A stretch of DNA of 64,000 nt, taken from NCBI RefSeq assembly GCF_011317445.1, contig NZ_JAAAPL010000003.1, positions 1-64,000 on the forward strand, read 5' to 3'. Positions 1 to 64,000 of this stretch are shown here, piece after piece. Positions within the stretch are counted from its first letter, which is position 1; every line of letters starts with the position of its first letter. The stretch is from Chelativorans multitrophicus (GTDB lineage Bacteria > Pseudomonadota > Alphaproteobacteria > Rhizobiales > Rhizobiaceae). The translations under genes were made by a program, and so were the position numbers. The notes beneath the pieces are model-generated. The model did no database searches and had not been told where the DNA came from. It was given only the letters and a program-made list of their open reading frames with translations.

Positions 1-946
1 CGGCGGCTCCTCCACGTGCGACGGCCGCGCCACCAGAGAGGGCGGCTGCCCCGCCGCGCGCGGCGAGCATCGCCCCGCCACCTGCCGCGACCCCTGCGCC
101 GGCGACGGCAAGGCCGGTCCCTACGGCCGCGCCCGCACCGAGCTGCGGTCCGCCGCTGACGATGCCGTTCGCGATTCCTGGCCCGAAAATGCCGAGGCCG
201 AGAAGGGAGAGCGCCGCCAGCACGATTGCCATCGCGTCGTCGACGGTCGGCTGCTCGCCGCCGAAGCCGGCCGTGAACTCACCGAAGAGTGTCGAGCCGA
301 TGCCAATGATGACGGCGAGGACCAACACTTTGATGCCGGAGCTGACGACGTTGCCCAGAACGCGTTCGGCCATGAATGCACTCTGCCCAAATAGCCCGAA
401 CGGGATGAGGACGAAGCCGGCGAGCGTCGTCAGCTTGAACTCGATCAGCGTGACGAAGAGCTGGATCGACAGGATGAAGAAAGCGAGCAGCACGAGTGCC
501 CATGCGAAGAGCAGGCAGATGATTTGCAGGAAGTTCTCGAAGAACGACCAATAGCCCATGAGATCAGAGATGGATTCGAGCAGCGGACGGCCGGCGTCGA
601 GTCCGGTCTGCGCGACACGACCTGGCCGCATGAGGTCCGCGGTCGAAAACCCCGTGCCGGAGGCTTGCAGCCCGAGGCCGGCGAAGCTGTCGAACACGAT
701 CTGAGCGAGGGTCTGCCAGTTGCTGATCAGGTAGGCGAACACGCCGACGAAAATGACCTTTTTGATGAACTTCGCGAGAACGTCGTCATCAGCTCCCCAT
801 GCCCAGAACAGGGCGGCCAGCGTCACGTCGATCACGATGAGCGTGGTCGCAATGAACGCCACCTCACCGCCGAGCAGACCGAAGCCGGAATCGATGTAGG
901 TCGTGAAGACCTGCAAGAAGCGGTCGATGACGCCAGCGCCCTCCAT
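1..946 (-). CDS. trbL: TrbL/VirB6-like conjugal transfer membrane protein, 3' end off the window
   Basis: Inner-membrane channel component of the Trb type IV secretion system. About 315 residues are visible from an ATG at 944-946, and the frame stays open to the left edge, so the C-terminus is missing. Several long hydrophobic segments are visible (around VAFIATTLIVIDVTLAALFW and LLFAWALVLLAFFILSIQLF), followed by a glycine/alanine-rich stretch typical of TrbL. It is the last visible gene of the trb cluster, with trbK ending 3 bp upstream. Identity rests on the membrane pattern plus its place after trbJ-trbK. The homologous VirB6 family is the only realistic alternative. Confidence 0.93.
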   Translation of the reverse strand, partial: MEGAGVIDRFLQVFTTYIDSGFGLLGGEVAFIATTLIVIDVTLAALFWAWGADDDVLAKFIKKVIFVGVFAYLISNWQTLAQIVFDSFAGLGLQASGTGFSTADLMRPGRVAQTGLDAGRPLLESISDLMGYWSFFENFLQIICLLFAWALVLLAFFILSIQLFVTLIEFKLTTLAGFVLIPFGLFGQSAFMAERVLGNVVSSGIKVLVLAVIIGIGSTLFGEFTAGFGGEQPTVDDAMAIVLAALSLLGLGIFGPGIANGIVSGGPQLGAGAAVGTGLAVAGAGVAAGGGAMLAARGGAAALSGGAAVARGGAA

Positions 947-948
947 GC

Positions 949-1218
949 TCAGCGTCCTTCTGTCTGGCCGAGGAAACGGCGTCGGTTTTCGGCCCAGGCA
1001 GCGAGGCAGTCGGGATCGCGGGTTGCGGCCTCGCCGATGCCCTGGCATCTGATGAGGCTCTCACGCAGCGGATCGGTGCGGGGCGTTTCCACACCGATCG
1101 CAGGCGCAGGACGGTTTGGCGCTGGCGCGTCCCGGCGCGCCATGTCGATAACCGCCGCCGTCATGGCGACCGAGACGAAAACTATCGCACCGATACGGGT
1201 CAGCACTTTGCCGTCCAT
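949..1218 (-). CDS. TrbK-alt family entry-exclusion-like protein
   Basis: Small 89-residue protein with one N-terminal membrane helix (VLTRIGAIVFVSVAMTAAVI) and a soluble tail carrying RCQGIGEAATRDPDCLAAW with two cysteines. This matches the short TrbK-alt proteins found between trbJ and trbL in alphaproteobacterial elements. TrbK proteins are associated with entry exclusion, but that role is inferred from position. An ATG at 1216-1218 gives the family length. A longer frame extends upstream but would overlap trbJ extensively, so I rejected it. Confidence 0.7.
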   Translation of the reverse strand: MDGKVLTRIGAIVFVSVAMTAAVIDMARRDAPAPNRPAPAIGVETPRTDPLRESLIRCQGIGEAATRDPDCLAAWAENRRRFLGQTEGR

Positions 1219-1240
1219 GGTGTCCCCCTTTCCGACCGGC

Positions 1241-2002
1241 CTAGTTGCCCGGCTGGTAGCCGGGGCCGGGGGTGAGGAACCGCTGCCGCTGGACGCGCCC
1301 CTGCTCGGCGGCAGCCGCGCGTTCGGCATCGACGAGAGCGGTGGCACGGCCGTTGGCTGCGAGCATGGCGGTGAGGTCGGCGAGCTGTTGCGCCTGAAGC
1401 GCGAGAAGCTGGTTGCCGGCCTGGGTCGCCTGAAGCGCGCCGACCGCGTTCTGGCTCTGCCCGACGAGGGCGGACATCTCGGTCCGCTGGGCGTCGATAT
1501 TGCCAACGACGCCCGCCTGCACCCTCATGGCGTCCTGAAGCGCGCCGACCGTGTTCCCCCAGCGATCTCGCGCCTGATCGACGAGCTGCCGGTCCGTCAT
1601 CGAGAGATCGACATTGGCGTATTGATTGTCGAAGATCTGGTCGATCTCGCGGACGTCGAAAGCGATACGCTGCGCCTCGCCGAGAAGCTGCTGGGTGCGC
1701 GAGACAGCCTGCTGGAGCTGCTGGAGCGAGGAGTGCGGCAGGCTGGCAAGATTACGGGCCTGGTTGATGAGCATCTGCGCTTCGTTCTGAAGCGACTGGA
1801 TCTGGTTGTTGATCTGCTCAAGAGAGCGCGCCGCCGTGAGAAGGTTTTCGGCGTAGTTGGTCGGATCGAAGACGATCCGGCCGAAGCCGAAGAGCTGCGC
1901 GTGAGCCGGCGTCGAAACGACCGGCGCAAGTGCAAGCGGGGCTGCAAGTGTGATGGCGATGGCGCTCACGCCGACGATCCGGCAGGCGGAATTTCGGGTC
2001 AT
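1241..2002 (-). CDS. trbJ: TrbJ/VirB5-like pilus-associated protein
   Basis: 253 residues. The protein opens with a signal peptide (hydrophobic core followed by STPAHA before QLFGFG), so it is exported to the periplasm. The rest is a long Gln/Asn/Ala-rich helical region (SLEQINNQIQSLQNEAQML, repeated LQALQAQQLADL), as expected for the TrbJ/VirB5 minor pilus or adhesin subunit. Its start overlaps the trbE stop by 4 bp (ATGA), which indicates translational coupling in the trb operon. Confidence 0.9.
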   Translation of the reverse strand: MTRNSACRIVGVSAIAITLAAPLALAPVVSTPAHAQLFGFGRIVFDPTNYAENLLTAARSLEQINNQIQSLQNEAQMLINQARNLASLPHSSLQQLQQAVSRTQQLLGEAQRIAFDVREIDQIFDNQYANVDLSMTDRQLVDQARDRWGNTVGALQDAMRVQAGVVGNIDAQRTEMSALVGQSQNAVGALQATQAGNQLLALQAQQLADLTAMLAANGRATALVDAERAAAAEQGRVQRQRFLTPGPGYQPGN

Positions 2003-4491
2003 TGGTCGATCTCCTCTGGACGCTGGTTGGGGGGCGGCACATCGGCCGGCGCCATCTCGCTGCCGGCAATGTTGGGAAGGTCGGGAATGAGGTCGGCCGC
2101 CCAGCCAAGGTCGCAGTCACCGAGCCACGCTTCGAGAAAGCGGTCACGGCCGGCGGTGGCCAGCACACGGTCGACACGGGCGTGATGCTGCTTGGAGGAT
2201 GCGGCGCAGAGCGCGAGCGCAACGTCGCCCAGGCCAAGCTCGAAAAGGCGATTGCCGCGGCGGCTCTGGCAGTAGTAGTCGCGTTTGGGCGTCGCCCGCG
2301 CGAGGATTTCGATCTGGCGGTCGTTGAGCCCGAACTTGCGGTAGATCGCGAGGATTTGCGGCTCGATTGCACGTTCGTTGGGAAGGAACAATCGCGTCGG
2401 GCAGCTCTCGACGATCGCGGCGGCAATCGCCGAGTCGCCAATGTCGGAAAGCGACTGCGTGGCGAATATCACGGCAGCGTTCTTTTTTCTGAGCGTCTTC
2501 AGCCACTCGCGGAGCTGGTCGGCGAAGTTCTCATCGTCGAGCGCCAGCCAACCCTCGTCGATAATGAGGAGCGTGGGCCGGCCGTCCAGGCGACCCTCGA
2601 TGCGATGGAAGAGGTAGGTCAGCACGGCAGATGCAGCGCCGGTGCCGACCAGACCCTCGGTCTCGAAAGCCTGCACCGAGCCCTCGCCGAGATGCTCGCG
2701 CTCGGCGTCGAGCAACCGACCCCAGGGACCGCCGACACAGTAGGGTCGCAGCGCACGCTTCAATTCGTTCGATTGCAGCAGCACCGAAAGTCCGGTGATC
2801 GTGCGCTCGTCGACCGGCGCGGAGGCCAGCGAGGTCAGCGCCGACCATAGATGCTCCTTGACCTCCGGGGTGATCTGAACGCCCTCGCGGCCGAGGATCG
2901 ACACGATCCAGTCCGCTGCCCAAGCACGTTCGGGAACATCATGGATGCGCGCGAGGGGCTGTAGCGAGACGGTCGCGTCTGCGCCGTCGCTGAGCCCGCC
3001 GCCCAGGTCGTGCCAATCGCCGCCCATCGCGAGCGCTGCGATGCGGATGGAGCCGCCGAAATCGAAGGCGAAGATCTGGTTGTTCGTGTAGCGGCGGAAC
3101 TGGAGCGCCATCAGCGCCAGCAGCACGGACTTGCCGGCGCCGGTCGGGCCGACGACGAGTGTGTGGCCTACGTCGCCGACGTGAAGGGAGAACCGGAACG
3201 GAGTCGATCCCTCGGTCCTGCCGTAAAGCAGCGGGGGCGCGCCGAGGTGATCGTTCCGTTCCGGCCCCGCCCACACGGCCGAGAGTGGCACCATGTGGGC
3301 GATGTTGAGCGTCGAGACCGGCGGCTGCCGCACATTGGCGTAAGGCTGCCCAGGCAACGAGCCGAGCCACGCTTCGATCGCGTTGATGGTTTCGGGGATC
3401 GACGTGAAATCTCGCGCCTGGATGATCTTCTCGACCAGCCGGAGCTTTTCGACTGCGATTGCGGGATCGCGATCCCAAACCGTAACAGTGGCGGTGACAT
3501 AGGCTTCGCCCACGTCGTCGCTGCCCAGCTCCTGCAAAGCCATGTCCGCGTCGAACGCTTTGTTGGCCGCGTCGCTGTCGAGCAGCGTCGATGCCTCATT
3601 GGTCATGACTTCTTTGACAATGGCCGCGACGGACTTCCGCTTGGCGAACCACTGGCGACGGATGCGCGTCAGGAGCTTGGTCGCGTCCGTCTTGTCCAGC
3701 AGGATTGCCCGCGTGGACCAGCGATACTCGAACGCCAGCCGATTCAACTCGTCGAGGATGCCGGGGAAGGTCGCGGTGGGGAATCCGGTGACGGTGAGCG
3801 TGCGCAGATGATGTTCGCCCAGACGTGGTTCGAGGCCGCCGGCCAGCGGCTCATCGACCAGAATCGCGTCGAGATACATCGGCGCTTCGGGCACGCGCAC
3901 CCGCTGACGCCGGGTCGAGACGGTCGAATGCAGATAGGTCAGCGTCTCGCCGTCATCGAGCCAGTCGACCTCCGGCACGAAACCTTCGACAAGCTGGAGG
4001 ATACGATCGGTCCGATCGACGAAGCCGGCGAGCAATTCCCAGGGATCGACGCCCGTGCGCGCCTTGCCCTCGTAGAGCCAGCTTTCAGCGCGGCTTGCCT
4101 CCTCGGCGGGCGGCATCCAAAGAAAGGTCAGGAAGTAGCGGCTTTCGAAATGGACGCCTTCGGCTTCGAACTGCTCGCGCCGCTCGACGTCGATCAGCGC
4201 GGAGGCTGCGTCGGGAAACTGGCTGTCGGGATAGTGCGTTGCCTGGACGCGCTGGGCCTCGACGAAGACGGCCCACCCGCTGCCGAGTCGGCGCAGCGCA
4301 TTGTTGAGCCGGGCCGTCGTGCCGACCAGCTCGGCCGGCGTAGCCGAGTCGAGGTCGGGTCCGCGGAAGCGCGCCGTGCGCTGGAAGCTGCCGTCCTTGT
4401 TGAGCACGACGCCCGGCGCTACGAGGGCAGCCCAAGGCAGATAGTCCGCGAGGCGCGTGCTCCGATTGCGGTATTCGGCAAGGTTCAGCAT
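1999..4491 (-). CDS. trbE: TrbE/VirB4 conjugal transfer ATPase
   Basis: 830-residue ATPase that powers pilus assembly and substrate transfer at the inner membrane. Walker A GPTGAGKS lies near residue 448 and Walker B TLLIIDEGWLAL near residue 640. The N-terminal CagE/TrbE-type domain holds FRGPDLDSATPAELVGTTAR. Length is normal for TrbE (about 800-850). It lies directly after trbD and is coupled by 4 bp to trbJ. The long open frame on the opposite strand is a high-GC shadow. Confidence 0.97.
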   Translation of the reverse strand: MLNLAEYRNRSTRLADYLPWAALVAPGVVLNKDGSFQRTARFRGPDLDSATPAELVGTTARLNNALRRLGSGWAVFVEAQRVQATHYPDSQFPDAASALIDVERREQFEAEGVHFESRYFLTFLWMPPAEEASRAESWLYEGKARTGVDPWELLAGFVDRTDRILQLVEGFVPEVDWLDDGETLTYLHSTVSTRRQRVRVPEAPMYLDAILVDEPLAGGLEPRLGEHHLRTLTVTGFPTATFPGILDELNRLAFEYRWSTRAILLDKTDATKLLTRIRRQWFAKRKSVAAIVKEVMTNEASTLLDSDAANKAFDADMALQELGSDDVGEAYVTATVTVWDRDPAIAVEKLRLVEKIIQARDFTSIPETINAIEAWLGSLPGQPYANVRQPPVSTLNIAHMVPLSAVWAGPERNDHLGAPPLLYGRTEGSTPFRFSLHVGDVGHTLVVGPTGAGKSVLLALMALQFRRYTNNQIFAFDFGGSIRIAALAMGGDWHDLGGGLSDGADATVSLQPLARIHDVPERAWAADWIVSILGREGVQITPEVKEHLWSALTSLASAPVDERTITGLSVLLQSNELKRALRPYCVGGPWGRLLDAEREHLGEGSVQAFETEGLVGTGAASAVLTYLFHRIEGRLDGRPTLLIIDEGWLALDDENFADQLREWLKTLRKKNAAVIFATQSLSDIGDSAIAAAIVESCPTRLFLPNERAIEPQILAIYRKFGLNDRQIEILARATPKRDYYCQSRRGNRLFELGLGDVALALCAASSKQHHARVDRVLATAGRDRFLEAWLGDCDLGWAADLIPDLPNIAGSEMAPADVPPPNQRPEEIDQ

Positions 4492-4501
4492 CGCCTTCGC
4501 C

Positions 4502-4783
4502 TCACGCGCGCATGAAGGACGGATAGCGGAGGTGCCGGCGGGTCACGTCCATGAACTGGGCGTCACGCCGCGCCGCCCATACGGCGGCGAAATGCCCGAT
4601 CGCCCAGATCACCAGACCGGCGAGCCACAGGCGCAGCCCAAGCGCGATCGCTGCGGCGATGGTGCCGTTGGCGATGGCGACGGCGCGCGGCGCGCCGCCC
4701 AGCAGAATCGGCTCGGTCAGCGAGCGGTGAACCGGAGCGAAGAAGCCGGCGATCGGCCCGGTATGATCTCCGAGCCCGTTCAT
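4502..4783 (-). CDS. trbD: TrbD/VirB3-like membrane protein
   Basis: 93 residues with the typical VirB3 start (PVHRSLTEPILLGGAPR) followed by two close hydrophobic segments (AVAIANGTIAAAIALGL and WLAGLVIWAIGHFAAVWAA). An ATG at 4781-4783 gives the family length and overlaps the trbC stop by 4 bp. Longer readings of the frame run into trbC and are not credible. It is a small inner-membrane subunit of the mating-pair apparatus. Confidence 0.92.
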   Translation of the reverse strand: MNGLGDHTGPIAGFFAPVHRSLTEPILLGGAPRAVAIANGTIAAAIALGLRLWLAGLVIWAIGHFAAVWAARRDAQFMDVTRRHLRYPSFMRA

Positions 4784-5157
4784 CCGACCAGCGCCCCGCC
4801 GCCGAACGAGAAGAAGGACAGGAAGAAGCTTGACGCGGCGAAGGCAATCGACAGACCGAATACGATCTGGATCAATCTCCGAAAGCCGCCGCTGGTGTCG
4901 CCGAATGCGAGCGTCAGGCCCGTGATGATGATGATGATCACTGCAATGATCTTGGCGACCGGCCCCTCGATGGATTCGAGGATGGATTCCAGAGGCGCTT
5001 CCCAAGGCATCGAGGAGCCAGCGGCATAGGCCGGGAGCGCATAGAGCATCGTGACGACAGAGATTCCGGCGCTGCTGAGCCGGCCGAGGATGCATCGACA
5101 AAGGGGCTGACTGCGCAGCCGGCGTGCCGACCGCATGGGCTGTCGTTCAGGGATCAT
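4780..5157 (-). CDS. trbC: TrbC/VirB2 pilin
   Basis: 125-residue prepilin. A long basic leader ([17 protein letters not shown]) precedes a hydrophobic export segment ending at YALPAYA, a plausible cleavage site. Two membrane helices follow (IIAVIIIIITGLTLAF and IVFGLSIAFAASSFFLSFF), the usual VirB2 layout. The start at 5155-5157 overlaps the trbB stop by 4 bp (ATGA). Confidence 0.92.
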   Translation of the reverse strand: MIPERQPMRSARRLRSQPLCRCILGRLSSAGISVVTMLYALPAYAAGSSMPWEAPLESILESIEGPVAKIIAVIIIIITGLTLAFGDTSGGFRRLIQIVFGLSIAFAASSFFLSFFSFGGGALVG

Positions 5158-6137
5158 ATTTCGTCTCCGTCGTGGCTGGGTGTTGCGGGCTTGAGGCGGT
5201 AGTCGCCATCCGGGCCAAGGCCCTCGACGGCGGAAAGCTCGGAGAGACGGCGCGCGGCGCCCCTGCCGGAGAGCACGGCGATCAGGTCGACCGTCTCGGC
5301 GATCAGAGCGCGGGGGACGGTGACGACGGCTTCCTGGATGAGCTGCTCGAGACGACGCAGCGCACCGATGGCGCTGCCGGCGTGAATAGTGCCGGCCCCG
5401 CCGGGATGCCCGGTCCCCCACGCTTTCAGAAGGTCCAGCGCTTCGCTCCCGCGCACTTCCCCGATCGGGATGCGGTCCGGACGAAAGCGGAGCGACGAGC
5501 GCACCAGATCCGAGAGTGTCGCCACGCCGTCCTTGGTTCGCATGGCGACGAGGTTGGGAGCGCTGCACTGAAGCTCGCGCGTGTCCTCGATGATGACGAC
5601 GCGATCCTCGGTCTTGGCCATCTCGGCCAGCAGCGCATTGGTGAGCGTGGTTTTTCCGGTCGAGGTGCCGCCGGCGACGAGGATGTTCTTGCGCGCGGCG
5701 ACCGCCATGCGCAGCACCTCGGCTTGACCGCTTTCCATGATCCCGGCGGCCACATAGTCGTCGAGCGTGAAGATCGCGACCGCCGGCTTTCTGATGGCGA
5801 AAGCCGGCGACGAGACCACGGGAGGCAAAAGGCCCTCGAACCGCTCGCCGGTCTCGGGCAGCTCAGCCGACACGCGCGGCGAGCGCGGATGCACCTCGAC
5901 ACCGACGTGATGCGCGACCAGCCGGATGATGCGCTCGCCGTCAGCGGGCGAGAGCCGTTCTCCGGTATCGGCGAGGCCCTCGGCCAGGCGGTCGACCCAC
6001 AGGCGTCCGTCCGGATTGAGCATCACTTCGACGACGCGGGTGTCTTCGAGGAAGCCGGCAATAGCCGGACCCATCGCCGTGCGCAGCATCCGCGCCCCGC
6101 GTGTCGTCGCTTCCGATTGCCGGCTGAAGTCCGCCAT
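5154..6137 (-). CDS. trbB: TrbB/VirB11 conjugal transfer ATPase
   Basis: 327-residue hexameric secretion ATPase of the GspE/VirB11 superfamily. Walker [10 protein letters not shown] lies near residues 156-164, followed by the Asp box [11 protein letters not shown] and the His/Walker B region [19 protein letters not shown] chose the ATG at 6135-6137 because a strong GGGGACGGGA ribosome site lies just before it. The frame is open 39 codons further upstream, but that stretch is basic and unlike the family. It is the first gene of the leftward trb operon. Confidence 0.95.
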
Positions 6138-6451
6138 TCCCGTCCCCGTTTTCTCGTGCGCTCGATGGATCGCAGCGCGTCGGGGACGATTAAGAGAACC
6201 GGAAAAAGTGCTTAGGCAACAGGGATTTGATCGTAGTAGTGGCCTGGCGTGCAAAGACAGGCGAACGGCGGAATCGAGGGTCCGGATCGATCGGTGAAAA
6301 CTGGCTGCGAAGCCGAATCAGATGGCGATGCGGTCGGAGGTGACCGGGCGAACTACATGGTGCATTGGATGCAGCGCGCCGGTCGAGGCGCGGGCATCGC
6401 CGATGACGGCCCGGTCAGGCTCGGAAGCTGGCTTTGCGGTCATGCATGGCG
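6138..6451. other. Intergenic region upstream of the trb operon
   Basis: 314 bp between the CopG-type gene and trbB with no supportable gene. It must hold any separate promoter for trbBCDEJKL. A weak leftward match (TTGCCT, 18-bp spacer, TCTTAA) lies around 6188-6218, too poor to call. I see no clear tra-box-like palindrome. Confidence 0.5.
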
Positions 6452-6880
6452 TTACTCGCCAGTCGCGTCTGGGCTGTGAGCTTCTATGTCGTCGGGAATC
6501 TCGTTTAGGAAGCTCTCGCCGGCCTGCACGCGTCGGGCGAGCGTGTCGATGAAGCCCTCGTAGCGCTGGTGCGCCTTTGCCTGCGCGCTGGCGTGCGCAT
6601 CGGGATCGAGAGGCGGTGTCACCGCAAGCCAGAAACGGACGAACAGAGCAACGGTTTCCACGGTCACGCCGACATTGCGCTCCAGCCGCAGGAGCTGGCG
6701 CGACATGCGGTCGAGGCGACGGGTGAAGGCGGCTTCGCGCCGATCGGCGCCATCGGGCGAGAAATAGGACGCGACTGCGGCCTCGACCACGGACGTCTGC
6801 GCGATGCGCTGGCGGGCGGCCGCATCAACGATCTGGTTGTGAAGCTCGGCGTCGAAATAGCAGTTCATGCGGCGGCGCAT
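6452..6880 (-). CDS. CopG/ribbon-helix-helix protein upstream of trb genes
   Basis: 142 residues. The N-terminus (MRRRMNCYFDAELHNQIVDA) has the beta-strand/helix pattern of ribbon-helix-helix DNA-binding proteins. It is followed by a charged helix region and one hydrophobic stretch (VGVTVETVALFVRFWLAV). It sits 10 bp after traG and before trbB, a place often taken by a CopG-like protein in Trb elements, so a role in transfer-gene control or relaxosome function is plausible but inferred. The start at 6878-6880 has GGGAACG upstream. An earlier ATG 10 codons upstream would overlap traG. Confidence 0.8.
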   Translation of the reverse strand: MRRRMNCYFDAELHNQIVDAAARQRIAQTSVVEAAVASYFSPDGADRREAAFTRRLDRMSRQLLRLERNVGVTVETVALFVRFWLAVTPPLDPDAHASAQAKAHQRYEGFIDTLARRVQAGESFLNEIPDDIEAHSPDATGE

Positions 6881-6890
6881 CGGCGTTCCC

Positions 6891-8885
6891 TCACAAATCC
6901 ATCCCTTCATCGGGGTTCATCGATACCTGCCGGGCGACGCCACGCATCTGACGGCGCAGCGCCTGGTTCTGCGCCTGCCGTAGTCGGTCCTCGGCATTGT
7001 CCTCGACCAGGGCGAACTCACGTTCGGGGGTCGGCTCCGTGGTGTCATGGACGATCTCGACATGCTGCGGCAGCTCAGGCTCCCGACGTAGACCCGCGTT
7101 GGCGCGGTCCTGCTCGGCCTTATCAACTTCGGCCAGGAGCACCGCGTCTGGCTTTCGAGGTTCAAGCTCCGACCAGCCATCGGCGAGCGAGACGCGCTGC
7201 TCGGTCGTCGGATCGGGGGGTTGCAGAACGCGTTCGGTGAAGCGAACGTCCTCGAAATAGCGTGCCTTCGTTGCCCGGATCGGCGGCGAGCCGGCAATCA
7301 TCACGATCTCGTCGTCTGGCGGCAACTGCATCACCTCGCCGGGGGTGAGGAGCTGCCGCGCGGTTTCCGAGCGCGACACCATCAAGTGTCCCAACCAGGG
7401 TGCGAGGCGGTGGCCGGCATAGTTCTGCATGGCCTTCAGCTCGGTCGCGGTGCCGAGAGCGTCGCTGATACGCTTGGCTGTCCTCTCGTCGTTGGTGGCG
7501 AAGCTCACCCGGACATGGCAGTTGTCGAGAATCGAATTGTTCTGCCCATACGCCTTCTCGATCTGGTTGAGGCTCTGAGCGATGAGGAAGCTCTTGATCC
7601 CGTAGCCCGCCATAAAGGCCAAAGCGCTCTCGAAAAAGTCCAGGCGGCCCAAAGCCGGAAACTCGTCGAGCATCATCAGCACTCGATGCCGTCGATCCTT
7701 GGCGTTCAGATCCTCGGTGAGCCTGCGGCCGATCTGGTTGAGCACCAGCCTGATGAGCGGCTTTGTCCGCGATATGTCGGAGGGCGGCACCACGAGGTAA
7801 AGGCTAGCCGGGCGCTCGCCCGAGACGAGGTCGGCGATGCGCCAGTCGCAGCGGCGCGTGACGTGGGCGACGACGGGATCGCGATAGAGGCCGAGGAACG
7901 ACATGGCGGTGGACAGAACGCCCGAGCGTTCATTGTCTGACTTGTTCAGCAGCTCGCGTGCGGCCGACGCGACGACAGGGTGCGGACCCTTTTCGCCGAG
8001 ATGCGGCGTGGTCATCATGGCCTTCAAAGTCGTCTCAATCGGCCGGCGCGGATCGGAGAGGAAGCCGGCCACGCCAGCGAGCGTCTTGTCGGCCTCGGCA
8101 TAGAGGACGTGGAGGATCGCGCCGACGAGCAGCGAGTGGGAGGTCTTTTCCCAGTGATTCCGTTTCTCCAGTGAACCTTCCGGATCGACCAGCACGTCGG
8201 CCACGTTCTGAACGTCCCGAACTTCCCACTCCCCCTTCCTGACTTCGAGCAGCGGATTGTAGGCGGCCGAGTTGGCGTTGGTGGGATCGAACAGGAGGGC
8301 GCGACCGTGCCGTGCGCGGAAGCCGGCAGTGAGCTGCCAGTTTTCGCCTTTGATGTCATGCACGACGCAACTGCCTGGCCAGGTGAGCAGCGTCGGCACG
8401 ACCAGGCCAACGCCCTTGCCGCTCCGTGTCGGGGCAAAGCACAACACATGCTCCGGCCCGTCGTGTCTGAGATAGTCCCGTTCGAACTTTCCGAGCACGA
8501 CACCATCCCGACCGAGCAGGCCCGCCGCCGCGATATCCCTCTTTTCGGCCCACCGCGCCGAGCCGTAGGTGTCGAGTCCGGTCGCCTCACGGGCACGGAT
8601 CACCGACATGGTGATGGCGACGGCAATCGACAGGATGCCGCCGGAGGCTGCGATGATGCCGCCCTCCCAGAAGATGCGCGGTGCGTAAGCCTCGAACGAA
8701 AACCACCACCACATCAGCGACGGCGGCAGATAGACCGGCCACCCGAATAGCTCGAACCAGGGCTGACCGAGCTGAGGCTGGAAGCCGAGACGCCAGGCCA
8801 CCCATTGCGTGCCGCCCCACACGGAGGTCAGCACGATCAGGGAGACGATGATGATCTGGCCCCAAAGGATTTTGGTCTGCGTCAT
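6891..8885 (-). CDS. traG: TraG/VirD4 type IV coupling protein
   Basis: 664-residue coupling ATPase that brings the relaxase-DNA complex to the transfer channel. Two N-terminal membrane segments (residues about 10-30 and 70-95) precede Walker A APTRSGKGVG at about 151-160. Walker B is VLMMLDEFPALGRL, with the conserved IAQSLNQIEKAYG after it. The C-terminal tail is charged and rich in Glu/Arg. It lies directly downstream of the relaxase gene (16 bp gap), the normal order in these elements. Confidence 0.97.
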   Translation of the reverse strand: MTQTKILWGQIIIVSLIVLTSVWGGTQWVAWRLGFQPQLGQPWFELFGWPVYLPPSLMWWWFSFEAYAPRIFWEGGIIAASGGILSIAVAITMSVIRAREATGLDTYGSARWAEKRDIAAAGLLGRDGVVLGKFERDYLRHDGPEHVLCFAPTRSGKGVGLVVPTLLTWPGSCVVHDIKGENWQLTAGFRARHGRALLFDPTNANSAAYNPLLEVRKGEWEVRDVQNVADVLVDPEGSLEKRNHWEKTSHSLLVGAILHVLYAEADKTLAGVAGFLSDPRRPIETTLKAMMTTPHLGEKGPHPVVASAARELLNKSDNERSGVLSTAMSFLGLYRDPVVAHVTRRCDWRIADLVSGERPASLYLVVPPSDISRTKPLIRLVLNQIGRRLTEDLNAKDRRHRVLMMLDEFPALGRLDFFESALAFMAGYGIKSFLIAQSLNQIEKAYGQNNSILDNCHVRVSFATNDERTAKRISDALGTATELKAMQNYAGHRLAPWLGHLMVSRSETARQLLTPGEVMQLPPDDEIVMIAGSPPIRATKARYFEDVRFTERVLQPPDPTTEQRVSLADGWSELEPRKPDAVLLAEVDKAEQDRANAGLRREPELPQHVEIVHDTTEPTPEREFALVEDNAEDRLRQAQNQALRRQMRGVARQVSMNPDEGMDL

Positions 8886-8901
8886 GGCGATGCTCCTTTC
8901 C

Positions 8902-10665
8902 TCAGATCCCCAGATCGCGTTTGCGGCCGAGGCTCCAGTCGATGCCGCCGCCTGCCTTCGCGACGCCCGAGATATGCTGGCCGAGCTTCTTTTCGATCTC
9001 GCGGGACCAGGGCACGAGTTGGAAGCCGAGCCCGTCGTCGATCATCGCGAAGCGGCCGGAGGACAGCGCAAGCTGCCGGCGATAGACGCCCGCGACATGC
9101 TCGCCGGCTTGGGCGAACTGATGGGACAGCCCGGTCTCGGCGGTTAGCTGCTCACCCACCGCATCAAGCTCCCGGCGCCGCAGCGTCGCCAAGAGGTTGC
9201 GTTGCAGGACGATGCGATGGTTTTCGCGGCGCGCGAGGCCCTCGTCCGCGAGATGCACGGCGCGCGCGTTCATCGCCTCGCGGACCTCGCGGCCGAAGCC
9301 GCCCATCGCGAGCGGCATGGTTTCGCGCTCTACGAGCCGGTGATCGAGCCACGTCGCGCCCGGCGCCGTGATCTGCTTTTGAAGGTCGAGGTCGGAGCGG
9401 TTGGCGAGCACCAGGGTCGGCCGTTCGTCGTTCGGAGAACCGAAGCGGCGCACCTCGACGACGCCGCCGATCTCGGGCGCGTGCTCGAAGGCTCCAACGC
9501 CGCGGAAGCGGACGTGATGGGCGCGACCGTCTGTGCCGTCGATCACGGCATAGGCTTCGCCTGTCAGCTCGTTGTGCAGGCCCTTGTCGACCAAGCGGCC
9601 GATGATCGGCGGACCGGCCTTGCCGGCGTCGATTACGAAGTCGGCGACACCGCGCTCGCGACCCTGCTCATAGAACGCGCGGTGCATGGTCTTGATGATG
9701 TCACCGCGCATCGACAGGTCGCGCAGGGTGCGTTCGGCCTCGAGCCCGACAACCCACTCGCCGGGGCCGGCCCGCGTGGCGAGGTCCATCGTTTCGAGAT
9801 GCTGGAGCCGGCCGACCATCAGACGGCGGATGTCCGGATCGGTGGGTCGTGGAGTATCCGGCCGCACGTCGATATAGCCTACGTCATCGGCGGCGATGCG
9901 GATCTCGACATCGATCCGCGTCCAGCGCTCTGCCGTCACCTCCCTTTCGAGTGCTGAGCGGATTTCGTGCTCGGGTTTCGGCCCCAGCTCGATCCCGGCC
10001 AACTCCTCGGCGCGTGATCGCAGGCCGTGGCTGATGTAGTCGCGAGAGATGACGAGGTCGGCGCCCGTCTGGTCGACGCCGCGCACGAGCAGATGAACGT
10101 GCGGGTTGTCGGTGTTCCAGTGATCGACGGCAACCCAGTCGAGGTCGGTTCCGAGGTCGGATTCCATCTGCTTGGCCAGATCGCGCGTGTAAGCCTTGAG
10201 GTCGGTCAGTTCGGCCGCGTCTTCGGGCGAGATGATGAAGCGAAAGTGGTGCCGGTCATCCTTGCAGCGCTCGGCAAAGCCGCGATCATCAGCCACGTCG
10301 GACTGGGCGTCGAACATGATGCCGTTCTCGCCGTCACGGCTCACGCCGTCGCGCTTGAGATAGTTAAGGTGCGCGGAGAGCGGCGCCGCACGGTAGGCAC
10401 GGCCGCTATGGCGGGCGATGCGGGCCTTGACCACGACGCGGCGATGGGAGCCGAACAAGCGCGTGCGGCTGAAGCTGTTCCTGCCGCGCCCGAAGGTCGA
10501 GCGGCCGCGATTGGACGCTCCTTTGCCGGACGCCTTGTAGCTCGATGTGTGGCCGACCTTCTGGGCAGCGCGCAGCACCTGGTTGAGGAAGCTCTTCTGA
10601 CGCGGCGCGCGGGTCGAGCGGATGCGCCCTGGACGGACGTTGAAATTGCGCTCGCCGTCACTCAT
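8902..10665 (-). CDS. VirD2-type relaxase (DUF3363 family, RlxS-like)
   Basis: 587-residue relaxase that nicks oriT and leads the transferred strand. The N-terminus is very basic. The conserved AYRAAPLSAHLNYLKRDGV segment is a candidate for the nicking-tyrosine region, and the metal-binding histidines are in DNPHVHLLVRGVDQ. The C-terminal half matches the DUF3363 part of the rhizobial RlxS type. I chose the start at 10663-10665 because GGGAGG lies 5 bp upstream. The frame is open further upstream but would run into the oriT-like region. Confidence 0.92.
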   Translation of the reverse strand: MSDGERNFNVRPGRIRSTRAPRQKSFLNQVLRAAQKVGHTSSYKASGKGASNRGRSTFGRGRNSFSRTRLFGSHRRVVVKARIARHSGRAYRAAPLSAHLNYLKRDGVSRDGENGIMFDAQSDVADDRGFAERCKDDRHHFRFIISPEDAAELTDLKAYTRDLAKQMESDLGTDLDWVAVDHWNTDNPHVHLLVRGVDQTGADLVISRDYISHGLRSRAEELAGIELGPKPEHEIRSALEREVTAERWTRIDVEIRIAADDVGYIDVRPDTPRPTDPDIRRLMVGRLQHLETMDLATRAGPGEWVVGLEAERTLRDLSMRGDIIKTMHRAFYEQGRERGVADFVIDAGKAGPPIIGRLVDKGLHNELTGEAYAVIDGTDGRAHHVRFRGVGAFEHAPEIGGVVEVRRFGSPNDERPTLVLANRSDLDLQKQITAPGATWLDHRLVERETMPLAMGGFGREVREAMNARAVHLADEGLARRENHRIVLQRNLLATLRRRELDAVGEQLTAETGLSHQFAQAGEHVAGVYRRQLALSSGRFAMIDDGLGFQLVPWSREIEKKLGQHISGVAKAGGGIDWSLGRKRDLGI

Positions 10666-10762
10666 GCCGGCCTCCCTCGGAGCGCTGGAAACGGGCTTGG
10701 GGTCGCGCAAGTCCCTGAAATTGCGATGAAATCGCATGGCCGTGGCACGCGGCCCGACCGAC

Positions 10763-10855
10763 CGGCACGCCAAAAGCCATGCGATAGCAATGGCTTACAG
10801 CAAAATGGCGTGCCGCTTTTATCTCGCCCTCCGACTGTCGTGACCCCGAGGTCAC
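10763..10855. other. Candidate oriT: nested inverted repeats upstream of the relaxase gene
   Basis: In the 250-bp gap before the relaxase gene, a perfect 10-bp inverted repeat (CGGCACGCCA at 10763-10772, complement at 10806-10815) encloses a second perfect 7-bp repeat (AAGCCAT at 10774-10780, ATGGCTT at 10790-10796). A separate hairpin GTGACC/GGTCAC follows at 10840-10855. Intergenic inverted repeats next to the relaxase gene are the usual form of an oriT. I see no recognised nic consensus, so the call is positional and structural. Confidence 0.5.
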
Positions 10856-10915
10856 CCGTCCCTTCCGTCCTTCCTTCCCAGCCATGCGCCGGCGCGCGCG
10901 AAGGTGCGAAGCGGG

Positions 10916-11638
10916 TCATGGCTGGACTCCGTCGCCTGCACGGGGGACGAAGATGGTCTCGCTCGGCTCCGGATCGGCCGATTCCGCAGGCGAGTGAGGC
11001 GCTGTCGGAACGGCGTCGAAGCCCGTAACGAACAATGGTGCTTCACGCCAATCGGCCGGAACGGGAGGACGCGAAATCACGCCCTCGGGCAGCGGTTCGC
11101 GGCCGAGAATAGGGGCGAGCGCGGTGACGTATGCGCGCGTCTCGGCCGGCAGGGGGCGGCCCGTGGAGAGGTATTCGTCGTAGCGGCCGGGCCCGGCATT
11201 GTACGCGGCGAGCATCGCACCGACATTGCCGTAAAGGTCCCACATCTCGCGGAGATATGCGGCGCCGGCCATGATGTTGTCGCGCGCCGCGAACGGGTTG
11301 TCGCCAAACCGATAGCGCACGCGCAGCTCGGCCCAGGTGTCCGGCATGACCTGCATCAATCCCCGCGCGCCAGCCGAGGAAACGGCGCGCTGATCGCCAG
11401 CGCTTTCCGCGTCGAGCACGGCCGCGATCCACAGCGCGGGCATGCCGAAACGCTGTGCGGCCTCGGCGATAAATGCCGCGTAGGGACCGCCGATTTCGGG
11501 GCGCTCGACCGGCACGGTCTGCGCCATGGTGACCGGCGGCGGAGCGATGGCGAGCACAAGGCCGGTAAGTAGGAGGGAGGCGATGTGGCGACGACCGCCG
11601 CACTGCCTGCCTGCCTGCCCGATGCAGAGAACCGGCAT
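10916..11638 (-). CDS. Lytic transglycosylase (VirB1-like)
   Basis: 240-residue SLT-fold peptidoglycan hydrolase that opens the wall for the transfer apparatus. A hydrophobic signal segment lies near residues 20-40 (ASLLLTGLVLAIAPPP). The catalytic Glu is in AAVLDAESAGD and is followed by the family motifs GARGLMQVMPDTW, NIMAGAAYLREM and AAYNAGPGRYDEY. It starts 3 bp after the DUF736 gene, so the two are likely co-transcribed. Confidence 0.92.
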   Translation of the reverse strand: MPVLCIGQAGRQCGGRRHIASLLLTGLVLAIAPPPVTMAQTVPVERPEIGGPYAAFIAEAAQRFGMPALWIAAVLDAESAGDQRAVSSAGARGLMQVMPDTWAELRVRYRFGDNPFAARDNIMAGAAYLREMWDLYGNVGAMLAAYNAGPGRYDEYLSTGRPLPAETRAYVTALAPILGREPLPEGVISRPPVPADWREAPLFVTGFDAVPTAPHSPAESADPEPSETIFVPRAGDGVQP

Positions 11639-11641
11639 AGC

Positions 11642-11983
11642 TCAGTCCTGCTTGGGTTGCTTTTTCGGGGGGAACCAGCGGACCGACCAGGTCTGGCCTT
11701 GCTCGTCGGTCTGGAACATATGCCCCCGGATAGGCGACCCGAACATCGGGTCTTCGAGCAGAATGTTGTATCCGGTTCCGGCCTGCTCGCCGGTGCGCTT
11801 CCATGCTGCGCCGAAGGGGCCGTGCTTATTGGCAAGCCAGATGCGGTACTCCGGGTAGTCTGTGTCGCTGTCCGGGTTCGGGTTCTCGACGGGCAGCATG
11901 AGGAGTTCCCGGTCGAGCGTCAGGGTCTTGAGGCTGCCCGAAAAACCCTCCTCGTTGCGGACAAATTTTAGGATGATCGCCAT
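11642..11983 (-). CDS. DUF736 family protein
   Basis: 113 residues. The pattern MAIILKFVRNEEGFSGSLKTL, then NPDSDTDYPEYRIW and a C-terminal RGHMFQTDEQGQTWSVRW, is that of DUF736, short cytoplasmic proteins carried by many alphaproteobacterial conjugative elements. Function is unknown. It lies between traF and the transglycosylase gene, all in the same direction. Confidence 0.88.
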   Translation of the reverse strand: MAIILKFVRNEEGFSGSLKTLTLDRELLMLPVENPNPDSDTDYPEYRIWLANKHGPFGAAWKRTGEQAGTGYNILLEDPMFGSPIRGHMFQTDEQGQTWSVRWFPPKKQPKQD

Positions 11984-12019
11984 GAGAATGCTCCTTTGCG
12001 GTGGCGGTTGCGGAAGGGA

Positions 12020-12580
12020 TCAGGGTTGGAGAGCCGGATCGGCCGCCCGCCATCGGAAGCGGCCGTCGCCGGTCTCGTCGGTCCAGACAGGGATGACGCG
12101 GGCGGTGATCGAGCTAGTGGGAAGCGGACCGAAATACCGGCCATCGAAGCTGTCGGAGGCGTCCCAGTTCATCAGGAACACCTCGTTTTCGCCGAGCTGC
12201 CGGCAGCCTTGCCAGGACGGCAGAGGGCGGCCCAGCGCATCTTGATTGCGGGCCTCGCCATAGGCGTGGCCATAGGCGATGATCGTCGTTCCATGCCGGC
12301 AGACAACGGTGCCCGAGACTGCGAGGACACGTTTGATGAGCGGAACGTTGCGTGCGAGATAGCCGCGCTCCGCGAGGAACTCGGCGAGCGGTTCTGGCGG
12401 CGCCACAGCGACGAGATCGGCGACGTCGACCTGACCGACCGGCTCGATGCCGTAGAGCCCGATCGGCACACTCGCCGAGGTGTTCCAGATGAAGCGCGGC
12501 CCGTGGCCGGTCCACGTTGGCGCGGCCACCAACGCGGTGCCCGCGAGCATGACGACAAGCGTGAGGCGGCGCGGGCTCAT
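12020..12580 (-). CDS. traF: TraF-like S26 signal peptidase
   Basis: 186-residue membrane serine peptidase. In plasmid systems TraF matures the pilin into its cyclic form. One N-terminal membrane helix (LTLVVMLAGTALVAAP) precedes the active-site Ser region FIWNTSASVPIGLY. The Lys of the dyad is in VPLIKRVLAVSGTVVC. The end FLMNWDASDSFDGRYFGPLP is typical of the S26C/TraF group. The start overlaps the upstream methylase stop by 4 bp. Confidence 0.93.
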   Translation of the reverse strand: MSPRRLTLVVMLAGTALVAAPTWTGHGPRFIWNTSASVPIGLYGIEPVGQVDVADLVAVAPPEPLAEFLAERGYLARNVPLIKRVLAVSGTVVCRHGTTIIAYGHAYGEARNQDALGRPLPSWQGCRQLGENEVFLMNWDASDSFDGRYFGPLPTSSITARVIPVWTDETGDGRFRWRAADPALQP

Positions 12581-13407
12581 CGCTCGATCTCCCCTCGCAG
12601 AGTGGATTTCGGGCCGCCGCCGCAGAGCGGCAGGACTGAGGCGATGCGCGTGCGCGCCCTTTCCGCCATCGCGCCGTCGATCTCGCAGCCGAGATAGTTT
12701 CGTCCGGTCAGCCGGCAGGCTTCACCGGCGGAACCCGAACCGGCGAACCAGTCTCCAACCAGGCCGCCCGGCGGGCAGCTCGTGCGGATCAGGATTTCCA
12801 GAAGCGCGGAAGGTTTTTCGGTCGGATGAATGGCGCGTCCGTGCGTGTTGCGCACGTAGATGACGGAACGCATGATGCGCGGCCCGCCGTCGTGGCTGAC
12901 ATAGTGGCCGGCGTCGATATGGCCGGTGTGCGGCGGGCGCTGCTTGCGTCGCACGGTGCGCGCCGTTGCATCCGGCGTCGTCTGGACGTCGTTGTAGATG
13001 TCGCGCCAAGGCGTCTCTGCCGGGTAGAACTGGACGACGATTTCGTGGACGCGTTTGAAGCGATCTGAGTGGAAGCTGGTGCCGTTCTGCTTCTCCCAGA
13101 CGATTTCCTGTGCGAGACGGAACCCGGCGTCGGCGAACAGATCGGCGGTCGCCATGAAGGAGCGCAGCGATCCGAACACCCAAAGCGAGCCGCTGTGCCT
13201 CAGCGCCGCGCGCGCGAGCGGCAACCAGCCCGAGACACGCCGGTCCCAGCCCAAGGAAGTGTCGCCGTAGGGCGGATCGGCGAGGATCATGTCGAACGGG
13301 CCGTGTGCCGGCATAAGGTCGCGACAATCCCCGGTCAGGAGCGACGCAGCATGATCCTGCGGCTGCGTCGACAGGAGATCGGAACGATCCGGGCGGCGCG
13401 GGATCAT
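12577..13407 (-). CDS. Orphan site-specific DNA methyltransferase (DPPY type)
   Basis: 276 residues. The catalytic motif FDMILADPPYGDTSLGWD lies near residue 40, and the AdoMet-binding motif VGDWFAGSGSAGEA lies near the C-terminus. This order (motif IV before motif I) is that of beta-class amino-methyltransferases (N6-adenine or N4-cytosine). No restriction gene is adjacent, so it is an orphan, perhaps used for self-protection of the element or for methylation-dependent control. It is coupled by 4 bp on both sides (DUF2840 upstream, traF downstream). Confidence 0.9.
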   Translation of the reverse strand: MIPRRPDRSDLLSTQPQDHAASLLTGDCRDLMPAHGPFDMILADPPYGDTSLGWDRRVSGWLPLARAALRHSGSLWVFGSLRSFMATADLFADAGFRLAQEIVWEKQNGTSFHSDRFKRVHEIVVQFYPAETPWRDIYNDVQTTPDATARTVRRKQRPPHTGHIDAGHYVSHDGGPRIMRSVIYVRNTHGRAIHPTEKPSALLEILIRTSCPPGGLVGDWFAGSGSAGEACRLTGRNYLGCEIDGAMAERARTRIASVLPLCGGGPKSTLRGEIER

Positions 13408-13907
13408 GGCGCGATCGCCCGCCGAAGAAGCCAGAGCTGGTGTCGTTCGAGCGTATAGGCCCGCGGCTCCTGACCGACCATCAGGCGGTTGTGGAGATGC
13501 CGCCAGTGGTCGGGTGCGACATCGGCCGGATCGAGACCGAGGGCCTCGACGGCGTCGATGGCGAGCAACACCTTTTCGACCTTGGGCCAGCCCTTGACCG
13601 ACAGCAGCAGTTCGCCGCCGCGCCGCACGAATGGCAGCGTCTGATAGGCTTCGCCGGGACGCACCGTTCGGGCAATGTCGATGCGCGAGACGACCGTTCC
13701 GAACTCGTTTGATGCCCAGCGGACGAATGCGATGACGCTATCCGGCGCGAAGCTGGCGATGCGACGAAAGCGGTCGATGCGCTGCTCGGTGGTCGGATGG
13801 CCGAAGCGAAGCCAGTGCTCGACGCGGCCTTCGCGCCACGTCAGCTCCACATGGGTTAGGTGCGGGGCAGCCTTGTAGGCGGCGCGAACATCGGCGGGAG
13901 GGATCAT
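13404..13907 (-). CDS. DUF2840 family protein
   Basis: 167 residues that fit DUF2840, a family confined largely to alphaproteobacterial conjugative elements. The features are THVELTWREGRVEHWLRFG near the start, a central WASNEFGTVVSRIDI and a C-terminal DHWRHLHNRLMVG. The biochemical role is unknown. It is translationally coupled (4 bp overlap) to repA upstream and to the methylase downstream, which suggests a shared operon with the replication initiator. Confidence 0.85.
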   Translation of the reverse strand: MIPPADVRAAYKAAPHLTHVELTWREGRVEHWLRFGHPTTEQRIDRFRRIASFAPDSVIAFVRWASNEFGTVVSRIDIARTVRPGEAYQTLPFVRRGGELLLSVKGWPKVEKVLLAIDAVEALGLDPADVAPDHWRHLHNRLMVGQEPRAYTLERHQLWLLRRAIAP

Positions 13908-15034
13908 CGTTCCCCTCCCGGTGTGGTCCCAAGGGGCGCGTCCGTCTCATCGTGATCGTCGCGGTGGACGCCGAAGGCGCTGCGGATGCAGCCGTCTTCC
14001 CCGCTTTTCCGGCCCAGAAGAAAGTTAGAATCTTTGTTAGACTCTTTGTTAAGGGCCGGAATCGCACTTTCGGGCCAGAGACTTAGCTGGGGTTTGTGCG
14101 CCTGATCTCCCGATAGGGTTGCGCCTGATCTCCCGATAGTGCGTGCGCCTGATCTCCCGATGGTTTCCACAGCACCGTCCACAGGGCGGCGGCGATCTCC
14201 AAAGGGGAGGATGCGCAGCATCTCACGGCGACCGTCGCGTTCGATGCGCAGGCGATATCCCGGCAGCGGCTGACGCGCTGCTATGCGGCGAATGTCGAGG
14301 GCAAAATCAGAGACGCGGGCGAGACTGCCGGACTTCTCGTGAAGGTGTGGAAGGTCGAACAGCCAGCCATGCGCCTGATGGCCCGCATGCTTGCGCGCGA
14401 CGCGGTAAAGCCAGCGTTCAATGCCGCCCCTGAGCCGAAAATAGGCGGGGTCGATCGCCAGCACCAGCGAGCGGTCGACGACGCCGCGATAGAACCAGTC
14501 GGGCAGGACGAACTCCATGCCTTCGACGCGGCCCGAATGCGTCGTCAGCTCCTCCCATTCGTTCACCCACGAGAATTGGTGGCGTCGCCAGTGTTCGCCC
14601 TGGCGGATGGTCGTGCGCACCGCCGTCGATTGCAGACGGGTCAGCGCCGCCTTCAGCAGGCGATAGTCGCTGGCGCCGGTCTCGCGACCGATTGCGGTGA
14701 GCAGGTGATAGGGCGTGAAGCGCAGGAACCGCGATGTCGTAAGGCCGTCGTTTTGCGCCTCGACAATCTGGCTGGCGGCCCAGATGAGCACGTCCGCGTC
14801 CCAGATCGTCGCCATGCCGTGTTGCGCCACGGCGTAAACCTCGACACGCACGTCGCCCGCCTCGTAAAGGATCGGGCGCGTGCGCCGCGATTTTGCGAGC
14901 GAAAAGAAGGGTCGCTCCATAAGGTCGCGCTGGTCGCGCGGCGCGGCGGCGCCGGACGCGACCACGAATGGGTCGAGCGTGGCGCGCTCGGATGGGTTAA
15001 GGCGACGACGCGGCACGGTCGCCTCAGCGCGCAT
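13904..15034 (-). CDS. repA: Replication initiator protein A (RepA/RPA family)
   Basis: 376 residues. The segment RPFFSLAKSRRTRPILYEA and the winged-helix region YHLLTAIGRETGASDYRLLKAALTRL identify the RPA replication-initiator family used by many alphaproteobacterial elements. It may support rolling or extrachromosomal replication of the excised circle (inference). The ATG at 15032-15034 overlaps the excisionase stop by 11 bp. The frame is open 39 codons further upstream, but that part is antisense to the excisionase region. The tail around residues 330-375 is low-complexity and variable. Confidence 0.85.
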   Translation of the reverse strand: MRAEATVPRRRLNPSERATLDPFVVASGAAAPRDQRDLMERPFFSLAKSRRTRPILYEAGDVRVEVYAVAQHGMATIWDADVLIWAASQIVEAQNDGLTTSRFLRFTPYHLLTAIGRETGASDYRLLKAALTRLQSTAVRTTIRQGEHWRRHQFSWVNEWEELTTHSGRVEGMEFVLPDWFYRGVVDRSLVLAIDPAYFRLRGGIERWLYRVARKHAGHQAHGWLFDLPHLHEKSGSLARVSDFALDIRRIAARQPLPGYRLRIERDGRREMLRILPFGDRRRPVDGAVETIGRSGARTIGRSGATLSGDQAHKPQLSLWPESAIPALNKESNKDSNFLLGRKSGEDGCIRSAFGVHRDDHDETDAPLGTTPGGER

Positions 15035-15305
15035 AGCGGCCGGAATGAGCCGGCGGGTGTGGATCGTGGCGCTTGGCCGGCAGCACGGTCCCGCGCGGGT
15101 CCGATGTTGAGGTGACAGCGCCGCGATCGGCCCACGCTTCGAGGTCGTCAACGGCGTAGACGACGCGGCCGCCGAGTTTTCGGTAGGCGGGGCCCGTGCC
15201 GTAGGTCCGATGTTTTTCGAGGGTGCGGGGCGACAGGCCGAGAAACGCGGCCGCTTCCTTGGTGCGCAGAAAGCGCGGCGGCAATGCCGCTATTTTGGTG
15301 GACAT
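15024..15305 (-). CDS. AlpA/MerR-type excisionase-like DNA-binding protein (RdfS-like)
   Basis: 93 residues with a winged helix-turn-helix: RFLRTKEAAAFLGLSPRTLE, then GPAYRKLGGRVVYAVDDLEAW. This is the AlpA/recombination-directionality-factor fold. It sits at the head of the repA-DUF2840-methylase-traF run and just downstream of the fseA-like genes. That matches the place of rdfS in ICEMlSymR7A, where the product drives excision. Its function here is inferred from fold and order. Confidence 0.85.
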   Translation of the reverse strand: MSTKIAALPPRFLRTKEAAAFLGLSPRTLEKHRTYGTGPAYRKLGGRVVYAVDDLEAWADRGAVTSTSDPRGTVLPAKRHDPHPPAHSGRYAR

Positions 15306-15564
15306 GATCGGGCCTCCGTGGGTTCGTCAGGAGCCGCTGCCGACTGGCGGCGGATGGAGGCCACGGTGGCGAAGGAAGGTCGCGAGGGGGGAGGACGCAG
15401 TTAGGGGGTGCCTAGTTCGAACACCCATGTCGCCATTGAAGAAACGGTGGGGCGGCCAGAGGCCGTCCGCGTCTATGGCATGACATCACGCGAGCCGCGT
15501 GCAGCGACTGCGAGGAAGATGGTGGGGAATATCTGGTAGATCGGATGCGGCGAACGCGGTGGGC

Positions 15565-15846
15565 TCAGGCGACTTCGCGGATGCGCAGCTCGACATGGAG
15601 ACCGGCGGAGGCCGCCATGTTGACGAGCGTGTCCAGCGCGAACAGGTCGATCTTGCCCCGCACGAGATCGGACACGCGCGGCTGCGTGACGCCGAATACC
15701 TTGGCCGCGTCGGACTGGCTCATGCCGGTGCGGTCGATATGGTCCTTCAGGGCCATCATCAGCGCCGATCGGAGCTTCATATTCTCGGCCGCGGCGGGCG
15801 TGTCTTCGATGGCGTCCCACACGCTCTGGAAGCGGTTCTTGCTCAT
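15565..15846 (-). CDS. higA: HigA-type XRE antitoxin
   Basis: 93 residues with a clear XRE helix-turn-helix: MSQSDAAKVFGVTQPRVSDL followed by VRGKIDLFALDTLVNMAAS. It should neutralise the toxin encoded upstream and repress the shared promoter. The start ATG at 15844-15846 shares one base with the toxin stop (TGATG), so the pair is translationally coupled. The toxin-first order is the HigBA arrangement. Confidence 0.92.
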   Translation of the reverse strand: MSKNRFQSVWDAIEDTPAAAENMKLRSALMMALKDHIDRTGMSQSDAAKVFGVTQPRVSDLVRGKIDLFALDTLVNMAASAGLHVELRIREVA

Positions 15847-16181
15847 CAGCCCAGCTCCTTCATCAAGTCCCGATACCGGCGCACGGCGAGTTCGAGATCG
15901 GTCTTTGCGGTGCGCTGCGTCTTCTTCTGGAAGCAATGCAGCACATAGATCGCATCGGCAAACTTCGCGATGTAGATGACGCGGAACGCGCCAGCCGCAT
16001 CGCGTATTCTGATCTCCTGAACGCCCTGCCCGATGGGGGGCATCGGCTTCCAGTCGTCGGGCTGGCGACCGTTCTGGACCTGATCCAGTTGGTGACCAGC
16101 CTCCCGTCGCGCCGAGGTGGGGAATGCGCGCAGATCGTCGAGGGCGCTGCCCCGGAACTCGACAGGCTTTGGCTCAGGCAT
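15846..16181 (-). CDS. higB: HigB/RelE-superfamily (Gp49-like) toxin
   Basis: 111 residues of the phage Gp49-like/HigB mRNA-interferase family. Key stretches are VQEIRIRDAAGAFRVIYIAK and IYVLHCFQKKTQRTAKTDLE, with the K-K-T-Q-R motif near the end. The start at 16179-16181 is preceded by a perfect 16-bp palindrome. The pair probably stabilises the element in its host (family knowledge). It sits between the fseA-like genes and the excisionase gene. Confidence 0.92.
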   Translation of the reverse strand: MPEPKPVEFRGSALDDLRAFPTSARREAGHQLDQVQNGRQPDDWKPMPPIGQGVQEIRIRDAAGAFRVIYIAKFADAIYVLHCFQKKTQRTAKTDLELAVRRYRDLMKELG

Positions 16182-16191
16182 CTCGTTCTCT

Positions 16192-16207
16192 ATACAAAAT
16201 TTTGTAT
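16192..16207. promoter_or_regulatory. Perfect palindromic operator of the HigBA pair
   Basis: ATACAAAATTTTGTAT is a perfect 16-bp palindrome 10 bp upstream of the toxin start codon. It is AT-only apart from one C and one G, in otherwise GC-rich DNA. This is the expected place and form of the operator bound by the HigA dimer. Confidence 0.8.
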
Positions 16208-16232
16208 GGATGGGCAAGACACTGCATCACGG

Positions 16233-16784
16233 TCAGGCGGGACGGCGTCGCTGGCGCAGGAGCCGCCGATAGCCTCCCGAGATCATGGCCCGTCCGTCGC
16301 GCACGAGCCGGTTGACGCGGCCCCGCCAGGGCGAGGTTTTCCACGGATGCTCGGCTATGCGGGAGGGACCGAACAGCACCTCGGCGATCTCCCGCAAGCT
16401 GGCCTGCTCCGCGCGACCGTCGACCGCCTGAAGCATGAGGCGCAGCTTTCGGCGCTGCTGCACCGTCAGGCGCCGATCAGCCGGAAGGGGCCGACCGATG
16501 AGCGCTCGCCAGAACCGCTCGATCTCCGCAAGACGATCGAGCGCGTCGGCGTCAAGCAGCACGAGGGCGGCCAATGGCGCGCCAGGTGACGTCCCACCAA
16601 GGACGAGGAGCTGAATGTCAGCTCCGGGCCCACGATAGCGCAGATGCAGCCCATCGGATGCAGCAATCGCGCCGCCGAGATCGAGCGCAGCGGGGGCCCC
16701 GCCGACAGGAAATTCAGGAGGCACCGCCACGAGCGGCAGCACGCCGCTGTGGCTCTCGGCCGACCAGAGGACGAGCTGATCCAC
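16233..16784 (-). CDS. DUF2285 protein; C-terminal half of an FseA-like excision activator
   Basis: 183 residues from a GTG at 16782-16784. The C-terminal DUF2285 fold reads LTVQQRRKLRLMLQAVDGRA, then SLREIAEVLFGPSRI and LVRDGRAMISGGYRRLLR. The frame stays open upstream of the GTG to a TGA near 16835. There it encodes DFPARPSHTWVDQLVLW, the natural continuation of the DUF6499 product in the overlapping frame. In ICEMlSymR7A the two equivalent genes (msi172, msi171) are joined by a +1 ribosomal frameshift to make FseA, the activator of rdfS. The same geometry is seen here. Confidence 0.85.
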   Translation of the reverse strand: MDQLVLWSAESHSGVLPLVAVPPEFPVGGAPAALDLGGAIAASDGLHLRYRGPGADIQLLVLGGTSPGAPLAALVLLDADALDRLAEIERFWRALIGRPLPADRRLTVQQRRKLRLMLQAVDGRAEQASLREIAEVLFGPSRIAEHPWKTSPWRGRVNRLVRDGRAMISGGYRRLLRQRRRPA

Positions 16785-17004
16785 CCAGGTATGGGACGGC
16801 CTCGCCGGGAAATCGCAACCCCCAGCGGCGCTGGATCACCTCCTCAAGATCGTTCATGTCCGGCGCCTCGCGCAGGAGCGTTTCGTAGTCGTGTTGATAG
16901 TGTGCGTTGCGACGCAACCATTCCCAAGCGAAACCGGCGGCCGGCACATGGTCGAGGTAATCGTAGGCGGCCTCGTCTCGCCATTGGGATGTATCGGGAA
17001 CCAT
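16714..17004 (-). CDS. DUF6499 protein; N-terminal half of an FseA-like excision activator
   Basis: 96 residues. The DUF6499 domain (SQWRDEAAYDYLDHVPAAGF, EWLRRNAHYQHDYETLL, IQRRWGLRFP) is complete. After FP the product reads into a short unrelated tail ending at 16714. A shift of +1 near the codons CGA TTT CCC GGC (16804-16815) would join it to the DUF2285 frame. Alone it would be a truncated non-activating form, as for the unshifted msi172 product. Confidence 0.85.
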   Translation of the reverse strand: MVPDTSQWRDEAAYDYLDHVPAAGFAWEWLRRNAHYQHDYETLLREAPDMNDLEEVIQRRWGLRFPGEAVPYLGGSARPLVGREPQRRAAARGGAS

Positions 17005-17114
17005 CGGTCTCCTCCCCGAAATCTATACATCCGAAGGTTGATTGATTCCGAGGCACCGCGTGTCTGGGAAGCCAACGGCGGCGCAACACGTGTTGAATGC
17101 GGAACAACGCCCGT

Positions 17115-17399
17115 TCAGTGGTGACTTTGCCGAACCATCTCGCGATAGAAGTGTTCGCTCGTCCAGCGGGCGCGAGCGAGGTGTGCGTCGTGGATGCGCA
17201 AGGCACGTTCAGGCTCGGCGGAAGGGTCGATTCCGAAGAGAATCGCGACGGCTTCCTCCCAATTCGAGCCATCGGCTTCGGCGTGCAGAAGACGCATGTA
17301 GAGCTTGAAATGTGCCCGGTCATAGTCGGTGAGCTTGTCGCTCACGGGCGGTTCGTCGAGGAAGGTGGGGCGGTTCACGGCGAGCATCCGTCTCAACAC
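17115..17399 (-). CDS. DUF2285 small protein, QseM-like antiactivator candidate
   Basis: 94 residues made up almost only of the other DUF2285 subtype: KLTDYDRAHFKLYMRLLHAE, NWEEAVAILFGIDPSAEPER, HDAHLARARWTSEHFYREM. In ICEMlSymR7A the antiactivator QseM is a small DUF2285 protein that binds FseA and TraR. Position (between an XRE regulator and fseA-like genes) and size fit that role, which remains inferred. The start may be the first or the fifth codon (both Met). Confidence 0.75.
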   Translation of the reverse strand: MLRRMLAVNRPTFLDEPPVSDKLTDYDRAHFKLYMRLLHAEADGSNWEEAVAILFGIDPSAEPERALRIHDAHLARARWTSEHFYREMVRQSHH

Positions 17400-17498
17400 G
17401 ATTTCGTCAAGGCCGCCGCGCAGGCAATCATTATTCCAGCTTGCCCGAGATAGGGAGCAAAAATCCTCGATGTCGGTGAACGCCCGTGCGCGGAGCCG

Positions 17499-17768
17499 TC
17501 AGGACAGGACCGTAGCGTTCGGCCGTTGAACCAGCATGACACCGCGTCCGCCTTCGGTCGCGATGAAGACGATCCCGGCCTTTTCGAGCGCGCGCTGGAC
17601 CTGAACGCGCGTCGACTCGTGAACTTTCAACTCGCGCCGGTCTTCGAGGCGTTTGAGGGCTGTCAGCGATACGAGGGCCTCTTCTGCTAGCGTGTCTTGA
17701 GTCCAGTCAAGCAACGCCCGCGCGGCCCGAACCTGTCGGGCAGTGATCATGCCACGGATCACCGCCAC
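17499..17768 (-). CDS. XRE-family regulator, QseC-like
   Basis: 89 residues with an XRE helix-turn-helix (TARQVRAARALLDWTQDTLA, then VSLTALKRLEDRRE) and a short C-terminal extension (ALEKAGIVFIATEGGRGVML). A promoter overlapped by a perfect palindrome lies just upstream, which implies autoregulation. It precedes the QseM-like gene by 99 bp in the same direction. In ICEMlSymR7A the XRE protein QseC controls qseM. The equivalence here is by order and family, not by close sequence comparison. Confidence 0.8.
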   Translation of the reverse strand: MAVIRGMITARQVRAARALLDWTQDTLAEEALVSLTALKRLEDRRELKVHESTRVQVQRALEKAGIVFIATEGGRGVMLVQRPNATVLS

Positions 17769-17793
17769 AACTCGGGGCGTAGGCGCCAGAAAT

Positions 17794-17829
17794 ACGGCTA
17801 TTATAGCCGTTTTTTGCGGTGGTCATCAA
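17794..17829 (-). promoter_or_regulatory. Promoter and operator of the XRE regulator
   Basis: Read leftwards, TTGATG (17829-17824), an 18-bp spacer and a perfect TATAAT (17804-17799) form a good sigma-70 promoter. The TATAAT is embedded in a perfect palindrome with one central base (ACGGCTAT / ATAGCCGT, 17794-17810). A repressor bound there would block the -10 box. The start codon lies 26 bp downstream. Confidence 0.75.
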
Positions 17830-17916
17830 CCATTTCCAAGGGTATCACGCGCTAAAAGGTGCGCCGTTGAGTTGCGCGGCCGCCGGTGATTCGAGGACCG
17901 GCGGCCGGCTGACGGG

Positions 17917-18090
17917 TCACACCGCATGCGGGTCGAACGTGTGGATCACTGCGCCGTCGTCGCCGTCGTACTCGGATTCGGGCACGACACCGAAACTGCC
18001 ATCCCCGGCCTGAAAGACAACAATGCTGGCCATGAGGGTGATTGCGAGGCTCCAGGCGCGTTCGTAGGCGTGTTTGCGGGAGAAAGGCAT
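17917..18090 (-). CDS. Small single-helix membrane protein, unknown function
   Basis: 57 residues. A basic start (MPFSRKHAYERAW) precedes one hydrophobic segment (SLAITLMASIVVFQAG) and then an acidic tail (VVPESEYDGDDGAVIHTFDP). CAGGAG lies 8 bp before the ATG at 18088-18090. The amphipathic ordering, good ribosome site and gene-like composition support a real gene despite its size. No function can be assigned. Confidence 0.6.
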   Translation of the reverse strand: MPFSRKHAYERAWSLAITLMASIVVFQAGDGSFGVVPESEYDGDDGAVIHTFDPHAV

Positions 18091-18509
18091 CGTATCTGCT
18101 CCTGTCTTGATGCGGGGAGCGTCCCCGCGACAGGCGCCCGGATTTCCGGGTTGCGGCCGCGTTCACCTCGAAGGGCGAAGCCGCGCGAGGCGGCACGCGA
18201 ACAGCGTAGCCGACCCTTTACGGGTTGAACGTCAGGACGGTGTTCTGGAAGACGGAAAGCGCAAGAAAGCGGAGGCGATCGTCCGCGATCAGGATGCAAA
18301 GGCCGCGATGCCGCAGTCACAGCCGCCCGCCGTGCAGGCTCCGTGTTGGTGGGGAAAGCCGAATGGAGGCAAGGGCCGTGGCGGGAAAGTGGAGGACGAG
18401 AAAGGCCGGAGTTCGGGCTGCAATGTCCAAGGAATGCAAGAAGGCACAGTGGGGGCGAAGGGACACCGCCAGGAGCAGCGGCTTGCCGGCCGGTGAACAT
18501 GACTAAAGC
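18091..18509. other. Intergenic region downstream of ssb
   Basis: About 420 bp with no supportable gene on either strand. The open frames present have arginine/proline-rich compositions typical of GC-rich non-coding DNA. Confidence 0.5.
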
Positions 18510-18531
18510 CCCGGCGGCTTGCGCCGCCGGG
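18510..18531 (-). terminator. Hairpin terminator after ssb
   Basis: A perfect 9-bp stem (CCCGGCGGC at 18510-18518, GCCGCCGGG at 18523-18531) with a 4-base loop lies 17 bp past the ssb stop. Read leftwards the stem is followed by GCTTTAGTC, a weak T-rich tail. Confidence 0.65.
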
Positions 18532-18547
18532 TGCTTGGTCGCGCTGC

Positions 18548-18946
18548 TCAGAAAGGGATCTCGTCGTCGGGATCGTTGGCGCCACCGGCGTCGTTCACCC
18601 GCTTCGGCCAAGCCTGAAACTCGATCTTCTCGGCGATGACCTCGGTGGTGTAGCGCGTGACGCCTTCCTTATCCGTCCACTTCTGCGTCTTGTTGCGGCC
18701 GATCACCAGCACCTTCATGCCCTTCACGCACTTCTCGGCGGACTTGGCCTGGCCGTTGAAGGCGACGACCCGATGCCATTCGGTGTCCTGCTCGGCGCGG
18801 CCGTTCTCGTCCCGGACGATGGAGCCGTCTGCGTAGCGCGGGCGGGAAGTGGCGAGAGAGAAGTTGGCGACGCGATTGCCGTTTCCGGTGTTGCGGACTT
18901 CGGGGTCGGCACCGAGGTTGCCGTTGAGGATAACGATGTTGGTCAT
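18548..18946 (-). CDS. ssb: Single-stranded DNA-binding protein
   Basis: 132-residue SSB. The OB-fold start (MTNIVILNGNLGADPEVRNT) and the segments VANFSLATSRPR and WHRVVAFNGQAKSAEKCVKG are typical. The acidic tail ends in DDEIPF, the tip that recruits SSB-interacting proteins. Element-borne SSBs coat the incoming strand and are common in leading regions. Start at 18944-18946, with GGAGAC just upstream. Confidence 0.96.
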   Translation of the reverse strand: MTNIVILNGNLGADPEVRNTGNGNRVANFSLATSRPRYADGSIVRDENGRAEQDTEWHRVVAFNGQAKSAEKCVKGMKVLVIGRNKTQKWTDKEGVTRYTTEVIAEKIEFQAWPKRVNDAGGANDPDDEIPF

Positions 18947-18969
18947 TTGATGTCTCCGTTTGCTCTTGG

Positions 18970-18988
18970 CGGAGGGACCGTCCCTCCG
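18970..18988 (-). repeat. Perfect GC-rich hairpin in the ssb leader
   Basis: CGGAGGGAC (18970-18978) and GTCCCTCCG (18980-18988) form a 9-bp perfect stem around one base, 24 bp before the ssb start codon. It resembles the hairpins that precede several small genes at 27.5-30.5 kb. Confidence 0.6.
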
Positions 18989-19617
18989 ACGTGAACCCGG
19001 CCAAGGCCGGCGGAAGTCGTTTGCAACCGCCGACTCGTCGGCGGCTCGCCCTCACGCCCCGAGTGGTGCGGGCAGGCGCTTTAGCGCCAACACGGTCGGA
19101 TAGGCGTGAGGGTTGCGGGCGGCGGCCGAACGGACTTAGGGATCATTGAGGAGGAGGGATATGTCCTTCCGCAGAACTCAAACGGGGCGAAGTGCCGAAA
19201 CATCATCCTCGACGGCAATGAGAAGGTGTCAAAACCGACACCGACCCCGGAACCAGAATCCAAGCAGACTGATAGTTTCACTTGCTTCCTGCTTCGGAGA
19301 CGGAACCGTCCCGGTTCGTGATGCCACGCAGAGAACACCGTCTTTGGCGCTCGTCGCGGTTCGACGTCGCGCACGACCGACATCGTGCGAAGGGTTTGAA
19401 GCTGAATGAAGCGGTGGAACGGACGACGCCGAGATGTGGACGGATTAGGCGTCGAGCTGCAACCCGCCAACGTTCTGCCGATTCCGAGTTGCGGTTGACT
19501 GAAGGGGCGAGAGGGAGGGTCTTTCCAAAGACCTGGCGCCGACCCCAACCGGGCCGTCCGACCGATGCGCTCCGAGGTTATCCGTTCTGGGCTTCGGAAA
19601 ACCGGCCGGCATGGCGC
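18989..19617. other. Non-coding stretch upstream of ssb
   Basis: About 630 bp. One leftward frame of 155 codons (19081-19548) exists, but its product is Ser/Pro/Arg-rich without domains and has no ribosome site. Around 19190-19280 the composition drops to moderate GC. A short inverted repeat (GAACCG/CGGTTC) is present near 19303-19320. I see nothing else. Confidence 0.5.
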
Positions 19618-20034
19618 TCAGCGCGACAGAGCGGCCTCACCGAGCGCGTTGAGGTTCACGATCGCCGCAACGCCGACAACGACCCCGGCGGTGATGCCAA
19701 CCGAGTTTAGCAACATGGCGGAATCGGTGGCGTTCTTTAGGATGCCATAGATCAGCGCGTAGCCGGCGATGAAGGCAGGCGTGGCGAAAACCGCGAGCGC
19801 GATAAGCCGCACGGCTGGGTTCTTGGCAATGCCGACGACCGCGATCACAAGGGCGACGGACGCCAGCGCAGCACCGAGCGCCGCGAGTCCCGACATGAGG
19901 ACGCCCGCCTCCGTGGCATAGACCCACTGGAATGCCGTTAGCCCGACCATGAACGGAAGGGCGTAGATGGCGAAGTAATATGCGATGACGCACACCACGA
20001 TCGCGGCGGTGATCGCAAGCAGGATGAGTGACAT
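19618..20034 (-). CDS. Multi-pass membrane protein, unknown function
   Basis: 138 residues, nearly all hydrophobic, with about four membrane helices (LLAITAAIVVCVIAYYFAIY, VLMSGLAALGAALASVALVI, LIALAVFATPAFIAGYALIY, VGITAGVVVGVAAIVNL). I chose the start at MSLILL (20032-20034) because it opens the first helix and has GGAGG upstream. No family recognised. It lies alone between ssb and the DUF2493 gene. Confidence 0.75.
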   Translation of the reverse strand: MSLILLAITAAIVVCVIAYYFAIYALPFMVGLTAFQWVYATEAGVLMSGLAALGAALASVALVIAVVGIAKNPAVRLIALAVFATPAFIAGYALIYGILKNATDSAMLLNSVGITAGVVVGVAAIVNLNALGEAALSR

Positions 20035-20303
20035 GGCGGCCTCCTTGCTAGACGGTAGAATCGCCCGAAACACTATCGCGGGCAAGGTGTTTATTTGCGG
20101 CGCACGGCGATGAGCGGCGAAGCTGCGAGCCTCGTCATCGGCGGCAGCGGGATGCTCTCCGAGAGGATGCGGCGGCTTGCGCCTCGCTGCTTGCGGTCGC
20201 TACAGGAGCCGTGACGGTGGGCTTGGGGGCATTGCCGCGCCGACACGTGGACGGTCTCGGATCGTCGGCAAGCCGGTGTCCGTCGACGGGAGGAAGGTGG
20301 CGC

Positions 20304-21236
20304 TCACGCGCCACCTTCATACATCCGGGCCGGAATGCCTAGCTTGCGGGCCTTGTCGTAGATATTGCCCTGAATCCCGCCGGTGCCAAAGACGAGGACG
20401 CCGACCGGGAGGATTTCGAGCATCGCGTCGTTGCGCTTGTAAGGCGCTTGCTTCGCCGGATATTTCTTGAAGTCCGGCCTCAGCGGGATCTGCTTGACCT
20501 TGCGGTCATCTGCCCAGCGGGCGGCGATCTTCTCGGCGCCGCGATCGGAGCCGCCATGCATCAGCACCATGTCCGGCCGCTTCTCAAGGGCCTGGTCGAG
20601 CTTCGCCCAGATGAAGTGGTGGTCGTTGAAGTCGGTGCCGCCCGAGACCGCAACCACCGGACCGGAGGGTAGCATCACCTCGTTCTCGGCGCGGCGCCGG
20701 GCAGCCAGGAAGTCGCGGCTGTCGATCACCGCCGCCGTCAGGTTGCGATGGTTGACCAGCGAGCCGGTGCGCGGCCGCCACGGCGTGCCGGTCTGGCGCT
20801 CGAAGTGATCACTGGCCTGGTCGCGCATCAGCTCGAAGGCGTTGCGCCGCTCGATCAGGGTCTGGCCCTCTGCCGTCAGGCGCTCCAGCTCGGTGGATTT
20901 CACTTCCGAGCCGTCCTGCTCCCGCTGAAGCCGGCGCTGGGCACGTTCGTTGTCGTCAAGCTCGCGTTCGATTCGGCCGGCTGCACGGTGGAACAGATTG
21001 ACCGTCCCCCAGAGCAACTCGTCGAGGTCGGGTTCGAGGCGGGTGTCGCCGAGCGTGGCGACCAGGGCGTCGAAGATGTCGGCGATGGCGCCCGCGACCG
21101 CGTTGCCCTCGGGCAGCGGGCGAGGATCGGGTTCTTCCTCGAAAGGGCGGTAGCCGTAGAGCTGCAATTCGTTGAGAACGTGATCGGTTGGGGACGAGGC
21201 GTGGACCGGCTCGAAATCGTCGTCGTGTTGGGTCAT
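20304..21236 (-). CDS. DUF2493 (SLOG-fold) protein
   Basis: 310 residues. The C-terminal third carries the DUF2493 SLOG domain: VVAVSGGTDFNDHHFIWAKL, DMVLMHGGSDRGAEKIAARW and the end VLVFGTGGIQGNIYDKARKL. SLOG domains bind nucleotides or their derivatives. The N-terminal part has a long charged helical region (about residues 85-145). It is common in the leading-type region of alphaproteobacterial elements. Role unknown. Confidence 0.88.
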   Translation of the reverse strand: MTQHDDDFEPVHASSPTDHVLNELQLYGYRPFEEEPDPRPLPEGNAVAGAIADIFDALVATLGDTRLEPDLDELLWGTVNLFHRAAGRIERELDDNERAQRRLQREQDGSEVKSTELERLTAEGQTLIERRNAFELMRDQASDHFERQTGTPWRPRTGSLVNHRNLTAAVIDSRDFLAARRRAENEVMLPSGPVVAVSGGTDFNDHHFIWAKLDQALEKRPDMVLMHGGSDRGAEKIAARWADDRKVKQIPLRPDFKKYPAKQAPYKRNDAMLEILPVGVLVFGTGGIQGNIYDKARKLGIPARMYEGGA

Positions 21237-21558
21237 CCCGGTGGCTCCTTGTGAGGCTAGCCGCGACCGCCGCGGCCTTCATGGCGACGAAAGCCCACGG
21301 GCGGGACGGTCTGGCAGTCCCCGCACTCTCGCGGGGGCCTCGATGGCCGGGTCCGGGTAATTTGTTTCGCGCTGCAAAGGCGGGGCTCGTCCCCGCCGGC
21401 GGAAATTAGCCGGACCCGGCCATTGCCTGCCCGGCCCGTTTGTGGGCCGCTCGCCCTCTCAGAAGGCCAAGGTCGCCGGCCTCTCCGGCACACGGACACC
21501 CGGCCGCATGACCGGACGACACCGCGCCGGTCGTATCGCCGGCTCCGATCATCACGGC
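21237..21558. other. Structured intergenic region between Toprim and DUF2493 genes
   Basis: 322 bp without a gene. It contains an 81-bp nested inverted repeat (21343-21423, listed separately) and a further short inverted repeat CCCCGC/GCGGGG at about 21319-21336. Confidence 0.6.
21343..21423. repeat. 81-bp nested inverted repeat (cruciform-like)
   Basis: The outer arms are 21 bp each (21343-21363 and 21403-21423) and pair at 20 of 21 positions (left arm begins ATGGCCGGGTCCGG). Inside is a perfect 7-bp hairpin (GGCGGGG at 21379-21385, CCCCGCC at 21391-21397). It is far longer than a normal terminator and has no poly-T tail. A role as a single-strand initiation site, single-strand promoter or regulatory structure is possible. 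Confidence 0.8.
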
Positions 21559-22599
21559 TCAACTGCCGAGGAAGCGGCCTGCATCGTCGGGGTGGATCTG
21601 GTCCCTCAGCAACGCCATGAGAGCATCAAGGCCGTCATCGCGAAGATCATTGTTGAAGTCGCCGCCGCGCGGTGCGAGCCCGATGGCCTCGATCCCGGCC
21701 GCCGTTGCGGTGGAGATGAGCCTGTCCCGCGCGCGGTTACCAGCCGGATCTCGATCACGGACGACATAGAGCCTACGCAATTCCGCCGGGAACAGGATGG
21801 CCGCGAGGTGAGCCGCAGAGAGCGCCGCGATCATCGGCATCCGGGGCAGGCCCGAGCGGACTGATAGCACCGTCTCGATGCCCTCGCCGGCCGCCATCAC
21901 TGCGCCCGACCGCCCGAACCGGACGCCGTTGCCGAGAAGTTCGCCCATCGCCCGGCGCGGCGTTTCGACAGCCGCCTTTGCGGCGCCGTCCGGGGAGAGC
22001 CAAGTGCGATGCGCGCCGGTCATGGCGTCGGCGAGGTCGGTGACGGAGGCGATCATCGCCGGCAGTGCCTGGGTGACGCGCGACCCTCGAGGACGGTAGT
22101 AGCAACCGGGATGGAAGTGCAGGCTTCCGAGATCGTGCAATGCCGTGATGCCGCGATTGCGCAGATAGGTTTCCGCAATCGTGCCGCGGATGGGCTGAGA
22201 AATGGCAACCAGCCGGCGCGCGGCTTCGCGCGATCGTGGCGGGGCCGGTTTCCAGTCGTGGTCGGTCCGCTCTGGTGGATTGGGGTCAGGCAGCGCTAGA
22301 AAGCGGCGGGCCTCAGCCGCGATGGAGCGGAAGTCGGAACGCCCGATCGCCGCCCCGATCACGTCAAGCAGATCGCCATAGGCGTCTGCAAACGCTGCGT
22401 CGGTCCAGTTCCCGGCTGCGCCCTTGCCGCTCTCCGGGCCGGTTAGGCGCACGAACATGGAACGGCCGGGCGTGTTGTTGACATCGCCCACCAGCCAGTA
22501 GTGGCCTTCGCGTCGACCGTTGGAGAGATAATGGCGGCAGACCGCCTCGGCCCTCCGGCCGAGACGGATTGCCAGCTCCGAGGCGTCGTGCCGGGACAT
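21559..22599 (-). CDS. Toprim-domain protein (DUF7146 type), primase-like
   Basis: 346 residues. The N-terminal part (MSRHDASELAIRLGRRAEAV, then HYWLVGDVNNTPGRSMFVRL) resembles the DUF7146 primase-like region. The Toprim fold follows: AAGEGIETVLSVRSGLPRM, then LYVVRDRDPAGNRARDRL with its acidic pair. It may prime complementary-strand synthesis after transfer (inference). The start shares one base with the stop of the upstream methylase-helicase gene (TAATG). Confidence 0.85.
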   Translation of the reverse strand: MSRHDASELAIRLGRRAEAVCRHYLSNGRREGHYWLVGDVNNTPGRSMFVRLTGPESGKGAAGNWTDAAFADAYGDLLDVIGAAIGRSDFRSIAAEARRFLALPDPNPPERTDHDWKPAPPRSREAARRLVAISQPIRGTIAETYLRNRGITALHDLGSLHFHPGCYYRPRGSRVTQALPAMIASVTDLADAMTGAHRTWLSPDGAAKAAVETPRRAMGELLGNGVRFGRSGAVMAAGEGIETVLSVRSGLPRMPMIAALSAAHLAAILFPAELRRLYVVRDRDPAGNRARDRLISTATAAGIEAIGLAPRGGDFNNDLRDDGLDALMALLRDQIHPDDAGRFLGS

Positions 22600-25500
22600 T
22601 ACGCCGCCTCCCGCTCGCCGATGCGCTCGACCGACCAGCGGTCGAGGATACGGCCGAGCACCGCGACGCCGGACGCATCGGTCGGCACGAACATCCTGAG
22701 CTTCCACGAGATGATTTCGTGAAAAAGCCCGTAGGCCGTCAGCCGCTCGCGCATCGTGTCGGTAAAGCCCGACAGCTCGATTCGGTGTGCGCCCATAACG
22801 CGGACGCGGCGAAGCTGAAGGCCCTCCGCGAGATCGAGGACCGTGCGACCGTCCATGAGCGCCGTGAAGGCGTCATCGGGCGTGAGCGCCGTCGTCCCGG
22901 TCGCGGTGGCCTGCGCGACCCAGGCCGGCGATACGCGGCGGCCGATGACGCGCTCGCCAGTGTCGGTCTGGAGCCGATAGACGCGGGTGGACTCGTTCGG
23001 CAGCCGCTTCCAGATCGGCAGCAGTAGGCCCGTCACCATGTGCAGGGTGCCGTCGTAGAACTCCGGCACCTCCGCGACCTCGGCGTTCCAGGTCGAGGCG
23101 AAGACGTCGCGCTCGGCTTCGACCCAACGGGTCTCGCCCAGGAGACGGGTGGGAATGTTCTGTTTCTCCATCGGCCGGATCAGCCGGACGCGCCGCTCGA
23201 TCTCGCCATCGTCGAGCATGACGCTGGTGGTCGGAACCTGCACGGCCGCGCGGCTCGATTGCTCGTTGACGAGGAGCTTCGCGCGCGGGTCGGCCAGCTC
23301 GGCCAGGGCGGCCTCGAGCGTCACCGGCCAGTTGCGCCTCCGCTCCGTGATCGTCAGCAGACGGGTTTCGGCGCCAGTCCGGGGATGGGTGTAGATCGTC
23401 TGCCGATCGGTGACGACGAAGCTCTCGGCGCGCAGCGTTTCGAGCCCGGCGTCGTAGGTGCCGGAAGCGATGGCGCCCTCGATGCGGGCTGTCAGGAGCT
23501 GCTCGAACACCGCAAAGAGGATGCCCTGAAGCTCGATCGTCAGGGCCAGCAGACGGTTGAGAAACGTTGTGATCGGCGGAAGTTCATCCTTGATGCCGTT
23601 CTCGTCCATCAGTCTCAGGCCGGTGGCGGCCTCGAAGCGTTCGAGCGAGCAGCCTTCGACCTTGCCGCGCACGAGCAGGAGGTAGAGCTGGCGCAGGGCA
23701 TCCCGCGCATAGTGCGATTCAAGATTGTCCTCGGGCCGGAACAGCCCTTGGCCGCCGGTCTGGCGCTGGCCGCGCGTGATCGCGCCCAGCGTGTCGAGCC
23801 GCCGCGCAATGGTGCTGAGAAAGCGCCTCTCCGCCTTCACATTGGTCGAGATCGGCCGGAACAGCGGCGGTTGCTTCTGGTTGGTGCGATGCGTCCGGCC
23901 GAGCCCCTGAATGGCGGTGTCGGCCCGCCAGCCGGCTTCGAGCAGATAGTGGACGCGCAGCCGCGTGTTCTTCGCCGACAGTTCGGCATGGTAGGACCGG
24001 CCGGTGCCGCCCGCGTCGCTGAACACCAGCGCGCGTTTGGCGTCGTCCATGAACGCCTGGGTCTCGGCGAGGTTGGCCGAGGCCGCTCGGTTCTCGACCA
24101 CCAACCGATCGATGGTGACGCCGTGGCCGACCTTGCGGACGATACGCCGGGACCGGCCCGTGACTTCGGCCACGGTGTCGGTGCCGAAATGCTGGACGAG
24201 TTGGTCGAGCGCGCCGGGGACTGGCGGCAGGCTGGCGAGCTTGGCGATCAGCCCGTCGCGCCGGGCCACCGCCTGGCGGCACTCGACTGGCTGGCCCGCG
24301 CGTGTTACGGGCCGCGACGACAGGTTGCCCTCGGAATCGGTGAACGGCTCGTAGAGCTGCACCGGGAAGGAATGGGCAAGATAGTCGAGCACATATTCCC
24401 TTGGGGTAATGTCGACGCGGACGTCGTTCCATTCCTCGGTGGGCAATTCCGCCAGCCGGCGTTCCATCAGTGCCTCGCCGGTGGAAACGATCTGGATGAC
24501 GGCTGCGTGGCCTTCCTCCAGATCGCGGGCGATCGAGCGGATCAACGTCGGGGTTTTCATCGACGTGAGCAGATGGCCGAAAAACCTCTGCTTGGCGGAT
24601 TCGAAGGCGCTGCGCGCCGCCGACTTCGCCTGCCGGTTCAGGGTGCCGGACGAGCCGGTGATATTCGACGCCTCCATCGCTGCATCCAGATTGTTATGGA
24701 TGATGGCGAACGCCCCGGCATAGGCGTCGTAGATGCGGGTCTGCTCGGACGTCAGTTCGTGTTCGACCAGCTCGTATTCGACGCCGGCGAACGAGAGTGA
24801 ACGGGCGGTGTAGAGGCCGAGCGCGCGTAGGTCTCGCGCGAGAACTTCCATGGCCGCGACGCCACCGCCCTCGATCGCCTCGACAAACTCGGCGCGTGTC
24901 CCGAACGGGAAATCCTCGCCGCCCCAGAGGCCAAGACGCTGGGCATAGGCGAGATTATGCACCGTGGTCGCGCCGGTGGCCGACACATAGACGATACGAG
25001 CCTGGGGCAGCGCATGTTGCAGACGAAGGCCGGCCCGACCCTGCTGGGACGGGGCGACGTCTCCGCGTTCGCCCTTGCCGCCGGCCGCGTTGGCCATCGC
25101 ATGCGCCTCGTCGAAAATGATCACTCCGTCAAACTTCGGACCCAACCATTGGACGATCTGCTCGACCCTGGAAACCCTCTCTCCGCGCGCGTCGGAGCGC
25201 AGCGTGGCATAGGTCAGAAAAAGGACACCCTCATCGAGCGTGATCGGCTGGCCCTGCGGGAATCGCGATAGCGGAAAGATCAGCAGACGCTCCATTCCGA
25301 GCGCCCCCCAATCGCGCTGGGCATCCTCCAGCAGCTTGTCGGACTTCGAGATCCAGACCGCCTTGCGCCGGCCCTGCATCCAGTTGTCGAGGATGATGGC
25401 GGCAGATTCCCGGCCCTTGCCGACGCCGGTGCCATCGCCGATCATGAATCCTTGGCGGAACAGGAGGGCGTCCACGGCGTCCTCCGGCGCGGCCGAGACA

Positions 25501-26948
25501 ACGTCGAGCGTGTCGTCCACCGTCCAGGCGCCGGGGATGTGGTCCGAATGGGCCTCGCCCGCATAAATGACGGTCTCAAGCTGCGCGTCCGATAGGAGCA
25601 TGTGGACGTTCTTTGGCAGATGCGGCCGATAGCTCGGCTTTGGCGGCGCGACGCTCGCCATGGCCGCGGACTGGACGAGCGGGGTCGGATGGGCCTGGGC
25701 GCCGGGAATACGGAGGACCTGAAGGCCGTAGTCCTCGTAGATCGCGTCGCCGATGTGGCCGCCCTCGGCGGCCTGCCAATCATGGGTTTCGTAATGGAGG
25801 GGTGCCGCCTCCGGCGTGGCGGACGGAACAGGGCGCGCGATCCGCGCGGTCCGGTTGAGATAGCCGCGCACGGTGCGGGGCGCGGACGCGGCCGGCGACG
25901 CGGCAGACAGGCAGGGCAATTCGACCGCGAGCCGGGGCGGAACCTGTTCGGCGATCCATCCCATCAGTGTGGCGACGTCTTGCGCCACGCCTGGAACGCC
26001 AGGGAAGATCGCCGGATCGTCGGCCGGCAGCCTGTCGATGACCGTGAGCCGTGTGTCGATCGTCGTGCCGTGCTTGGCATAAACGGACCCGTCGATGGCC
26101 GATGTGAAGACGACGCGACCGCGTTCCTGCAGACGGGTGAAGGCCGAGGTCCAGGCCGGATTGTCTGGCGCGAAGCTGACGCCGGTGATCGTCACCAGCC
26201 GGCCGCCGGGCGCAAGGCGCGCGAGCGCCGAGGCGATATGGCGAAACGTGGCTTCGGCCATGCGGCCTTCGACATTCGCCATCACGGAAAATGGCGGATT
26301 CATCAGCACGACGGAGGGAACCATGGCCGGATCGAGATGATCGTCGATCTGGGCCGCGTCGAAGCGGGTGATGGTCAGGGCCGGAAAGAGGGAGGAGAGC
26401 AGCCCGGCGCGCATCTCGGCCAGCTCGTTGAGAACGAGCGCGCCACCGGCGATCTCGGCCAGAATGGCGAGGAGGCCGGTCCCCGCTGAGGGTTCGAGCA
26501 CACGGTCGGTCGGGGTGATGGCGGCGGCGGTCACTGCGGCCAGGCCGAGCGGGATCGGGGTTGAGAACTGCTGGAAGGTCTGCGCTTCCTCGGAGCGGCG
26601 GGTATGCGTCGGCAGCAGCCCGGCGATCCTGACCAGCAGCGGCAGGCTGTCGGCCGGGGAGCCGGCTTTACGCAACAGCGCCTTCCCGTATCTCCGGATG
26701 AACAGGACGGTCGCCGCCTCGCTCGCCTCGTATGCGGATTTCCAGGTCCATGCGCCGGTCGCGTCGGAGGCGCCGAAGGCGGACTCCATCGCGGCGCGCA
26801 ACGTGGCGGCATCTACACGTTGGCCGCGTTCGAGATGGGGAAGCAGCAGGCCGGCCGCGTCGAAGACGCAGGCGGCAACATCGGTTTCGGCGGCGAGCGA
26901 GAGCGACGCGGTGGCGGATGCCGCCGCGGATGCGGAAGTCATGGTCAT
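22599..26948 (-). CDS. N6-adenine methylase fused to a strawberry-notch-type helicase
   Basis: 1449 residues. The N-terminal methylase has LEPSAGTGLLA near residue 152 and VLMNPPFSV near 215 (N6-adenine type). The helicase follows: GDGTGVGKGRESA near 504, VIIFDEAHAMANA near 613, YVSATGATTVHNLAYA, and a C-terminal lobe with VFSDAGGTGRSYHA and QGLGRTHRTNQKQPP near 1012. The methylase/helicase layout recalls the injected antirestriction protein DarB of phage P1. In this antirestriction block such a role is plausible but unproven. It is coupled to the Toprim gene. Confidence 0.9.
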   Translation of the reverse strand: MTMTSASAAASATASLSLAAETDVAACVFDAAGLLLPHLERGQRVDAATLRAAMESAFGASDATGAWTWKSAYEASEAATVLFIRRYGKALLRKAGSPADSLPLLVRIAGLLPTHTRRSEEAQTFQQFSTPIPLGLAAVTAAAITPTDRVLEPSAGTGLLAILAEIAGGALVLNELAEMRAGLLSSLFPALTITRFDAAQIDDHLDPAMVPSVVLMNPPFSVMANVEGRMAEATFRHIASALARLAPGGRLVTITGVSFAPDNPAWTSAFTRLQERGRVVFTSAIDGSVYAKHGTTIDTRLTVIDRLPADDPAIFPGVPGVAQDVATLMGWIAEQVPPRLAVELPCLSAASPAASAPRTVRGYLNRTARIARPVPSATPEAAPLHYETHDWQAAEGGHIGDAIYEDYGLQVLRIPGAQAHPTPLVQSAAMASVAPPKPSYRPHLPKNVHMLLSDAQLETVIYAGEAHSDHIPGAWTVDDTLDVVSAAPEDAVDALLFRQGFMIGDGTGVGKGRESAAIILDNWMQGRRKAVWISKSDKLLEDAQRDWGALGMERLLIFPLSRFPQGQPITLDEGVLFLTYATLRSDARGERVSRVEQIVQWLGPKFDGVIIFDEAHAMANAAGGKGERGDVAPSQQGRAGLRLQHALPQARIVYVSATGATTVHNLAYAQRLGLWGGEDFPFGTRAEFVEAIEGGGVAAMEVLARDLRALGLYTARSLSFAGVEYELVEHELTSEQTRIYDAYAGAFAIIHNNLDAAMEASNITGSSGTLNRQAKSAARSAFESAKQRFFGHLLTSMKTPTLIRSIARDLEEGHAAVIQIVSTGEALMERRLAELPTEEWNDVRVDITPREYVLDYLAHSFPVQLYEPFTDSEGNLSSRPVTRAGQPVECRQAVARRDGLIAKLASLPPVPGALDQLVQHFGTDTVAEVTGRSRRIVRKVGHGVTIDRLVVENRAASANLAETQAFMDDAKRALVFSDAGGTGRSYHAELSAKNTRLRVHYLLEAGWRADTAIQGLGRTHRTNQKQPPLFRPISTNVKAERRFLSTIARRLDTLGAITRGQRQTGGQGLFRPEDNLESHYARDALRQLYLLLVRGKVEGCSLERFEAATGLRLMDENGIKDELPPITTFLNRLLALTIELQGILFAVFEQLLTARIEGAIASGTYDAGLETLRAESFVVTDRQTIYTHPRTGAETRLLTITERRRNWPVTLEAALAELADPRAKLLVNEQSSRAAVQVPTTSVMLDDGEIERRVRLIRPMEKQNIPTRLLGETRWVEAERDVFASTWNAEVAEVPEFYDGTLHMVTGLLLPIWKRLPNESTRVYRLQTDTGERVIGRRVSPAWVAQATATGTTALTPDDAFTALMDGRTVLDLAEGLQLRRVRVMGAHRIELSGFTDTMRERLTAYGLFHEIISWKLRMFVPTDASGVAVLGRILDRWSVERIGEREAA

Positions 26949-27102
26949 GGTGGGAACCTCGGGAGAGCGGAACGGGATAGAACCCGCATGGCGCTCTCTC
27001 TCGACCGCACAGGTTCAAACCCTTCCCGGCCTTCCTCTCCCTCTCAGACGGTGACCTGGCTGGCGTGACAACAGCGCCCGGCCGGAAGGTCGGGCGCTTG
27101 CC
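26949..27102 (-). repeat. Intergenic repeat copy before the methylase-helicase gene
   Basis: 154 bp. It shares with the gaps at 28.9, 29.6, 32.7 and 36.4 kb a run of CT-rich tracts around a GC-rich core (here CTCTCTCTCGACCG, AACCCTTCCCGGCC, CCTCTCCCTCTC). This copy forms its own nested hairpin: GAGAGCG at 26963-26969 with CGCTCTC at 26992-26998 enclosing CGGG/CCCG. Probable leader or promoter region. Confidence 0.6.
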
Positions 27103-27519
27103 TCAGTCATAGGGGTTGCCTCCGTCCAGCACGGTGGCAAGCCAACCATCGGTGTAAAGCCAATCGACGGTTTTGCCCGTGGCGAGATCAAGGACGTGCA
27201 GGCCCCCTCCGAAAGCATTGATGCGCGGCCGCGAACAGGTGTTGGCGTATTGGAAGCCCCACAACCCCTTGAGGCCAAACTCGGCGGCGCAGCGCTTGAC
27301 GAACTGGATGACATGCTCGGGATCGCCGGTGACGTCATCGCGCATCCAGAGCGTGGTTCCGCCATGCTCGGGCTGGATCGAAAGGACAAACCCGTCCGAT
27401 GGTGGATCTTCGGCGGCATTTTCCGCCGAGAGTGCGTTGTAGAGGTCGAGAGCGCGAGCGGCGTTGTCGGGAGTGCCTACATCGAGCACGCAAGAGAAAT
27501 GGGTAAAGAAGTCGGCCAT
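27103..27519 (-). CDS. Conserved-looking protein of unknown function
   Basis: 138 residues, soluble, acidic. Notable are VLDVGTPDNAARALDLYNAL near the start, GFVLSIQPEHGGTTLWMRDD in the middle, and the ending DGGNPYD, similar to DGNPYDAY in the DUF6117 protein at 29.7 kb. The ATG at 27517-27519 is preceded by a hairpin and CAGGAAC. I do not recognise a fold. It is the first of a run of small proteins between antirestriction genes. Confidence 0.75.
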   Translation of the reverse strand: MADFFTHFSCVLDVGTPDNAARALDLYNALSAENAAEDPPSDGFVLSIQPEHGGTTLWMRDDVTGDPEHVIQFVKRCAAEFGLKGLWGFQYANTCSRPRINAFGGGLHVLDLATGKTVDWLYTDGWLATVLDGGNPYD

Positions 27520-27526
27520 GTCGGGT

Positions 27527-27562
27527 TCCTGAAACGAGAAGCCCCGGCGCGAGGGCCGGGGC
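27527..27562 (-). repeat. Hairpin plus ribosome-site leader module, copy 1
   Basis: Read leftwards: an 8-bp perfect stem GCCCCGGC/GCCGGGGC (27541-27548, 27555-27562), then TTCTCGTTTCAGGA and the start codon of the 138-residue gene. Similar modules occur at 28244, 29915 and 30461. Confidence 0.75.
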
Positions 27563-27587
27563 GGTTTGTGGGAAGACGGGATCGGGG

Positions 27588-27785
27588 TCAGTGCAGGGTC
27601 AGGCTGACGCCGCGCTGCGCTTGGGCGTGGCATCGCAGCATCTCTCGGTAGAACTTCCGGCGAAGGAGCCGGCGGCATGGATCGCGCCGCACCCAGGCGG
27701 GCAAACGCTTCACCGCCGCGCGGAGAACAGCGCGTTCGGTGTCCAGCACCGTGACGGGGAGATCGGAATAGATGGCGCGCATCAT
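27588..27785 (-). CDS. Small basic protein, paralogue of the 28.3-kb gene
   Basis: 65 residues, very basic (WVRRDPCRRLLRRKFYREML, then RCHAQAQR). The motif FYR-x-MLR-x-HA-x-AQR recurs in the 64-residue protein at 28309-28503, so the two are tandem paralogues. The start at 27783-27785 overlaps the upstream stop by 4 bp. Basic charge suggests nucleic-acid contact; no function known. Confidence 0.65.
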   Translation of the reverse strand: MMRAIYSDLPVTVLDTERAVLRAAVKRLPAWVRRDPCRRLLRRKFYREMLRCHAQAQRGVSLTLH

Positions 27786-28237
27786 GGCCGTTCTCCTGCT
27801 GGAGAGACGTCGTCCGCCGCTCCACCGTTGTCCGTGGGCTCGTCCGGGTCGCGCGCATCGGCCATGATCGCGTCGCCGCGCGCCACGGCGGAGGCGGCGC
27901 GCTCTATCCATTCGTCGGACGATGGCCGGCCGGCCCGGACATCGGCGAGCAGCATTTTGAGAAGGCCATGCAGGACCTCGAATTGTCTCGCCCTGCGCTG
28001 AATGGATTCCTCGAAATGCGAGGGGATGGGAACCGGCGGGGTGGATCGGCTTGCCTCGGCGCCTTTCCAGATTCCCGAGACGAAGGTTTCTCCTGCACAC
28101 TCGCGATCAAGCGTCATGCCTCTCCAGTCCTTATCCTCGACGGCCTGACGGCAAGCTCCCGCAACCGTGTCGTCGCGATAGGTGCGATGCCGGTAGGACG
28201 GCAGAAAGCGGGTGGTCTCGATGGTGTAAACGGGCAT
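27782..28237 (-). CDS. Protein of unknown function, antirestriction block
   Basis: 151 residues. The start (MPVYTIETTRFLPSYRHRTY, then ACRQAVEDKDW) resembles small antirestriction-region proteins. A helical middle (HFEESIQRRARQFEVLHGLL) and an acidic disordered tail (DPDEPTDNGGAADDVSPAGE) follow. CTCGTTTCAGGAGG precedes the ATG at 28235-28237. Unrecognised. Confidence 0.7.
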   Translation of the reverse strand: MPVYTIETTRFLPSYRHRTYRDDTVAGACRQAVEDKDWRGMTLDRECAGETFVSGIWKGAEASRSTPPVPIPSHFEESIQRRARQFEVLHGLLKMLLADVRAGRPSSDEWIERAASAVARGDAIMADARDPDEPTDNGGAADDVSPAGERP

Positions 28238-28243
28238 GACGGC

Positions 28244-28278
28244 CTCCTGAAACGAGAAAGCCCGGCGCGAGGCCGGGC
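28244..28278 (-). repeat. Hairpin plus ribosome-site leader module, copy 2
   Basis: GCCCGGC (28260-28266) and GCCGGGC (28272-28278) form a 7-bp perfect stem with a 5-base loop. Leftwards it is followed by TTTCTCGTTTCAGGAG and the ATG of the 151-residue gene. Confidence 0.75.
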
Positions 28279-28308
28279 AGGATTTGGGGGATTGCGACGC
28301 CGGTGGCG

Positions 28309-28503
28309 TCAGAGACGGAAATGCCTCGCCAGCCGCTGGGCATCGGCATGGTGGCGGAGCATGTCGCGGTAGAACTGCTTGCGTGCATCCCGCTTGGCGG
28401 GATCGCAGCGGGCGGTTCGGGCGAGCCTGCCGCGCGCGGCGCGGATGACGGTGCGGTCGCTGTCCCACACGAAGATGTCGAGGCGCAGATAGGTGGCATA
28501 CAT
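28309..28503 (-). CDS. Small basic protein, paralogue of the 27.6-kb gene
   Basis: 64 residues. It has the FYRDMLRHHADAQR motif shared with the 65-residue neighbour, plus MYATYLRLDIFVWDSDRTVI at the start. It begins 9 bp after the stop of the 133-residue gene. Function unknown. Confidence 0.65.
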   Translation of the reverse strand: MYATYLRLDIFVWDSDRTVIRAARGRLARTARCDPAKRDARKQFYRDMLRHHADAQRLARHFRL

Positions 28504-28512
28504 GCGCGCCTC

Positions 28513-28914
28513 CTAGACGTTGATGCGCTCGCACAGGGCGTCGATCTGGGTGAGATCGAGGCCGGCGTGCGTGTCGTCATTCGTGACGATGCTCTTGAGC
28601 GCCTGGTCGATGTCACCGCGCGCAACGGCGAGCTGAAGGAGCCGCAGGCCCGTCAGCACGGCGTCGCGTTCCTGGGCGGTGACGCCGATGGTCAGGAATG
28701 CTTCGACGGTCTCGCCCTCTTCGAGCAGGCGAACTCCGTGATACTCGTCGATCTCGTAGTCGTCGAACTCCTGCACATGGCCGGTGGCGAACCATTCGCC
28801 ATCGTAGTGGACGCTCTTGGCAAGCTTTCGTGCCTCTTCGGGCGTGTCGGCCTCGAGGACGGTTTCGTAGTAGGCGAAGGCGTCGTGGCCAGCGCTGACG
28901 ACAAATTTCGGCAT
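28513..28914 (-). CDS. Protein of unknown function, antirestriction block
   Basis: 133 residues, acidic. MPKFVVSAGHDAFAYYETVL followed by ADTPEEARKLAKSV suggests a small alpha/beta fold. The C-terminal half is helical and ends in LTQIDALCERINV. The acidic charge (isoelectric balance strongly negative) is reminiscent of DNA-mimic antirestriction proteins, but this is weak evidence. Confidence 0.7.
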   Translation of the reverse strand: MPKFVVSAGHDAFAYYETVLEADTPEEARKLAKSVHYDGEWFATGHVQEFDDYEIDEYHGVRLLEEGETVEAFLTIGVTAQERDAVLTGLRLLQLAVARGDIDQALKSIVTNDDTHAGLDLTQIDALCERINV

Positions 28915-29100
28915 GGGAAACTCCGTGGGTTAAACGCCCGGAACGCGGCCGGGCCGATGGGCGGAAATCGGATGGGTGATCACGCGGCCTGCGGCAGCCG
29001 CAGAAGCTCGGTGGCGGTCTCTCTCCCACCTTCCAACCCGTCACGGCCAAACCGGCCCCTCTCTCACTCTCGCCGTCGGCAACCGCGGCACAGCGGGCAT
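28915..29100 (-). repeat. Intergenic repeat copy before the 133-residue gene
   Basis: Shares with the copy before ardC the blocks TCTCTCCC, CAACCCGTCACGGCCAA, CCGGCC and a second CT tract (about 29014-29080). A local hairpin TGCGG/CCGCA also lies near 28990-29002. Leader or promoter region of the downstream genes. Confidence 0.6.
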
Positions 29101-29104
29101 GAAA

Positions 29105-29134
29105 AAAGCGTCCTGCCGCGCGGCAGGACGCTTT
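29105..29134 (-). terminator. Strong intrinsic terminator after the ArdB-like gene
   Basis: A perfect 30-bp palindrome (arms AAAGCGTCCTGCCG, 29105-29118, and its complement) lies 7 bp past the stop of the ArdB-like gene. Read leftwards it is followed by TTTTTTC. This is a textbook rho-independent terminator. Confidence 0.9.
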
Positions 29135-29141
29135 GTGCCAG

Positions 29142-29564
29142 TCAGTTGATGGCCGCGAAGATCGCGGACGATTCGGGATGTCCGTCCGAATAGGCAAAGA
29201 GGCGCTTGTAGCCTTCCGCCAGGCGGTCCGACTCGAACTTGAAGGAAAGATGCGACAAGACGAACAGCGTGGCGATGATGCCGGCGGCCTCTGCGGAGAC
29301 GTCGCCGCGGAACTCGGTCAGCGCGCTTTCGATCCGGAAGCGTCGATCGGTGTCGGGTGCGAGGAACAGCGGTTTGCCGTCGCGCTCGTAGAAACTCCAG
29401 AAGCCGCCGCCATAGTCATAGGGGCTGAGGCGCTCCATGATCGTATAGACCGTGTTTTCGGCGACGATCAGGAACTGAAGTCCGAACAGGGCTGGCAGGA
29501 ACTTCTCGCGGCGGTCGTCGGGAACGATGGTCGCGGGCCTGCGGGTGGTGAGGTCGATTGTCAT
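29142..29564 (-). CDS. ArdB/KlcA-family antirestriction protein
   Basis: 140 residues. FLPALFGLQFLIVAENTVYT followed by YDYGGGFWSFYERDGKPLFL is the signature of the ArdB/KlcA family, which relieves type I restriction of incoming DNA in a non-DNA-mimic way. The remainder (SAEAAGIIATLFVLSHLSF) matches the helical core. It has its own terminator and an upstream repeat-type leader, so it may be expressed independently. Confidence 0.85.
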   Translation of the reverse strand: MTIDLTTRRPATIVPDDRREKFLPALFGLQFLIVAENTVYTIMERLSPYDYGGGFWSFYERDGKPLFLAPDTDRRFRIESALTEFRGDVSAEAAGIIATLFVLSHLSFKFESDRLAEGYKRLFAYSDGHPESSAIFAAIN

Positions 29565-29657
29565 GAGTCTGGTCTCCAGAGTGATTGAAGGACAGGCCCG
29601 GACGGCGCTCTGTCTTCGCCCGCCCGAACCTGCCCCGGTCCGTCAGCCCTCTTTCTC
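29565..29657 (-). repeat. Intergenic repeat copy before the ArdB-like gene
   Basis: 93 bp with the same block order as the other copies, though the most diverged: GCTCTGTCTTCG, CCCGAACC, CCGGTCCGTCAG, CTCTTTCTCTCAG. GGAGAC lies just before the ArdB-like start. Confidence 0.5.
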
Positions 29658-29909
29658 TCAGACCCTCGGGACGAAGCCGTTCGGGTCGTCGGGATCGGGC
29701 GGGAGGTAGGCGTCGTAGGGATTGCCGTCCGCCAGGTGGCCAAAGGGCGTCATGACGAAATCGCCGTCGTCCGCGCGGCTGACCGCGCAAATGACATAGC
29801 GATGCTCGCCGGTCGCGGCATCGAGGCACTCCATAAGTGCGAGATTGCCGTCGCCGGCCGCGCGCAGGAGCGTTTTGAAATTGGTGCGGGCGTGATCGGG
29901 AATGGCCAT
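29658..29909 (-). CDS. DUF6117 family protein
   Basis: 83 residues matching DUF6117: MAIPDHARTNFKTLLRAAGD, then NLALMECLDAATGEHRYVIC and the ending FGHLADGNPYDAYLPP. These small proteins recur in alphaproteobacterial conjugative elements. Function unknown. CTGTTTCAGGAG precedes the start. Confidence 0.85.
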   Translation of the reverse strand: MAIPDHARTNFKTLLRAAGDGNLALMECLDAATGEHRYVICAVSRADDGDFVMTPFGHLADGNPYDAYLPPDPDDPNGFVPRV

Positions 29910-29914
29910 GGTGA

Positions 29915-29952
29915 TCTCCTGAAACAGGATGGCCCGCCGTCGTGTGACGGCG
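29915..29952 (-). repeat. Hairpin plus ribosome-site leader module, copy 3
   Basis: CGCCGTC (29935-29941) and GACGGCG (29946-29952) form a perfect 7-bp stem. Leftwards it is followed by GGGCCATCCTGTTTCAGGAG and the DUF6117 start codon. Confidence 0.7.
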
Positions 29953-29978
29953 AGCCGGGTGGACGTGAAGCGGGGTGA

Positions 29979-30452
29979 TCAGGCGGCGCGGCCTTCGACG
30001 GCATCCGCACCCACCTCGTCGGCCGTGACGTCATCGAGCCGGGCCCGCGTATATCCGGATTTCGCCAGCCAGAGTTCGGCCGCCTCGCGGTTGTCGGCGA
30101 GGTGCAGCAACTCGACGTTGTCGCCGACATTCTGGACGACGCGGACCTGACCCACCTTCGGGCGCTCGACCACGCGAAACTGGAGATCGCTGTCGATTCC
30201 GTAGGTGTGCATCACCGTGACGAGGATGATGCCGCCCGCGCTGAAGTCGCCCTCGCGCAGCGTGAAGCAAGGCGGGGACGAATAGGTCGGCCGTTCGCGG
30301 CCGGGCTCCTTGCGCACAAGGCGGCCGACGCCGTTGCGGCGCTCCCAGGCGGCGAGCTTCTTGGTGAAGCGGGTGGGTGGCTTTGGGGCGCCGTCCGAAT
30401 AGGTGACCAGCGAGCCCAGTGGCGCGCAGTCGAATATGAGGGATGCTGACAT
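29979..30452 (-). CDS. Protein of unknown function, antirestriction block
   Basis: 157 residues. Start MSASLIFDCAPLGSLVTYSD, followed by a basic segment (RFTKKLAAWERRNGVGRLVR), SAGGIILVTVMHTYGIDSDL and a C-terminal helical part (NREAAELWLAKSGYTRARLD). I chose the ATG at 30450-30452 because the repeated hairpin and CGTTTCAGGAG lie just before it. No family recognised. Confidence 0.7.
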   Translation of the reverse strand: MSASLIFDCAPLGSLVTYSDGAPKPPTRFTKKLAAWERRNGVGRLVRKEPGRERPTYSSPPCFTLREGDFSAGGIILVTVMHTYGIDSDLQFRVVERPKVGQVRVVQNVGDNVELLHLADNREAAELWLAKSGYTRARLDDVTADEVGADAVEGRAA

Positions 30453-30460
30453 GGAAGGTG

Positions 30461-30500
30461 TCTCCTGAAACGAAAACGGCCCGGCGGGATGCCGGGCCGT
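30461..30500 (-). repeat. Hairpin plus ribosome-site leader module, copy 4
   Basis: The longest of the four: ACGGCCCGGC (30476-30485) and GCCGGGCCGT (30491-30500), a perfect 10-bp stem with a 5-base loop. Leftwards it is followed by TTTTCGTTTCAGGAG. Hairpin plus T-run looks like an intrinsic terminator for the ParB-like gene placed directly on the next ribosome site. Confidence 0.78.
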
Positions 30501-30553
30501 GTGGTGGAAGAGGAAGAGAGACAGGGCAGCGGGTGCCGCCCCGTCGGTGCGCG

Positions 30554-32725
30554 TCATTCGGCGGCGACAAGGGCCTCCGGATCGCCGTCACTTTCGGTCT
30601 CGGCGACTTCGCCCTCGCCGGCGAGGAAGTCGGGCAGCGCAACATCAGGCTCGTCCGCCTCGGCCGCAGCCTCGACGGCCGGCTCCTCGCTGAAGAGGCG
30701 CAGGGGTTCCGGGAGCCAGCCGGTATTGGCAAGCCGCTCCTCGGCCTCGGACGCCATCGCCATCTTGTCCTTCTTCTGAAGGTCGAGAAGATTGGCGGTG
30801 CTCTCGCCAACGCCTTCGGCGATGGCTTCGAGGATGCGCTTCTTCGTCACGCGACCGAAATAGTTCGCGACGGTGGGCCGGAACCCGGCTTCCGCCATGT
30901 CGAGATCGGTCACGCGGGCCAGGCGATCGGCTTCCGCCATGCGAGCCTGGAGCTGCTTTTCGGAGATGCCGCTGGCGCTCAGAGGGTTGGGCCGCTCGTA
31001 GAGCGCGTTGATCCCCAGAGACATGCAATGGGCCAGCAGCGCCATCCGGCTTTCGTCATCAAGCGCAACGAGCCAGTCCCAGAGTTGGTCGTCGTCGGTC
31101 GGGACCTGGGCCTTCCATGCGGCGTGCCGCTCGTCCACGGCCTTGGCGTAGGGCGTGGTCTTGAGGTCGGTTCCCTGATTGCTGCAATAGACCTCGTGAA
31201 CCGAGACTTGAACGCTCGCGCCGCGCGTGGACCGCCTGAATGTGTCACGAACCAGCTTGTGCAGCACCGCCGTCATGGCGACGTGCGGATTGCTACCCAC
31301 TGCGTTGCGCAGCGCGATGGTGCGATGCGCGGACAGCTCGATCACCAGCTTCTCGGGGAGAGGCTTGATGACGTCCACTTCCTCTTCGGGCTCAACCGGC
31401 TGGCCGTTGACGGTGACGACGGTGTGCTGCGCGTCGGGCGCCATATCGCCATCGCCGTCGATGCCGACCTCCGGCTCGACGCCTTCGGTGTCCTCTCCAT
31501 CGACGGTCTCCACCGGCTCGTCCTCGGGACGCACCCAGCCGCGATCGACGACAAGCTCGCCGTCCTCGTTGACGGTGACGAAGGCGCCGCCGATGGCGAT
31601 GTCGGCCGGATCGAAGACGGTCGGGCGACGCTCGAAGGCTTCGAGCTGCTTTTCGATCTCGCCAAGGCGCCGATCGATTTCTTCGGGCAGCTCCTGATCG
31701 GCAGGATACTTGGCCTCAAGGCGCTCCTGCTCGTCGCGCAGCTTTTCGCGCTGGCGACGCTCCTTCGCGGACATTTCAGCGGGCGTGCCGACGATCCCGC
31801 GCAGGTCGTGGTCATAGCCATAGGGAAGGTCGAGGTCGGCTTCGACCCACTTCCAGCCCTCGGTGGCCACCTCGTCGGCGGCGGCCTTCAGCTTCTCGGC
31901 GACCAGACGGTCGAGGAGCGACACGTCTTCGAGCCAGCCCTCCTCGTCATCGTCGAAGAGGTAGCGTGGCAGGACCGGCCCGCCCGCTGCCAGGTAGGCG
32001 TCGAGGCCGACGAAGACCGCGCGTTTGTCGGACGCGGGAACCTCGGTCTCGGTGAGCATCTCCCGGATTTGCCAGGGCTCCTTGTGGTGGGACTGCCGGA
32101 CGGCGTCCCATACTTGTTCTTGCCGCTCGTGATCCGGGTGCGCGGTAAACGCCTCCAGCGTCTTGAGCGTCATGCCGTTTTCGGCATAGACCTCATGCAG
32201 CTTGGGCGAGACCTTGGCGAGCACCAGGCGCTGCTCGACATAGCGCGTCGTCGTGAAGTAGGCGCTGGCGACCTCCTCATGGGTCATGCCGCCATCGACC
32301 ATGCGCTTGAACGCCTTGAACTGGTCGAGGGGATGGAGCGCCAGCCGGAACGTGTTCTCGGCGAGCGAGTCGTCGACGGCGGAGGTCTTGGCGTTAGCCT
32401 TCTTGACGATGCAGGGGATCAGGCCATCCTCGGGGAAGCGGCCGGCCGCGACCAGACGTGCGATCGCACGATAGCGGCGGCCGCCCGCCGGTGTCTCGAA
32501 ATCGCCGGTCTCGTTGCCGTCGGCGTCGAGGACAGCGCGGACGTTGATGCCCTGGATCAGATCCTCGCGGCGATCGATGTCGAAGGTAAGCTCGTCGAGG
32601 CCAGCTTCGACGTCGACCTCGCGCACATTGTCGTTCGACAGATGGATGCGGTTGAAGGGAATGTCGCGCGCCCGCGAGAACTCGATCAGTTCGAGGGCGG
32701 GCTTCTTCTTGGCAGCTCGGGCCAT
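30554..32725 (-). CDS. ParB-like nuclease-domain protein
   Basis: 723 residues. The ParB N-terminal domain (about residues 15-110) has DIPFNRIHLSNDNVREVDVE and the motif TPAGGRRYRAIARLVAAGRF. A helix-turn-helix follows (MTHEEVASAYFTTTRYVEQR). The large C-terminal region is acidic with a coiled-coil stretch (SAKERRQREKLRDEQERLEA). No parA is adjacent, so this is an orphan ParB-like protein of the leading-region type rather than a partition pair. It is preceded by a structured repeat leader. Confidence 0.87.
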   Translation of the reverse strand: MARAAKKKPALELIEFSRARDIPFNRIHLSNDNVREVDVEAGLDELTFDIDRREDLIQGINVRAVLDADGNETGDFETPAGGRRYRAIARLVAAGRFPEDGLIPCIVKKANAKTSAVDDSLAENTFRLALHPLDQFKAFKRMVDGGMTHEEVASAYFTTTRYVEQRLVLAKVSPKLHEVYAENGMTLKTLEAFTAHPDHERQEQVWDAVRQSHHKEPWQIREMLTETEVPASDKRAVFVGLDAYLAAGGPVLPRYLFDDDEEGWLEDVSLLDRLVAEKLKAAADEVATEGWKWVEADLDLPYGYDHDLRGIVGTPAEMSAKERRQREKLRDEQERLEAKYPADQELPEEIDRRLGEIEKQLEAFERRPTVFDPADIAIGGAFVTVNEDGELVVDRGWVRPEDEPVETVDGEDTEGVEPEVGIDGDGDMAPDAQHTVVTVNGQPVEPEEEVDVIKPLPEKLVIELSAHRTIALRNAVGSNPHVAMTAVLHKLVRDTFRRSTRGASVQVSVHEVYCSNQGTDLKTTPYAKAVDERHAAWKAQVPTDDDQLWDWLVALDDESRMALLAHCMSLGINALYERPNPLSASGISEKQLQARMAEADRLARVTDLDMAEAGFRPTVANYFGRVTKKRILEAIAEGVGESTANLLDLQKKDKMAMASEAEERLANTGWLPEPLRLFSEEPAVEAAAEADEPDVALPDFLAGEGEVAETESDGDPEALVAAE

Positions 32726-32830
32726 GGTGGTTTCTCCGTGACGGGCGCCGAGAGCCACTCTCTCGACCGTAAACCCGTCACGAAAACCCCATTCCCTCTC
32801 TCCCTCTAACCTTCCGCGGCCGGCACCGCG
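32726..32830 (-). promoter_or_regulatory. Structured leader before the ParB-like gene (nested hairpin)
   Basis: A perfect 9-bp outer stem (CGTGACGGG at 32737-32745, CCCGTCACG at 32774-32782) encloses a 6-bp inner stem (CGAGAG at 32749-32754, CTCTCG at 32760-32765) with a 5-base loop. The architecture equals that of the ardC leader, with compensating changes in the inner stem. CT-rich tracts flank it (CCCTCTCTCCCTC). Confidence 0.8.
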
Positions 32831-33655
32831 TCAGCGGCCGAAGCGCTGGCACGGCCGCTCGTCATTGACGCCATATTTCCGGCGCAGCGCGACGATGGCC
32901 GCCTCCTGTCGCTCGATCCTACGCCGCAGCCGGTCGAGGTCCGGCCCGACCGCAACGAGCAGATCATCGAGGACACACAGATACGCGGCCTCGTCCGCGC
33001 CGGTCCACCGGCTCATGCGGCGGTTATAGTGGCGTGCCTTCGGCCTCTGCTGGATCGTCATGGCCTCGGCGCGGTCGCGAACGGCGCGTTCGGCGAGGGC
33101 GAGGTTGTGGCGGGCATCGGCGAGGGTCTGCTCCATTCGCGCGAGAGCGGCGCTCAGGGCGTCGCGGGTCATCATGACGATCTCCATGTCGATGGGAAGC
33201 CAGGCCGCCAGCCGGGCGCGGCGATGGTTGTGGGGAGAGCAATGACAGGCAGTCAGGGGGTCGGAGGCATCGTCGCCGTCGCGGAAGCGCGGCGGTATCT
33301 CGTCCTCCGGCCCTTGCCAGAGGATACGATCGCCGCGCCAGATCGTGACGAAGCCGCCGCCCTTTGGCGCGGGCTTCGGCGGAGCGGCCTCGAAGTTGCG
33401 GCAACTGAAGTTCCCCGCCGTGCCTGCGAAGGCGGGTATCTCGGAATTGCCGAGCAGCACGCGGTCGCAAGTGCCGGTCGGGCGCTTCACGCGGCGGCGG
33501 GAGAGGCCGAGCCGGAAGAACTCGTAGTCGCGTTCGAGGTTTTCCGGCGGCGGCGTCCAGTGGCGGCAGTCGCGGCAGCGGCCCGGCCTGTCGGGCGTGG
33601 GATCGTCGAGCGGCGGCCCGCCATTGTGGCGGAGCGGAGGCGGGCGGTCAGCCAT
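32831..33655 (-). CDS. Two-part protein of unknown function with a Cys cluster
   Basis: 274 residues. The N-terminal part holds cysteines in RCRDCRHWTPPPENLERDYE, GTCDRVLLG and FSCRNFE, suggesting a metal site. The C-terminal part (MMTRDALSAALARMEQTLAD, then HNLALAERAVRDRAEAMTI) is helical and could also be read as a separate short gene from an internal ATG. The start at 33653-33655 overlaps the upstream stop by 8 bp. Confidence 0.6.
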   Translation of the reverse strand: MADRPPPLRHNGGPPLDDPTPDRPGRCRDCRHWTPPPENLERDYEFFRLGLSRRRVKRPTGTCDRVLLGNSEIPAFAGTAGNFSCRNFEAAPPKPAPKGGGFVTIWRGDRILWQGPEDEIPPRFRDGDDASDPLTACHCSPHNHRRARLAAWLPIDMEIVMMTRDALSAALARMEQTLADARHNLALAERAVRDRAEAMTIQQRPKARHYNRRMSRWTGADEAAYLCVLDDLLVAVGPDLDRLRRRIERQEAAIVALRRKYGVNDERPCQRFGR

Positions 33656-34046
33656 GACGCACTGCCTTCGCCGGCGCTGCAAGCACGGCGCGGAATGTGG
33701 TCGGCAGGAACACGTTCTCGGGCGAGTCGGCGAACATCGGTGCGATCTGGTTCGGGCGATAGCCGGCCAGGCCGCAGGCGATCGGCGTGACCTCGAAACG
33801 CAGGTCCGGCCGACGACGCGCGTAGCCGAGGAAGTCGGCGACATAGCTGCGGATCACCTCAAGCGGGAGGACGCGCAGATGGCGATCCTTCGTCGGGAGC
33901 GCATAGGAATTGCCCTGCAGACCGACGCCGCGGCCGTAGATCGCGCCACGGTGCTGGCGCGCCCACAGAGCCGCGCCCTTGCCGTGGCGGCCGGCGAGGT
34001 TGGAGCCGAAGACGAAGACGGGTGGGGTGGAGATCGGGACAGTCAT
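33648..34046 (-). CDS. A1S_2505-like (macro-domain-like) protein
   Basis: 132 residues. FVFGSNLAGRHGKGAALWAR, then GAIYGRGVGLQGNSYALPTK, is the signature of the phage-associated A1S_2505 family, which I recall as being related to macro domains that bind ADP-ribose. It ends with ITPIACGLAGYRP. In an antirestriction block an action on nucleotide signals is conceivable but not shown. Confidence 0.7.
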   Translation of the reverse strand: MTVPISTPPVFVFGSNLAGRHGKGAALWARQHRGAIYGRGVGLQGNSYALPTKDRHLRVLPLEVIRSYVADFLGYARRRPDLRFEVTPIACGLAGYRPNQIAPMFADSPENVFLPTTFRAVLAAPAKAVRHG

Positions 34047-34377
34047 GGAATGCTCCTACCTGTTGCCGCTCGCCGTGAGCGGTAGGGCTCCGAGGGACCG
34101 CCGCAATTCCGGACAGTCACCGAAGCGGTCGCCTGCGGGCGGCTTGCGATGGGGAACGGCAAGGCCGTCGACTTTGCGGGGGCTGCGGCTGCAGGCGGGG
34201 AGAACACCGCCTATGGCGAGCGGCGGCGGCCAAGAGCAGTCGTGATCGTCACGCCGCCCTCCCGCTCGTGACCCGTCCGGGCCGTGCCGCCCGCCGGACT
34301 ACAACCGGCCGCGTGTCGGCCGCCTGTGCGATGCGCTCGATGGTGGCCAGGTCCGTGTCGGAGCACTCGCCCGTCAC
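34047..34377. other. Intergenic region with a possible 42-residue frame
   Basis: 331 bp. The only gene-like item is a leftward frame at 34249-34377, starting with GTG and encoding VTGECSDTDLATIERIAQAA plus a basic tail. It follows directly, in the same frame, the TAA of the 215-residue gene. A short hairpin lies near 34063-34085. Otherwise nothing seen. Confidence 0.4.
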
Positions 34378-35025
34378 TTAGATCTCGACGAAATGGCCGC
34401 CGCTGCCGACCTTGGAGTCCCGCAGGCGATGGTTGGATGAGGTGTAGAAGCTCTCGTGCCTTTCGATGAGACGGACACGCGAGCGCAGGAACAGGATGCC
34501 GGAGCCGAGATTGCCGCAGAACAGCAGCTCGTCGGCTTCCGTGGTCTTCGGCGCGCCGCCGATCTTACGCTGGCCGATCTGGCGGAAGGCCGCGTCGAAG
34601 CTCGACGGGTCAGGCGTCATCCGCGCCTTCAGCTCGGGATGGAACTTCCAGGGCGGACGGTGCGGATCGACGCGGCCGACGTCGATCTGATGGAGGAGAT
34701 CGGCGAAATACCCCGGATCGGCGGGATAGGGGCAATCCCGCCAGATCTCGCGCACGGTGCGCCGCAGCGCGTCGGGCAACGCGAAGAGACGCGCGCGGGC
34801 CTTGCGCCAGGAGGCCGCCCGCATGCGGCGGCGCTCCCGCTCGGCCTCGTCCCACCAGACGCCGCGACGGGCCATCTCCTCGTCGACGCCGTGCTGGCCG
34901 TCGGCGATCTGGTCGGCGAAGAGGGGCAGCGCCTCCCGTTCGAGGCGCTGCTTGCGGAGGAACGCCGCGCGCTTGCGCGACGTGTCATTGTAGGGTTCGG
35001 GCCTGTGCCAGCGGCGGAAGCGCAT
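34378..35025 (-). CDS. Protein of unknown function, conjugative-element type
   Basis: 215 residues, basic and Trp-rich at the start (MRFRRWHRPEPYNDTSRKRA, then WWDEAERERRRMRAASWRKA). A compact middle part follows (CPYPADPGYFADLLHQIDVG). The start at 35023-35025 shares one base with the DUF2958 stop. Not recognised. Gene order with DUF2958 and ardC is typical of these elements. Confidence 0.75.
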   Translation of the reverse strand: MRFRRWHRPEPYNDTSRKRAAFLRKQRLEREALPLFADQIADGQHGVDEEMARRGVWWDEAERERRRMRAASWRKARARLFALPDALRRTVREIWRDCPYPADPGYFADLLHQIDVGRVDPHRPPWKFHPELKARMTPDPSSFDAAFRQIGQRKIGGAPKTTEADELLFCGNLGSGILFLRSRVRLIERHESFYTSSNHRLRDSKVGSGGHFVEI

Positions 35026-35396
35026 CACACGCCCTCCCACCGCGACTGCCGTGCCGTGCGGATGATCCGTTCGGCCGCGCGGATGCTGCCGGCCTCCCGC
35101 GCAGCCTCGGTCCAGACCGAGATCGGAAAGTCGCCGGTAAAGAGGACGTCGCGCTCGATGCCCAACCCGAACGGCAGGCGCACCGAGATCATTTCCTCGA
35201 GCGAGAAATAGCCCAGCTCCGGCTCGCCGAGATCGGCGAGACCGAAAAGCGTATCGCCGTCCCCGTCCAGTTCGGTGGCCAGCCAGACGCCGGCGCCGAG
35301 CGGATTGAAGAACTTCACCACCGGCACATGGTCGGCGTCGCGGATGCGGCCATTGGCCAGAAGCTGGGCGCGCAACTCGTCGGTGAGGAGGATCAT
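35025..35396 (-). CDS. DUF2958 family protein
   Basis: 123 residues, matching DUF2958: MILLTDELRAQLLANGRIRD, then PVVKFFNPLGAGVWLATELD and DTLFGLADLGEPELGYFSLE. Short cytoplasmic proteins of unknown function, almost always next to ardC in mobile elements. The start overlaps the ardC stop by 4 bp. Confidence 0.88.
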   Translation of the reverse strand: MILLTDELRAQLLANGRIRDADHVPVVKFFNPLGAGVWLATELDGDGDTLFGLADLGEPELGYFSLEEMISVRLPFGLGIERDVLFTGDFPISVWTEAAREAGSIRAAERIIRTARQSRWEGV

Positions 35397-36358
35397 GCCG
35401 CCCTCCTGTCGATCTCGACCGCGCCCATGTCGGCGTCGCCGCTGTCATCGGCCTCGGCGCTTTCCGGCAGGAAGCCGAGCAGCCAGTCAGCCGCCTTGCT
35501 GGCGAGACTGGCGGCCCGCACGATGGCGCGGTTGTCCTCGCGCAGCACCTCGAGCCAGGAGCCGATATAATCGGCATGGCGCACCGTGGGCGTGATGCCG
35601 AGTGAGGCGCAGCAGAACGCCGCGTTCAATTCGGCGACCAACTCCTCGAAGGCGTATTTCTTCGTGCCGAAGCCGCCCGAGAGGTCACGGCCGAGCCGGG
35701 AGGCATGGCCCGTCGCGTGCCCCAGCTCGTGCAGGGCGGTGCGATGCCAGTTGATGGGCTCGAAATAGGCTTGCGGCGGCGGGACCTGAACATAGTCGAG
35801 CGCCGGGACGTAGAAGGCCCGGTTGCCGCCGATGCGCAGGTCGATGTCCGTTGCCGTTATCAGCGCCTCGACCCTGGGCTCGATCAGACCGGGAGGCGGC
35901 GGCGGTGCCGCGGCCATGACGTCGTCGGGCAGGCCCTCGCATTGGGCTGCGTTGAAGACGCTGTAGCGCTTGAGGAACGGGATCGCCTGCGGGTCTTCGC
36001 CGACCTCTGCGGCCCGCGTCTTCTCGCCGTCGGGGACGAATTTGTTGGCATAGACGATCGTCGTGCCGCGCTCGCCCTTCATCACGTTGCCGCCGAGCGA
36101 CTCGGCCTGCTTGTAGGTCAGCCAGCTTTGGCAGGGGTAGCCGTGCTGGACCACTGCGCCCCAAAGCAGCAGCACATTGATGCCTGAATAGTGCCGGTTG
36201 GTGGCAGCGTTCTTCGGCATGGCGAGCGGGGCGGCGGTGCTGCCCCAGGGCTGGACCCATGGAAGCTTTCCGGCCTCCAGCTCGGCGATGATTTTGTCGG
36301 TGATGTCGTCGTATAGGCTTGGCCGGTCGTTGCCGGGGCGTTGGGATTTCCTGGCCAT
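35393..36358 (-). CDS. ardC: ArdC-like antirestriction protein (ssDNA-binding plus zincin domain)
   Basis: 321 residues. The N-terminal ArdC ssDNA-binding domain (DDITDKIIAELEAGKLPWVQ, SGINVLLLWGAVVQHGY, GGNVMKGERGTTIVYAN) is followed by a zinc metallopeptidase-like domain with HRTALHELGHATGHASRL and FEELVAELNAAFCC. ArdC protects incoming single-stranded DNA and counters restriction. A structured repeat leader precedes it. A second ArdC-like gene lies at 62.8 kb. Confidence 0.94.
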   Translation of the reverse strand: MARKSQRPGNDRPSLYDDITDKIIAELEAGKLPWVQPWGSTAAPLAMPKNAATNRHYSGINVLLLWGAVVQHGYPCQSWLTYKQAESLGGNVMKGERGTTIVYANKFVPDGEKTRAAEVGEDPQAIPFLKRYSVFNAAQCEGLPDDVMAAAPPPPPGLIEPRVEALITATDIDLRIGGNRAFYVPALDYVQVPPPQAYFEPINWHRTALHELGHATGHASRLGRDLSGGFGTKKYAFEELVAELNAAFCCASLGITPTVRHADYIGSWLEVLREDNRAIVRAASLASKAADWLLGFLPESAEADDSGDADMGAVEIDRRAA

Positions 36359-36489
36359 CGGGATCGGTCTCCGCGACGGGCCTCGGGAGCCTCTCTCCCG
36401 ATCCTCAACCCGTCACGGCCAACCCGGCCATCCTCTTCCTCTCGCTGCGCCGGCCGAGCCGGCGCAAAGCGGCGCCTCGACGGGTGCGA
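36359..36489 (-). promoter_or_regulatory. Structured leader before ardC (nested hairpin)
   Basis: A 9-bp outer stem (36372-36380 with 36409-36417, one G-U in the leftward transcript) encloses a perfect 7-bp inner stem (TCGGGAG at 36383-36389, CTCCCGA at 36395-36401) with a 5-base loop. This is the same layout as the leader at 32.7 kb. Downstream CT tracts and an inverted repeat CGCCGGC/GCCGGCG near 36449-36465 complete it. Confidence 0.8.
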
Positions 36490-36807
36490 TCAATAAGACA
36501 GCGCACAGGGCCGCGCGGCCCAACGCGCGTTGCGGTGTGCGTCGAAATCAGGGTCGATTTCGCGGCAGAGACGATCGCCTTCCCTGCGCACCATCGAGTC
36601 GATGCCGGCGATGCGCAGCGCCTTGGCGAGACCCTCGCAATATTTGTCGACGATCAGCGCGGCTAGGTCCGGCGTCTCGGCCCCGCGCTCGACATCGTTC
36701 TTCCGAGACTGCGCGTAGGATCGCAGGTCGGCGAGCACCTGATGCTCGATCGCGTCGAGCAGGTGCGGCCAAATCGTTCCCGGTGGGAGATCCTTGAGCA
36801 CATCCAT
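36490..36807 (-). CDS. Small protein of unknown function
   Basis: 105 residues, soluble and helical (IWPHLLDAIEHQVLADLRSY, LAALIVDKYCEGLAKALRIA), ending CREIDPDFDAHRNARWAARP. Start at 36805-36807. It is the first gene left of the divergent yedK gene, so its promoter should lie in 36808-37015. Confidence 0.7.
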   Translation of the reverse strand: MDVLKDLPPGTIWPHLLDAIEHQVLADLRSYAQSRKNDVERGAETPDLAALIVDKYCEGLAKALRIAGIDSMVRREGDRLCREIDPDFDAHRNARWAARPCALSY

Positions 36808-37015
36808 CTACACGGCTTCTCCTTGAACAAGTATCTGTGTGTGACAAGCCGATGCGTGGCGGATTGCGGTTCGCGGCGGCTAGCCTCTCGCGTCAGGGAT
36901 CGAAGCCCGCCAGGGTGAAGACCCGCTTAGCGGTGCTTCAGCGCCAGCCGAGAGCCCGGCCCGGAGGGCGACGCCCAGCCTCGAAGTTCCCAGATTTTCG
37001 CGATAGACTTGCGCA

Positions 37016-37615
37016 ATGTGCAATGCCTACGAGCAACACGTCAAATGGGTTGAATACGTCAAGATGATGCAGGCGTTGGAATTGAACGTTCCGACGCAGC
37101 AAACCGAACTCGACCTTCCCTTCGCTAGCAACATTCGCATTAACGAGATGGGGCCGGTCATGAGGTCCACCGCGAACGACACCGAGATCGAGCTGGCGCC
37201 GATGAATTTCGGCCTGCCGTCCGACCAGCCCAAGCGCGGGCCTGTCTTCAACTTCCGCTCGGAAGGCCGCGACTTCTCCAAGACGAGACGATGCCTGATC
37301 CCCTCGTCGGGCTTTTTCGAGTTCACGGGCAGCAAATATCCGAAGACCAAGCATCGCTTCACGCTAAACGATGCCCCGTTCATGGCGATCGCCGGCATCT
37401 GGCGTGAAGCCAAGGGCAACCATCCGATGGCCTTCGCGATGCTGACGACCGAGCCCGGCCCGGACGTGAAGCCCTATCACGATCGCCAGATCGTGGTTCT
37501 GCGCCCCGAGGATTGGGCAGCGTGGATCTGGCTGACGAGGCCGGAGTCGGAACTTCTCCATCCGCTCGGAGCCGGATCGCTTGCGGTCGAGACGGTGCGC
37601 AAGGGCGCCGCCTAG
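37016..37615 (+). CDS. YedK/HMCES-type SOS-associated peptidase-fold protein
   Basis: 199 residues of the SRAP family, which shields abasic sites in single-stranded DNA by a covalent bond through Cys2. The catalytic start MCNAYEQH is intact. FNFRSEGRDFSKTRRCLIPS, then SGFFEFTG and AGIWREAKG, match the core, and the His is in KPYHDRQIVVL. It is one of the few rightward genes of element 1. It lies near the mutasome operon, fitting DNA-damage handling of transferred single strands. Confidence 0.92.
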   Translation: MCNAYEQHVKWVEYVKMMQALELNVPTQQTELDLPFASNIRINEMGPVMRSTANDTEIELAPMNFGLPSDQPKRGPVFNFRSEGRDFSKTRRCLIPSSGFFEFTGSKYPKTKHRFTLNDAPFMAIAGIWREAKGNHPMAFAMLTTEPGPDVKPYHDRQIVVLRPEDWAAWIWLTRPESELLHPLGAGSLAVETVRKGAA

Positions 37616-38226
37616 CGACGTGCATCGCGAGCGGCGTGCGCCGCCTCGCGTCGGGAACGAATAGCCCATCGGACATAGCCGATCGCCATCAACGCGAGAG
37701 CGGCGGCGGGTATCTGCGGATTCGGCCCAGCCGGAAGTCCGGCGATCGCCGTCGTGGCCAGCGTGTAGGCGAGCAAGAGCATGTTTGCCGCGACGAAGGG
37801 ATGGAGAACGTCCATGTCGGGGACGCCACGGTGCGCCAGTGCGATCCCGGCCACGAAGGCGCCGGCAACGAGCAGTCCGATTGCGATGACGTCGATGACG
37901 AGGCGCGCCGTCAAAGGCGCCCCCGCATTGAACGCCGCAACCTGCTCATAAAATCCGGTAAGGGAAGACGCCCAGAGCAGGACGATCGCGGCCAGCGTCA
38001 TGGAGACGAGGTGTGAAGGCGCGTTCTGTAGCCCGTGCGCGACGTCTCCGAGCCAGGGCGTGCGTGAGAGGGCGAGCAGCACACCATAGGAGGCGACCAT
38101 CGGGGGAACGAAAACGAGCATGCCGGGGATGCCAAAGTCGTAGCCGAGGACCAGGGTTGCGAGAAAGGCGATGCCGACGAGCGTGTAGGCCAGGACGAAT
38201 CGAAGGGTATTCGCGGTGAGGCGCAT
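37612..38226 (-). CDS. Multi-pass membrane protein, unknown function
   Basis: 204 residues with about six hydrophobic helices (FVLAYTLVGIAFLATLVLGY, GMLVFVPPMVASYGVLLAL, LVIDVIAIGLLVAGAFVAGI, NMLLLAYTLATTAIAGL). The start is probably MRLTANTL at 38224-38226; an earlier Met 22 codons upstream is possible. It converges on yedK, their stops overlapping in CTAG. No family recognised. Confidence 0.75.
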   Translation of the reverse strand: MRLTANTLRFVLAYTLVGIAFLATLVLGYDFGIPGMLVFVPPMVASYGVLLALSRTPWLGDVAHGLQNAPSHLVSMTLAAIVLLWASSLTGFYEQVAAFNAGAPLTARLVIDVIAIGLLVAGAFVAGIALAHRGVPDMDVLHPFVAANMLLLAYTLATTAIAGLPAGPNPQIPAAALALMAIGYVRWAIRSRREAAHAARDARR

Positions 38227-38306
38227 GTCGCGCGCTCCCATATCCGTTTGCGCTCGGCTGCCCTCCACGGCGGCGTGAGGGCAAGCAATCACATTCGGAC
38301 GCAGCC

Positions 38307-39593
38307 TCAGTCTATGTCAGAGCCATCGCCGCGATCAACATTTCCGAGGTTCTTTTCGGCCAGTTCCCTGAAGGCGTCCGGCACTGAACGCCCGCGGTCG
38401 AGCTGCGCGGTGGCATAGCCCAAGGCGTCGCGGCCGAAGCGGGCGCGCACGGCGTCCATGGCCCGGTCGGCCGACCAGCGAGCGATGCCCTGCCGGGTGC
38501 CGGGCCGGTGTTTTTCGTCCGGCAGGCCGAGCGGGAGGTCGAGCTGGATCGCAGGCTGCTGGCGCAGATGCGAGATCGAGACGGCGACCAGCGTGATGAA
38601 CCGCTCTCGCGGATGATCGGCCAAGGCGGCGCGCACCAGCTCCTCGGCGATCTCTGCCAGCATCGCTGTCGCCGAGATCGGCGCGTCGAGGGTCAGCGAG
38701 CGCGTAACGGCGTGCATGTCGACGAAGCGCACGCGCACGGTGATCGTGCGGCCCGCGAGCGCCTTGTCGCGCAGCCGCGCGGCAACGCGATCGGCCAGAT
38801 GGCGAACAACGGGCTTGAAGACCTGTTCGGTGGCCGGCTTTCGACCGAGCGCCGACTGTGCGCCGGCTGAGCGGGCGCGGGTGTGGGTGCGGATTTCGCG
38901 CGCATCGCGATTCCAGGCGAGCGCCGACAGCTTCTCGCCGGCTGCCGGGCCGAGCAGGCGTGCGAGTGAGTGGCCTGGCGTTTCCGCCAACTGGCCGATG
39001 GTGAGAATACCCTGCTCGCGCAGCTTGACCTGCGTGACTGGGCCGACGCCCCACATCAGCCCGACCGGGAGGGGATGGAGAAAGTCGATCTCACGGGTCG
39101 GATCGACGACGACGAGGCCATCGGGCTTGGCGACCTGCGAGGCGATTTTGGCGAGGTGCTTCGTGCGCGCTACGCCGACCGAGATCGGCAGGCCGAGCCG
39201 GTCGCGGATGCGTCGGCGGATCTCGGCAGCGATCTCGGCTGGCGGACCGAAGAGGTGGGTGCAGCCGGTGACGTCCGCGAAGGCTTCGTCGATCGAGATG
39301 CGCTCGACCAGCGGCGTGAAGTCGCCGATGATGGCAATTGCGGCGTCACCAAGGCGTTGATAGTCCTCGAAATGGCCGCCGACGAAGACGAGCTGCGGGC
39401 AGAGTTCCCGCGCCTTCCTGCCGGCCATGCCGCCCCTGACGCCGAACGCCTTGGCTTCGTAGCTGGCGGCCAGGACCACGCCGCCGCCGACTGCGATCGG
39501 CTTGCCACGCAGGGCTGGATTCAGGAGTTGCTCGACACTGGCATAGAAGGCGTCGAGGTCGGCGTGCAGGATGTTGGCGGCTTGATCCGTCAT
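38307..39593 (-). CDS. dinB: Y-family DNA polymerase IV (DinB)
   Basis: 428-residue translesion polymerase. [14 protein letters not shown] and [13 protein letters not shown] carry the catalytic acids, and [16 protein letters not shown] and [14 protein letters not shown] complete the palm. The end lacks an obvious clamp motif of the QLxLF type, though AIQLDLPLG is similar. The start overlaps the dnaE2 stop by 4 bp, so it is translated as the fourth gene of the mutasome operon. Confidence 0.94.
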
Positions 39594-42500
39594 CTGAAAT
39601 CCCGCGTCCTGACGCGGATTTCGCCTTTGCCGTCGCCCATTTCGTCCAGATGTTGGTAGGGATCGCCGATGTCGCGCGTGCGCGGCACCTTGGGCAACGT
39701 GCGCGGATCGGGAGCCGGGCTTCCATGGTGGAACTCGTCCCCGCGGCCGTGCGGCAGCGGAAATTCACCCTCCCGCTGGCCCACGGTCTGGAGAAGCGCG
39801 GTCAGGTCGGTGAGGTGGTGGGCGACGACATGCACCACCTCACCCTCACGCTGGACGCGACCCTTCACGCCGAGCATGGCCGATGAAAGAAGGACACGGC
39901 GGTATTTCTCGAAGGTCTTGGTCCAGACGACGATGTTGGCGATGCCGCTCTCATCCTCGACGGTCACGAACATCACGCCCTTGGCCGAGCCGGGCCGCTG
40001 CCGGACGAGGATCAGCCCGGCGGTCTCCAGCCAGCGCCCGTCGCGCGCGCCCATCGCTTGCGCGCAGGGCACGATGCGGCGGCGGGCCAGATCGGCGCGC
40101 AGGAACGACACCGGATGGGCGCGGAGCGAAAGTCCGGTGTGGCCGTAGTCCTCGACCACTTCCCGGCCATCGGTCATCGGGCGAAGCCGGACGGGCGGCT
40201 CGGGAAGCTCCGGGGCCGGTTCAGGTTCGTGGCGGGCGGCGGCGGCAAAGAGCGGCAAGGGCTCGTCGCGCAGCGGGCGGATCGCCCATAGCGCCTCGCG
40301 CCGGGCCAGGCCGAAGGCGGGACGGAAGGCGTCGGCCTCGGCGAGCCGGGTGAGCGCAGCGGTCGGGACGCCGGCGCGCCGCCAAAGATCGTCGACTGAG
40401 GCGAAGCGCAACTCCTCGCGCGCCGCGACAATCGCGGCCACATCGCGGTTGGGCAGCCCCTTGACCATTCTCATGCCGAGGCGCACCGCGAAGCGGCTTT
40501 CGTCGGCGGTCGGTTCGAGCGTGCAGTCCCAGCGCGAGCTATTGATGCAGACGGGTCGGATCTCGACGCCGTGGTCGCGGGCGTCGCGCACGATCTGGGC
40601 GTCGGCGTAGAACCCCATCGGCTGGGAATTGAGGAGCGCGCAGGCAAAGACGTCCGGATGCCAGCATTTCACCCACGACGAGGCATAGGCGATCAGGGCG
40701 AAGGATGCGGCGTGCGATTCCGGGAAGCCGTAACTACCAAAGCCTTCCAATTGCTTGAAGGTGGCGAGCGCGAAGGCTTCTTCATAGCCGTTGGCGACCA
40801 TGCCGGCGACGAGTTTATCGCGAAATTTCGAGACTCCTCCGGTGAATTTGAAGGTGGCCATGGAGCGCCGCAGTTGGTCGGCCTCGCCGGGCGTGAAACC
40901 CGCACAGGACACCGCAACCATCATGGCTTGCTCCTGAAAGAGCGGCACGCCGAGCGTCTTGCCGAGCACGGCTTCCAGCTCGGGCTTGGGATAATGGACG
41001 TCCTCGCGGCCTTCCCGTCGCCGCAGATAGGGATGGACCATATCGCCCTGGATGGGACCAGGCCGCACGATGGCGACCTCGATGACCAGATCGTAGAAGG
41101 TGCGGGGCTTGAGCCGGGGAAGCATGGACATCTGTGCCCGGCTCTCAATTTGGAAAGTGCCAAGCGTATCGGCGCGCCGGATCATGGCGTAGGTGCGGGG
41201 GTCTTCTGCCGGAATGGAGGCGAGATCGAGCGCGACGCCCTTGTGCTCGGCCAGCAGGTCGAGGGCGCGCCGCATACAGCTCAACATGCCGAGACCGAGG
41301 ACGTCGACCTTCATCATCCTGAGCGCGTCGATGTCGTCTTTATCCCATTCAATAGTCTGGCGAGCCTCCATCGCTGCGGGTTCGATCGGGACCAGATCGT
41401 CAAGCCGGTCGCGCGTCAGGACGAACCCGCCTGGATGCTGGCTCAAGTGTCTGGGAAAGCCGATCAGGGCGCGGGCAAGCTCCAGCGTCAGCCGCAGCCG
41501 CCGGTCGGCCATGTTGAGGTTGAGCTGATCGACGTGTTGGGGACCGACTTCTTGCTCGGACCAGCCCCAAACCTGGGTGGAGAGCGTGCTGATGAGGTCT
41601 TCGGGAAGGCCGAGCGCCTTGCCGACGTCCCTGAGCGCGCCTTTGGCGCGGTAGCGGATCACAGTGCAGCACAGCGCGGCACGGTCGCGGCCGTAGGTCG
41701 CGTAGATCCACTGGATGACCTCCTCGCGCCTGTCGTGCTCGAAATCGACGTCGATGTCGGGCGGCTCATTCCTCTCGGCCGAGACGAAGCGCTCGAAGAG
41801 GAGCTGGTTGCGGTCCGGGTCGATCGAGGTGACGCCGAGCACATAGCAGACCGCCGAGTTTGCGGCCGAGCCGCGCCCCTGGCACAGGATGCCCTGGCTG
41901 CGCGCGAAGCGAACGATGGAATGGACGGTGAGGAAGTAGGGCGCGTAGTCGAGCTGGGCGATGAGGCCCAGCTCATGGTTAAGCGTGGCGCGCACGGTGT
42001 CGGGCAGGCCGTCGGGATAGCGGGACGCAGCGCCTTCCCAGGTCAGGCGCTCGAGCGTCTGCTGGGGAGACAGCGCGGGGTCGTCGCGCTCCTCGGGATA
42101 TTGATAGACCAGCTCGTCGAGAGAGAAGCGGCAACGCTCCGCGATCTCGACCGTGCGCGCCAGCGCCTCGGGATAGCGGGCAAACAGCCGGTGCATTTCC
42201 TCGGGGCTCTTGAGATAGCGATCGGCGTGGCGCTCGCGGCGGAAGCCGAGCGCATCCACGGTGGTCGTGTGGCGGATCGCCGTCACCACGTCTTGGAGAA
42301 CGCGGCGTCCCGGCTCGTGAAACAGGACGTCGTTGGTGACGACACATGCCACGCCCATGCGCGACGCAAGGCCGGACAACTCATGGAGGCGCATCTGGTC
42401 GTTGGGACGGCGCCGCAGGGTGAGCGCGAGATGGGCGCGATCCCCGAAGACATCGCGCAGGCGGCGCAGCCGCATCGTGCAGGTCTCGTCGGCCTCGTCG

Positions 42501-42880
42501 GGCACGAGAAGGGCGATCTGCCCCTCGGCATAGCGCGCAAGATCGGTCCATTCGAGATGGCACTTCCCTTTTCCGGCCCGACCCTTGCCGAGACTCAGCA
42601 GCCGGCAGAGCCGCGCATAGGCTGCGCGGTCGGTCGGATAGACGAGGATCGACGCGCCGCAGGCCAGGTCGAGACGGCAGCCGATGACCAGCCGTATGCC
42701 TGTCGCCTTGGCCGCCTCCCAAGCTCGGACGATCCCGGCGAGGGAGCTGCGGTCCACGATGCCGAGCGCCTCGATCCCCATGAGGGCGGCCGCGGCGAAC
42801 AGCTCCTCGGCCGACGATGCGCCGCGCAGGAAGCTGAAATGGCTCGTCACCTGAAGCTCTGCGTAGCGGTTCGCGGTCAT
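39590..42880 (-). CDS. dnaE2: Error-prone DNA polymerase III alpha subunit (DnaE2/ImuC)
   Basis: 1096 residues. The PHP domain starts [20 protein letters not shown]. The catalytic aspartates are in [20 protein letters not shown], followed by [22 protein letters not shown]-terminal OB fold ([20 protein letters not shown]) is present. It works with ImuA and ImuB in SOS-induced mutagenic repair. It is coupled by 4 bp to imuB and to dinB. The long frame on the other strand is a shadow. Confidence 0.96.
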
Positions 42881-44403
42881 CCGAAGATTCCGTGGATGAA
42901 CCAGCGATGCGAGCCCGTGGCCGGGTCTTCACCGTCGCCGGCGCGATAGAGCCAGAAGCGCTCGCCTGTGTCGTCCTCGACCCGGAAGTAATCCCTGACC
43001 GCCGCCATCTCGGCGTCCCGCGCCCACCATTCCCCGAAGACGCGCTCGGGGCCGTCCGCCCGCGCCACGCGGCGGCGAACGCCGCGCCAGGTAAAGGATA
43101 CGGGCGGATGGTCGGGGAGGAGAGCAATGGTCTCGATCGGCTCCGGCCTGAGCAGGAGCCGCGCAGGACGCGGCCAGGCGTCCGGCCAGGTCTCGCCGGT
43201 CTCGGGGGCAAGCGCCGGGATGTGCCGGACGCAGCGCTCCGGCACGTCGCTGGCGACGGGCGCAGCCCGATAGATGGCGCGTTCGCCAACCCGGTTCGCC
43301 AGCGTGTCGATGAGGTCGGAGATGTCCGGCTCGGCCTCTTCGATCAGCGTGGTCGCCGACTGGCGCGGCGTCAGCGGTTCGGCAAGCGTGGCGCAGAGCG
43401 TCATGGTCTCGATGCCGAAGCCGGGGTCGATGGTTTCGATCCGGTCGCACAGCAGCCGTGTCAGGCGCTTGGCGTCCCGCACCGGCCGGGCGGTTCCGAC
43501 CCGCACGGCCTCGGTGCGGTTGTCGACGCGCTGGCAGATGAGATCGAGCCGCCGTGCGCCCTGGCCCCTCTGTTCGAGGATCGCGCAGAGCGCAACGACG
43601 AGCTTTTCGATGTAACGCGCGATGGTCTCGGCCGCCGAGATGGGCTCGGCAAAGACCCGCCGCGTCTCGGCCAGCTCGGGCAACCGGATGGGCTCGATCG
43701 GCTCGGCCGAGCGGCCCAACGCCTCGTCGATCCGCCGGCCGGGCTCGGGGCCGAAGCGCAGCGCGAGGGGCGCGCGCGGCTGGGACAGCAAATCCTTGAT
43801 CCGCTCGAGGCCGAGGACGCGCAGCTCGGCGGGCATGGCCGGCGGCAGGCGCAGTGCGGCGATCGGCAGCGGCGCGATTACGGCGGCGCCGTGTTCGGGT
43901 TCGGCAATGAAGGTGGGGCTGGCCGCGTATCGCGCGAGCGCATGTGCAGCGCCCCAGGTGTCGGCGACGGCCGCGCGCGCCTCGACGCCCGACATGGCAA
44001 GGCGGCCGATCAGCGCGTCCAGCATCGCCGCCTCGCCGCCATGCAGATGATCGGCGCCCGAGCTGTCGATGACGATGCCGTCCGGCTGGTCGGCGGCGAC
44101 GATTGGGGAAAAGCGCTGGAGCATCCAGAGCGCCAGGCGCTCCAAGGCTTCGCTGTCGCCTACGGGATCGGCGTCGCGCACGACGAGCCCGGCGACGAGC
44201 GCCTGGGCTTTGGCCACCGGCGTCCCGGCGCGCAGGCCCATCGCCTGCGCTGCCGCATCCGCCGCCGTCACCACCCGCTTCGCTCCTTGCCGGCCCGAAA
44301 GGACCAGCGGAGCGTCAGCCGGCGGCACGGCGGAGCCGGTCATTCGCCGCACCCGGTCTGTCGGCCAGCTCGGCAGGTAGATTGAGACGACCCGTTTTCG
44401 CAT
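42877..44403 (-). CDS. imuB: ImuB, Y-family polymerase-like mutasome subunit
   Basis: 508 residues from [16 protein letters not shown] (ATG at 44401-44403); an ATG nine codons upstream is possible. The protein has the Y-family fold but lacks the catalytic acidic triad, as usual for ImuB (IYLPSWP in place of the D-x-D start). It bridges DnaE2 and the sliding clamp. It overlaps imuA by 89 bp and dnaE2 by 4 bp. Confidence 0.92.
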
Positions 44404-45070
44404 CACACGCTTCCAACTCGAAATCAGCACTTTCCCCTGCGCGCGCGCGGATCAGCTCGACCAGCCATCGGTGGCGGCCAAGGCCGGGAACCGGCAAGGG
44501 GGTTGAGGGCAGCACCGAGACTCGCCAGCGCGTGGCCGAGGAGGTTGGCTGCCCGAAATCCATGGAGTCGGCCTGACGGCGCCAGCGCCGCAGCGCCAGT
44601 CCGATCGTTCCGGTGCCCTCGGCGGCCAGCATCAACCGCCGGGACGCCTTCATGGACAGATGCGCGACCTCACCGACGACCGCGCCGAGCCCGCCATGGC
44701 GCAGCCCTTCCTCCATGCAGGCGAGAACGGAAGTCTGGTCGCCCGCTCTCAGATAGATCACGCGATCGGGACGCAGCCCGGCCTTGTCGAGCGCCGGGGC
44801 GAAGAGGTCCGGCTGCGTGATGCACCAGAGCACCTTCCCTTTCGTGCGGGCCGCGATCCCGGCGGCGAACAGCGCGGCGGCCGCCCCGTCGACGACGCCG
44901 TTGCCGCCCCCTGCGATCTCATGCAGCGCTCCGAGCGCGAGTCCACCGTCCGGAAGGCGCGCGTCGACCTCGGCGAGGCCGAACGGCAGCGCCGATCGCA
45001 CGCGCTGGCTTCGCCCTTCGATCCGGGCGATCTGCGCGCGCAATTCCGCAAGGGCGGGCTGTGGCCGCAC
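44315..45070 (-). CDS. imuA: ImuA, RecA-like mutasome subunit
   Basis: 251 residues. RSALPFGLAEVDARLPDGGL, then GALHEIAGGGNGVVDGAAAA and VLWCITQPDLFAPALD, is the ImuA/SulA-like family. ImuA binds RecA and promotes mutasome activity. It is the first gene of the imuA-imuB-dnaE2-dinB operon and sits 38 bp from an exact alphaproteobacterial LexA box. Confidence 0.92.
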   Translation of the reverse strand: MRPQPALAELRAQIARIEGRSQRVRSALPFGLAEVDARLPDGGLALGALHEIAGGGNGVVDGAAAALFAAGIAARTKGKVLWCITQPDLFAPALDKAGLRPDRVIYLRAGDQTSVLACMEEGLRHGGLGAVVGEVAHLSMKASRRLMLAAEGTGTIGLALRRWRRQADSMDFGQPTSSATRWRVSVLPSTPLPVPGLGRHRWLVELIRARAGESADFELEACDAKTGRLNLPAELADRPGAANDRLRRAAG

Positions 45071-45107
45071 GTTCGTCGTTGACCTCCTGCTTGGGATTCT
45101 GCATCAT

Positions 45108-45122
45108 GTTCTCTATTTGTTC
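45108..45122. promoter_or_regulatory. LexA (SOS) box of the imuA operon
   Basis: GTTCTCTATTTGTTC is an exact match to the alphaproteobacterial LexA site GTTC-N7-GTTC. It lies 38 bp upstream of the imuA start codon, where LexA would block the promoter. The operon should therefore be induced by single-stranded DNA or damage. Confidence 0.92.
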
Positions 45123-45164
45123 TAACTTTCCCACACCGGAGTCAAGATGAGTCTTCCGCGAGGA

Positions 45165-46520
45165 TTAGGCGGCGAGCTGGTCGGGGGCCGATCCGGCACC
45201 TTCATCGACCGCGTTCTGTAGGAACCTCGCGAGGGCCGTTTTTCGGGAATCTCGGTCCAACGCATACGCGGTCTGTTTGAAGGCAATGCCATCGAGCAGG
45301 CCTTGAATGTAGCCGGAGATGGTATCGGCGGCCATGATGAGAGCAGTGTCGAGCGTATGGATATATTTGCTCGTCACGGTGCCCTTGGAGTGGCCGACCA
45401 GTGCGGCGATGGAGACTTCGGTGAAGCCGAGATCGTTTGCGATGCTCGCGAAGCTGTGGCGCAGGACGTGCGGTGTGACGCCGGCCAAGGGCGAGTCCTT
45501 GAACATCTGCTTCCAATGATTGGGGAAGCTGCCGAAGGCGCCGTCGTCCGACCGCGTGCCCGGGAACACATAAGTTGCGGTCGCCTTCTTCTTCTGCGCT
45601 TCCAGAAATTCGATGACCGGAAGGCCGATGGGTCGGGTAGAAGCGCCTTCCTTGCTATCGGTGAGACGCAAGCAACTCGCATCCGTGTCGACCTCGTTCC
45701 ACGTCAGCGAGATGATTTCTGAACGCCGACAACCCGTCATGGCGATCTGGCGGATGATCTCGACGGTCATCGCGTATTTCTCGTCCTCTGCTGCCTCGCG
45801 CAGCATGACGCCCAGGATGCGATACTCCGCGTCGGACAGCCGACGCTTGCGGACATTGTCTTTCGGCTTCTTGATGCCGTGCGCAGGGTTGCGGTCTATG
45901 ATGCCGGCATCTACGGCGTAGGTGAGGATGCCGCCAAGAAGACTGACGGTTCGCGCGGCGGTTCCCGCACCGCCGCGCACGATAGCCTTTCCCCGTAGCT
46001 TGTCGGTCTTGACCGAAACCCTGGTCTTACCCGCCATGACGTCTTTGAGGAGCTTGTTTACGTCGGCCTTGGCGAGATCCTTCACTCGGCGGGCGCCGAG
46101 AAGCGGAATGATGTGCCGGTTGATGCGCCCCGTATCGGTCACTATCGTCGTAGGCTTCTTTGGTCGACCGCCTTTTCCCATGATGAGGCCGGCGTTCATG
46201 TCATTCAGATAGAGAGTGCAGAGTTCTTTCACCGTGATTGCTTTGTGGTCGAGCTGGCGTTCTTCGGAGGGATTCTCGCCGCGTGCGACTCGGCCGAGTT
46301 GGGCTTTGGCCTCTTGCCGAGCGTTCTCGGCCGTCCAGATTCCATGAAGCCCGATGGTGAAGCGCCGGGTGCGACCGGCGGCTCGATACTGAATGAGATA
46401 GCTGCGTTTGCCAGATGCGAAAACGCGCAGGCCGAAGCCCGGCAGTTCGTCGTCCCAGACGAAGTAGTCCTTCTCGCGAACCTCGGCGGATTCGACAATT
46501 CGTTTGGTCAGTTTTGCCAT
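45165..46520 (-). CDS. int: Tyrosine site-specific integrase of element 1
   Basis: 451 residues. The N-terminal DUF4102-type arm-binding domain (YFVWDDELPGFGLRVFASGK) is followed by a SAM-like core-binding part. Catalytic residues are Arg265 (MTGCRRSE), His351 and Arg354 (HVLRHSFAS), His377 (VGHSKG) and Tyr386 (SKYIHTLD). Its 5' end faces a tRNA fragment 185 bp away, the attachment site. It therefore integrates at the 3' end of a tRNA-Arg gene. Confidence 0.95.
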   Translation of the reverse strand: MAKLTKRIVESAEVREKDYFVWDDELPGFGLRVFASGKRSYLIQYRAAGRTRRFTIGLHGIWTAENARQEAKAQLGRVARGENPSEERQLDHKAITVKELCTLYLNDMNAGLIMGKGGRPKKPTTIVTDTGRINRHIIPLLGARRVKDLAKADVNKLLKDVMAGKTRVSVKTDKLRGKAIVRGGAGTAARTVSLLGGILTYAVDAGIIDRNPAHGIKKPKDNVRKRRLSDAEYRILGVMLREAAEDEKYAMTVEIIRQIAMTGCRRSEIISLTWNEVDTDASCLRLTDSKEGASTRPIGLPVIEFLEAQKKKATATYVFPGTRSDDGAFGSFPNHWKQMFKDSPLAGVTPHVLRHSFASIANDLGFTEVSIAALVGHSKGTVTSKYIHTLDTALIMAADTISGYIQGLLDGIAFKQTAYALDRDSRKTALARFLQNAVDEGAGSAPDQLAA

Positions 46521-46555
46521 CAGACGTAACCTCCCCTGAAGAGGGGCTGATTCCG

Positions 46556-46583
46556 CGGAAGCACCACGGAAGCAGCCGGAAGT
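46556..46583. repeat. Three phased direct repeats before the integrase gene
   Basis: CGGAAG occurs at 46556, 46567 and 46577 (extended CGGAAGCA, CGGAAGCA, CGGAAGTA), spaced 11 and 10 bp, about one helical turn. Such phased repeats near attP often bind the integrase arm domain or the excisionase. Confidence 0.65.
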
Positions 46584-46600
46584 AAATTCAGGCGGGATGT

Positions 46601-46629
46601 AGGATAGCGCAGAGGAAAGAGAATTCCAA
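46601..46629 (-). promoter_or_regulatory. Putative promoter of the integrase gene
   Basis: Read leftwards: TTGGAA (46629-46624), a 17-bp spacer, TATCCT (46606-46601), a fair sigma-70 match in an AT-richer stretch. It lies about 80 bp before the start codon, with the direct repeats downstream in the leader. Confidence 0.5.
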
Positions 46630-46696
46630 TTTTCTTTTTGAAATCAGTATGATAGAGAAACATGGCGTGCCCTCGCGATCTGTAGCGAAAGGCAGT

Positions 46697-48277
46697 CTAA
46701 AAAACTCCGAAGGCAGAGGTCACAGGTTCGAATCCTGTCGGGTGCGCCATCTCGCATTTTCCACTGTAGAAGCCACCTAATGCCTTGAACGGAAAGGCTA
46801 AATTAGGTGTTCGAAGTCCCTGATTGCGGCAGTATGCCAGCGGCTCCATAAAAGCCAGCCTGAGCACCGTTTTCCTGCCTATCAGGTCAGAATTACACCA
46901 TAGGTTCCAAGGGCTTGAGAGAAACGCGAGCGCGTGTTCGAACGACTCCTCCAAGGTGAGCCTGGGCTTGCCGGTCACGGTGAGCCTTTCCTGCGCCAGC
47001 ACCTTCTCGCGTTCCAGCTTCGCTATCCGCTTCTCATAAGCAGTGATGACGCTCGCGTTTCCTGATTCGACGATCCGGTCGAGCAGCGCTTCAATCTGCT
47101 TCTCGATCTGAGCAACATTGGCCTTCAAAACCTTTGCCGTCTCGTTGGCCTGTGCAAGCCGCATGTCCCAGGCATCCTTGAACATGGCCTTCACGATCTT
47201 GAACAGGTTGGGTGACGGCTCAAGGCTCTGAAGAACGCCCTCGAACGCCGCTTCAAGTTCGTCGCGCTTGATCGACTTGCGATAGCTCTCGCAGCCTTTC
47301 GTCGCGCAGAGGTAATAGGGGTACTTCTGCGACTTGCCTTGCGACCAGCAGGCCGTCAGCGGCTTGCCGCAGTCGTTGCACAGGATAAAGCCGCGCAGCG
47401 GGAAATCGGCGCTGATGTCTTTGCGCGCCGGAGCCTTGGCCGTGCTCTTAAGCCGCGCCTGTATCTTCTCGAATGTCTCGAAGCTGATGAGCCCTTCATG
47501 CTGGCCCTTGCGCAGCCCAACGCCCCAATTCGGGGCTTCGATGTATCCCGCATAGACCACGCGCGTCAGGAGATCATGGATGCGCTGGTTGCGTATCTCG
47601 CCGTTCGGTAGGTCCTTCGGAAAGGACGGCTGCCGTTCGAGAAAGCGCTTGACCTCGACTTGCGTTTCGAAGCGCCCGGAGGCGTAGCCTTCCAGCGCTT
47701 CTTGCAGGATGGAGGCATTGGGTTCGTCACGCACCAGCAGCTTGCCGTGACCGCTTGCGCGCTCATAGCGGTAGCCGACGGGAGCCTGGAAAACCCAATA
47801 ACCGTTCTGGGTCCGCGCCCGCATACGGTTGATGGTCTGCTCTCCATTCTTCTGACGCTGGTGCTGCGAAACCGACGCCAGCAGGTTTTCGACGAGCTGG
47901 GAGTCGGAATCTTCGCCGAACTCGATTGAGGGACTTACGAGGACACCGCCCGCGTCGCCGATTTTCACCCGCAGTTCGAAGTGCGCCATGAGGCCACGCG
48001 CGAGGCGGCTGATATCGTCGATGATGACCGCATGCTGCTCCTTACGCTGCCCCTTGAGGAAGGACAGCATGGCCTGCATTCCGGGCCGCGACGTAAGGCT
48101 GCCGGACGTATCATCACGGAAGACTTCGACAACCTCATAGCCTTTGTATTTTGCAAACTCGCGGCAACGGGTTTCCTGTGAGGCAAGACCATCGCCGCGC
48201 ACCGTTTGCTTCGCACTCGACACGCGGCAATAGATGACTGCCTTGGTGATATCATCACTGTTGCTATGTGTATTCAT
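46697..48277 (-). CDS. Large serine recombinase of element 2
   Basis: 526 residues. The resolvase domain has the catalytic Ser in AVIYCRVSSAKQ, with IIDDISRLARGL after it. The recombinase domain (QEALEGYASGRFETQVEVKR) precedes a zinc-ribbon region (CNDCGKPLTACWSQ, YYLCATKGCE) and a coiled coil (ANVAQIEKQIEALLDRIVES). The last residues MAHPTGFEPVTSAFGVF are antisense tRNA sequence plus eight bases of element 1, so the C-terminus is shaped by the junction. It probably mobilises element 2. Confidence 0.92.
   Translation of the reverse strand: MNTHSNSDDITKAVIYCRVSSAKQTVRGDGLASQETRCREFAKYKGYEVVEVFRDDTSGSLTSRPGMQAMLSFLKGQRKEQHAVIIDDISRLARGLMAHFELRVKIGDAGGVLVSPSIEFGEDSDSQLVENLLASVSQHQRQKNGEQTINRMRARTQNGYWVFQAPVGYRYERASGHGKLLVRDEPNASILQEALEGYASGRFETQVEVKRFLERQPSFPKDLPNGEIRNQRIHDLLTRVVYAGYIEAPNWGVGLRKGQHEGLISFETFEKIQARLKSTAKAPARKDISADFPLRGFILCNDCGKPLTACWSQGKSQKYPYYLCATKGCESYRKSIKRDELEAAFEGVLQSLEPSPNLFKIVKAMFKDAWDMRLAQANETAKVLKANVAQIEKQIEALLDRIVESGNASVITAYEKRIAKLEREKVLAQERLTVTGKPRLTLEESFEHALAFLSSPWNLWCNSDLIGRKTVLRLAFMEPLAYCRNQGLRTPNLAFPFKALGGFYSGKCEMAHPTGFEPVTSAFGVF
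46705..46749 (+). other. tRNA-Arg 3' fragment, attachment site between two elements
   Basis: The sequence reads as the 3' part of a tRNA: anticodon loop CTCCGAA (anticodon CCG), anticodon-stem strand GGCAG, variable loop, T arm ACAGG-TTCGAAT-CCTGT, acceptor strand CGGGTGC, discriminator G and CCA. The 5' half is absent, so it is not a working tRNA. It is the duplicated core left by integration at a tRNA-Arg(CCG) gene. Confidence 0.88.
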
Positions 48278-48647
48278 GATCTTTTAAACCGGCTGTTGGG
48301 CCGGAGTCTCTGTCGTCTTGAGTTTCCACTGATTTCTTTGATTCTACCTGATCGAAAGCCTTCTTTGCGCTCGGAAAAGAAGATTCGGAATCTTGTCCAC
48401 ATACTTCCTGCAACGGATGGACGCCGAAGCCGAGTTCAACGAAGGTTACGACGATGGACCAAAGAGCGCGCAGAAATTCCTCTTTCTGTGCTTCGCTCAG
48501 GCTCGGATCATCGAGCAGCACCTGATATTTCGCGACATCGACGGTAAGGACGGGCCGCGCCGACGCATCGAAACGCTTGGCAAGGCCGTCGCCACCGGCA
48601 GGCGAGTTCTCGCCTGTGTTTCCGCCATTTTTCTCATCGGTCAACAT
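48264..48647 (-). CDS. Protein of unknown function beside the serine recombinase
   Basis: 127 residues. Central helix region VDVAKYQVLLDDPSLSEAQK, then FLRALWSIVVTFVELGFGVH; the ends are polar and probably disordered. It overlaps the recombinase start by 14 bp, so the two are co-expressed. It may assist recombination, but nothing in the sequence proves that. Confidence 0.65.
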   Translation of the reverse strand: MLTDEKNGGNTGENSPAGGDGLAKRFDASARPVLTVDVAKYQVLLDDPSLSEAQKEEFLRALWSIVVTFVELGFGVHPLQEVCGQDSESSFPSAKKAFDQVESKKSVETQDDRDSGPTAGLKDHEYT

Positions 48648-48730
48648 TTCATGCCCTCTACTTTAATTATACAGCTCAGGGATGTGGTCACACAAACTTG
48701 CGATGCCCGGAAAGGCGCGGATTTCCTTGG

Positions 48731-49042
48731 CTAGAAGGGGATTTCGTCGTCCGAGTCGCCAACGGGTTTTCCGTAATTCGGCAACCCTCGATAGTACGCC
48801 TCGATCTCCGGCGATCCTCTCCAGTCCATCTCATCCATGTGCTCCATGAGCGCCATGTTGAGATACCCTTCGAGTTGATCCTCTGCCGTGCCGTCAGGAT
48901 CAGCGTCCGCATGATGCAGCGCCCAGGAGCGCGCGAACTCATACTTCCGGCGATCCACGCGCAGCCACACGAACACAGTGCGGCCATCCTTCGAGAAGCG
49001 TGTCCCGCTGCGCTGATGGTGGTTCTTTCGCGTCGCGTCCAT
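48731..49042 (-). CDS. Unknown protein with an SSB-like DDEIPF tail
   Basis: 103 residues from MDATRKNHHQRSGTRFSKDG. A short beta region (TVFVWLRVDRRKYEFARSW) and helix (EDQLEGYLNMALMEHMDEMD) are followed by a flexible tail ending GDSDDEIPF. The tip is identical to that of the SSB at 18.5 kb, yet there is no OB-fold signature. It may dock on SSB-binding host proteins. Start at 49040-49042; a longer frame 22 codons upstream is possible. Confidence 0.68.
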   Translation of the reverse strand: MDATRKNHHQRSGTRFSKDGRTVFVWLRVDRRKYEFARSWALHHADADPDGTAEDQLEGYLNMALMEHMDEMDWRGSPEIEAYYRGLPNYGKPVGDSDDEIPF

Positions 49043-49052
49043 TGGCCTGTCC

Positions 49053-49397
49053 TCACACGATCCGTTGCCAGTCGATCCGCAGGAAGTTGACGACCCGGCA
49101 GGTCTCACCGTCCTCCGGGAACACGATCCGCCGTCCCTGGACTCCGTAGTAAGCGCAGTAATCCACCGACCGGCAGGGCTGCCCCGGCGTCATCGGATGA
49201 CGGCACTGGTAGTCCCAGCCGACATGCGGCGTTCCGCCGACCAGGACGAAAGCCGCCGATCCACTCAGCACCAGAATGCGAGGGCGCAATAACAGCGCCT
49301 GCGCGAGGCGACGGGCCGCCCTGAACGTCCGCTTGCGCGCTCCGTCAGGCTTGCGGGGTGATCCCGCGCCAATGACTTCAACATCAAACTCACTCAC
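49053..49397 (-). CDS. Unknown protein with one membrane helix
   Basis: 114 residues. A basic N-terminus precedes a hydrophobic segment (ILVLSGSAAFVLVGGTPHV) and a Cys-containing C-terminal domain (YQCRHPMTPGQPCRSVDYCA, then CRVVNF). The four or five cysteines suggest an exported disulphide-bonded or metal-binding domain. The start overlaps the coupling-protein stop by 8 bp. Confidence 0.65.
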   Translation of the reverse strand: MSEFDVEVIGAGSPRKPDGARKRTFRAARRLAQALLLRPRILVLSGSAAFVLVGGTPHVGWDYQCRHPMTPGQPCRSVDYCAYYGVQGRRIVFPEDGETCRVVNFLRIDWQRIV

Positions 49398-51081
49398 GGC
49401 TCCCGCTCCTTTCGCGGTAGTTCAGTTCCAAGCACGGCAGGGTCAGCGGATAGTCTCCTTCGACGGGGTTCGGCGCGAGCCATGTTGCCCAGGGCCACAC
49501 GAACCACACCGGAAGCCTCTGCGCCCGGACGGGCAGCGCCGCCTTGATCAGCAGAAGCTGCTCATCTGCGCCCATCAGCCGGATTTCGTCGGCTGACATG
49601 AGGGGCCTGCCGGTTTCGCTCAGGCTTTCGCCTATCTCATCGTCATCGAAGCGCCCGAGATTGAAGTTGCGGGTCTTCACCGTGCGTTGGCCGAGCGCCG
49701 CCGAGAGCGTCCTGGCAAGCTGGTCGTCCTGCACCGCGAAGAACTGCTTCACTTCAGCCTGCGAAAGCACCGTTCGGGCAGTATGTGGACCATACAGCCG
49801 GATAAGCTCGGACAGTTCCTGGACAAATGCCCAAACGCGCACGCCGAGTCCGGGCAGCGCCGTCAGGCTCTCTGCAAGGCCCGAGAGCCTGCCCATGTTC
49901 GCAAACTCATCCAGCAGAAACAGCACTTCGCTCTTGCCCGACGACCGGGCGACCGCCGTGATCGCTTGCCGCGTCACAAGGCCGAGCCAGGCCCCGTGCG
50001 TTGCGATCCTGTCCTGCGGGACGACGACATAGATGCTGGCCTTGCCTTCCTTCAGCGCCTTGAAGTCCACATCCGCGCCGCTGACAGCATCACCAAGCCA
50101 GCCGATCGGATCGAAGATGTCGAGCGTCTGCAACGCACCCTGTCGGAAGTCGGCAAACTGCTCCGGGTTGTCGTCGATCTGGTTGGCGAGGTCTTGCCCC
50201 ACATCGGCAACCATTCCGAACAGCGCGTCAGACTCGACCATCCGGCGAACAGCGGCTTCGACGCGGCTCGTGCTGGACAGCACCCGCCACATCTCCGGCA
50301 GGGTGCAATGTTCCGGCATGCCGCGCGTCGCAAGGTGCAGCATCACCGCGCGCAGGATGGTCCGCGCGCCTTCCCGGAAATAGCGGTTCCGCGAATCTTC
50401 CGGCTCGGGCAGCAGTTGCAGCGCAATCGCCTTGGCTTCATCGGAGATGCCGCGAAGAAGCGCCGGATCGTTCGCCGCTTCGATCAGCGGCTGCAAGGGA
50501 TTGCAGCGGTGCTGGGGCAGACCGTGCAAGCCCCAGGGATTGAGGACGTAGACCTTCTGGCCAAATCGCTCGGCGCGGTGCGCCGCCGTTACCGCCGCAA
50601 GTTCTCCCTTGGGATCGGTAACGAAGACTGACCCCTGGAAATGCAGCAGGTTCGGGATGACGACATTGATCCCCTTGCCCTGGCGGGCGGGAGCAACGGT
50701 CAGCAAATGCGCCTTGCCGCTGTAAAAGAGCGGCTGCCCATCGAGCAGCCCGAGGTAAAGCCCGCGCGGATCGAGCAGGCCCGCCCGCGCGCAATCGTCG
50801 AGCGTCGCGAAGGCGGCGGAGCCAAACACGCCCGAGGCGGTTTCGGCCTGCTTGCGCTTCTCGCGCTGCCGCCATGACTTGTAATACCCGGCCAGCCCGC
50901 CGAGCGAAGCCATTGCACCGATGAACTGGAAGAAGCCGAGATAGAATTGCTCGGCGGCGTCGGGCCGCGCGCCTGTTAGCTCGGGCCAGTAGCTCGCCAG
51001 AGCGAAGAAGGACACGCCGACAAGCAGGCTGCCGGTCGGCGATCCTCTCTTTTGGTTAGAAGCGCGGGCCACTGTGAACAC
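49390..51081 (-). CDS. VirD4/TraD-type coupling protein of element 2
   Basis: 563 residues. Two N-terminal membrane segments (SLLVGVSFFALASYWPE and FFQFIGAMASLGGLAGYY) precede Walker A TVAPARQGKGINVVIPNLL near residue 130, then SVFVTDPKGELAAVTAAHR. Walker B is EVLFLLDEFANMGRLSGLAE. This is a divergent VirD4 group, shorter than TraG at 6.9 kb. No relaxase is next to it. The first codon is uncertain because it overlaps the small gene upstream by 26 bp. Confidence 0.9.
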   Translation of the reverse strand: MFTVARASNQKRGSPTGSLLVGVSFFALASYWPELTGARPDAAEQFYLGFFQFIGAMASLGGLAGYYKSWRQREKRKQAETASGVFGSAAFATLDDCARAGLLDPRGLYLGLLDGQPLFYSGKAHLLTVAPARQGKGINVVIPNLLHFQGSVFVTDPKGELAAVTAAHRAERFGQKVYVLNPWGLHGLPQHRCNPLQPLIEAANDPALLRGISDEAKAIALQLLPEPEDSRNRYFREGARTILRAVMLHLATRGMPEHCTLPEMWRVLSSTSRVEAAVRRMVESDALFGMVADVGQDLANQIDDNPEQFADFRQGALQTLDIFDPIGWLGDAVSGADVDFKALKEGKASIYVVVPQDRIATHGAWLGLVTRQAITAVARSSGKSEVLFLLDEFANMGRLSGLAESLTALPGLGVRVWAFVQELSELIRLYGPHTARTVLSQAEVKQFFAVQDDQLARTLSAALGQRTVKTRNFNLGRFDDDEIGESLSETGRPLMSADEIRLMGADEQLLLIKAALPVRAQRLPVWFVWPWATWLAPNPVEGDYPLTLPCLELNYRERSGSRE

Positions 51082-51238
51082 CCCTGCAAAGAAGCTGGTT
51101 CACCTCGTCAGGCCGGAGCTTCCCATTCCGGCAAACGCGGCATGGAAAGCGACGCGGGTAAATCAGGTAGTCGATGGGCGAGAGGCGGCAGTACGGACAG
51201 ATGTCGTAGTACGCGCCCCCTCGTGGATTTGTGCGCAT
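51056..51238 (-). CDS. Small double-CxxC protein
   Basis: 60 residues with two CxxC pairs (DICPYCRLSPIDYLIYP and FPCRVCRNGKLRP), the form of a zinc ribbon. It overlaps the 5' end of the coupling-protein gene by 26 bp. Gene-like spacing of the pairs supports a real product; function unknown. Confidence 0.55.
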   Translation of the reverse strand: MRTNPRGGAYYDICPYCRLSPIDYLIYPRRFPCRVCRNGKLRPDEVNQLLCRGVHSGPRF

Positions 51239-51322
51239 GGGATCACCTTCGTCCTCAAACTGGTTGGCGTCTGCTGACTGGGAGGGCGGGACAACGGATC
51301 GCCCCGCCAGGGGCCGCGCGGC

Positions 51323-51463
51323 TTACTTCTTGCCGCGCGCTGCGTTGCCCGCGTTCACACCGGCATCGGTGCTTTGCTTCTGCTGGGACGGCATGCCGTT
51401 CGTGTTGACCTTGCCGCCGTTGACGCCGGTTTTGTAACCGTGGCTGTAAGCGTTGCTGTTCAT
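51323..51463 (-). CDS. Small polar peptide, unknown
   Basis: 46 residues, Gly/Asn/Lys-rich (MNSNAYSHGYKTGVNGGKVN, then PSQQKQSTDAGVNAGNAARG), probably disordered. A good AAGGAG ribosome site lies 8 bp before the ATG at 51461-51463. Composition unlike random GC-rich frames supports a gene. Confidence 0.5.
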   Translation of the reverse strand: MNSNAYSHGYKTGVNGGKVNTNGMPSQQKQSTDAGVNAGNAARGKK

Positions 51464-51577
51464 CGCGATCTCCTTGTTCGTCGCGGCGAGACCCTTTCCA
51501 GAATTCGGCTAAGGGCTATGATCGCCTCGCGCGATGAGAGGAAATTTAGGTGATCCCGTACCGCCCGCGCTTGGACA

Positions 51578-52402
51578 GTGACTGGACACTTCATGGATTT
51601 CGTCCGGAGGTTTGAGGACCATCAGGTCGAGCGGATCAGACGCGCGATCCTTGACTATCGCTCGAAACACAAGGTGGGGGATGTCACCCTTGCGAATGAA
51701 ATCGGGAAATACTTGTCGAATAACGTGACTTACGACTCGACCTTGAAAAACATCCAAAGACTACGCAAGGGCAAGCGTATGCGCGGCGCAACATTCCTGA
51801 ACGCCTGCGTCGAGTTCCTTAAAGTTCAGATGGTAACGCCGCCCGAAGAAGAGCTGGGACTGGCGATGAAGCACTTCGTCGGAGATGTCTTTGGGTATGC
51901 GGGGCTCTGGGCCGCCCTTGAAGGCGACTATGTGCTTCGCGTTCTACGCGAAAGGCACTTCGATTCTTCTGCGGCTCTCAGCCAGCCGGGCAGACCGGCA
52001 ATGGGGATCGCGGTTGCTCCGATTGGGAAGCAGCCGGAAGTGGAAAGCGCGCCCGTAATATTGTCCATCGGCCCAGGAGAAGGGCTGGACTACGGGGTTG
52101 CGCGCGAGAGGTACTTTCTTCCCGATGAGAACGGTCCAGAACATGGAAAGACGACGTACTCGGAGGCGAATGCACTGAGCCGACAAGGTGTCTGCCTGCC
52201 GGTCGGCAGCCAGGACATACTCATCATGATCCGCGATTTCCTGTTCAGCCATATGTACGTTCTGAGACGGGAACCGTTCGGATTTTCTGGCGCGATGATA
52301 ATGCCGACGCTGCATGATGTGTTTGCCGTGGACGCGCCTTCGCTAGATCGGCAGTCTCAGTACGATGTTGCATTACAACGAGTGCCACGCTCGTCGGAGT
52401 GA
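51578..52402 (+). CDS. Protein of unknown function, possibly regulatory
   Basis: 274 residues (269 if it starts at MDFVRRF, 51593). The N-terminal 90 residues look like a helical DNA-binding domain (VGDVTLANEIGKYLSNNVTY, then STLKNIQRLRKGKRMRGATF). The remainder is a mixed domain without recognised motifs. It marks the switch to rightward genes and to less GC-rich DNA. The stop overlaps the next start by 4 bp. Confidence 0.7.
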   Translation: MTGHFMDFVRRFEDHQVERIRRAILDYRSKHKVGDVTLANEIGKYLSNNVTYDSTLKNIQRLRKGKRMRGATFLNACVEFLKVQMVTPPEEELGLAMKHFVGDVFGYAGLWAALEGDYVLRVLRERHFDSSAALSQPGRPAMGIAVAPIGKQPEVESAPVILSIGPGEGLDYGVARERYFLPDENGPEHGKTTYSEANALSRQGVCLPVGSQDILIMIRDFLFSHMYVLRREPFGFSGAMIMPTLHDVFAVDAPSLDRQSQYDVALQRVPRSSE

Positions 52403-52593
52403 AGATGATGGACGACGAAATCGAACTAACGATCACGCTTTCGAAGACAGCCTACGAGCGGGCTGCGAAGATGGCACAGGATGCAGATGGCATCGCCGGA
52501 GAGTTCGCTGGCATGCTAACCACCGAAGAGTTCATCGAGCGTTACCTCGAAATCATGCTGGAGCCAGAGACGGCAAAGAAGGCGTCACGCTAA
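52399..52593 (+). CDS. Small acidic protein coupled to the upstream gene
   Basis: 64 residues (MKMMDDEIELTITLSKTAYE, then EFIERYLEIMLEPETAKKAS). The beta-strand then helices resemble a ribbon-helix-helix-like or partner protein. It overlaps the 274-residue gene by 4 bp, which suggests a two-gene unit, possibly regulator and partner. Confidence 0.6.
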   Translation: MKMMDDEIELTITLSKTAYERAAKMAQDADGIAGEFAGMLTTEEFIERYLEIMLEPETAKKASR

Positions 52594-52640
52594 GCATCAT
52601 GCCGTCGCATCTGGATGGCCGTTATCTAGCAGACGCAAGA

Positions 52641-52663
52641 TGTGTGTTGTAGTACAACACACA
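52641..52663. promoter_or_regulatory. Perfect 23-bp palindrome
   Basis: Arms TGTGTGTTGTA and TACAACACACA are exact complements around one central G. It lies 48 bp past the small acidic gene and begins the 570-bp region before the restriction-modification operon. Size and symmetry suggest a dimeric regulator's operator; no nearby copy found. Confidence 0.7.
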
Positions 52664-53230
52664 CTTGGCAAGGGGGCCGCTGCGCACCCCCGTTGCATCC
52701 CCCGGCCTTGGCTCTTTCAGGGGATCGACCCCGTTCCAGAGCCATCAACCGTATCGCCGGTTGACCACTCGCAGGGAGACTTCGCTTCTCCCTGCACCCA
52801 TCGACTTGAGGGCGTTCCTGCCCCCAAGACCCCTGACCATTTCATGGAGACGACTTCATCGAGACCAGGGAGGGGAGCTTTCGCGCTACCCTTACCCTGG
52901 ACCCATCCCATCGACCAAGAGCCTTCGAGCCCCTTGGAACCCTGACCAGTAAGGAGACTTCACTCTCCCTCACTGGACCTCCCATCGACCAACCCTGCGC
53001 GGATTGGATGCCGCCATCTTGCCGAAGATGGACCACGGCCAGGGCTCGCGCCCCCTTGGATCAGCGCCTGAAGGGAGCCACTGAGCCCTCCTGCATCTGC
53101 CTCGCTGCACGGCTCCTCTCTTTGCTGCTAACCACGGCTTCTCCCTGGCCAAGAAACTGTCCACAGCATCTGGGGCCCCCAGAGCCGAAGTCCCTTTACG
53201 AACAGTTTTTTGCAGCACTAAACTGTGGGC
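52664..53230. other. Non-coding region before the restriction-modification operon
   Basis: About 570 bp without a convincing gene. It contains the three-unit hairpin repeat listed separately. Near 53195-53230 it becomes AT-richer (GAACAGTTTTTTGCAG, ACTAAACTGTGG), where the operon promoter probably lies; CTGTNNNNACAG-like half sites are visible but not clear. Confidence 0.5.
52761..52992. repeat. Three imperfect direct repeats, each folding into a hairpin
   Basis: Units start at about 52761, 52833 and 52942 and share TGACCA, GGAGAC, TTC, CTCCC and CCCATCGACC in that order. Unit 1 has a perfect 9-bp stem (GCAGGGAGA 52771-52779, TCTCCCTGC 52787-52795). Unit 3 has CCAGT/ACTGG enclosing GGAGA/TCTCC. 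Unit 2 has CCAGGG/CCCTGG. Could be protein-binding iterons or structured RNA. Confidence 0.7.
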
Positions 53231-53458
53231 ATGGCTAGGCCAAGAGGACGCACGAAGACCGCCCGCGTGACCATCAATCTCGATGATCGCGCATATTCCC
53301 AACTGCTCGCAGTGGCGGGCCGGGATGACATGCCTGTTGCACAGGTAGCCCGTCGTGCTGTCATGGACTTCCTACATCAACAGGAGCAGGCAATTACACA
53401 GGAGTCGCTTCCTCTGGTGCGCACCTATAACCAAAAAACAGAAGGGCGCAGCTCATGA
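53231..53458 (+). CDS. Ribbon-helix-helix protein heading the restriction-modification operon
   Basis: 75 residues. RTKTARVTINLDDRAYSQLL, then MPVAQVARRAVMDFLHQQEQ, is a ribbon-helix-helix fold. It overlaps the first methyltransferase gene by 4 bp. A controller role (delaying nuclease expression on entry to a new host) is a reasonable inference for a DNA-binding protein in this place. The start at 53231 is preferred over the ATG two codons upstream. Confidence 0.75.
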   Translation: MARPRGRTKTARVTINLDDRAYSQLLAVAGRDDMPVAQVARRAVMDFLHQQEQAITQESLPLVRTYNQKTEGRSS

Positions 53459-54636
53459 CCGACTGCCTCGAACCACTTGCTGACGACTTCTCTCCATCAG
53501 CAGACTTTGACCTACCCTCCCGGCCTGAGCATAAAGCATTATCTTCGGTGGATTGGGACTTCCCTAACAGGATCGCGCACAGCGAAATCGAGGGAGTTCA
53601 CCCTTACCCAGCGAAGTTCGTTGCAGAGTTGCCACGGGCGGTTCTCGAATGTCTGCCGGTCCAGCCAGGAACGGCTGTCCTTGATCCGTTCTGCGGCAGC
53701 GGCACGACACTGGTGGAAAGCCAGAGGCGCGGCTTCCGATCTGTTGGGATAGACCTCAACCCCATCGCTTGTCTGATGAGCAGGGTGAAAGTCTCCACCG
53801 CACCGGAGACTCTGGAGGAAGCTGCGCGCAAGGTTCTTTCAGCGGCGGATAGCGTCCGCGATCCGGAAATCCCGGCCATTCCCAATTTGGACCATTGGTT
53901 CCGCAAGGATATTCAGGCCCGCCTCGCTTGCCTGACCGAGGCGATTGCCACTGCCGCTCCTGAGGCCAGAGACATTCTGCGACTAGCTCTCTCTAGCATT
54001 ATCGTCAGGGTTTCAAACCAGGAGAGCGACACTCGTTATGCCGCCATTGCGAAGAATACCACGGCAGACGAAGTGTTTCCGATGTTCAGCCGCGCGGTTG
54101 ATCGCCTTGCTTACGTTCTTCATTCTCGCACTTACGCGCTGTCGCCATCAACTGTGATTGAGGCGGACACATTACAGGTCAATGCTGCTGATGTCGGAGA
54201 GCCAGTTGGCCTCGTCATCACCTCGCCGCCATACCCGAACGCCTACGAGTACTGGCTTTACCATAAATATCGTATGTGGTGGCTGGGCTTCGATCCTATT
54301 GCGGTCAAGGAAAAGGAAATCGGCGCGCGCGCCCATTTCTTCAAGAAAAACCACCATACGGCAGATCATTTTGTGGACCAGATGCGAAAAACGTTCGCTC
54401 TGCTTGAGCAAGTCGTCGTGCCGGGCGGGTATGCCTGTTTCGTCGTGGGCCGCTCCCGCATTCACGGCAAAATTGTCGATAACGCCAAGATTATTGAGAA
54501 CGCCGGACTCGCCACAGGATTTGTACCCGTGTTCCTCAAAGACAGAGTCCTGTCGGCAAACCGGAAGTCCTTTAATCTTTCACATGCCAACATAAAGAAG
54601 GAGACGGTGCTTGTGCTGCGGAGGGATGCGGCATGA
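53455..54636 (+). CDS. DNA methyltransferase M1 (TSPPY type)
   Basis: 393 residues. AdoMet motif VLDPFCGSGTTLVESQRRGF lies near residue 80 and the catalytic motif LVITSPPYPNAYEYW near 255. The order and the TSPPY form indicate N4-cytosine or N6-adenine methylation. It opens with GVHPYPAKFVAELPRAVLEC, a segment seen in this subgroup. With the adjacent second enzyme it could methylate the two strands of an asymmetric site. Confidence 0.92.
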   Translation: MTDCLEPLADDFSPSADFDLPSRPEHKALSSVDWDFPNRIAHSEIEGVHPYPAKFVAELPRAVLECLPVQPGTAVLDPFCGSGTTLVESQRRGFRSVGIDLNPIACLMSRVKVSTAPETLEEAARKVLSAADSVRDPEIPAIPNLDHWFRKDIQARLACLTEAIATAAPEARDILRLALSSIIVRVSNQESDTRYAAIAKNTTADEVFPMFSRAVDRLAYVLHSRTYALSPSTVIEADTLQVNAADVGEPVGLVITSPPYPNAYEYWLYHKYRMWWLGFDPIAVKEKEIGARAHFFKKNHHTADHFVDQMRKTFALLEQVVVPGGYACFVVGRSRIHGKIVDNAKIIENAGLATGFVPVFLKDRVLSANRKSFNLSHANIKKETVLVLRRDAA

Positions 54637-56120
54637 TCCGTTTAACGTGGCACAACTATCGCTACTATCCCTACGAGCGGGATCTTGCGGCCCGTGAAAT
54701 CTCCGCTTTATTCGATGGAGTGAAGCTGCGCGAGGTGCCCGAGGGCATCGAAATTCTTGATCCGGTTGATTGCGAAAGCGCGGCGCGGCTCACGTACTTC
54801 TCGCAGGCGATCAACGGGCACGGAGCTGTGGAGACAACTCAGGCCCGTCTCGAAGATGCTGCTCGCCTCGGAAAAAATAGGCAAGCGACAAGGTACTCTG
54901 TTCATGGACTTCACGAGTACAAGGGGAAATTCAATCCGCAGGTCGTCAGGGCGCTACTCAACATCTTTGAAGTCTCGCCCGGTCAGCGGGTCCTTGATCC
55001 GTTCTGTGGCAGTGGAACCACATTGGTCGAGTGCGCGCACTCTCGCGCGATAGGCTACGGCACCGACATCAATCCGCTGGCCGTCTATATCGCACAGGCG
55101 AAGCTTCAAGCACTCGTCACGCCGGTGGCGGCCTTCCGGGCAGTGGAATCCCGGCTCTCTGCCTCGCTGAAGCGCACCAAGCGCTGGAAGGTGATCAAGG
55201 ACACTGGTCCCCGTGCTGCATACCTTCAGTCCTGGTTCGATGATGACGTTCTGGCTGAACTCGAAGGCATCCGGTTGAAAATCGAAGAGATCGCGGGAGA
55301 CCTCGCGCCGGTCTTCCTAGTCATAGCCAGTAACCTTTTGCGTGATTATTCGCAGCAGGACCCGAACGACCTCCGCATCAGACGGCGAAAGTCGCCTCTG
55401 CCCGAAACGCCGTTCAGCGAGGCGCTTCTCGCCGCAACTTTCCAGACGCTGGAACGGATCGAGGCTGCACAGGCGGTCTTGGGAACCTCGCTCCCCGTAG
55501 GCAAAGCTTTGCTCTGCGATGTGGGCCAGCTTTCAATCAAAGCCGTGGGCGGTCGGTTTGACGCCGCCATCACCAGCCCGCCTTATGCGATGGCGCTTCC
55601 CTACATCGACACGCAACGGCTGTCACTTGTATGGCTGAAACTGGTCGAGCCCGAGCAGATTTTGAGCCTGGAGGCTGAGCTTATTGGCAGCCGCGAGCTG
55701 CGCGGGAACGCTCGACGGGCACTGCCTGCACAACTGGAAAACAACCAGGACAATCTTCCCGAGGAGCAGGCCAATTATTGTCTGCGCCTCCAGCATGCGC
55801 TTGGCCAAGATGACGGATTTCGGCGCCAGGCCGTGCCGATGCTGTTGTATCGGTATTTCGCCTCCATGAAAGGCAGCTTCAAAGCCGTCAAGAGGGTTAT
55901 GAACCGCCGCGCCCCGTTCGGGCTGATCGTGGGTCACAACCACACGACCCTCGGCGGCATCCGCTGGGACATTGATACACCGTCGCATCTAGCGAGCCTT
56001 GCCGCAGCCGAGGGCTGGAGTGTTGAAGAGCTGATGCCCCTGCAAACTTATCATCGCTACGGCTACCACATGAGCAATGCCGTCGCCGCTGAAACTCTCA
56101 TCGTGCTGCGAAACAAATGA
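54633..56120 (+). CDS. DNA methyltransferase M2 (TSPPY type)
   Basis: 495 residues. YKGKFNPQVVRALLNIFEV, then VLDPFCGSGTTLVECAHSRA near residue 125, and FDAAITSPPYAMALPYIDTQ near 315. It resembles M1 in layout but is a distinct enzyme, about 100 residues longer. It overlaps M1 and the nuclease gene by 4 bp each, so all are made together. Confidence 0.92.
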   Translation: MIRLTWHNYRYYPYERDLAAREISALFDGVKLREVPEGIEILDPVDCESAARLTYFSQAINGHGAVETTQARLEDAARLGKNRQATRYSVHGLHEYKGKFNPQVVRALLNIFEVSPGQRVLDPFCGSGTTLVECAHSRAIGYGTDINPLAVYIAQAKLQALVTPVAAFRAVESRLSASLKRTKRWKVIKDTGPRAAYLQSWFDDDVLAELEGIRLKIEEIAGDLAPVFLVIASNLLRDYSQQDPNDLRIRRRKSPLPETPFSEALLAATFQTLERIEAAQAVLGTSLPVGKALLCDVGQLSIKAVGGRFDAAITSPPYAMALPYIDTQRLSLVWLKLVEPEQILSLEAELIGSRELRGNARRALPAQLENNQDNLPEEQANYCLRLQHALGQDDGFRRQAVPMLLYRYFASMKGSFKAVKRVMNRRAPFGLIVGHNHTTLGGIRWDIDTPSHLASLAAAEGWSVEELMPLQTYHRYGYHMSNAVAAETLIVLRNK

Positions 56121-57208
56121 ACGAGCTGACGCTTCATCCGAATGTTTATGCGACCGGCCAAAGCAAGGGGTTGGTTTCAATCCTAGAGCGCGTCTGGCTC
56201 AGGGAGCAGCCGGTTGGCGAAGGCACTCTGTACCTGATGTCGGGTTTCGCAAACTATAACGGGGGCGTTCGCTTCTATCCCGTGTTCCGGCACCACATCG
56301 AAAGGGGTGGGAAGGTCGTGGCGATCTTCGGCGGCAGTACAAGGCAGAACCTGAGCAGCAAGCAGGTTGTCGCCGAGCTATTGGACTGTGGAGCCGAGGT
56401 CCACATCGTCAACCGCAAGCGGCTTATGCATGCCAAGAGTTACGGGTCGAAGACGAACGAGGGCCAAATGGTCGTTGTCACCAGCGGGAACTTCACGGGA
56501 CCTGGCATGGCACAAAATGTCGAAATGGCCGTGCTGCTCGACCGACCCACAACGCATAACCTAGGATTCTGCTGGGATGAGATGGTCACTAGCATGCTCG
56601 CGCAGCGTTGGGATATGTACCAGCCGACCTTGACCGATAGAACGGCCCCAGCATGGCAGCTCCTATATGATGAGGAGGCAGGCGCGATTGTTCTCGATGA
56701 GACGGACGAGGTCACCATGATCCTCCGGCTCGGGCATGCAGATACAGCCCGGATCAATGCCGTTCCGGGCTCCATAGCCGGTAGGGGAACACAGTATTTC
56801 TGGCTTAGCCGCGACTGCTACGACTTTTTTCCGGCTCTAACGATCCTCAACGAGCGGGGCCATAAGCGGACTTACTCTTGTCTCATCCAAATGAACTTTG
56901 TTGACATTGGAAGAGAGGAAGAAATTCGGGTTACGTTCGAGGCGGAGAACAATCTCGATTTTCGGCTTGGAACTGGCCCATATCGCTACACCGGCGTTGC
57001 GCGCGAGGGCGACCTTGCCGCTATATCACGGGTTGGCGAAAGCCGATACGAACTTAGGATATACCGGCAGGGAACCGACCTTTTTAGAAGATTATCGCCA
57101 TACGCAATAAACTTCATAGGCCATCAAGGAAAGCAATACGGCTTCATTTCAAATCAAGAGTTTCAGGACGCCATAGGTACGCGGATTGGTAGGCGGCTGC
57201 ACTCTTGA
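56117..57208 (+). CDS. PLD-family restriction endonuclease (BfiI/NgoFVII type)
   Basis: 363 residues. The N-terminal half has one HKD-like motif: HAKSYGSK with His105 and Lys107, then TSGNFTGPGM with Asn125. This is the pattern of phospholipase D-type nucleases that cut without metal ions and need a dimer to build one active site. The C-terminal half (from about residue 200) is a probable DNA-recognition domain. Length equals that of BfiI (358). Two methylases for one nuclease fit an asymmetric recognition site. Confidence 0.87.
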   Translation: MNELTLHPNVYATGQSKGLVSILERVWLREQPVGEGTLYLMSGFANYNGGVRFYPVFRHHIERGGKVVAIFGGSTRQNLSSKQVVAELLDCGAEVHIVNRKRLMHAKSYGSKTNEGQMVVVTSGNFTGPGMAQNVEMAVLLDRPTTHNLGFCWDEMVTSMLAQRWDMYQPTLTDRTAPAWQLLYDEEAGAIVLDETDEVTMILRLGHADTARINAVPGSIAGRGTQYFWLSRDCYDFFPALTILNERGHKRTYSCLIQMNFVDIGREEEIRVTFEAENNLDFRLGTGPYRYTGVAREGDLAAISRVGESRYELRIYRQGTDLFRRLSPYAINFIGHQGKQYGFISNQEFQDAIGTRIGRRLHS

Positions 57209-57568
57209 AGGTTCGCCGCCGGGAATTTACCGCAGTGTGACCTTTGCTGTCCGTCCGATCTAATCTTTTGCTACCCTGATCCGCTGACTTTCCCTTGCCT
57301 GTGTCGCGGCCTGCGGCCCCATCACCCGTGAAGATTAAGCCCTCCGCTCGTTGGTGCGCCACAGACTTAAAGTGCTGCGCAAGACTACTTTCGGCAAAGG
57401 CTTGACGACGCTTGCAGAATCTTGCACGATTGTGTTGGCATTCAGTGCATGCCGGTGTGTCCGCCACGCAAAGCTACGCAGCACTTTCCTTCAATTATAA
57501 GATTCCAGCCCAATCGTGGGATCTGGTTAGTAGCGGACACCTAGTCAGATCCCATTTGGAAATGGATC
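57209..57568. other. Intergenic region, no gene seen
   Basis: 360 bp of moderate GC. A leftward frame (57144-57467) holds a CTECQ...C pattern, but it runs into the nuclease gene and has no ribosome site. An AT-rich stretch near 57485-57505 probably holds the promoter of the next gene. Confidence 0.5.
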
Positions 57569-58723
57569 ATGACTAAGAAGAACGAAATCGACACACTCAA
57601 GACACTCGGAAAGCGGTATGCGCGGGCAAACCGGATTCCGCAACACGAAGCACTCAATGCGATTGCGGCTGAGCTGAAGTTTGCGCATTGGACGCAACTG
57701 GCAGCTAAAGCTAAGCAGGGCTGGCTCCCGAGTACAGAGCAACTGGCGCAGGCCGAGGCGTTTGTTCGTCAGTCTCATCCAGGCGCGGGTGAACAAGAAA
57801 GGTTCATCGACAAGAGCTTCTCCCGTCCAGTCTACGAGCCGATCAGACAGGGAAAGATCGGCGATCACCCGTATCGGGTTTTTGAATTGTTCGGTGACAT
57901 ACGCATGGAAGGCAACGGATGGCGCATCCTTGTTGGCGAAGCACTGTTCTCGCAGCCGATTGTTGAGATCGAAGAACCGCATTCTGACACCAGCCCTGTA
58001 CGCAAACGCGATTTCCTGGACGCAGCACTAGTGATCGCAGATGAGGAAGCGACCAAGGTGCGTGCAGGGATTTCTTCCGACTGGCCAAGACGTTCCACCA
58101 AACCTGATGCCGAAGGGGTCGTGCTACATCCACTGTTCGGAGAGCGGTCTGCCGAATGGTTTTGCCTACATTGCGACGGCAAGATCACGGGTGCACGGCT
58201 TGCGGAGAACCTTTGGCACTGCCCTGGCTGCGGCGCATCTCCCATCGACATCTTTTCTACGCCCGCTTGGTTGGAAGGCTCCGAAGTGGACCCAAAACCT
58301 GTTCCACAGCCTATGGCACGGCAGCGGCCTGAGCCCACGATCATAGTGGTGGACTCACGGCCCACACTGACGCTCAACGTAAAGAGCATTACCATGCTCT
58401 TGCGCACTGCTTTGCTTGAAGACGCGGCGACACCCGCAGAGCGACTTGGTGCGCTGTTGGCAGAGATTTTCGTCGATGACGAAGGCGATGCATACATTGT
58501 GCTGGATGAAGACCTTTGGCCTGATTCCAAGGAGCCCGAGGCAGCGCTTTCGGTTGCCGAATTGCTCGGTGCGGAGCTGGAAATCAGCGCAACGTGTATG
58601 AGTGCTCCTTTTGCATGGCCTGACTTAGGACATGTGACAACCAGCACGCGGGAATATGTTCAACTGTTGTTGGAAGCCCACGAACAGCAGGGTGTCATTC
58701 GTCGCCAGAGCGAAGGCGAGTGA
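57569..58723 (+). CDS. Unknown protein with a glyoxalase-like N-terminal motif and zinc ribbon
   Basis: 384 residues. The first 55 (TLKTLGKRYARANRIPQHEA, then LNAIAAELKFAHWTQLAAKA) resemble a short helical motif found at the start of glyoxalase-superfamily and related stress proteins. A zinc ribbon follows near residue 200 (WFCLHCDGK, then WHCPGCGASP). The rest is acidic and unassigned. It stands alone between two defence operons. Confidence 0.65.
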   Translation: MTKKNEIDTLKTLGKRYARANRIPQHEALNAIAAELKFAHWTQLAAKAKQGWLPSTEQLAQAEAFVRQSHPGAGEQERFIDKSFSRPVYEPIRQGKIGDHPYRVFELFGDIRMEGNGWRILVGEALFSQPIVEIEEPHSDTSPVRKRDFLDAALVIADEEATKVRAGISSDWPRRSTKPDAEGVVLHPLFGERSAEWFCLHCDGKITGARLAENLWHCPGCGASPIDIFSTPAWLEGSEVDPKPVPQPMARQRPEPTIIVVDSRPTLTLNVKSITMLLRTALLEDAATPAERLGALLAEIFVDDEGDAYIVLDEDLWPDSKEPEAALSVAELLGAELEISATCMSAPFAWPDLGHVTTSTREYVQLLLEAHEQQGVIRRQSEGE

Positions 58724-58934
58724 CTTTGTATTTTGTCGCGCCCTCCAACGGACGTAGGAGGCCCGGGCTGTCGCGAACCGAGCCCGCCGGTGGCGGTCTC
58801 GGCCATTCGGCTTCCATCCGTTGCGCAAGATCAGTCGCCAGCTCTCACTGGTGCGCGGGAGCGTTGGATCGGGGACGGGTCCCTTCTGTCTGTAGAAGGA
58901 ACTGGTGCATTCCGCCTACCCGAGAGGGGATGAC

Positions 58935-61157
58935 TCAGGTCCGCACCGGCACCTCGAGGACCGGACGCAGTGGCTCGAGCCGGGCCGCGTATTTCCGCAC
59001 GATCTGATCGTAGAGGTCCGCGACGCCCTTGGCCTGCACACTCACCACGAGGGCATAGGGCAACTTCTGGCCGGGCGCGAAATTGCGGCCCTCAAGCCGC
59101 GAGTTGTAATGGATGTCGAACACCGGGTTTTGGAGGGAACGGCCCTGCATCCGCCTGCTCGCGTGCAGGCAGTTCTCCCACTTCCAAGCGTCGCGCCGCA
59201 ACTCATCCTCGGTCGCGCCCGTAGGCGACGATCCGAAAAAGGACTTGCTGTCTGGGTGAAGCTGGCCCTCACGCGCGAAACGCTCAATGTGTGGCCGGAA
59301 GGTAACCTCAAGGCCGGCGCGCGTATAGTTCCCCGGATGATGCGGATCGGTCTGGCACTTGTAGCAGATGGTCGCCTTCAAATTGACCATGCCGTTGATC
59401 TCGACGGGAGGCACCGGAATTGAGGCGCGAATATACTTTGCCGGAGAAATCTCCCCCTGATAGACGACGCGCACCTCGTCATCCGCGCAGAGCACGATCT
59501 CGTTCAAGTCCTGGGCACAGCGTCCCCAGCCTACCTCGCGAGAGTCGATCTCACTCACTTCAGCCGTATGGACGAGCAAGGCGCGGATTGCTAGGTGGTT
59601 GAGATTCGCCCCGAAATGCGCCCGCACACCACTCGCCATGCGCACAACGCTCGGCGTGGCGAATGACGTACCGCCAGTCGTCGTCAGCTTCGGATCGAGC
59701 TCGTGGCTCAGCACCACGAACGGACGCGCGACCGACCCGCCGAAGCTCACCAGATCAGGTTTGATGAGCCCCGGACTCCGGCCCGGTCCGACCGAGCTGT
59801 AGGGCGCTCGCTGCCAATCGTTCTCGGTCGTGTCGCACGCGCCGACGGCCAAGGCGTTTACGCAGTCGGAAGGCACCTGGACCCGGTCGAGGCCGGTTGC
59901 TGAGTCGCTCTCTCCATCGTTGCCGACCGCGACCGCTGCCAAGGTAGAGGTGCGCGCAAGGCGGTCATCGAGCACCGCAGTCCAGGCGTGTACGTCATCG
60001 TCTTCGATCGGGAGGCACGGCCCGATGCTCAGGTTGACGAAATCGTACTCCTGACTCGCGAGGACGCCTTCTATGCGCTCGAGCACCTCATAGAGCTCGT
60101 GCGGGTCCTGATGCGGGTCTTCATCGAGCACCCGGTAATGGTCAATCGCGGCAAAGGGTCTGGGAATCGGCTTCTTCGGGTCGATATGGCCGAACAGGGC
60201 AGCCGAGGTGACCGCGACGCCATGTTCATGCAGTTCCGCTGTTGCGGGCAACATGCCTTCCACCTCGTAGGGTGTGACCCATTCGGTCAGCGGATGGCCT
60301 TCCGGCACGCCGCCGTCAAAGATCGCCACCCGCGTTCCCTCGGACACTGCCGGTTCAGTTGGCAGCGTCGGCCGCGTGCTCGGGATTCCGGAGGAGCGGA
60401 TCGTCGGCCGCAGCATCCGCAGCTCGGGCATCTTCCGCAGCGCCCGCACGGTCGAGAAGGTCGCGATCTCTTCGGCGCGCTCGCTTGGGGCATCGAGCTC
60501 GATGAAGCAGAGCCCCTGTGCGTAGAAACGGCGGCCGAAATTCCGGGGCAACTCCCGCGCTTCGAGGAAGCGGCCGAACTCCTCGAGCGCATCCACTTCG
60601 CCCTCCAGCTCGCCCGCATGGAGCACGATCTCCATCGGCAGCACGCCTTCCTCCGGCAGTGTACCCTTGATTTTCATGTGAGGGGCGGGAGCGGCGATCT
60701 CCTCGATCGAGACCAGATCATCGGCACTGCGCCGCGTAGGCGACCAGTCCGGCAGCGTCTGGCTCCACCTGCGGAACGCGCTGCGCGTTCCGCGCGCGAA
60801 CAGCTCCGTGGTTATGGTCTCCGTCGGTTCCCGGTCGCGCGAGCGCTTTTCCGGTTTGACCTTCTTTGGGCGGCTGCCCACGACCTCGACCCCGACGTCG
60901 CGCAGCAGTTCGGCTGGGAAGTAGGATTTGGCAATGTATTCCGGGTTCAGCGTGAGGGAGAGCACAACCTGATCGCGCGGGCAGGCGTCGGCAGGCAGAG
61001 CATCCACTTCCTTTACTGCTTGGCCCAGCATCGGCGTGAGGCGGGTCCGCGCTTCGCTGAAGGTATAGGGCGCTTGTTTCGGACCACCGCCCGACCGGAC
61101 CGTCACGTCCTCCGTCAAACGCTCACCACGGCCGAGGAGAAAATTTTGCTTAGGCAT
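58935..61157 (-). CDS. ietS: IetS-like subtilisin-family serine protease
   Basis: 740 residues, S8 fold. Catalytic triad: Asp281 (RVAIFDGGVPEGH), His312 (LHEHGVAVTSAALFG), Ser498 (TTGGTSFATPSVV), with the oxyanion Asn413 (AVAVGNDGE). There is no signal peptide, so it acts in the cytoplasm. Paired with the upstream AAA ATPase it matches IetAS, first described as a stabilising toxin-antitoxin pair on plasmid pTiC58 and later listed among anti-phage systems. It starts 6 bp after the ATPase stop. Confidence 0.88.
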   Translation of the reverse strand: MPKQNFLLGRGERLTEDVTVRSGGGPKQAPYTFSEARTRLTPMLGQAVKEVDALPADACPRDQVVLSLTLNPEYIAKSYFPAELLRDVGVEVVGSRPKKVKPEKRSRDREPTETITTELFARGTRSAFRRWSQTLPDWSPTRRSADDLVSIEEIAAPAPHMKIKGTLPEEGVLPMEIVLHAGELEGEVDALEEFGRFLEARELPRNFGRRFYAQGLCFIELDAPSERAEEIATFSTVRALRKMPELRMLRPTIRSSGIPSTRPTLPTEPAVSEGTRVAIFDGGVPEGHPLTEWVTPYEVEGMLPATAELHEHGVAVTSAALFGHIDPKKPIPRPFAAIDHYRVLDEDPHQDPHELYEVLERIEGVLASQEYDFVNLSIGPCLPIEDDDVHAWTAVLDDRLARTSTLAAVAVGNDGESDSATGLDRVQVPSDCVNALAVGACDTTENDWQRAPYSSVGPGRSPGLIKPDLVSFGGSVARPFVVLSHELDPKLTTTGGTSFATPSVVRMASGVRAHFGANLNHLAIRALLVHTAEVSEIDSREVGWGRCAQDLNEIVLCADDEVRVVYQGEISPAKYIRASIPVPPVEINGMVNLKATICYKCQTDPHHPGNYTRAGLEVTFRPHIERFAREGQLHPDSKSFFGSSPTGATEDELRRDAWKWENCLHASRRMQGRSLQNPVFDIHYNSRLEGRNFAPGQKLPYALVVSVQAKGVADLYDQIVRKYAARLEPLRPVLEVPVRT

Positions 61158-61163
61158 GGCGGC

Positions 61164-62273
61164 TTACTCCGACTTCTCGGCCGCGGTGCCTTTCAGACGC
61201 TCGCGGATCGTATCGCGCGCCACTCCGGTCAGCTCATGGGCGCGGCGTTGTGAGGCAAGCCCGGTCTGGACGAGCTGAACAGCAAGATCGATGCGATCCT
61301 GTTTGGGGCAGTTATCGATGGTCAGGAGCGAAGACAGGTGCTCGCCGAGGCTCTTGCCGTCGAGCGCCGCCGACCGCCGGGCGCTGTTCACCATGCGCTC
61401 GATATCGCTGAAGGACTGCCGGGCCAGCACCAACGAAAGCACATCTGACCAGTCCTCGGCCTGCGGCGCTGTGCGATGCAGCAGCGCCCTGATGAAGGCG
61501 CTCGCCGCCTCACGTCCCGGCAACTCGAACTCGACCAGCTCTTCGAAGCGACGCCAGACCGCCGGGTCCAGCAACTCGGCATGGTTGGTGGCGGCGATCA
61601 GGAGCCCCGTCGATGGCCAGTCGTCGAGTTGTTGCAGAAGAACTGTAACCAGGCGCTTCAGCTCGCCGATCTCTCCTGTATCATCGCGCCGCTTCGCAAT
61701 CGCATCCAGCTCGTCGAGGAGCAGTACGCCGTCGATCGATTTTGCGTAATCAAGGACGTGGCGAAGATTCGAGCCCGTGCGTCCGAGATAACTGCTCATC
61801 ACAGCGGATAGGTCCAGGATCAGCAGGGGACGCTCCAACTCACGCGCGAGCCATTTCGCGGCAAGCGTCTTCCCGACGCCCGGCGGGCCTGTGAACAGGA
61901 TCGTTCTCGTCGGCTCGAGCCCCGCGTCGATCAGGGCCTCAACATTGCGGCGCTCCTTGATTAGGCGCGTCAGCGTCTCGCGTACCTTCTCTGTATAAAT
62001 CGGCTCGTGCGGCAACTCCGGGCGCTCCTCCACCCGCAGGAGCTGGAACCGGGAGTCGGTATCAACCGGCAGCGGTATCTCCGCCGTGCGGCGCAGAGGT
62101 GATGAGCGAGTGGGGCGTTTGCGCAGCAGATCGACAAGGGCTGCCGATAGCGAAGGGTCGCCGGTGCGCTTGGCGATGCGACGAAGGAAGGTCTGCACGT
62201 CCTGGGGGCGGTCAGAAAGCGCGATCCTCGCTAGGTGGACGAAATCACCCCTCATGTTTTCAGTGTCTTCCAT
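61164..62273 (-). CDS. ietA: IetA-like AAA ATPase
   Basis: 369 residues from MEDTENMRGDFVHLARIALS; an ATG six codons later or one 21 codons earlier is possible. Walker A TILFTGPPGVGKTLAAKWLA at about 125-143, Walker B GVLLLDELDAIAKRRDD near 183-196, sensor AATNHAELLDPAVWRRF. The C-terminus carries a short helix-turn-helix-like end (RRAHELTGVARDTIRERLKG). In IetAS the ATPase acts as the antitoxin or controller of the protease. Confidence 0.88.
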   Translation of the reverse strand: MEDTENMRGDFVHLARIALSDRPQDVQTFLRRIAKRTGDPSLSAALVDLLRKRPTRSSPLRRTAEIPLPVDTDSRFQLLRVEERPELPHEPIYTEKVRETLTRLIKERRNVEALIDAGLEPTRTILFTGPPGVGKTLAAKWLARELERPLLILDLSAVMSSYLGRTGSNLRHVLDYAKSIDGVLLLDELDAIAKRRDDTGEIGELKRLVTVLLQQLDDWPSTGLLIAATNHAELLDPAVWRRFEELVEFELPGREAASAFIRALLHRTAPQAEDWSDVLSLVLARQSFSDIERMVNSARRSAALDGKSLGEHLSSLLTIDNCPKQDRIDLAVQLVQTGLASQRRAHELTGVARDTIRERLKGTAAEKSE

Positions 62274-62821
62274 ATGCTCTACGTCGCCTATTTCTCTGCT
62301 GAGGCTTATAAAACCACAAAGTGGACGAAAACGCAAGGTAGAAATCTAAAAGTCTTCCACCTCCGTCTCGAACCCTGTCCCCTGGCACTGCACCCTAGCC
62401 CCGGCCACCGAGGACGCGAGCATCCCCGTCACCTGTGCGCTCGCCTAGCACTACCACGAGGTCGGGCGCACCGCAGGGACCGGCGAGCCAAGCCTGTTCT
62501 CGTCTTCCTCAGAACGGGCACTTCTCTGTTGGAATGTGCGGAAAGCCTTCCCCCTGGCCGGACCCCGTGCCGGTCTCCGGCACACCTCCTTCAGCGGAAA
62601 TACCCCGCAACGCCCCAAGTAAAAGCTAAGGGGCTTTGCCCCTCGCGCGGCAAGGGTAAAGTCGCTCCGCTCCCGATTTCCGAATTATTTTCCCCTTCGC
62701 CTTCGGCGAATTCCTCGCGAGGCAAAATAACCCGGAAATCGCCCTTGCCTTTGCTACCCCCACCCTCGCCGGGAGGCATCGGTTGCATGCGCAACCTGCT
62801 TTCAAAAGGAAGGGAAGGAAG
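62274..62821. other. Intergenic region between ietAS and the second ardC
   Basis: About 550 bp between divergent genes. The left part (62280-62345) is AT-richer and should hold the ietA promoter. The right part is highly structured (see the inverted repeat entry), including a small hairpin GGGGC/GCCCC at about 62629-62642. No gene supported. Confidence 0.6.
62675..62740. repeat. Nested inverted repeat upstream of the second ardC
   Basis: Outer arms of 17 bp (GATTTCCGAATTATTTT at 62675-62691 and 62724-62740) pair at 15 positions. Inside are a perfect hairpin TTCGCC/GGCGAA (62696-62701, 62705-62710) and the palindrome CCTCGCGAGG (62713-62722). The start codon of ardC lies 82 bp further on. It may be a single-strand promoter or initiation structure. 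Confidence 0.75.
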
Positions 62822-63727
62822 ATGAAAACAGATGTTTATGAAAGGATCACAAGCCGAATAGTCGCCGAGCTGGAGCAGGGCGTGCGGCCTTGGCTGAAGC
62901 CTTGGAGCGCGGAGCACGCTGCAGGGCGGATCACGAGGCCGCTGCGTTCCAACGGCATGCCTTATCAGGGGATCAATGTGCTGATGCTCTGGGGCGAGGC
63001 TGTCGCGAAGGGCTTTGCCGCGCCGATCTGGATGACCTTCAGGCAGGCGCAGGAGCTGGGCGGGCATGTCCGCAAGGGCGAGCACGGCAGCCTAGTCGTC
63101 TATGCCGACCGCATCAGCAGGACAGAGCGCGACGAGGCAACCGGCGAAGAGGCCGAGCGCGAAATCCCGTTCCTCAAGGGCTATACCGTGTTCAATGTCG
63201 AGCAGGTGGAAGGGCTGCCGCAGCATTTCTATGCGGTGGCCGAGCCCCGGCTTGAGGAGGTAGCGCGCAACGTGCAGGCGGATGCGTTCTTCGTTGCGAC
63301 CCACGCCGATATCCGGCACGGCGGCGACCGCGCTTACTACACGATGGCCGAAGACCGCGTGCAGATGCCGCCCTTCGAGGCGTTCCGCGATGCCGAGAGC
63401 TACTATGCGACGCTCGCGCACGAACTCACCCACTGGACCCGGCACCCCTTGCGGCTTGAGCGCGAGTTCGGGCGCAAGCGCTGGGGCGATGAAGGCTACG
63501 CGATGGAGGAGCTTGTCGCCGAGCTGGGCGCGGCCTTCCTGTCCGCCGACCTTGGCCTGACGCCGGAGCCGCGCGCGGATCACGCCGCCTATATCGGCTC
63601 ATGGCTAGAGGTGCTGAAGAACGATAAGCGGGCCATCTTTGCCGCCGCCAGCCACGCGCAACGCGCCGCCGACTTCCTGCATGGCCTTCAGGCAGGGAGA
63701 CAGGTGGAACAAGGAATCGCCGCGTGA
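62822..63727 (+). CDS. ArdC-like antirestriction protein of element 2
   Basis: 301 residues. N-terminal ssDNA-binding domain (VYERITSRIVAELEQGVRPW, YQGINVLMLWGEAVAKGF, GGHVRKGEHGSLVVYADR) and zincin domain (YATLAHELTHWTRHPLRLE, EELVAELGAAFLSADLGL). The start at 62822 has GGAAGG upstream. It is related to, but clearly different from, the ArdC at 35.4 kb, so it was not duplicated within the window. Confidence 0.93.
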   Translation: MKTDVYERITSRIVAELEQGVRPWLKPWSAEHAAGRITRPLRSNGMPYQGINVLMLWGEAVAKGFAAPIWMTFRQAQELGGHVRKGEHGSLVVYADRISRTERDEATGEEAEREIPFLKGYTVFNVEQVEGLPQHFYAVAEPRLEEVARNVQADAFFVATHADIRHGGDRAYYTMAEDRVQMPPFEAFRDAESYYATLAHELTHWTRHPLRLEREFGRKRWGDEGYAMEELVAELGAAFLSADLGLTPEPRADHAAYIGSWLEVLKNDKRAIFAAASHAQRAADFLHGLQAGRQVEQGIAA

Positions 63728-63755
63728 GCGGCGATTCCCCTCTCAGGCGGAAAAT

Positions 63756-63783
63756 TCGCGGCTGGCCGTGAGGCCAGCCGCGA
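63756..63783. terminator. Bidirectional hairpin between convergent genes
   Basis: A perfect 12-bp stem (TCGCGGCTGGCC, 63756-63767, with 63772-63783) and a GTGA loop lies between the stop of ardC and the stop of the small leftward gene. AAAATT flanks the left side, giving a T-tract for the leftward transcript; the other side is weak. Confidence 0.8.
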
Positions 63784-63788
63784 AGGGG

Positions 63789-63968
63789 CTAAAGACCCGG
63801 CGGGCGTATCGCCAGCTCGTTCTCGATATTGCGTATCGAGGCCAGCGCGTCGCGACGCTCTTGCGAGCTGCGCGGTGCGGCAGCAAAGGCAAGCATTGCC
63901 TCGCCGAGCAGACCGTTCAACTCAGCGGTGCTGCGGGATGCCGCCTCGAAACGTGAGACGAGTTTCAT
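63789..63968 (-). CDS. Small helical protein, unknown
   Basis: 59 residues (MKLVSRFEAASRSTAELNGL, then LGEAMLAFAAAPRSSQERRD, then ALASIRNIENELAIRPP). A strong AAGGAGG ribosome site precedes the ATG at 63966-63968. Probably all helix. Small proteins of this kind often accompany ardC in sphingomonad and related elements, but I cannot name the family. Confidence 0.65.
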   Translation of the reverse strand: MKLVSRFEAASRSTAELNGLLGEAMLAFAAAPRSSQERRDALASIRNIENELAIRPPGL

Positions 63969-64000
63969 CGTTTCCTCCTTTGTTTCAGGAGGCCCCGAAC

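Follow-up and report, generated by a model that had tools for sequence, protein, structure and literature searches.

Two unrelated genes of one element in the window, the 64,000-nucleotide stretch of DNA analysed here, carry the same short hairpin directly upstream. Judged by sequence comparison, this hairpin is probably a cis-acting RNA leader that controls translation initiation and is common to presumed establishment genes of alphaproteobacterial conjugative elements. An earlier reading of the window from its letters alone (the sequence-only reading) had listed a cis-acting RNA as one candidate function, and covariation, wobble pairs on the sense strand and a fixed place relative to the Shine-Dalgarno sequence and the ATG all support it.

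Two hairpins of the same design

The two genes and their first domain matches are:

30554..32725, minus strand: ParB-like protein, 723 aa, first gene behind its leader; HTH_ParB (PF17762, 6.8e-5), ParB/Noc relatives by profile and fold
35393..36358, minus strand: ardC, 321 aa, first gene behind its leader; ArdcN (PF08401, 2.5e-41) and MPTase-PolyVal (PF18818, 8.3e-50)

The gaps upstream of them (32726-32830 and 36359-36489) had been described as folding alike, with an outer stem, an inner stem and a 5-base loop, and we find the same. On the plus strand, the outer stem of the parB gap has 9 bp and its inner stem 6 bp, with a loop of 5 bases and spacers of 3 and 8 bases; the ardC gap has a 7-bp inner stem and spacers of 2 and 7 bases, as stated before. 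The 9-bp outer stem reported for the ardC gap forms on minus-strand RNA, with one U-G wobble; on the plus strand it pairs at only 8 of 9 positions, because the wobble position is an A-C mismatch there. Both genes are read from the minus strand, so the fold has to be considered on their mRNA, where each gap contains a 49-nt hairpin with a 9-bp outer stem, an asymmetric internal loop, a 7-bp inner stem and an apical loop of AGNGG. Both hairpins end inside the Shine-Dalgarno GGAG, which the outer stem enters, and the ATG follows 8-10 nt after GGAG. The elements are listed below, with scores of the covariance model R1 and pairing predicted at 37 °C:

32734..32782, minus strand: parB leader hairpin, 49 nt, outer stem to end of GGAG (R1 74.0 bits, training member)
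32774..32782, minus strand: parB leader, outer stem 5' arm
32737..32745, minus strand: parB leader, outer stem 3' arm, ending on the first G of GGAG
32760..32766, minus strand: parB leader, inner stem 5' arm
32755..32759, minus strand: parB leader, apical loop AGTGG (family consensus AGAGK)
32748..32754, minus strand: parB leader, inner stem 3' arm
32734..32737, minus strand: Shine-Dalgarno GGAG of the ParB-like gene (predicted pairing 0.97/0.73/0.59/0.49)
32798..32807, minus strand: parB leader, upstream box AGAGGGAGAG, at -25..-16 of the outer stem
36369..36417, minus strand: ardC leader hairpin, 49 nt, outer stem to end of GGAG (R1 76.3 bits, training member)
36409..36417, minus strand: ardC leader, outer stem 5' arm
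36372..36380, minus strand: ardC leader, outer stem 3' arm
36395..36401, minus strand: ardC leader, inner stem 5' arm
36390..36394, minus strand: ardC leader, apical loop AGAGG
36383..36389, minus strand: ardC leader, inner stem 3' arm
36369..36372, minus strand: Shine-Dalgarno GGAG of ardC (predicted pairing 1.00/0.99/0.00/0.01)
36433..36442, minus strand: ardC leader, upstream box AGAGGAAGAG, at -25..-16 of the outer stem

As RNA, the parB hairpin folds with −33.0 kcal/mol (z −5.13, 0 of 200 shuffles as good) and the ardC hairpin with −34.5 kcal/mol (z −2.68, 5 of 200). The opposite strands reach −24.5 kcal/mol (z −2.71) and −26.1 kcal/mol (z −1.08, 29 of 200), respectively.

A leader family with covarying stems

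R1, built from four sense-strand sequences, matched 10 places in its own genome at E up to 1, the four training copies included. With this genome counted each time, R1 had matches in 33 of 121 relatives (E 0.01) and 16 of 289 genomes of the class (E 1e-4), and the covariance model R2 in 32 of 398 genomes of the phylum (E 1e-4), every positive belonging to the same class. A pattern scan that ignored the inner stem and the start codon yielded at least 141 distinct leader matches, some of them on contigs from the same genomes as the whole-genome sample. We pooled 126 model hits with the 141 pattern matches listed and, after removal of repeats and of leaders with less than 60 nt upstream, obtained 253 leaders, which are distinct by sequence but not by lineage, all counts and tests given here being uncorrected for shared ancestry. 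From these searches, the hairpin leader appears to be shared by many conjugative elements of Alphaproteobacteria, both plasmids and integrated elements.

The same genes recur behind the leaders, which the sequence-only reading had named as a sign of support in related elements: most encode ParB-like proteins, ArdC, DUF932-like proteins or a 185-aa protein of no assigned function, for which a fold search gave nothing at E <0.001. ParB-like genes are the commonest neighbours, in 39 of 42 neighbourhoods that were selected for holding leaders. In a search from the protein side, a leader lay directly upstream of 20 of 28 ParB-like matches; 10 of 41 genomes with a ParB-like protein had no leader at E 0.01, all of them at ≤40% identity. 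Conversely, two of the 33 genomes with leaders (G102 and G099) had no ParB-like protein at E 1e-20. In G099, ardC was found only in pieces. The two leader-bearing genes of the window probably help incoming mobile DNA to settle in a new bacterium.

Compensatory changes between the inner stems of the two window leaders had been taken as a sign of selection for structure. Both stems do pair fully, but two copies that differ by one exchanged pair carry little weight, and it is the relatives that decide. The model-fitted alignment A4 comprises 150 of 151 hits, of which 115 are distinct; one incomplete row stands outside the folding counts (114 of 115). Across the 115 distinct relatives, 97.5% of the pair cells pair, double changes occur at 10 of 16 pairs (equalled by 5 of 500 shuffles) and the covariation score was equalled by 0 of 500 shuffles. 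As R1 was trained on four sense-strand sequences, A4 is biased toward the R1 structure and toward G-U; the pattern scan and unfitted alignments are less biased checks. Among the pattern matches listed, the seven inner-stem positions pair in 112-139 of 141, which exceeds the expectation under independence at every position, at one of them barely. Unfitted alignments of 25 ParB and 25 ArdC leaders give the same fold. Covariation among related elements is thus strong in the relatives' alignment, the pattern set and the unfitted alignments, and the leaders have a conserved secondary structure with covariation, as in a cis-regulatory mRNA leader.

The pairing could also have been explained by recent duplication of one copy, as the earlier reading had pointed out. 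This is ruled out by the similarities between leader classes: for 102 leaders with another class in their own genome, the best same-class leader of a foreign genome was closer than the best other-class leader of their own in 100, same-class leaders being taken from other genomes only (an earlier version, 91 of 102, could count paralogues of the same genome as same class).

Beyond the stems as such, the two 3'-arm bases adjoining GGAG are coupled. The 226 of 253 leaders with an ungapped GU in the 5' arm have GC (149), AU (52), AC (7) or GU (13) there, with 5 in none of these four states. Stability explains the coupling only in part, as GU is 4.8 kcal/mol weaker than GC and the rare AC only 0.4 stronger.

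Strand preference and the proposed single-strand promoter

The fold is optimised on the sense strand. In A4, sense-strand G-U wobbles number 215, against 22 A-C and 23 other mismatches, and the sense strand is more stable than the opposite one in 112 of 114 leaders (110 of 114 with DNA parameters). The inner stems of the listed pattern matches have 142 GU (205 expected) against 20 AC (94 expected), 13 of the latter at one position. R2 hits on the opposite strand scored 14-19 bits, compared to 34-78 on the sense strand.

These counts bear on the other function proposed by the sequence-only reading, a single-strand promoter of the Frpo/ssi type, in which the entering strand folds into a hairpin that resembles a double-stranded promoter and from which early transcription starts. 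The genes do resemble leading-region genes, and relatives of the ParB-like protein occur in at least 5000 plasmid records, and of these 5000 records 3981 are typed as conjugative. The window element has its relaxase and coupling protein at one end, and given their position the entering strand may be the plus strand, the template of these genes. However, an Frpo-type promoter must fold on the template strand, so that optimisation of the sense strand counts against it, and the hairpin ends at the ribosome-binding site. A scan for promoters of the sigma-70 type alone found no consensus in either window region. On the template strand, the best match to TATAAT is at most 3 of 6 in 235 of 253 leaders and 4 of 6 in 18; the -35 hexamer is matched at 4 or 5 of 6 positions in 150 of 253. 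On the strand bias and the absence of a recognisable promoter, we discard this proposal as highly improbable.

Upstream box and apical loop

At a near-constant distance upstream of the hairpin lies a box, AGAGKRAGAGK; its AGAGK unit is found again in the apical loop, which reads AGAGG or AGAGT in 92 of 115 distinct relatives. AGAGNNAGAG is found exactly at -25 in 157 of 253 leaders and anywhere within 60 nt upstream in 220, and the box is also present in 9 of 11 plasmid stretches outside the leader sets. The conserved part spans about 75 nt in all; no conservation across gene classes was found further upstream.

For the 220 leaders with exact AGAGNNAGAG, the box is predicted to be partly unpaired (0.34-0.79 over its ten bases), about the same as in a shuffled control. 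An upstream hairpin enclosing the AGAG box is not a general feature, enclosing pairs averaging 4.88 against 5.15 in shuffled sequences; in the ParB class they are slightly above the control (5.76 against 4.36). Pairing of the box with the 3' arm of the inner stem was rejected, by inspection only, because the box is near-invariant and the arm varies.

Position at the Shine-Dalgarno sequence

The ATG lies at +7..+9 after GGAG in 249 of the 253 leaders (137 of 141 listed pattern matches, 123 of 126 model hits), the fixed position of a cis-regulatory mRNA leader. This spacing also bears on the idea of a DNA operator, an inverted repeat bound by a dimeric repressor with the RNA fold incidental. The outer arms are strongly conserved and form such a repeat, and the AGAG box could be read in DNA as well. 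Inner-stem covariation, sense-strand G-U, the fixed spacing to GGAG and ATG and an outer-arm spacing that varies (full-length hits of the model measure 46-53 nt) all speak against it and make it very unlikely.

Predicted pairing of the four Shine-Dalgarno bases averages 0.95, 0.95, 0.66 and 0.73 over the same 220 leaders. It is 0.96, 0.98, 0.92 and 0.85 in the ParB class, where the RNAalifold consensus of 25 leaders pairs the whole GGAG, and the last two bases reach 0.52/0.73 in ArdC, 0.49/0.68 in DUF932-like and 0.23/0.29 in 185-aa leaders. On average, the outer stem is thus predicted to cover the whole Shine-Dalgarno sequence in ParB leaders and chiefly its first two bases in the other classes; for the window ardC just two bases are predicted to pair, and for the window parB pairing declines along the four. 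Since the outer stem reaches the Shine-Dalgarno sequence, folded mRNA should initiate poorly, and since sequestration is partial outside the ParB class and in the window leaders, 'closed' may not mean off.

RNA thermometers place a stem over the Shine-Dalgarno sequence with a wobble near it, a layout also seen here, and a temperature or ligand sensor would melt or switch without a trans factor. The predicted Shine-Dalgarno pairing of the two window leaders stays almost flat from 20 to 65 °C, however, which for these two leaders rules out a thermometer in silico; 49 nt leave little room for a ligand pocket and the gene set points to entry, not to heat or a metabolite. We regard a sensor as the least probable of the alternatives.

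Candidate readers of the leader

Under the reading as a cis-acting leader, a putative factor, probably a protein, would read the AGAGK units and lock or open the hairpin, and leader genes would be translated together just after the element enters a recipient and kept low in the established host. A trans-acting small RNA could play this part by pairing with the purine box or with the 5' arm, which is conserved, the manner of control known from the rpoS leader. At pairs 2 and 3 the 5' arm is the less variable side (entropy 0.48 and 0.51, compared to 1.00 and 0.99 for its partner) and the Shine-Dalgarno sequence is predicted to be partly sequestered, but at pairs 1 and 5 the 5' arm is the more variable one and no Rfam family matches the window at gathering score. 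We consider a small RNA unlikely.

Target leaders of CsrA/RsmA carry a repeated short GGA motif near the Shine-Dalgarno sequence, with one copy in a hairpin loop. The leaders described here share this layout, but their motif is AGAGK, not GGA, and the genome that holds the window has no match to the CsrA family (PF02599), so that we reject CsrA as the reader. ProQ/FinO was rejected because the same genome has no PF04352 match. On a Rhizobium plasmid, a gene annotated ProQ/FinO adjoins a leader. The ParB-like protein as obligatory reader is weakened by the two leader genomes in which it was not detected. In its structure model, the N-terminal part adopts a ParB/Noc fold, and the best 50 of 113 fold matches include no clear RNA-binding fold, the model being weak (pTM 0.37).

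More tentatively, and with somewhat less than even confidence, we propose a post-transcriptional establishment regulon, in which one RNA operator on unrelated early genes of alphaproteobacterial conjugative elements is read by an undescribed RNA-binding regulator. The operator would consist of AGAGK twice in the box and once in the loop, with the Shine-Dalgarno sequence in the stem. Anti-restriction and ParB-like proteins would then be translated immediately in recipients, where the bound regulator is lacking, but not in established hosts; if true, zygotic induction would here act on translation, not on a promoter.

Relation to known systems

EGeRS1 of pLS20-family Bacillus plasmids spans 400-600 bp, contains many inverted repeats and precedes establishment operons, and its authors judge a ssDNA promoter unlikely (PMC8708921). 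In both systems, one conserved structured region is repeated before ardC and other presumed establishment operons, each copy immediately upstream of a likely ribosome-binding site. By description, the leader analysed here differs in being 49 nt plus a 10-nt box and in belonging to Alphaproteobacteria; with a conserved part far shorter than the EGeRS1 region, we do not count it as EGeRS1. Frpo/ssi promoters are likewise folded elements before leading-region and anti-defence genes, but the Frpo fold imitates double-stranded DNA and carries -35/-10 elements (PMC11541004), whereas here the fold is selected on the mRNA strand, has no recognisable promoter and sits on the Shine-Dalgarno sequence. 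STAXI (PMC2864571) is a structured motif near genes for antirestriction and ssDNA-binding proteins too, a pseudoknot repeated two or three times. Unlike STAXI, the leaders have no Rfam match: the whole window has 0 at gathering score, and the 11 matches at E up to 10 in 22000-38000 overlap no leader. The families of a 2017 survey of 224 RNA motifs are reportedly in Rfam. Phage records searched with the ardC leader gave no match, and we found no report of this leader in the open-licence PMC literature.

To our knowledge, what is understood of the timing of conjugative entry genes comes chiefly from single-strand promoters of the F-like kind and from pLS20-type regions. In one class, a compact mRNA operator seems to serve instead in many plasmids and integrated elements, and its recurrence upstream of a small, constant set of genes suggests that they are jointly controlled in a way not described so far. 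If the proposal is true, it points to a new RNA-binding factor, and the leader is a searchable signature of a co-regulated gene set, which would make the DUF932-like and 185-aa proteins candidate establishment or anti-defence genes.

The leader hairpin and its conservation

The window belongs to a conjugative element and carries genes for a VirB4/TrbE-like ATPase, a type II/IV secretion ATPase, a coupling protein, a relaxase (DUF3363/Relaxase), a replication initiator RPA and a Strawberry-notch-type helicase, as well as the following:

30554-32725, minus strand: ParB-like protein, 723 aa
35393-36358, minus strand: ardC
45165-46520: tyrosine integrase
62783-63727, plus strand: second ArdC-type gene, 47% identical to the first ArdC in a genome search

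Between ardC and the integrase (37016-44430), the element carries an SOS mutagenesis set, with genes for an SRAP peptidase, DinB-type and DnaE-type polymerases and a protein of the IMS family (ImuB-like).

The gaps before ardC and the ParB-like gene each contain the same 49-nt hairpin on the mRNA strand; the last base of its outer stem is also the initial G of GGAG, the Shine-Dalgarno sequence. Both claims of the sequence-only reading about these gaps, that they fold alike and that compensatory changes preserve the pairing, are confirmed: across 115 distinct leader sequences, 97.5% of the cells are paired and 156 show double changes, compared to 45 in shuffles, a signal that is lost when the partner is slid out of register. 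RNAalifold, applied to model-free alignments of 25 ParB and 25 ArdC leaders, returned the same hairpin as the consensus of each group. That the pairing merely reflects a recent duplication of one copy can be ruled out, since 100 of the 102 leaders whose genome also has a leader of another class resemble their best same-class counterpart in a different genome more closely than any other-class leader of their own genome. This comparison of sequences indicates that the leaders diverged along with their genes.

The RNAalifold consensus pairs all four GGAG bases in ParB leaders and two in ArdC leaders. Over 220 leaders, the predicted mean pairing probabilities of G-G-A-G are 0.95, 0.95, 0.66 and 0.73; with predicted values of 0.97, 0.73, 0.59 and 0.49 (parB) and 1.00, 0.99, 0.00 and 0.01 (ardC), the two leaders of the window are placed toward the open end of the range.

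An AGAGKRAGAGK box, which was part of no search model or pattern, lies upstream of the hairpin in all four main gene classes. In its exact form, AGAGNNAGAG, it is found at -25 in 157 of 253 sequence-distinct leaders and anywhere within 60 nt upstream in 220, nearly always at -27 to -22; none of the four leaders of the 135-aa class has it. In 92 of 115 sequences the loop of the hairpin reads AGAGG or AGAGT, and judged by sequence the three copies of the AGAGK pentamer look like recognition sites. The box is predicted to be only partly unpaired, much like shuffled controls. Seven plasmid stretches outside the model and pattern sets contain 11 leaders, 9 of them with the exact box and all 11 with an ATG at +7 to +9. 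Upstream of the second ArdC-type gene of the window (62783-63727) we found neither hairpin nor AGAG box.

Genes behind the leader

The same genes recur behind the leader in related elements, which the sequence-only reading had named as support: the ORFs following 126 distinct covariance-model hits are ParB-like (54), ArdC (32), DUF932-like (24), of a 185-aa family (7) or of a 135-aa family (3), with six single cases, three of them of at most 15 aa, ending early or cut by the end of the locus. Among the 141 pattern matches listed, ArdC (48), ParB-like (46), DUF932-like (27) and 185-aa proteins (12) again dominate, next to two others and six without class, three of which start like ArdC or DUF932-like proteins and then stop early or run off. 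An ATG follows GGAG at +7 to +9 in 123 of the 126 and 137 of the 141, respectively. The name DUF932-like rests on a sub-threshold Pfam match (17.2 bits, cut-off 23); the protein belongs to phrog_1362, of unknown function.

Starting from the proteins, 20 of 28 ParB-like matches, found in 19 of 240 genomes of the class, have a leader directly upstream. The remaining eight (L253, L254, L255, L258, L259, L264, L265, L267) are at most 42% identical, as are three of those that have one. Two ArdC relatives at 55-57% identity (L284, L285) have no leader before them.

For the 185-aa family (L071:6045-6599, L004:4838-5383 and relatives), a candidate establishment gene, searches of Pfam, NCBIfam and PHROGs gave nothing above cut-off, and a fold search nothing at E < 0.001. 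The leader at L049:6604-6653 precedes a gene (6661-7629) resembling phage phosphoadenosine phosphosulfate reductases (phrog_424). Weak leader-like hairpins of 31-35 bits (L062:7270-7318, L066:6798-6845, L077:7513-7560, L039:149-197), with neither an AGAG loop nor the exact box, precede the 135-aa family and a DUF2958-like gene; they could be a subclass that has diverged or another element altogether.

Distribution

Two further copies in the own genome lie side by side, one, found with the outer-stem pattern, before another ardC (protein 72% identical to the ArdC of the window) and one before another ParB-like gene (53%). At E up to 1, a covariance model built from these and the two window leaders (R1) had 10 matching sites in the own genome. 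Including this genome, R1 detected leaders in 33 of 121 relatives (E 0.01) and in 16 of 289 genomes of the class (E 1e-4), and a model from 150 matches (R2) in 32 of 398 genomes of the phylum (E 1e-4), all 32 within the same class. A pattern scan of named genomes, with outer stem and loop fixed and inner stem and start codon free, gave at least 120 stretches with a match; by their genus names, those listed presumably belong to Rhizobiales, Rhodobacterales, Sphingomonadales, Caulobacterales, Acetobacteraceae and others, with a few records labelled only Proteobacteria or Bacterium. In a metagenome-assembled genome labelled gammaproteobacterium (L200), a leader precedes a DUF932-like gene, reflecting either misbinning or transfer outside the class.

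With the ardC leader as query, BLASTN matched 219 plasmid records at E 0.01, not each checked as a leader. R2 confirmed leaders in stretches of pCHQ1 (Sphingobium indicum UT26S), pPAN1 (Paracoccus pantotrophus) and four other rhizobial plasmid records, and found none in one Acetobacter plasmid stretch. The phage records searched gave no match; three viral-contig stretches did.

Strand preference

Pairs other than Watson-Crick in the model set, read on the sense strand, are G-U wobbles in 215 cases, A-C in 22 and other mismatches in 23. In the inner stems of the pattern matches listed, A-C occurs 20 times (94 expected) and G-U 142 times (205 expected). In 112 of 114 leaders the sense strand folds more stably than its complement with RNA parameters, and in 110 of 114 with DNA parameters. 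These wobbles and the greater stability argue, at the sequence level, for selection on the mRNA-like strand.

The sequence-only reading had proposed a single-strand promoter like Frpo of plasmid F as one of two candidate functions. The origin of transfer usually lies by the relaxase gene, with transfer heading away from the tra genes; if this holds here, it is the plus strand that enters, which serves as template for ardC and parB. Whichever strand enters, expression of these genes from an Frpo-type promoter would require the template strand to fold, and the fold is built for the mRNA strand, so that we reject this explanation. Frpo promoters are described in a survey of leading regions, from whose main text the word 'Alphaproteobacteria' is absent (PMC11541004).

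The two 3'-arm bases adjoining GGAG mostly stand opposite a GU of the 5' arm. Where they do (226 leaders), they are GC in 149, AU in 52, GU in 13, AC in 7 and otherwise in 5, exactly one wobble being kept in 201 of 221. This coupling is present in each of the four gene classes, by statistics that ignore ancestry, and least in ArdC (GC 66, AU 3, AC 0, GU 3). Nearest-neighbour energies, by which GU (two wobbles) is 4.8 kcal/mol weaker than GC and AC (no wobble) 0.4 stronger, would explain the avoidance of two wobbles, but not of none. A G-U wobble on the sense strand corresponds to an A-C mismatch on the template, which raises the possibility of additional selection against hairpin formation by the template strand. 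The parB leader of the window is in the rare all-Watson-Crick AC state (7 of 226).

Probable control of translation

A cis-acting RNA, the other function proposed from the sequence, is supported by the fold, its strand and its position at GGAG and ATG, which, like the shared gene set and the box, are evident from sequence comparison. We consider it probable that the leader controls translation initiation. The folded leader would hide part or all of the Shine-Dalgarno, as its predicted pairing suggests, and a factor reading AGAGK would lock or open the hairpin. We infer both this factor and the direction of control; the role may be early expression after transfer.

No Rfam family matches the leaders, and our searches of the open-licence PMC literature turned up no description of them. 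Closest among known elements is EGeRS1, a structured region that recurs in pLS20 plasmids before ardC and further operons with a presumed role in establishment. Each copy lies right in front of a likely RBS, and the authors call the mechanism unknown (PMC8708921).

Terminator-like hairpins (36498-36517, minus strand; three overlapping matches, 0.1 expected) sit at the end of the ORF preceding ardC, upstream of its leader; ardC may therefore need its own promoter or read-through.

The ParB-like protein, the commonest neighbour of the leader (39 of 42 neighbourhoods), could regulate itself; at E 1e-20 it is absent from 2 of 33 leader genomes. A protein annotated as ProQ/FinO family (L301:10236-10736) is encoded near a leader and a ParB-like gene on a plasmid of Rhizobium leguminosarum; in the own genome nothing matched this family.
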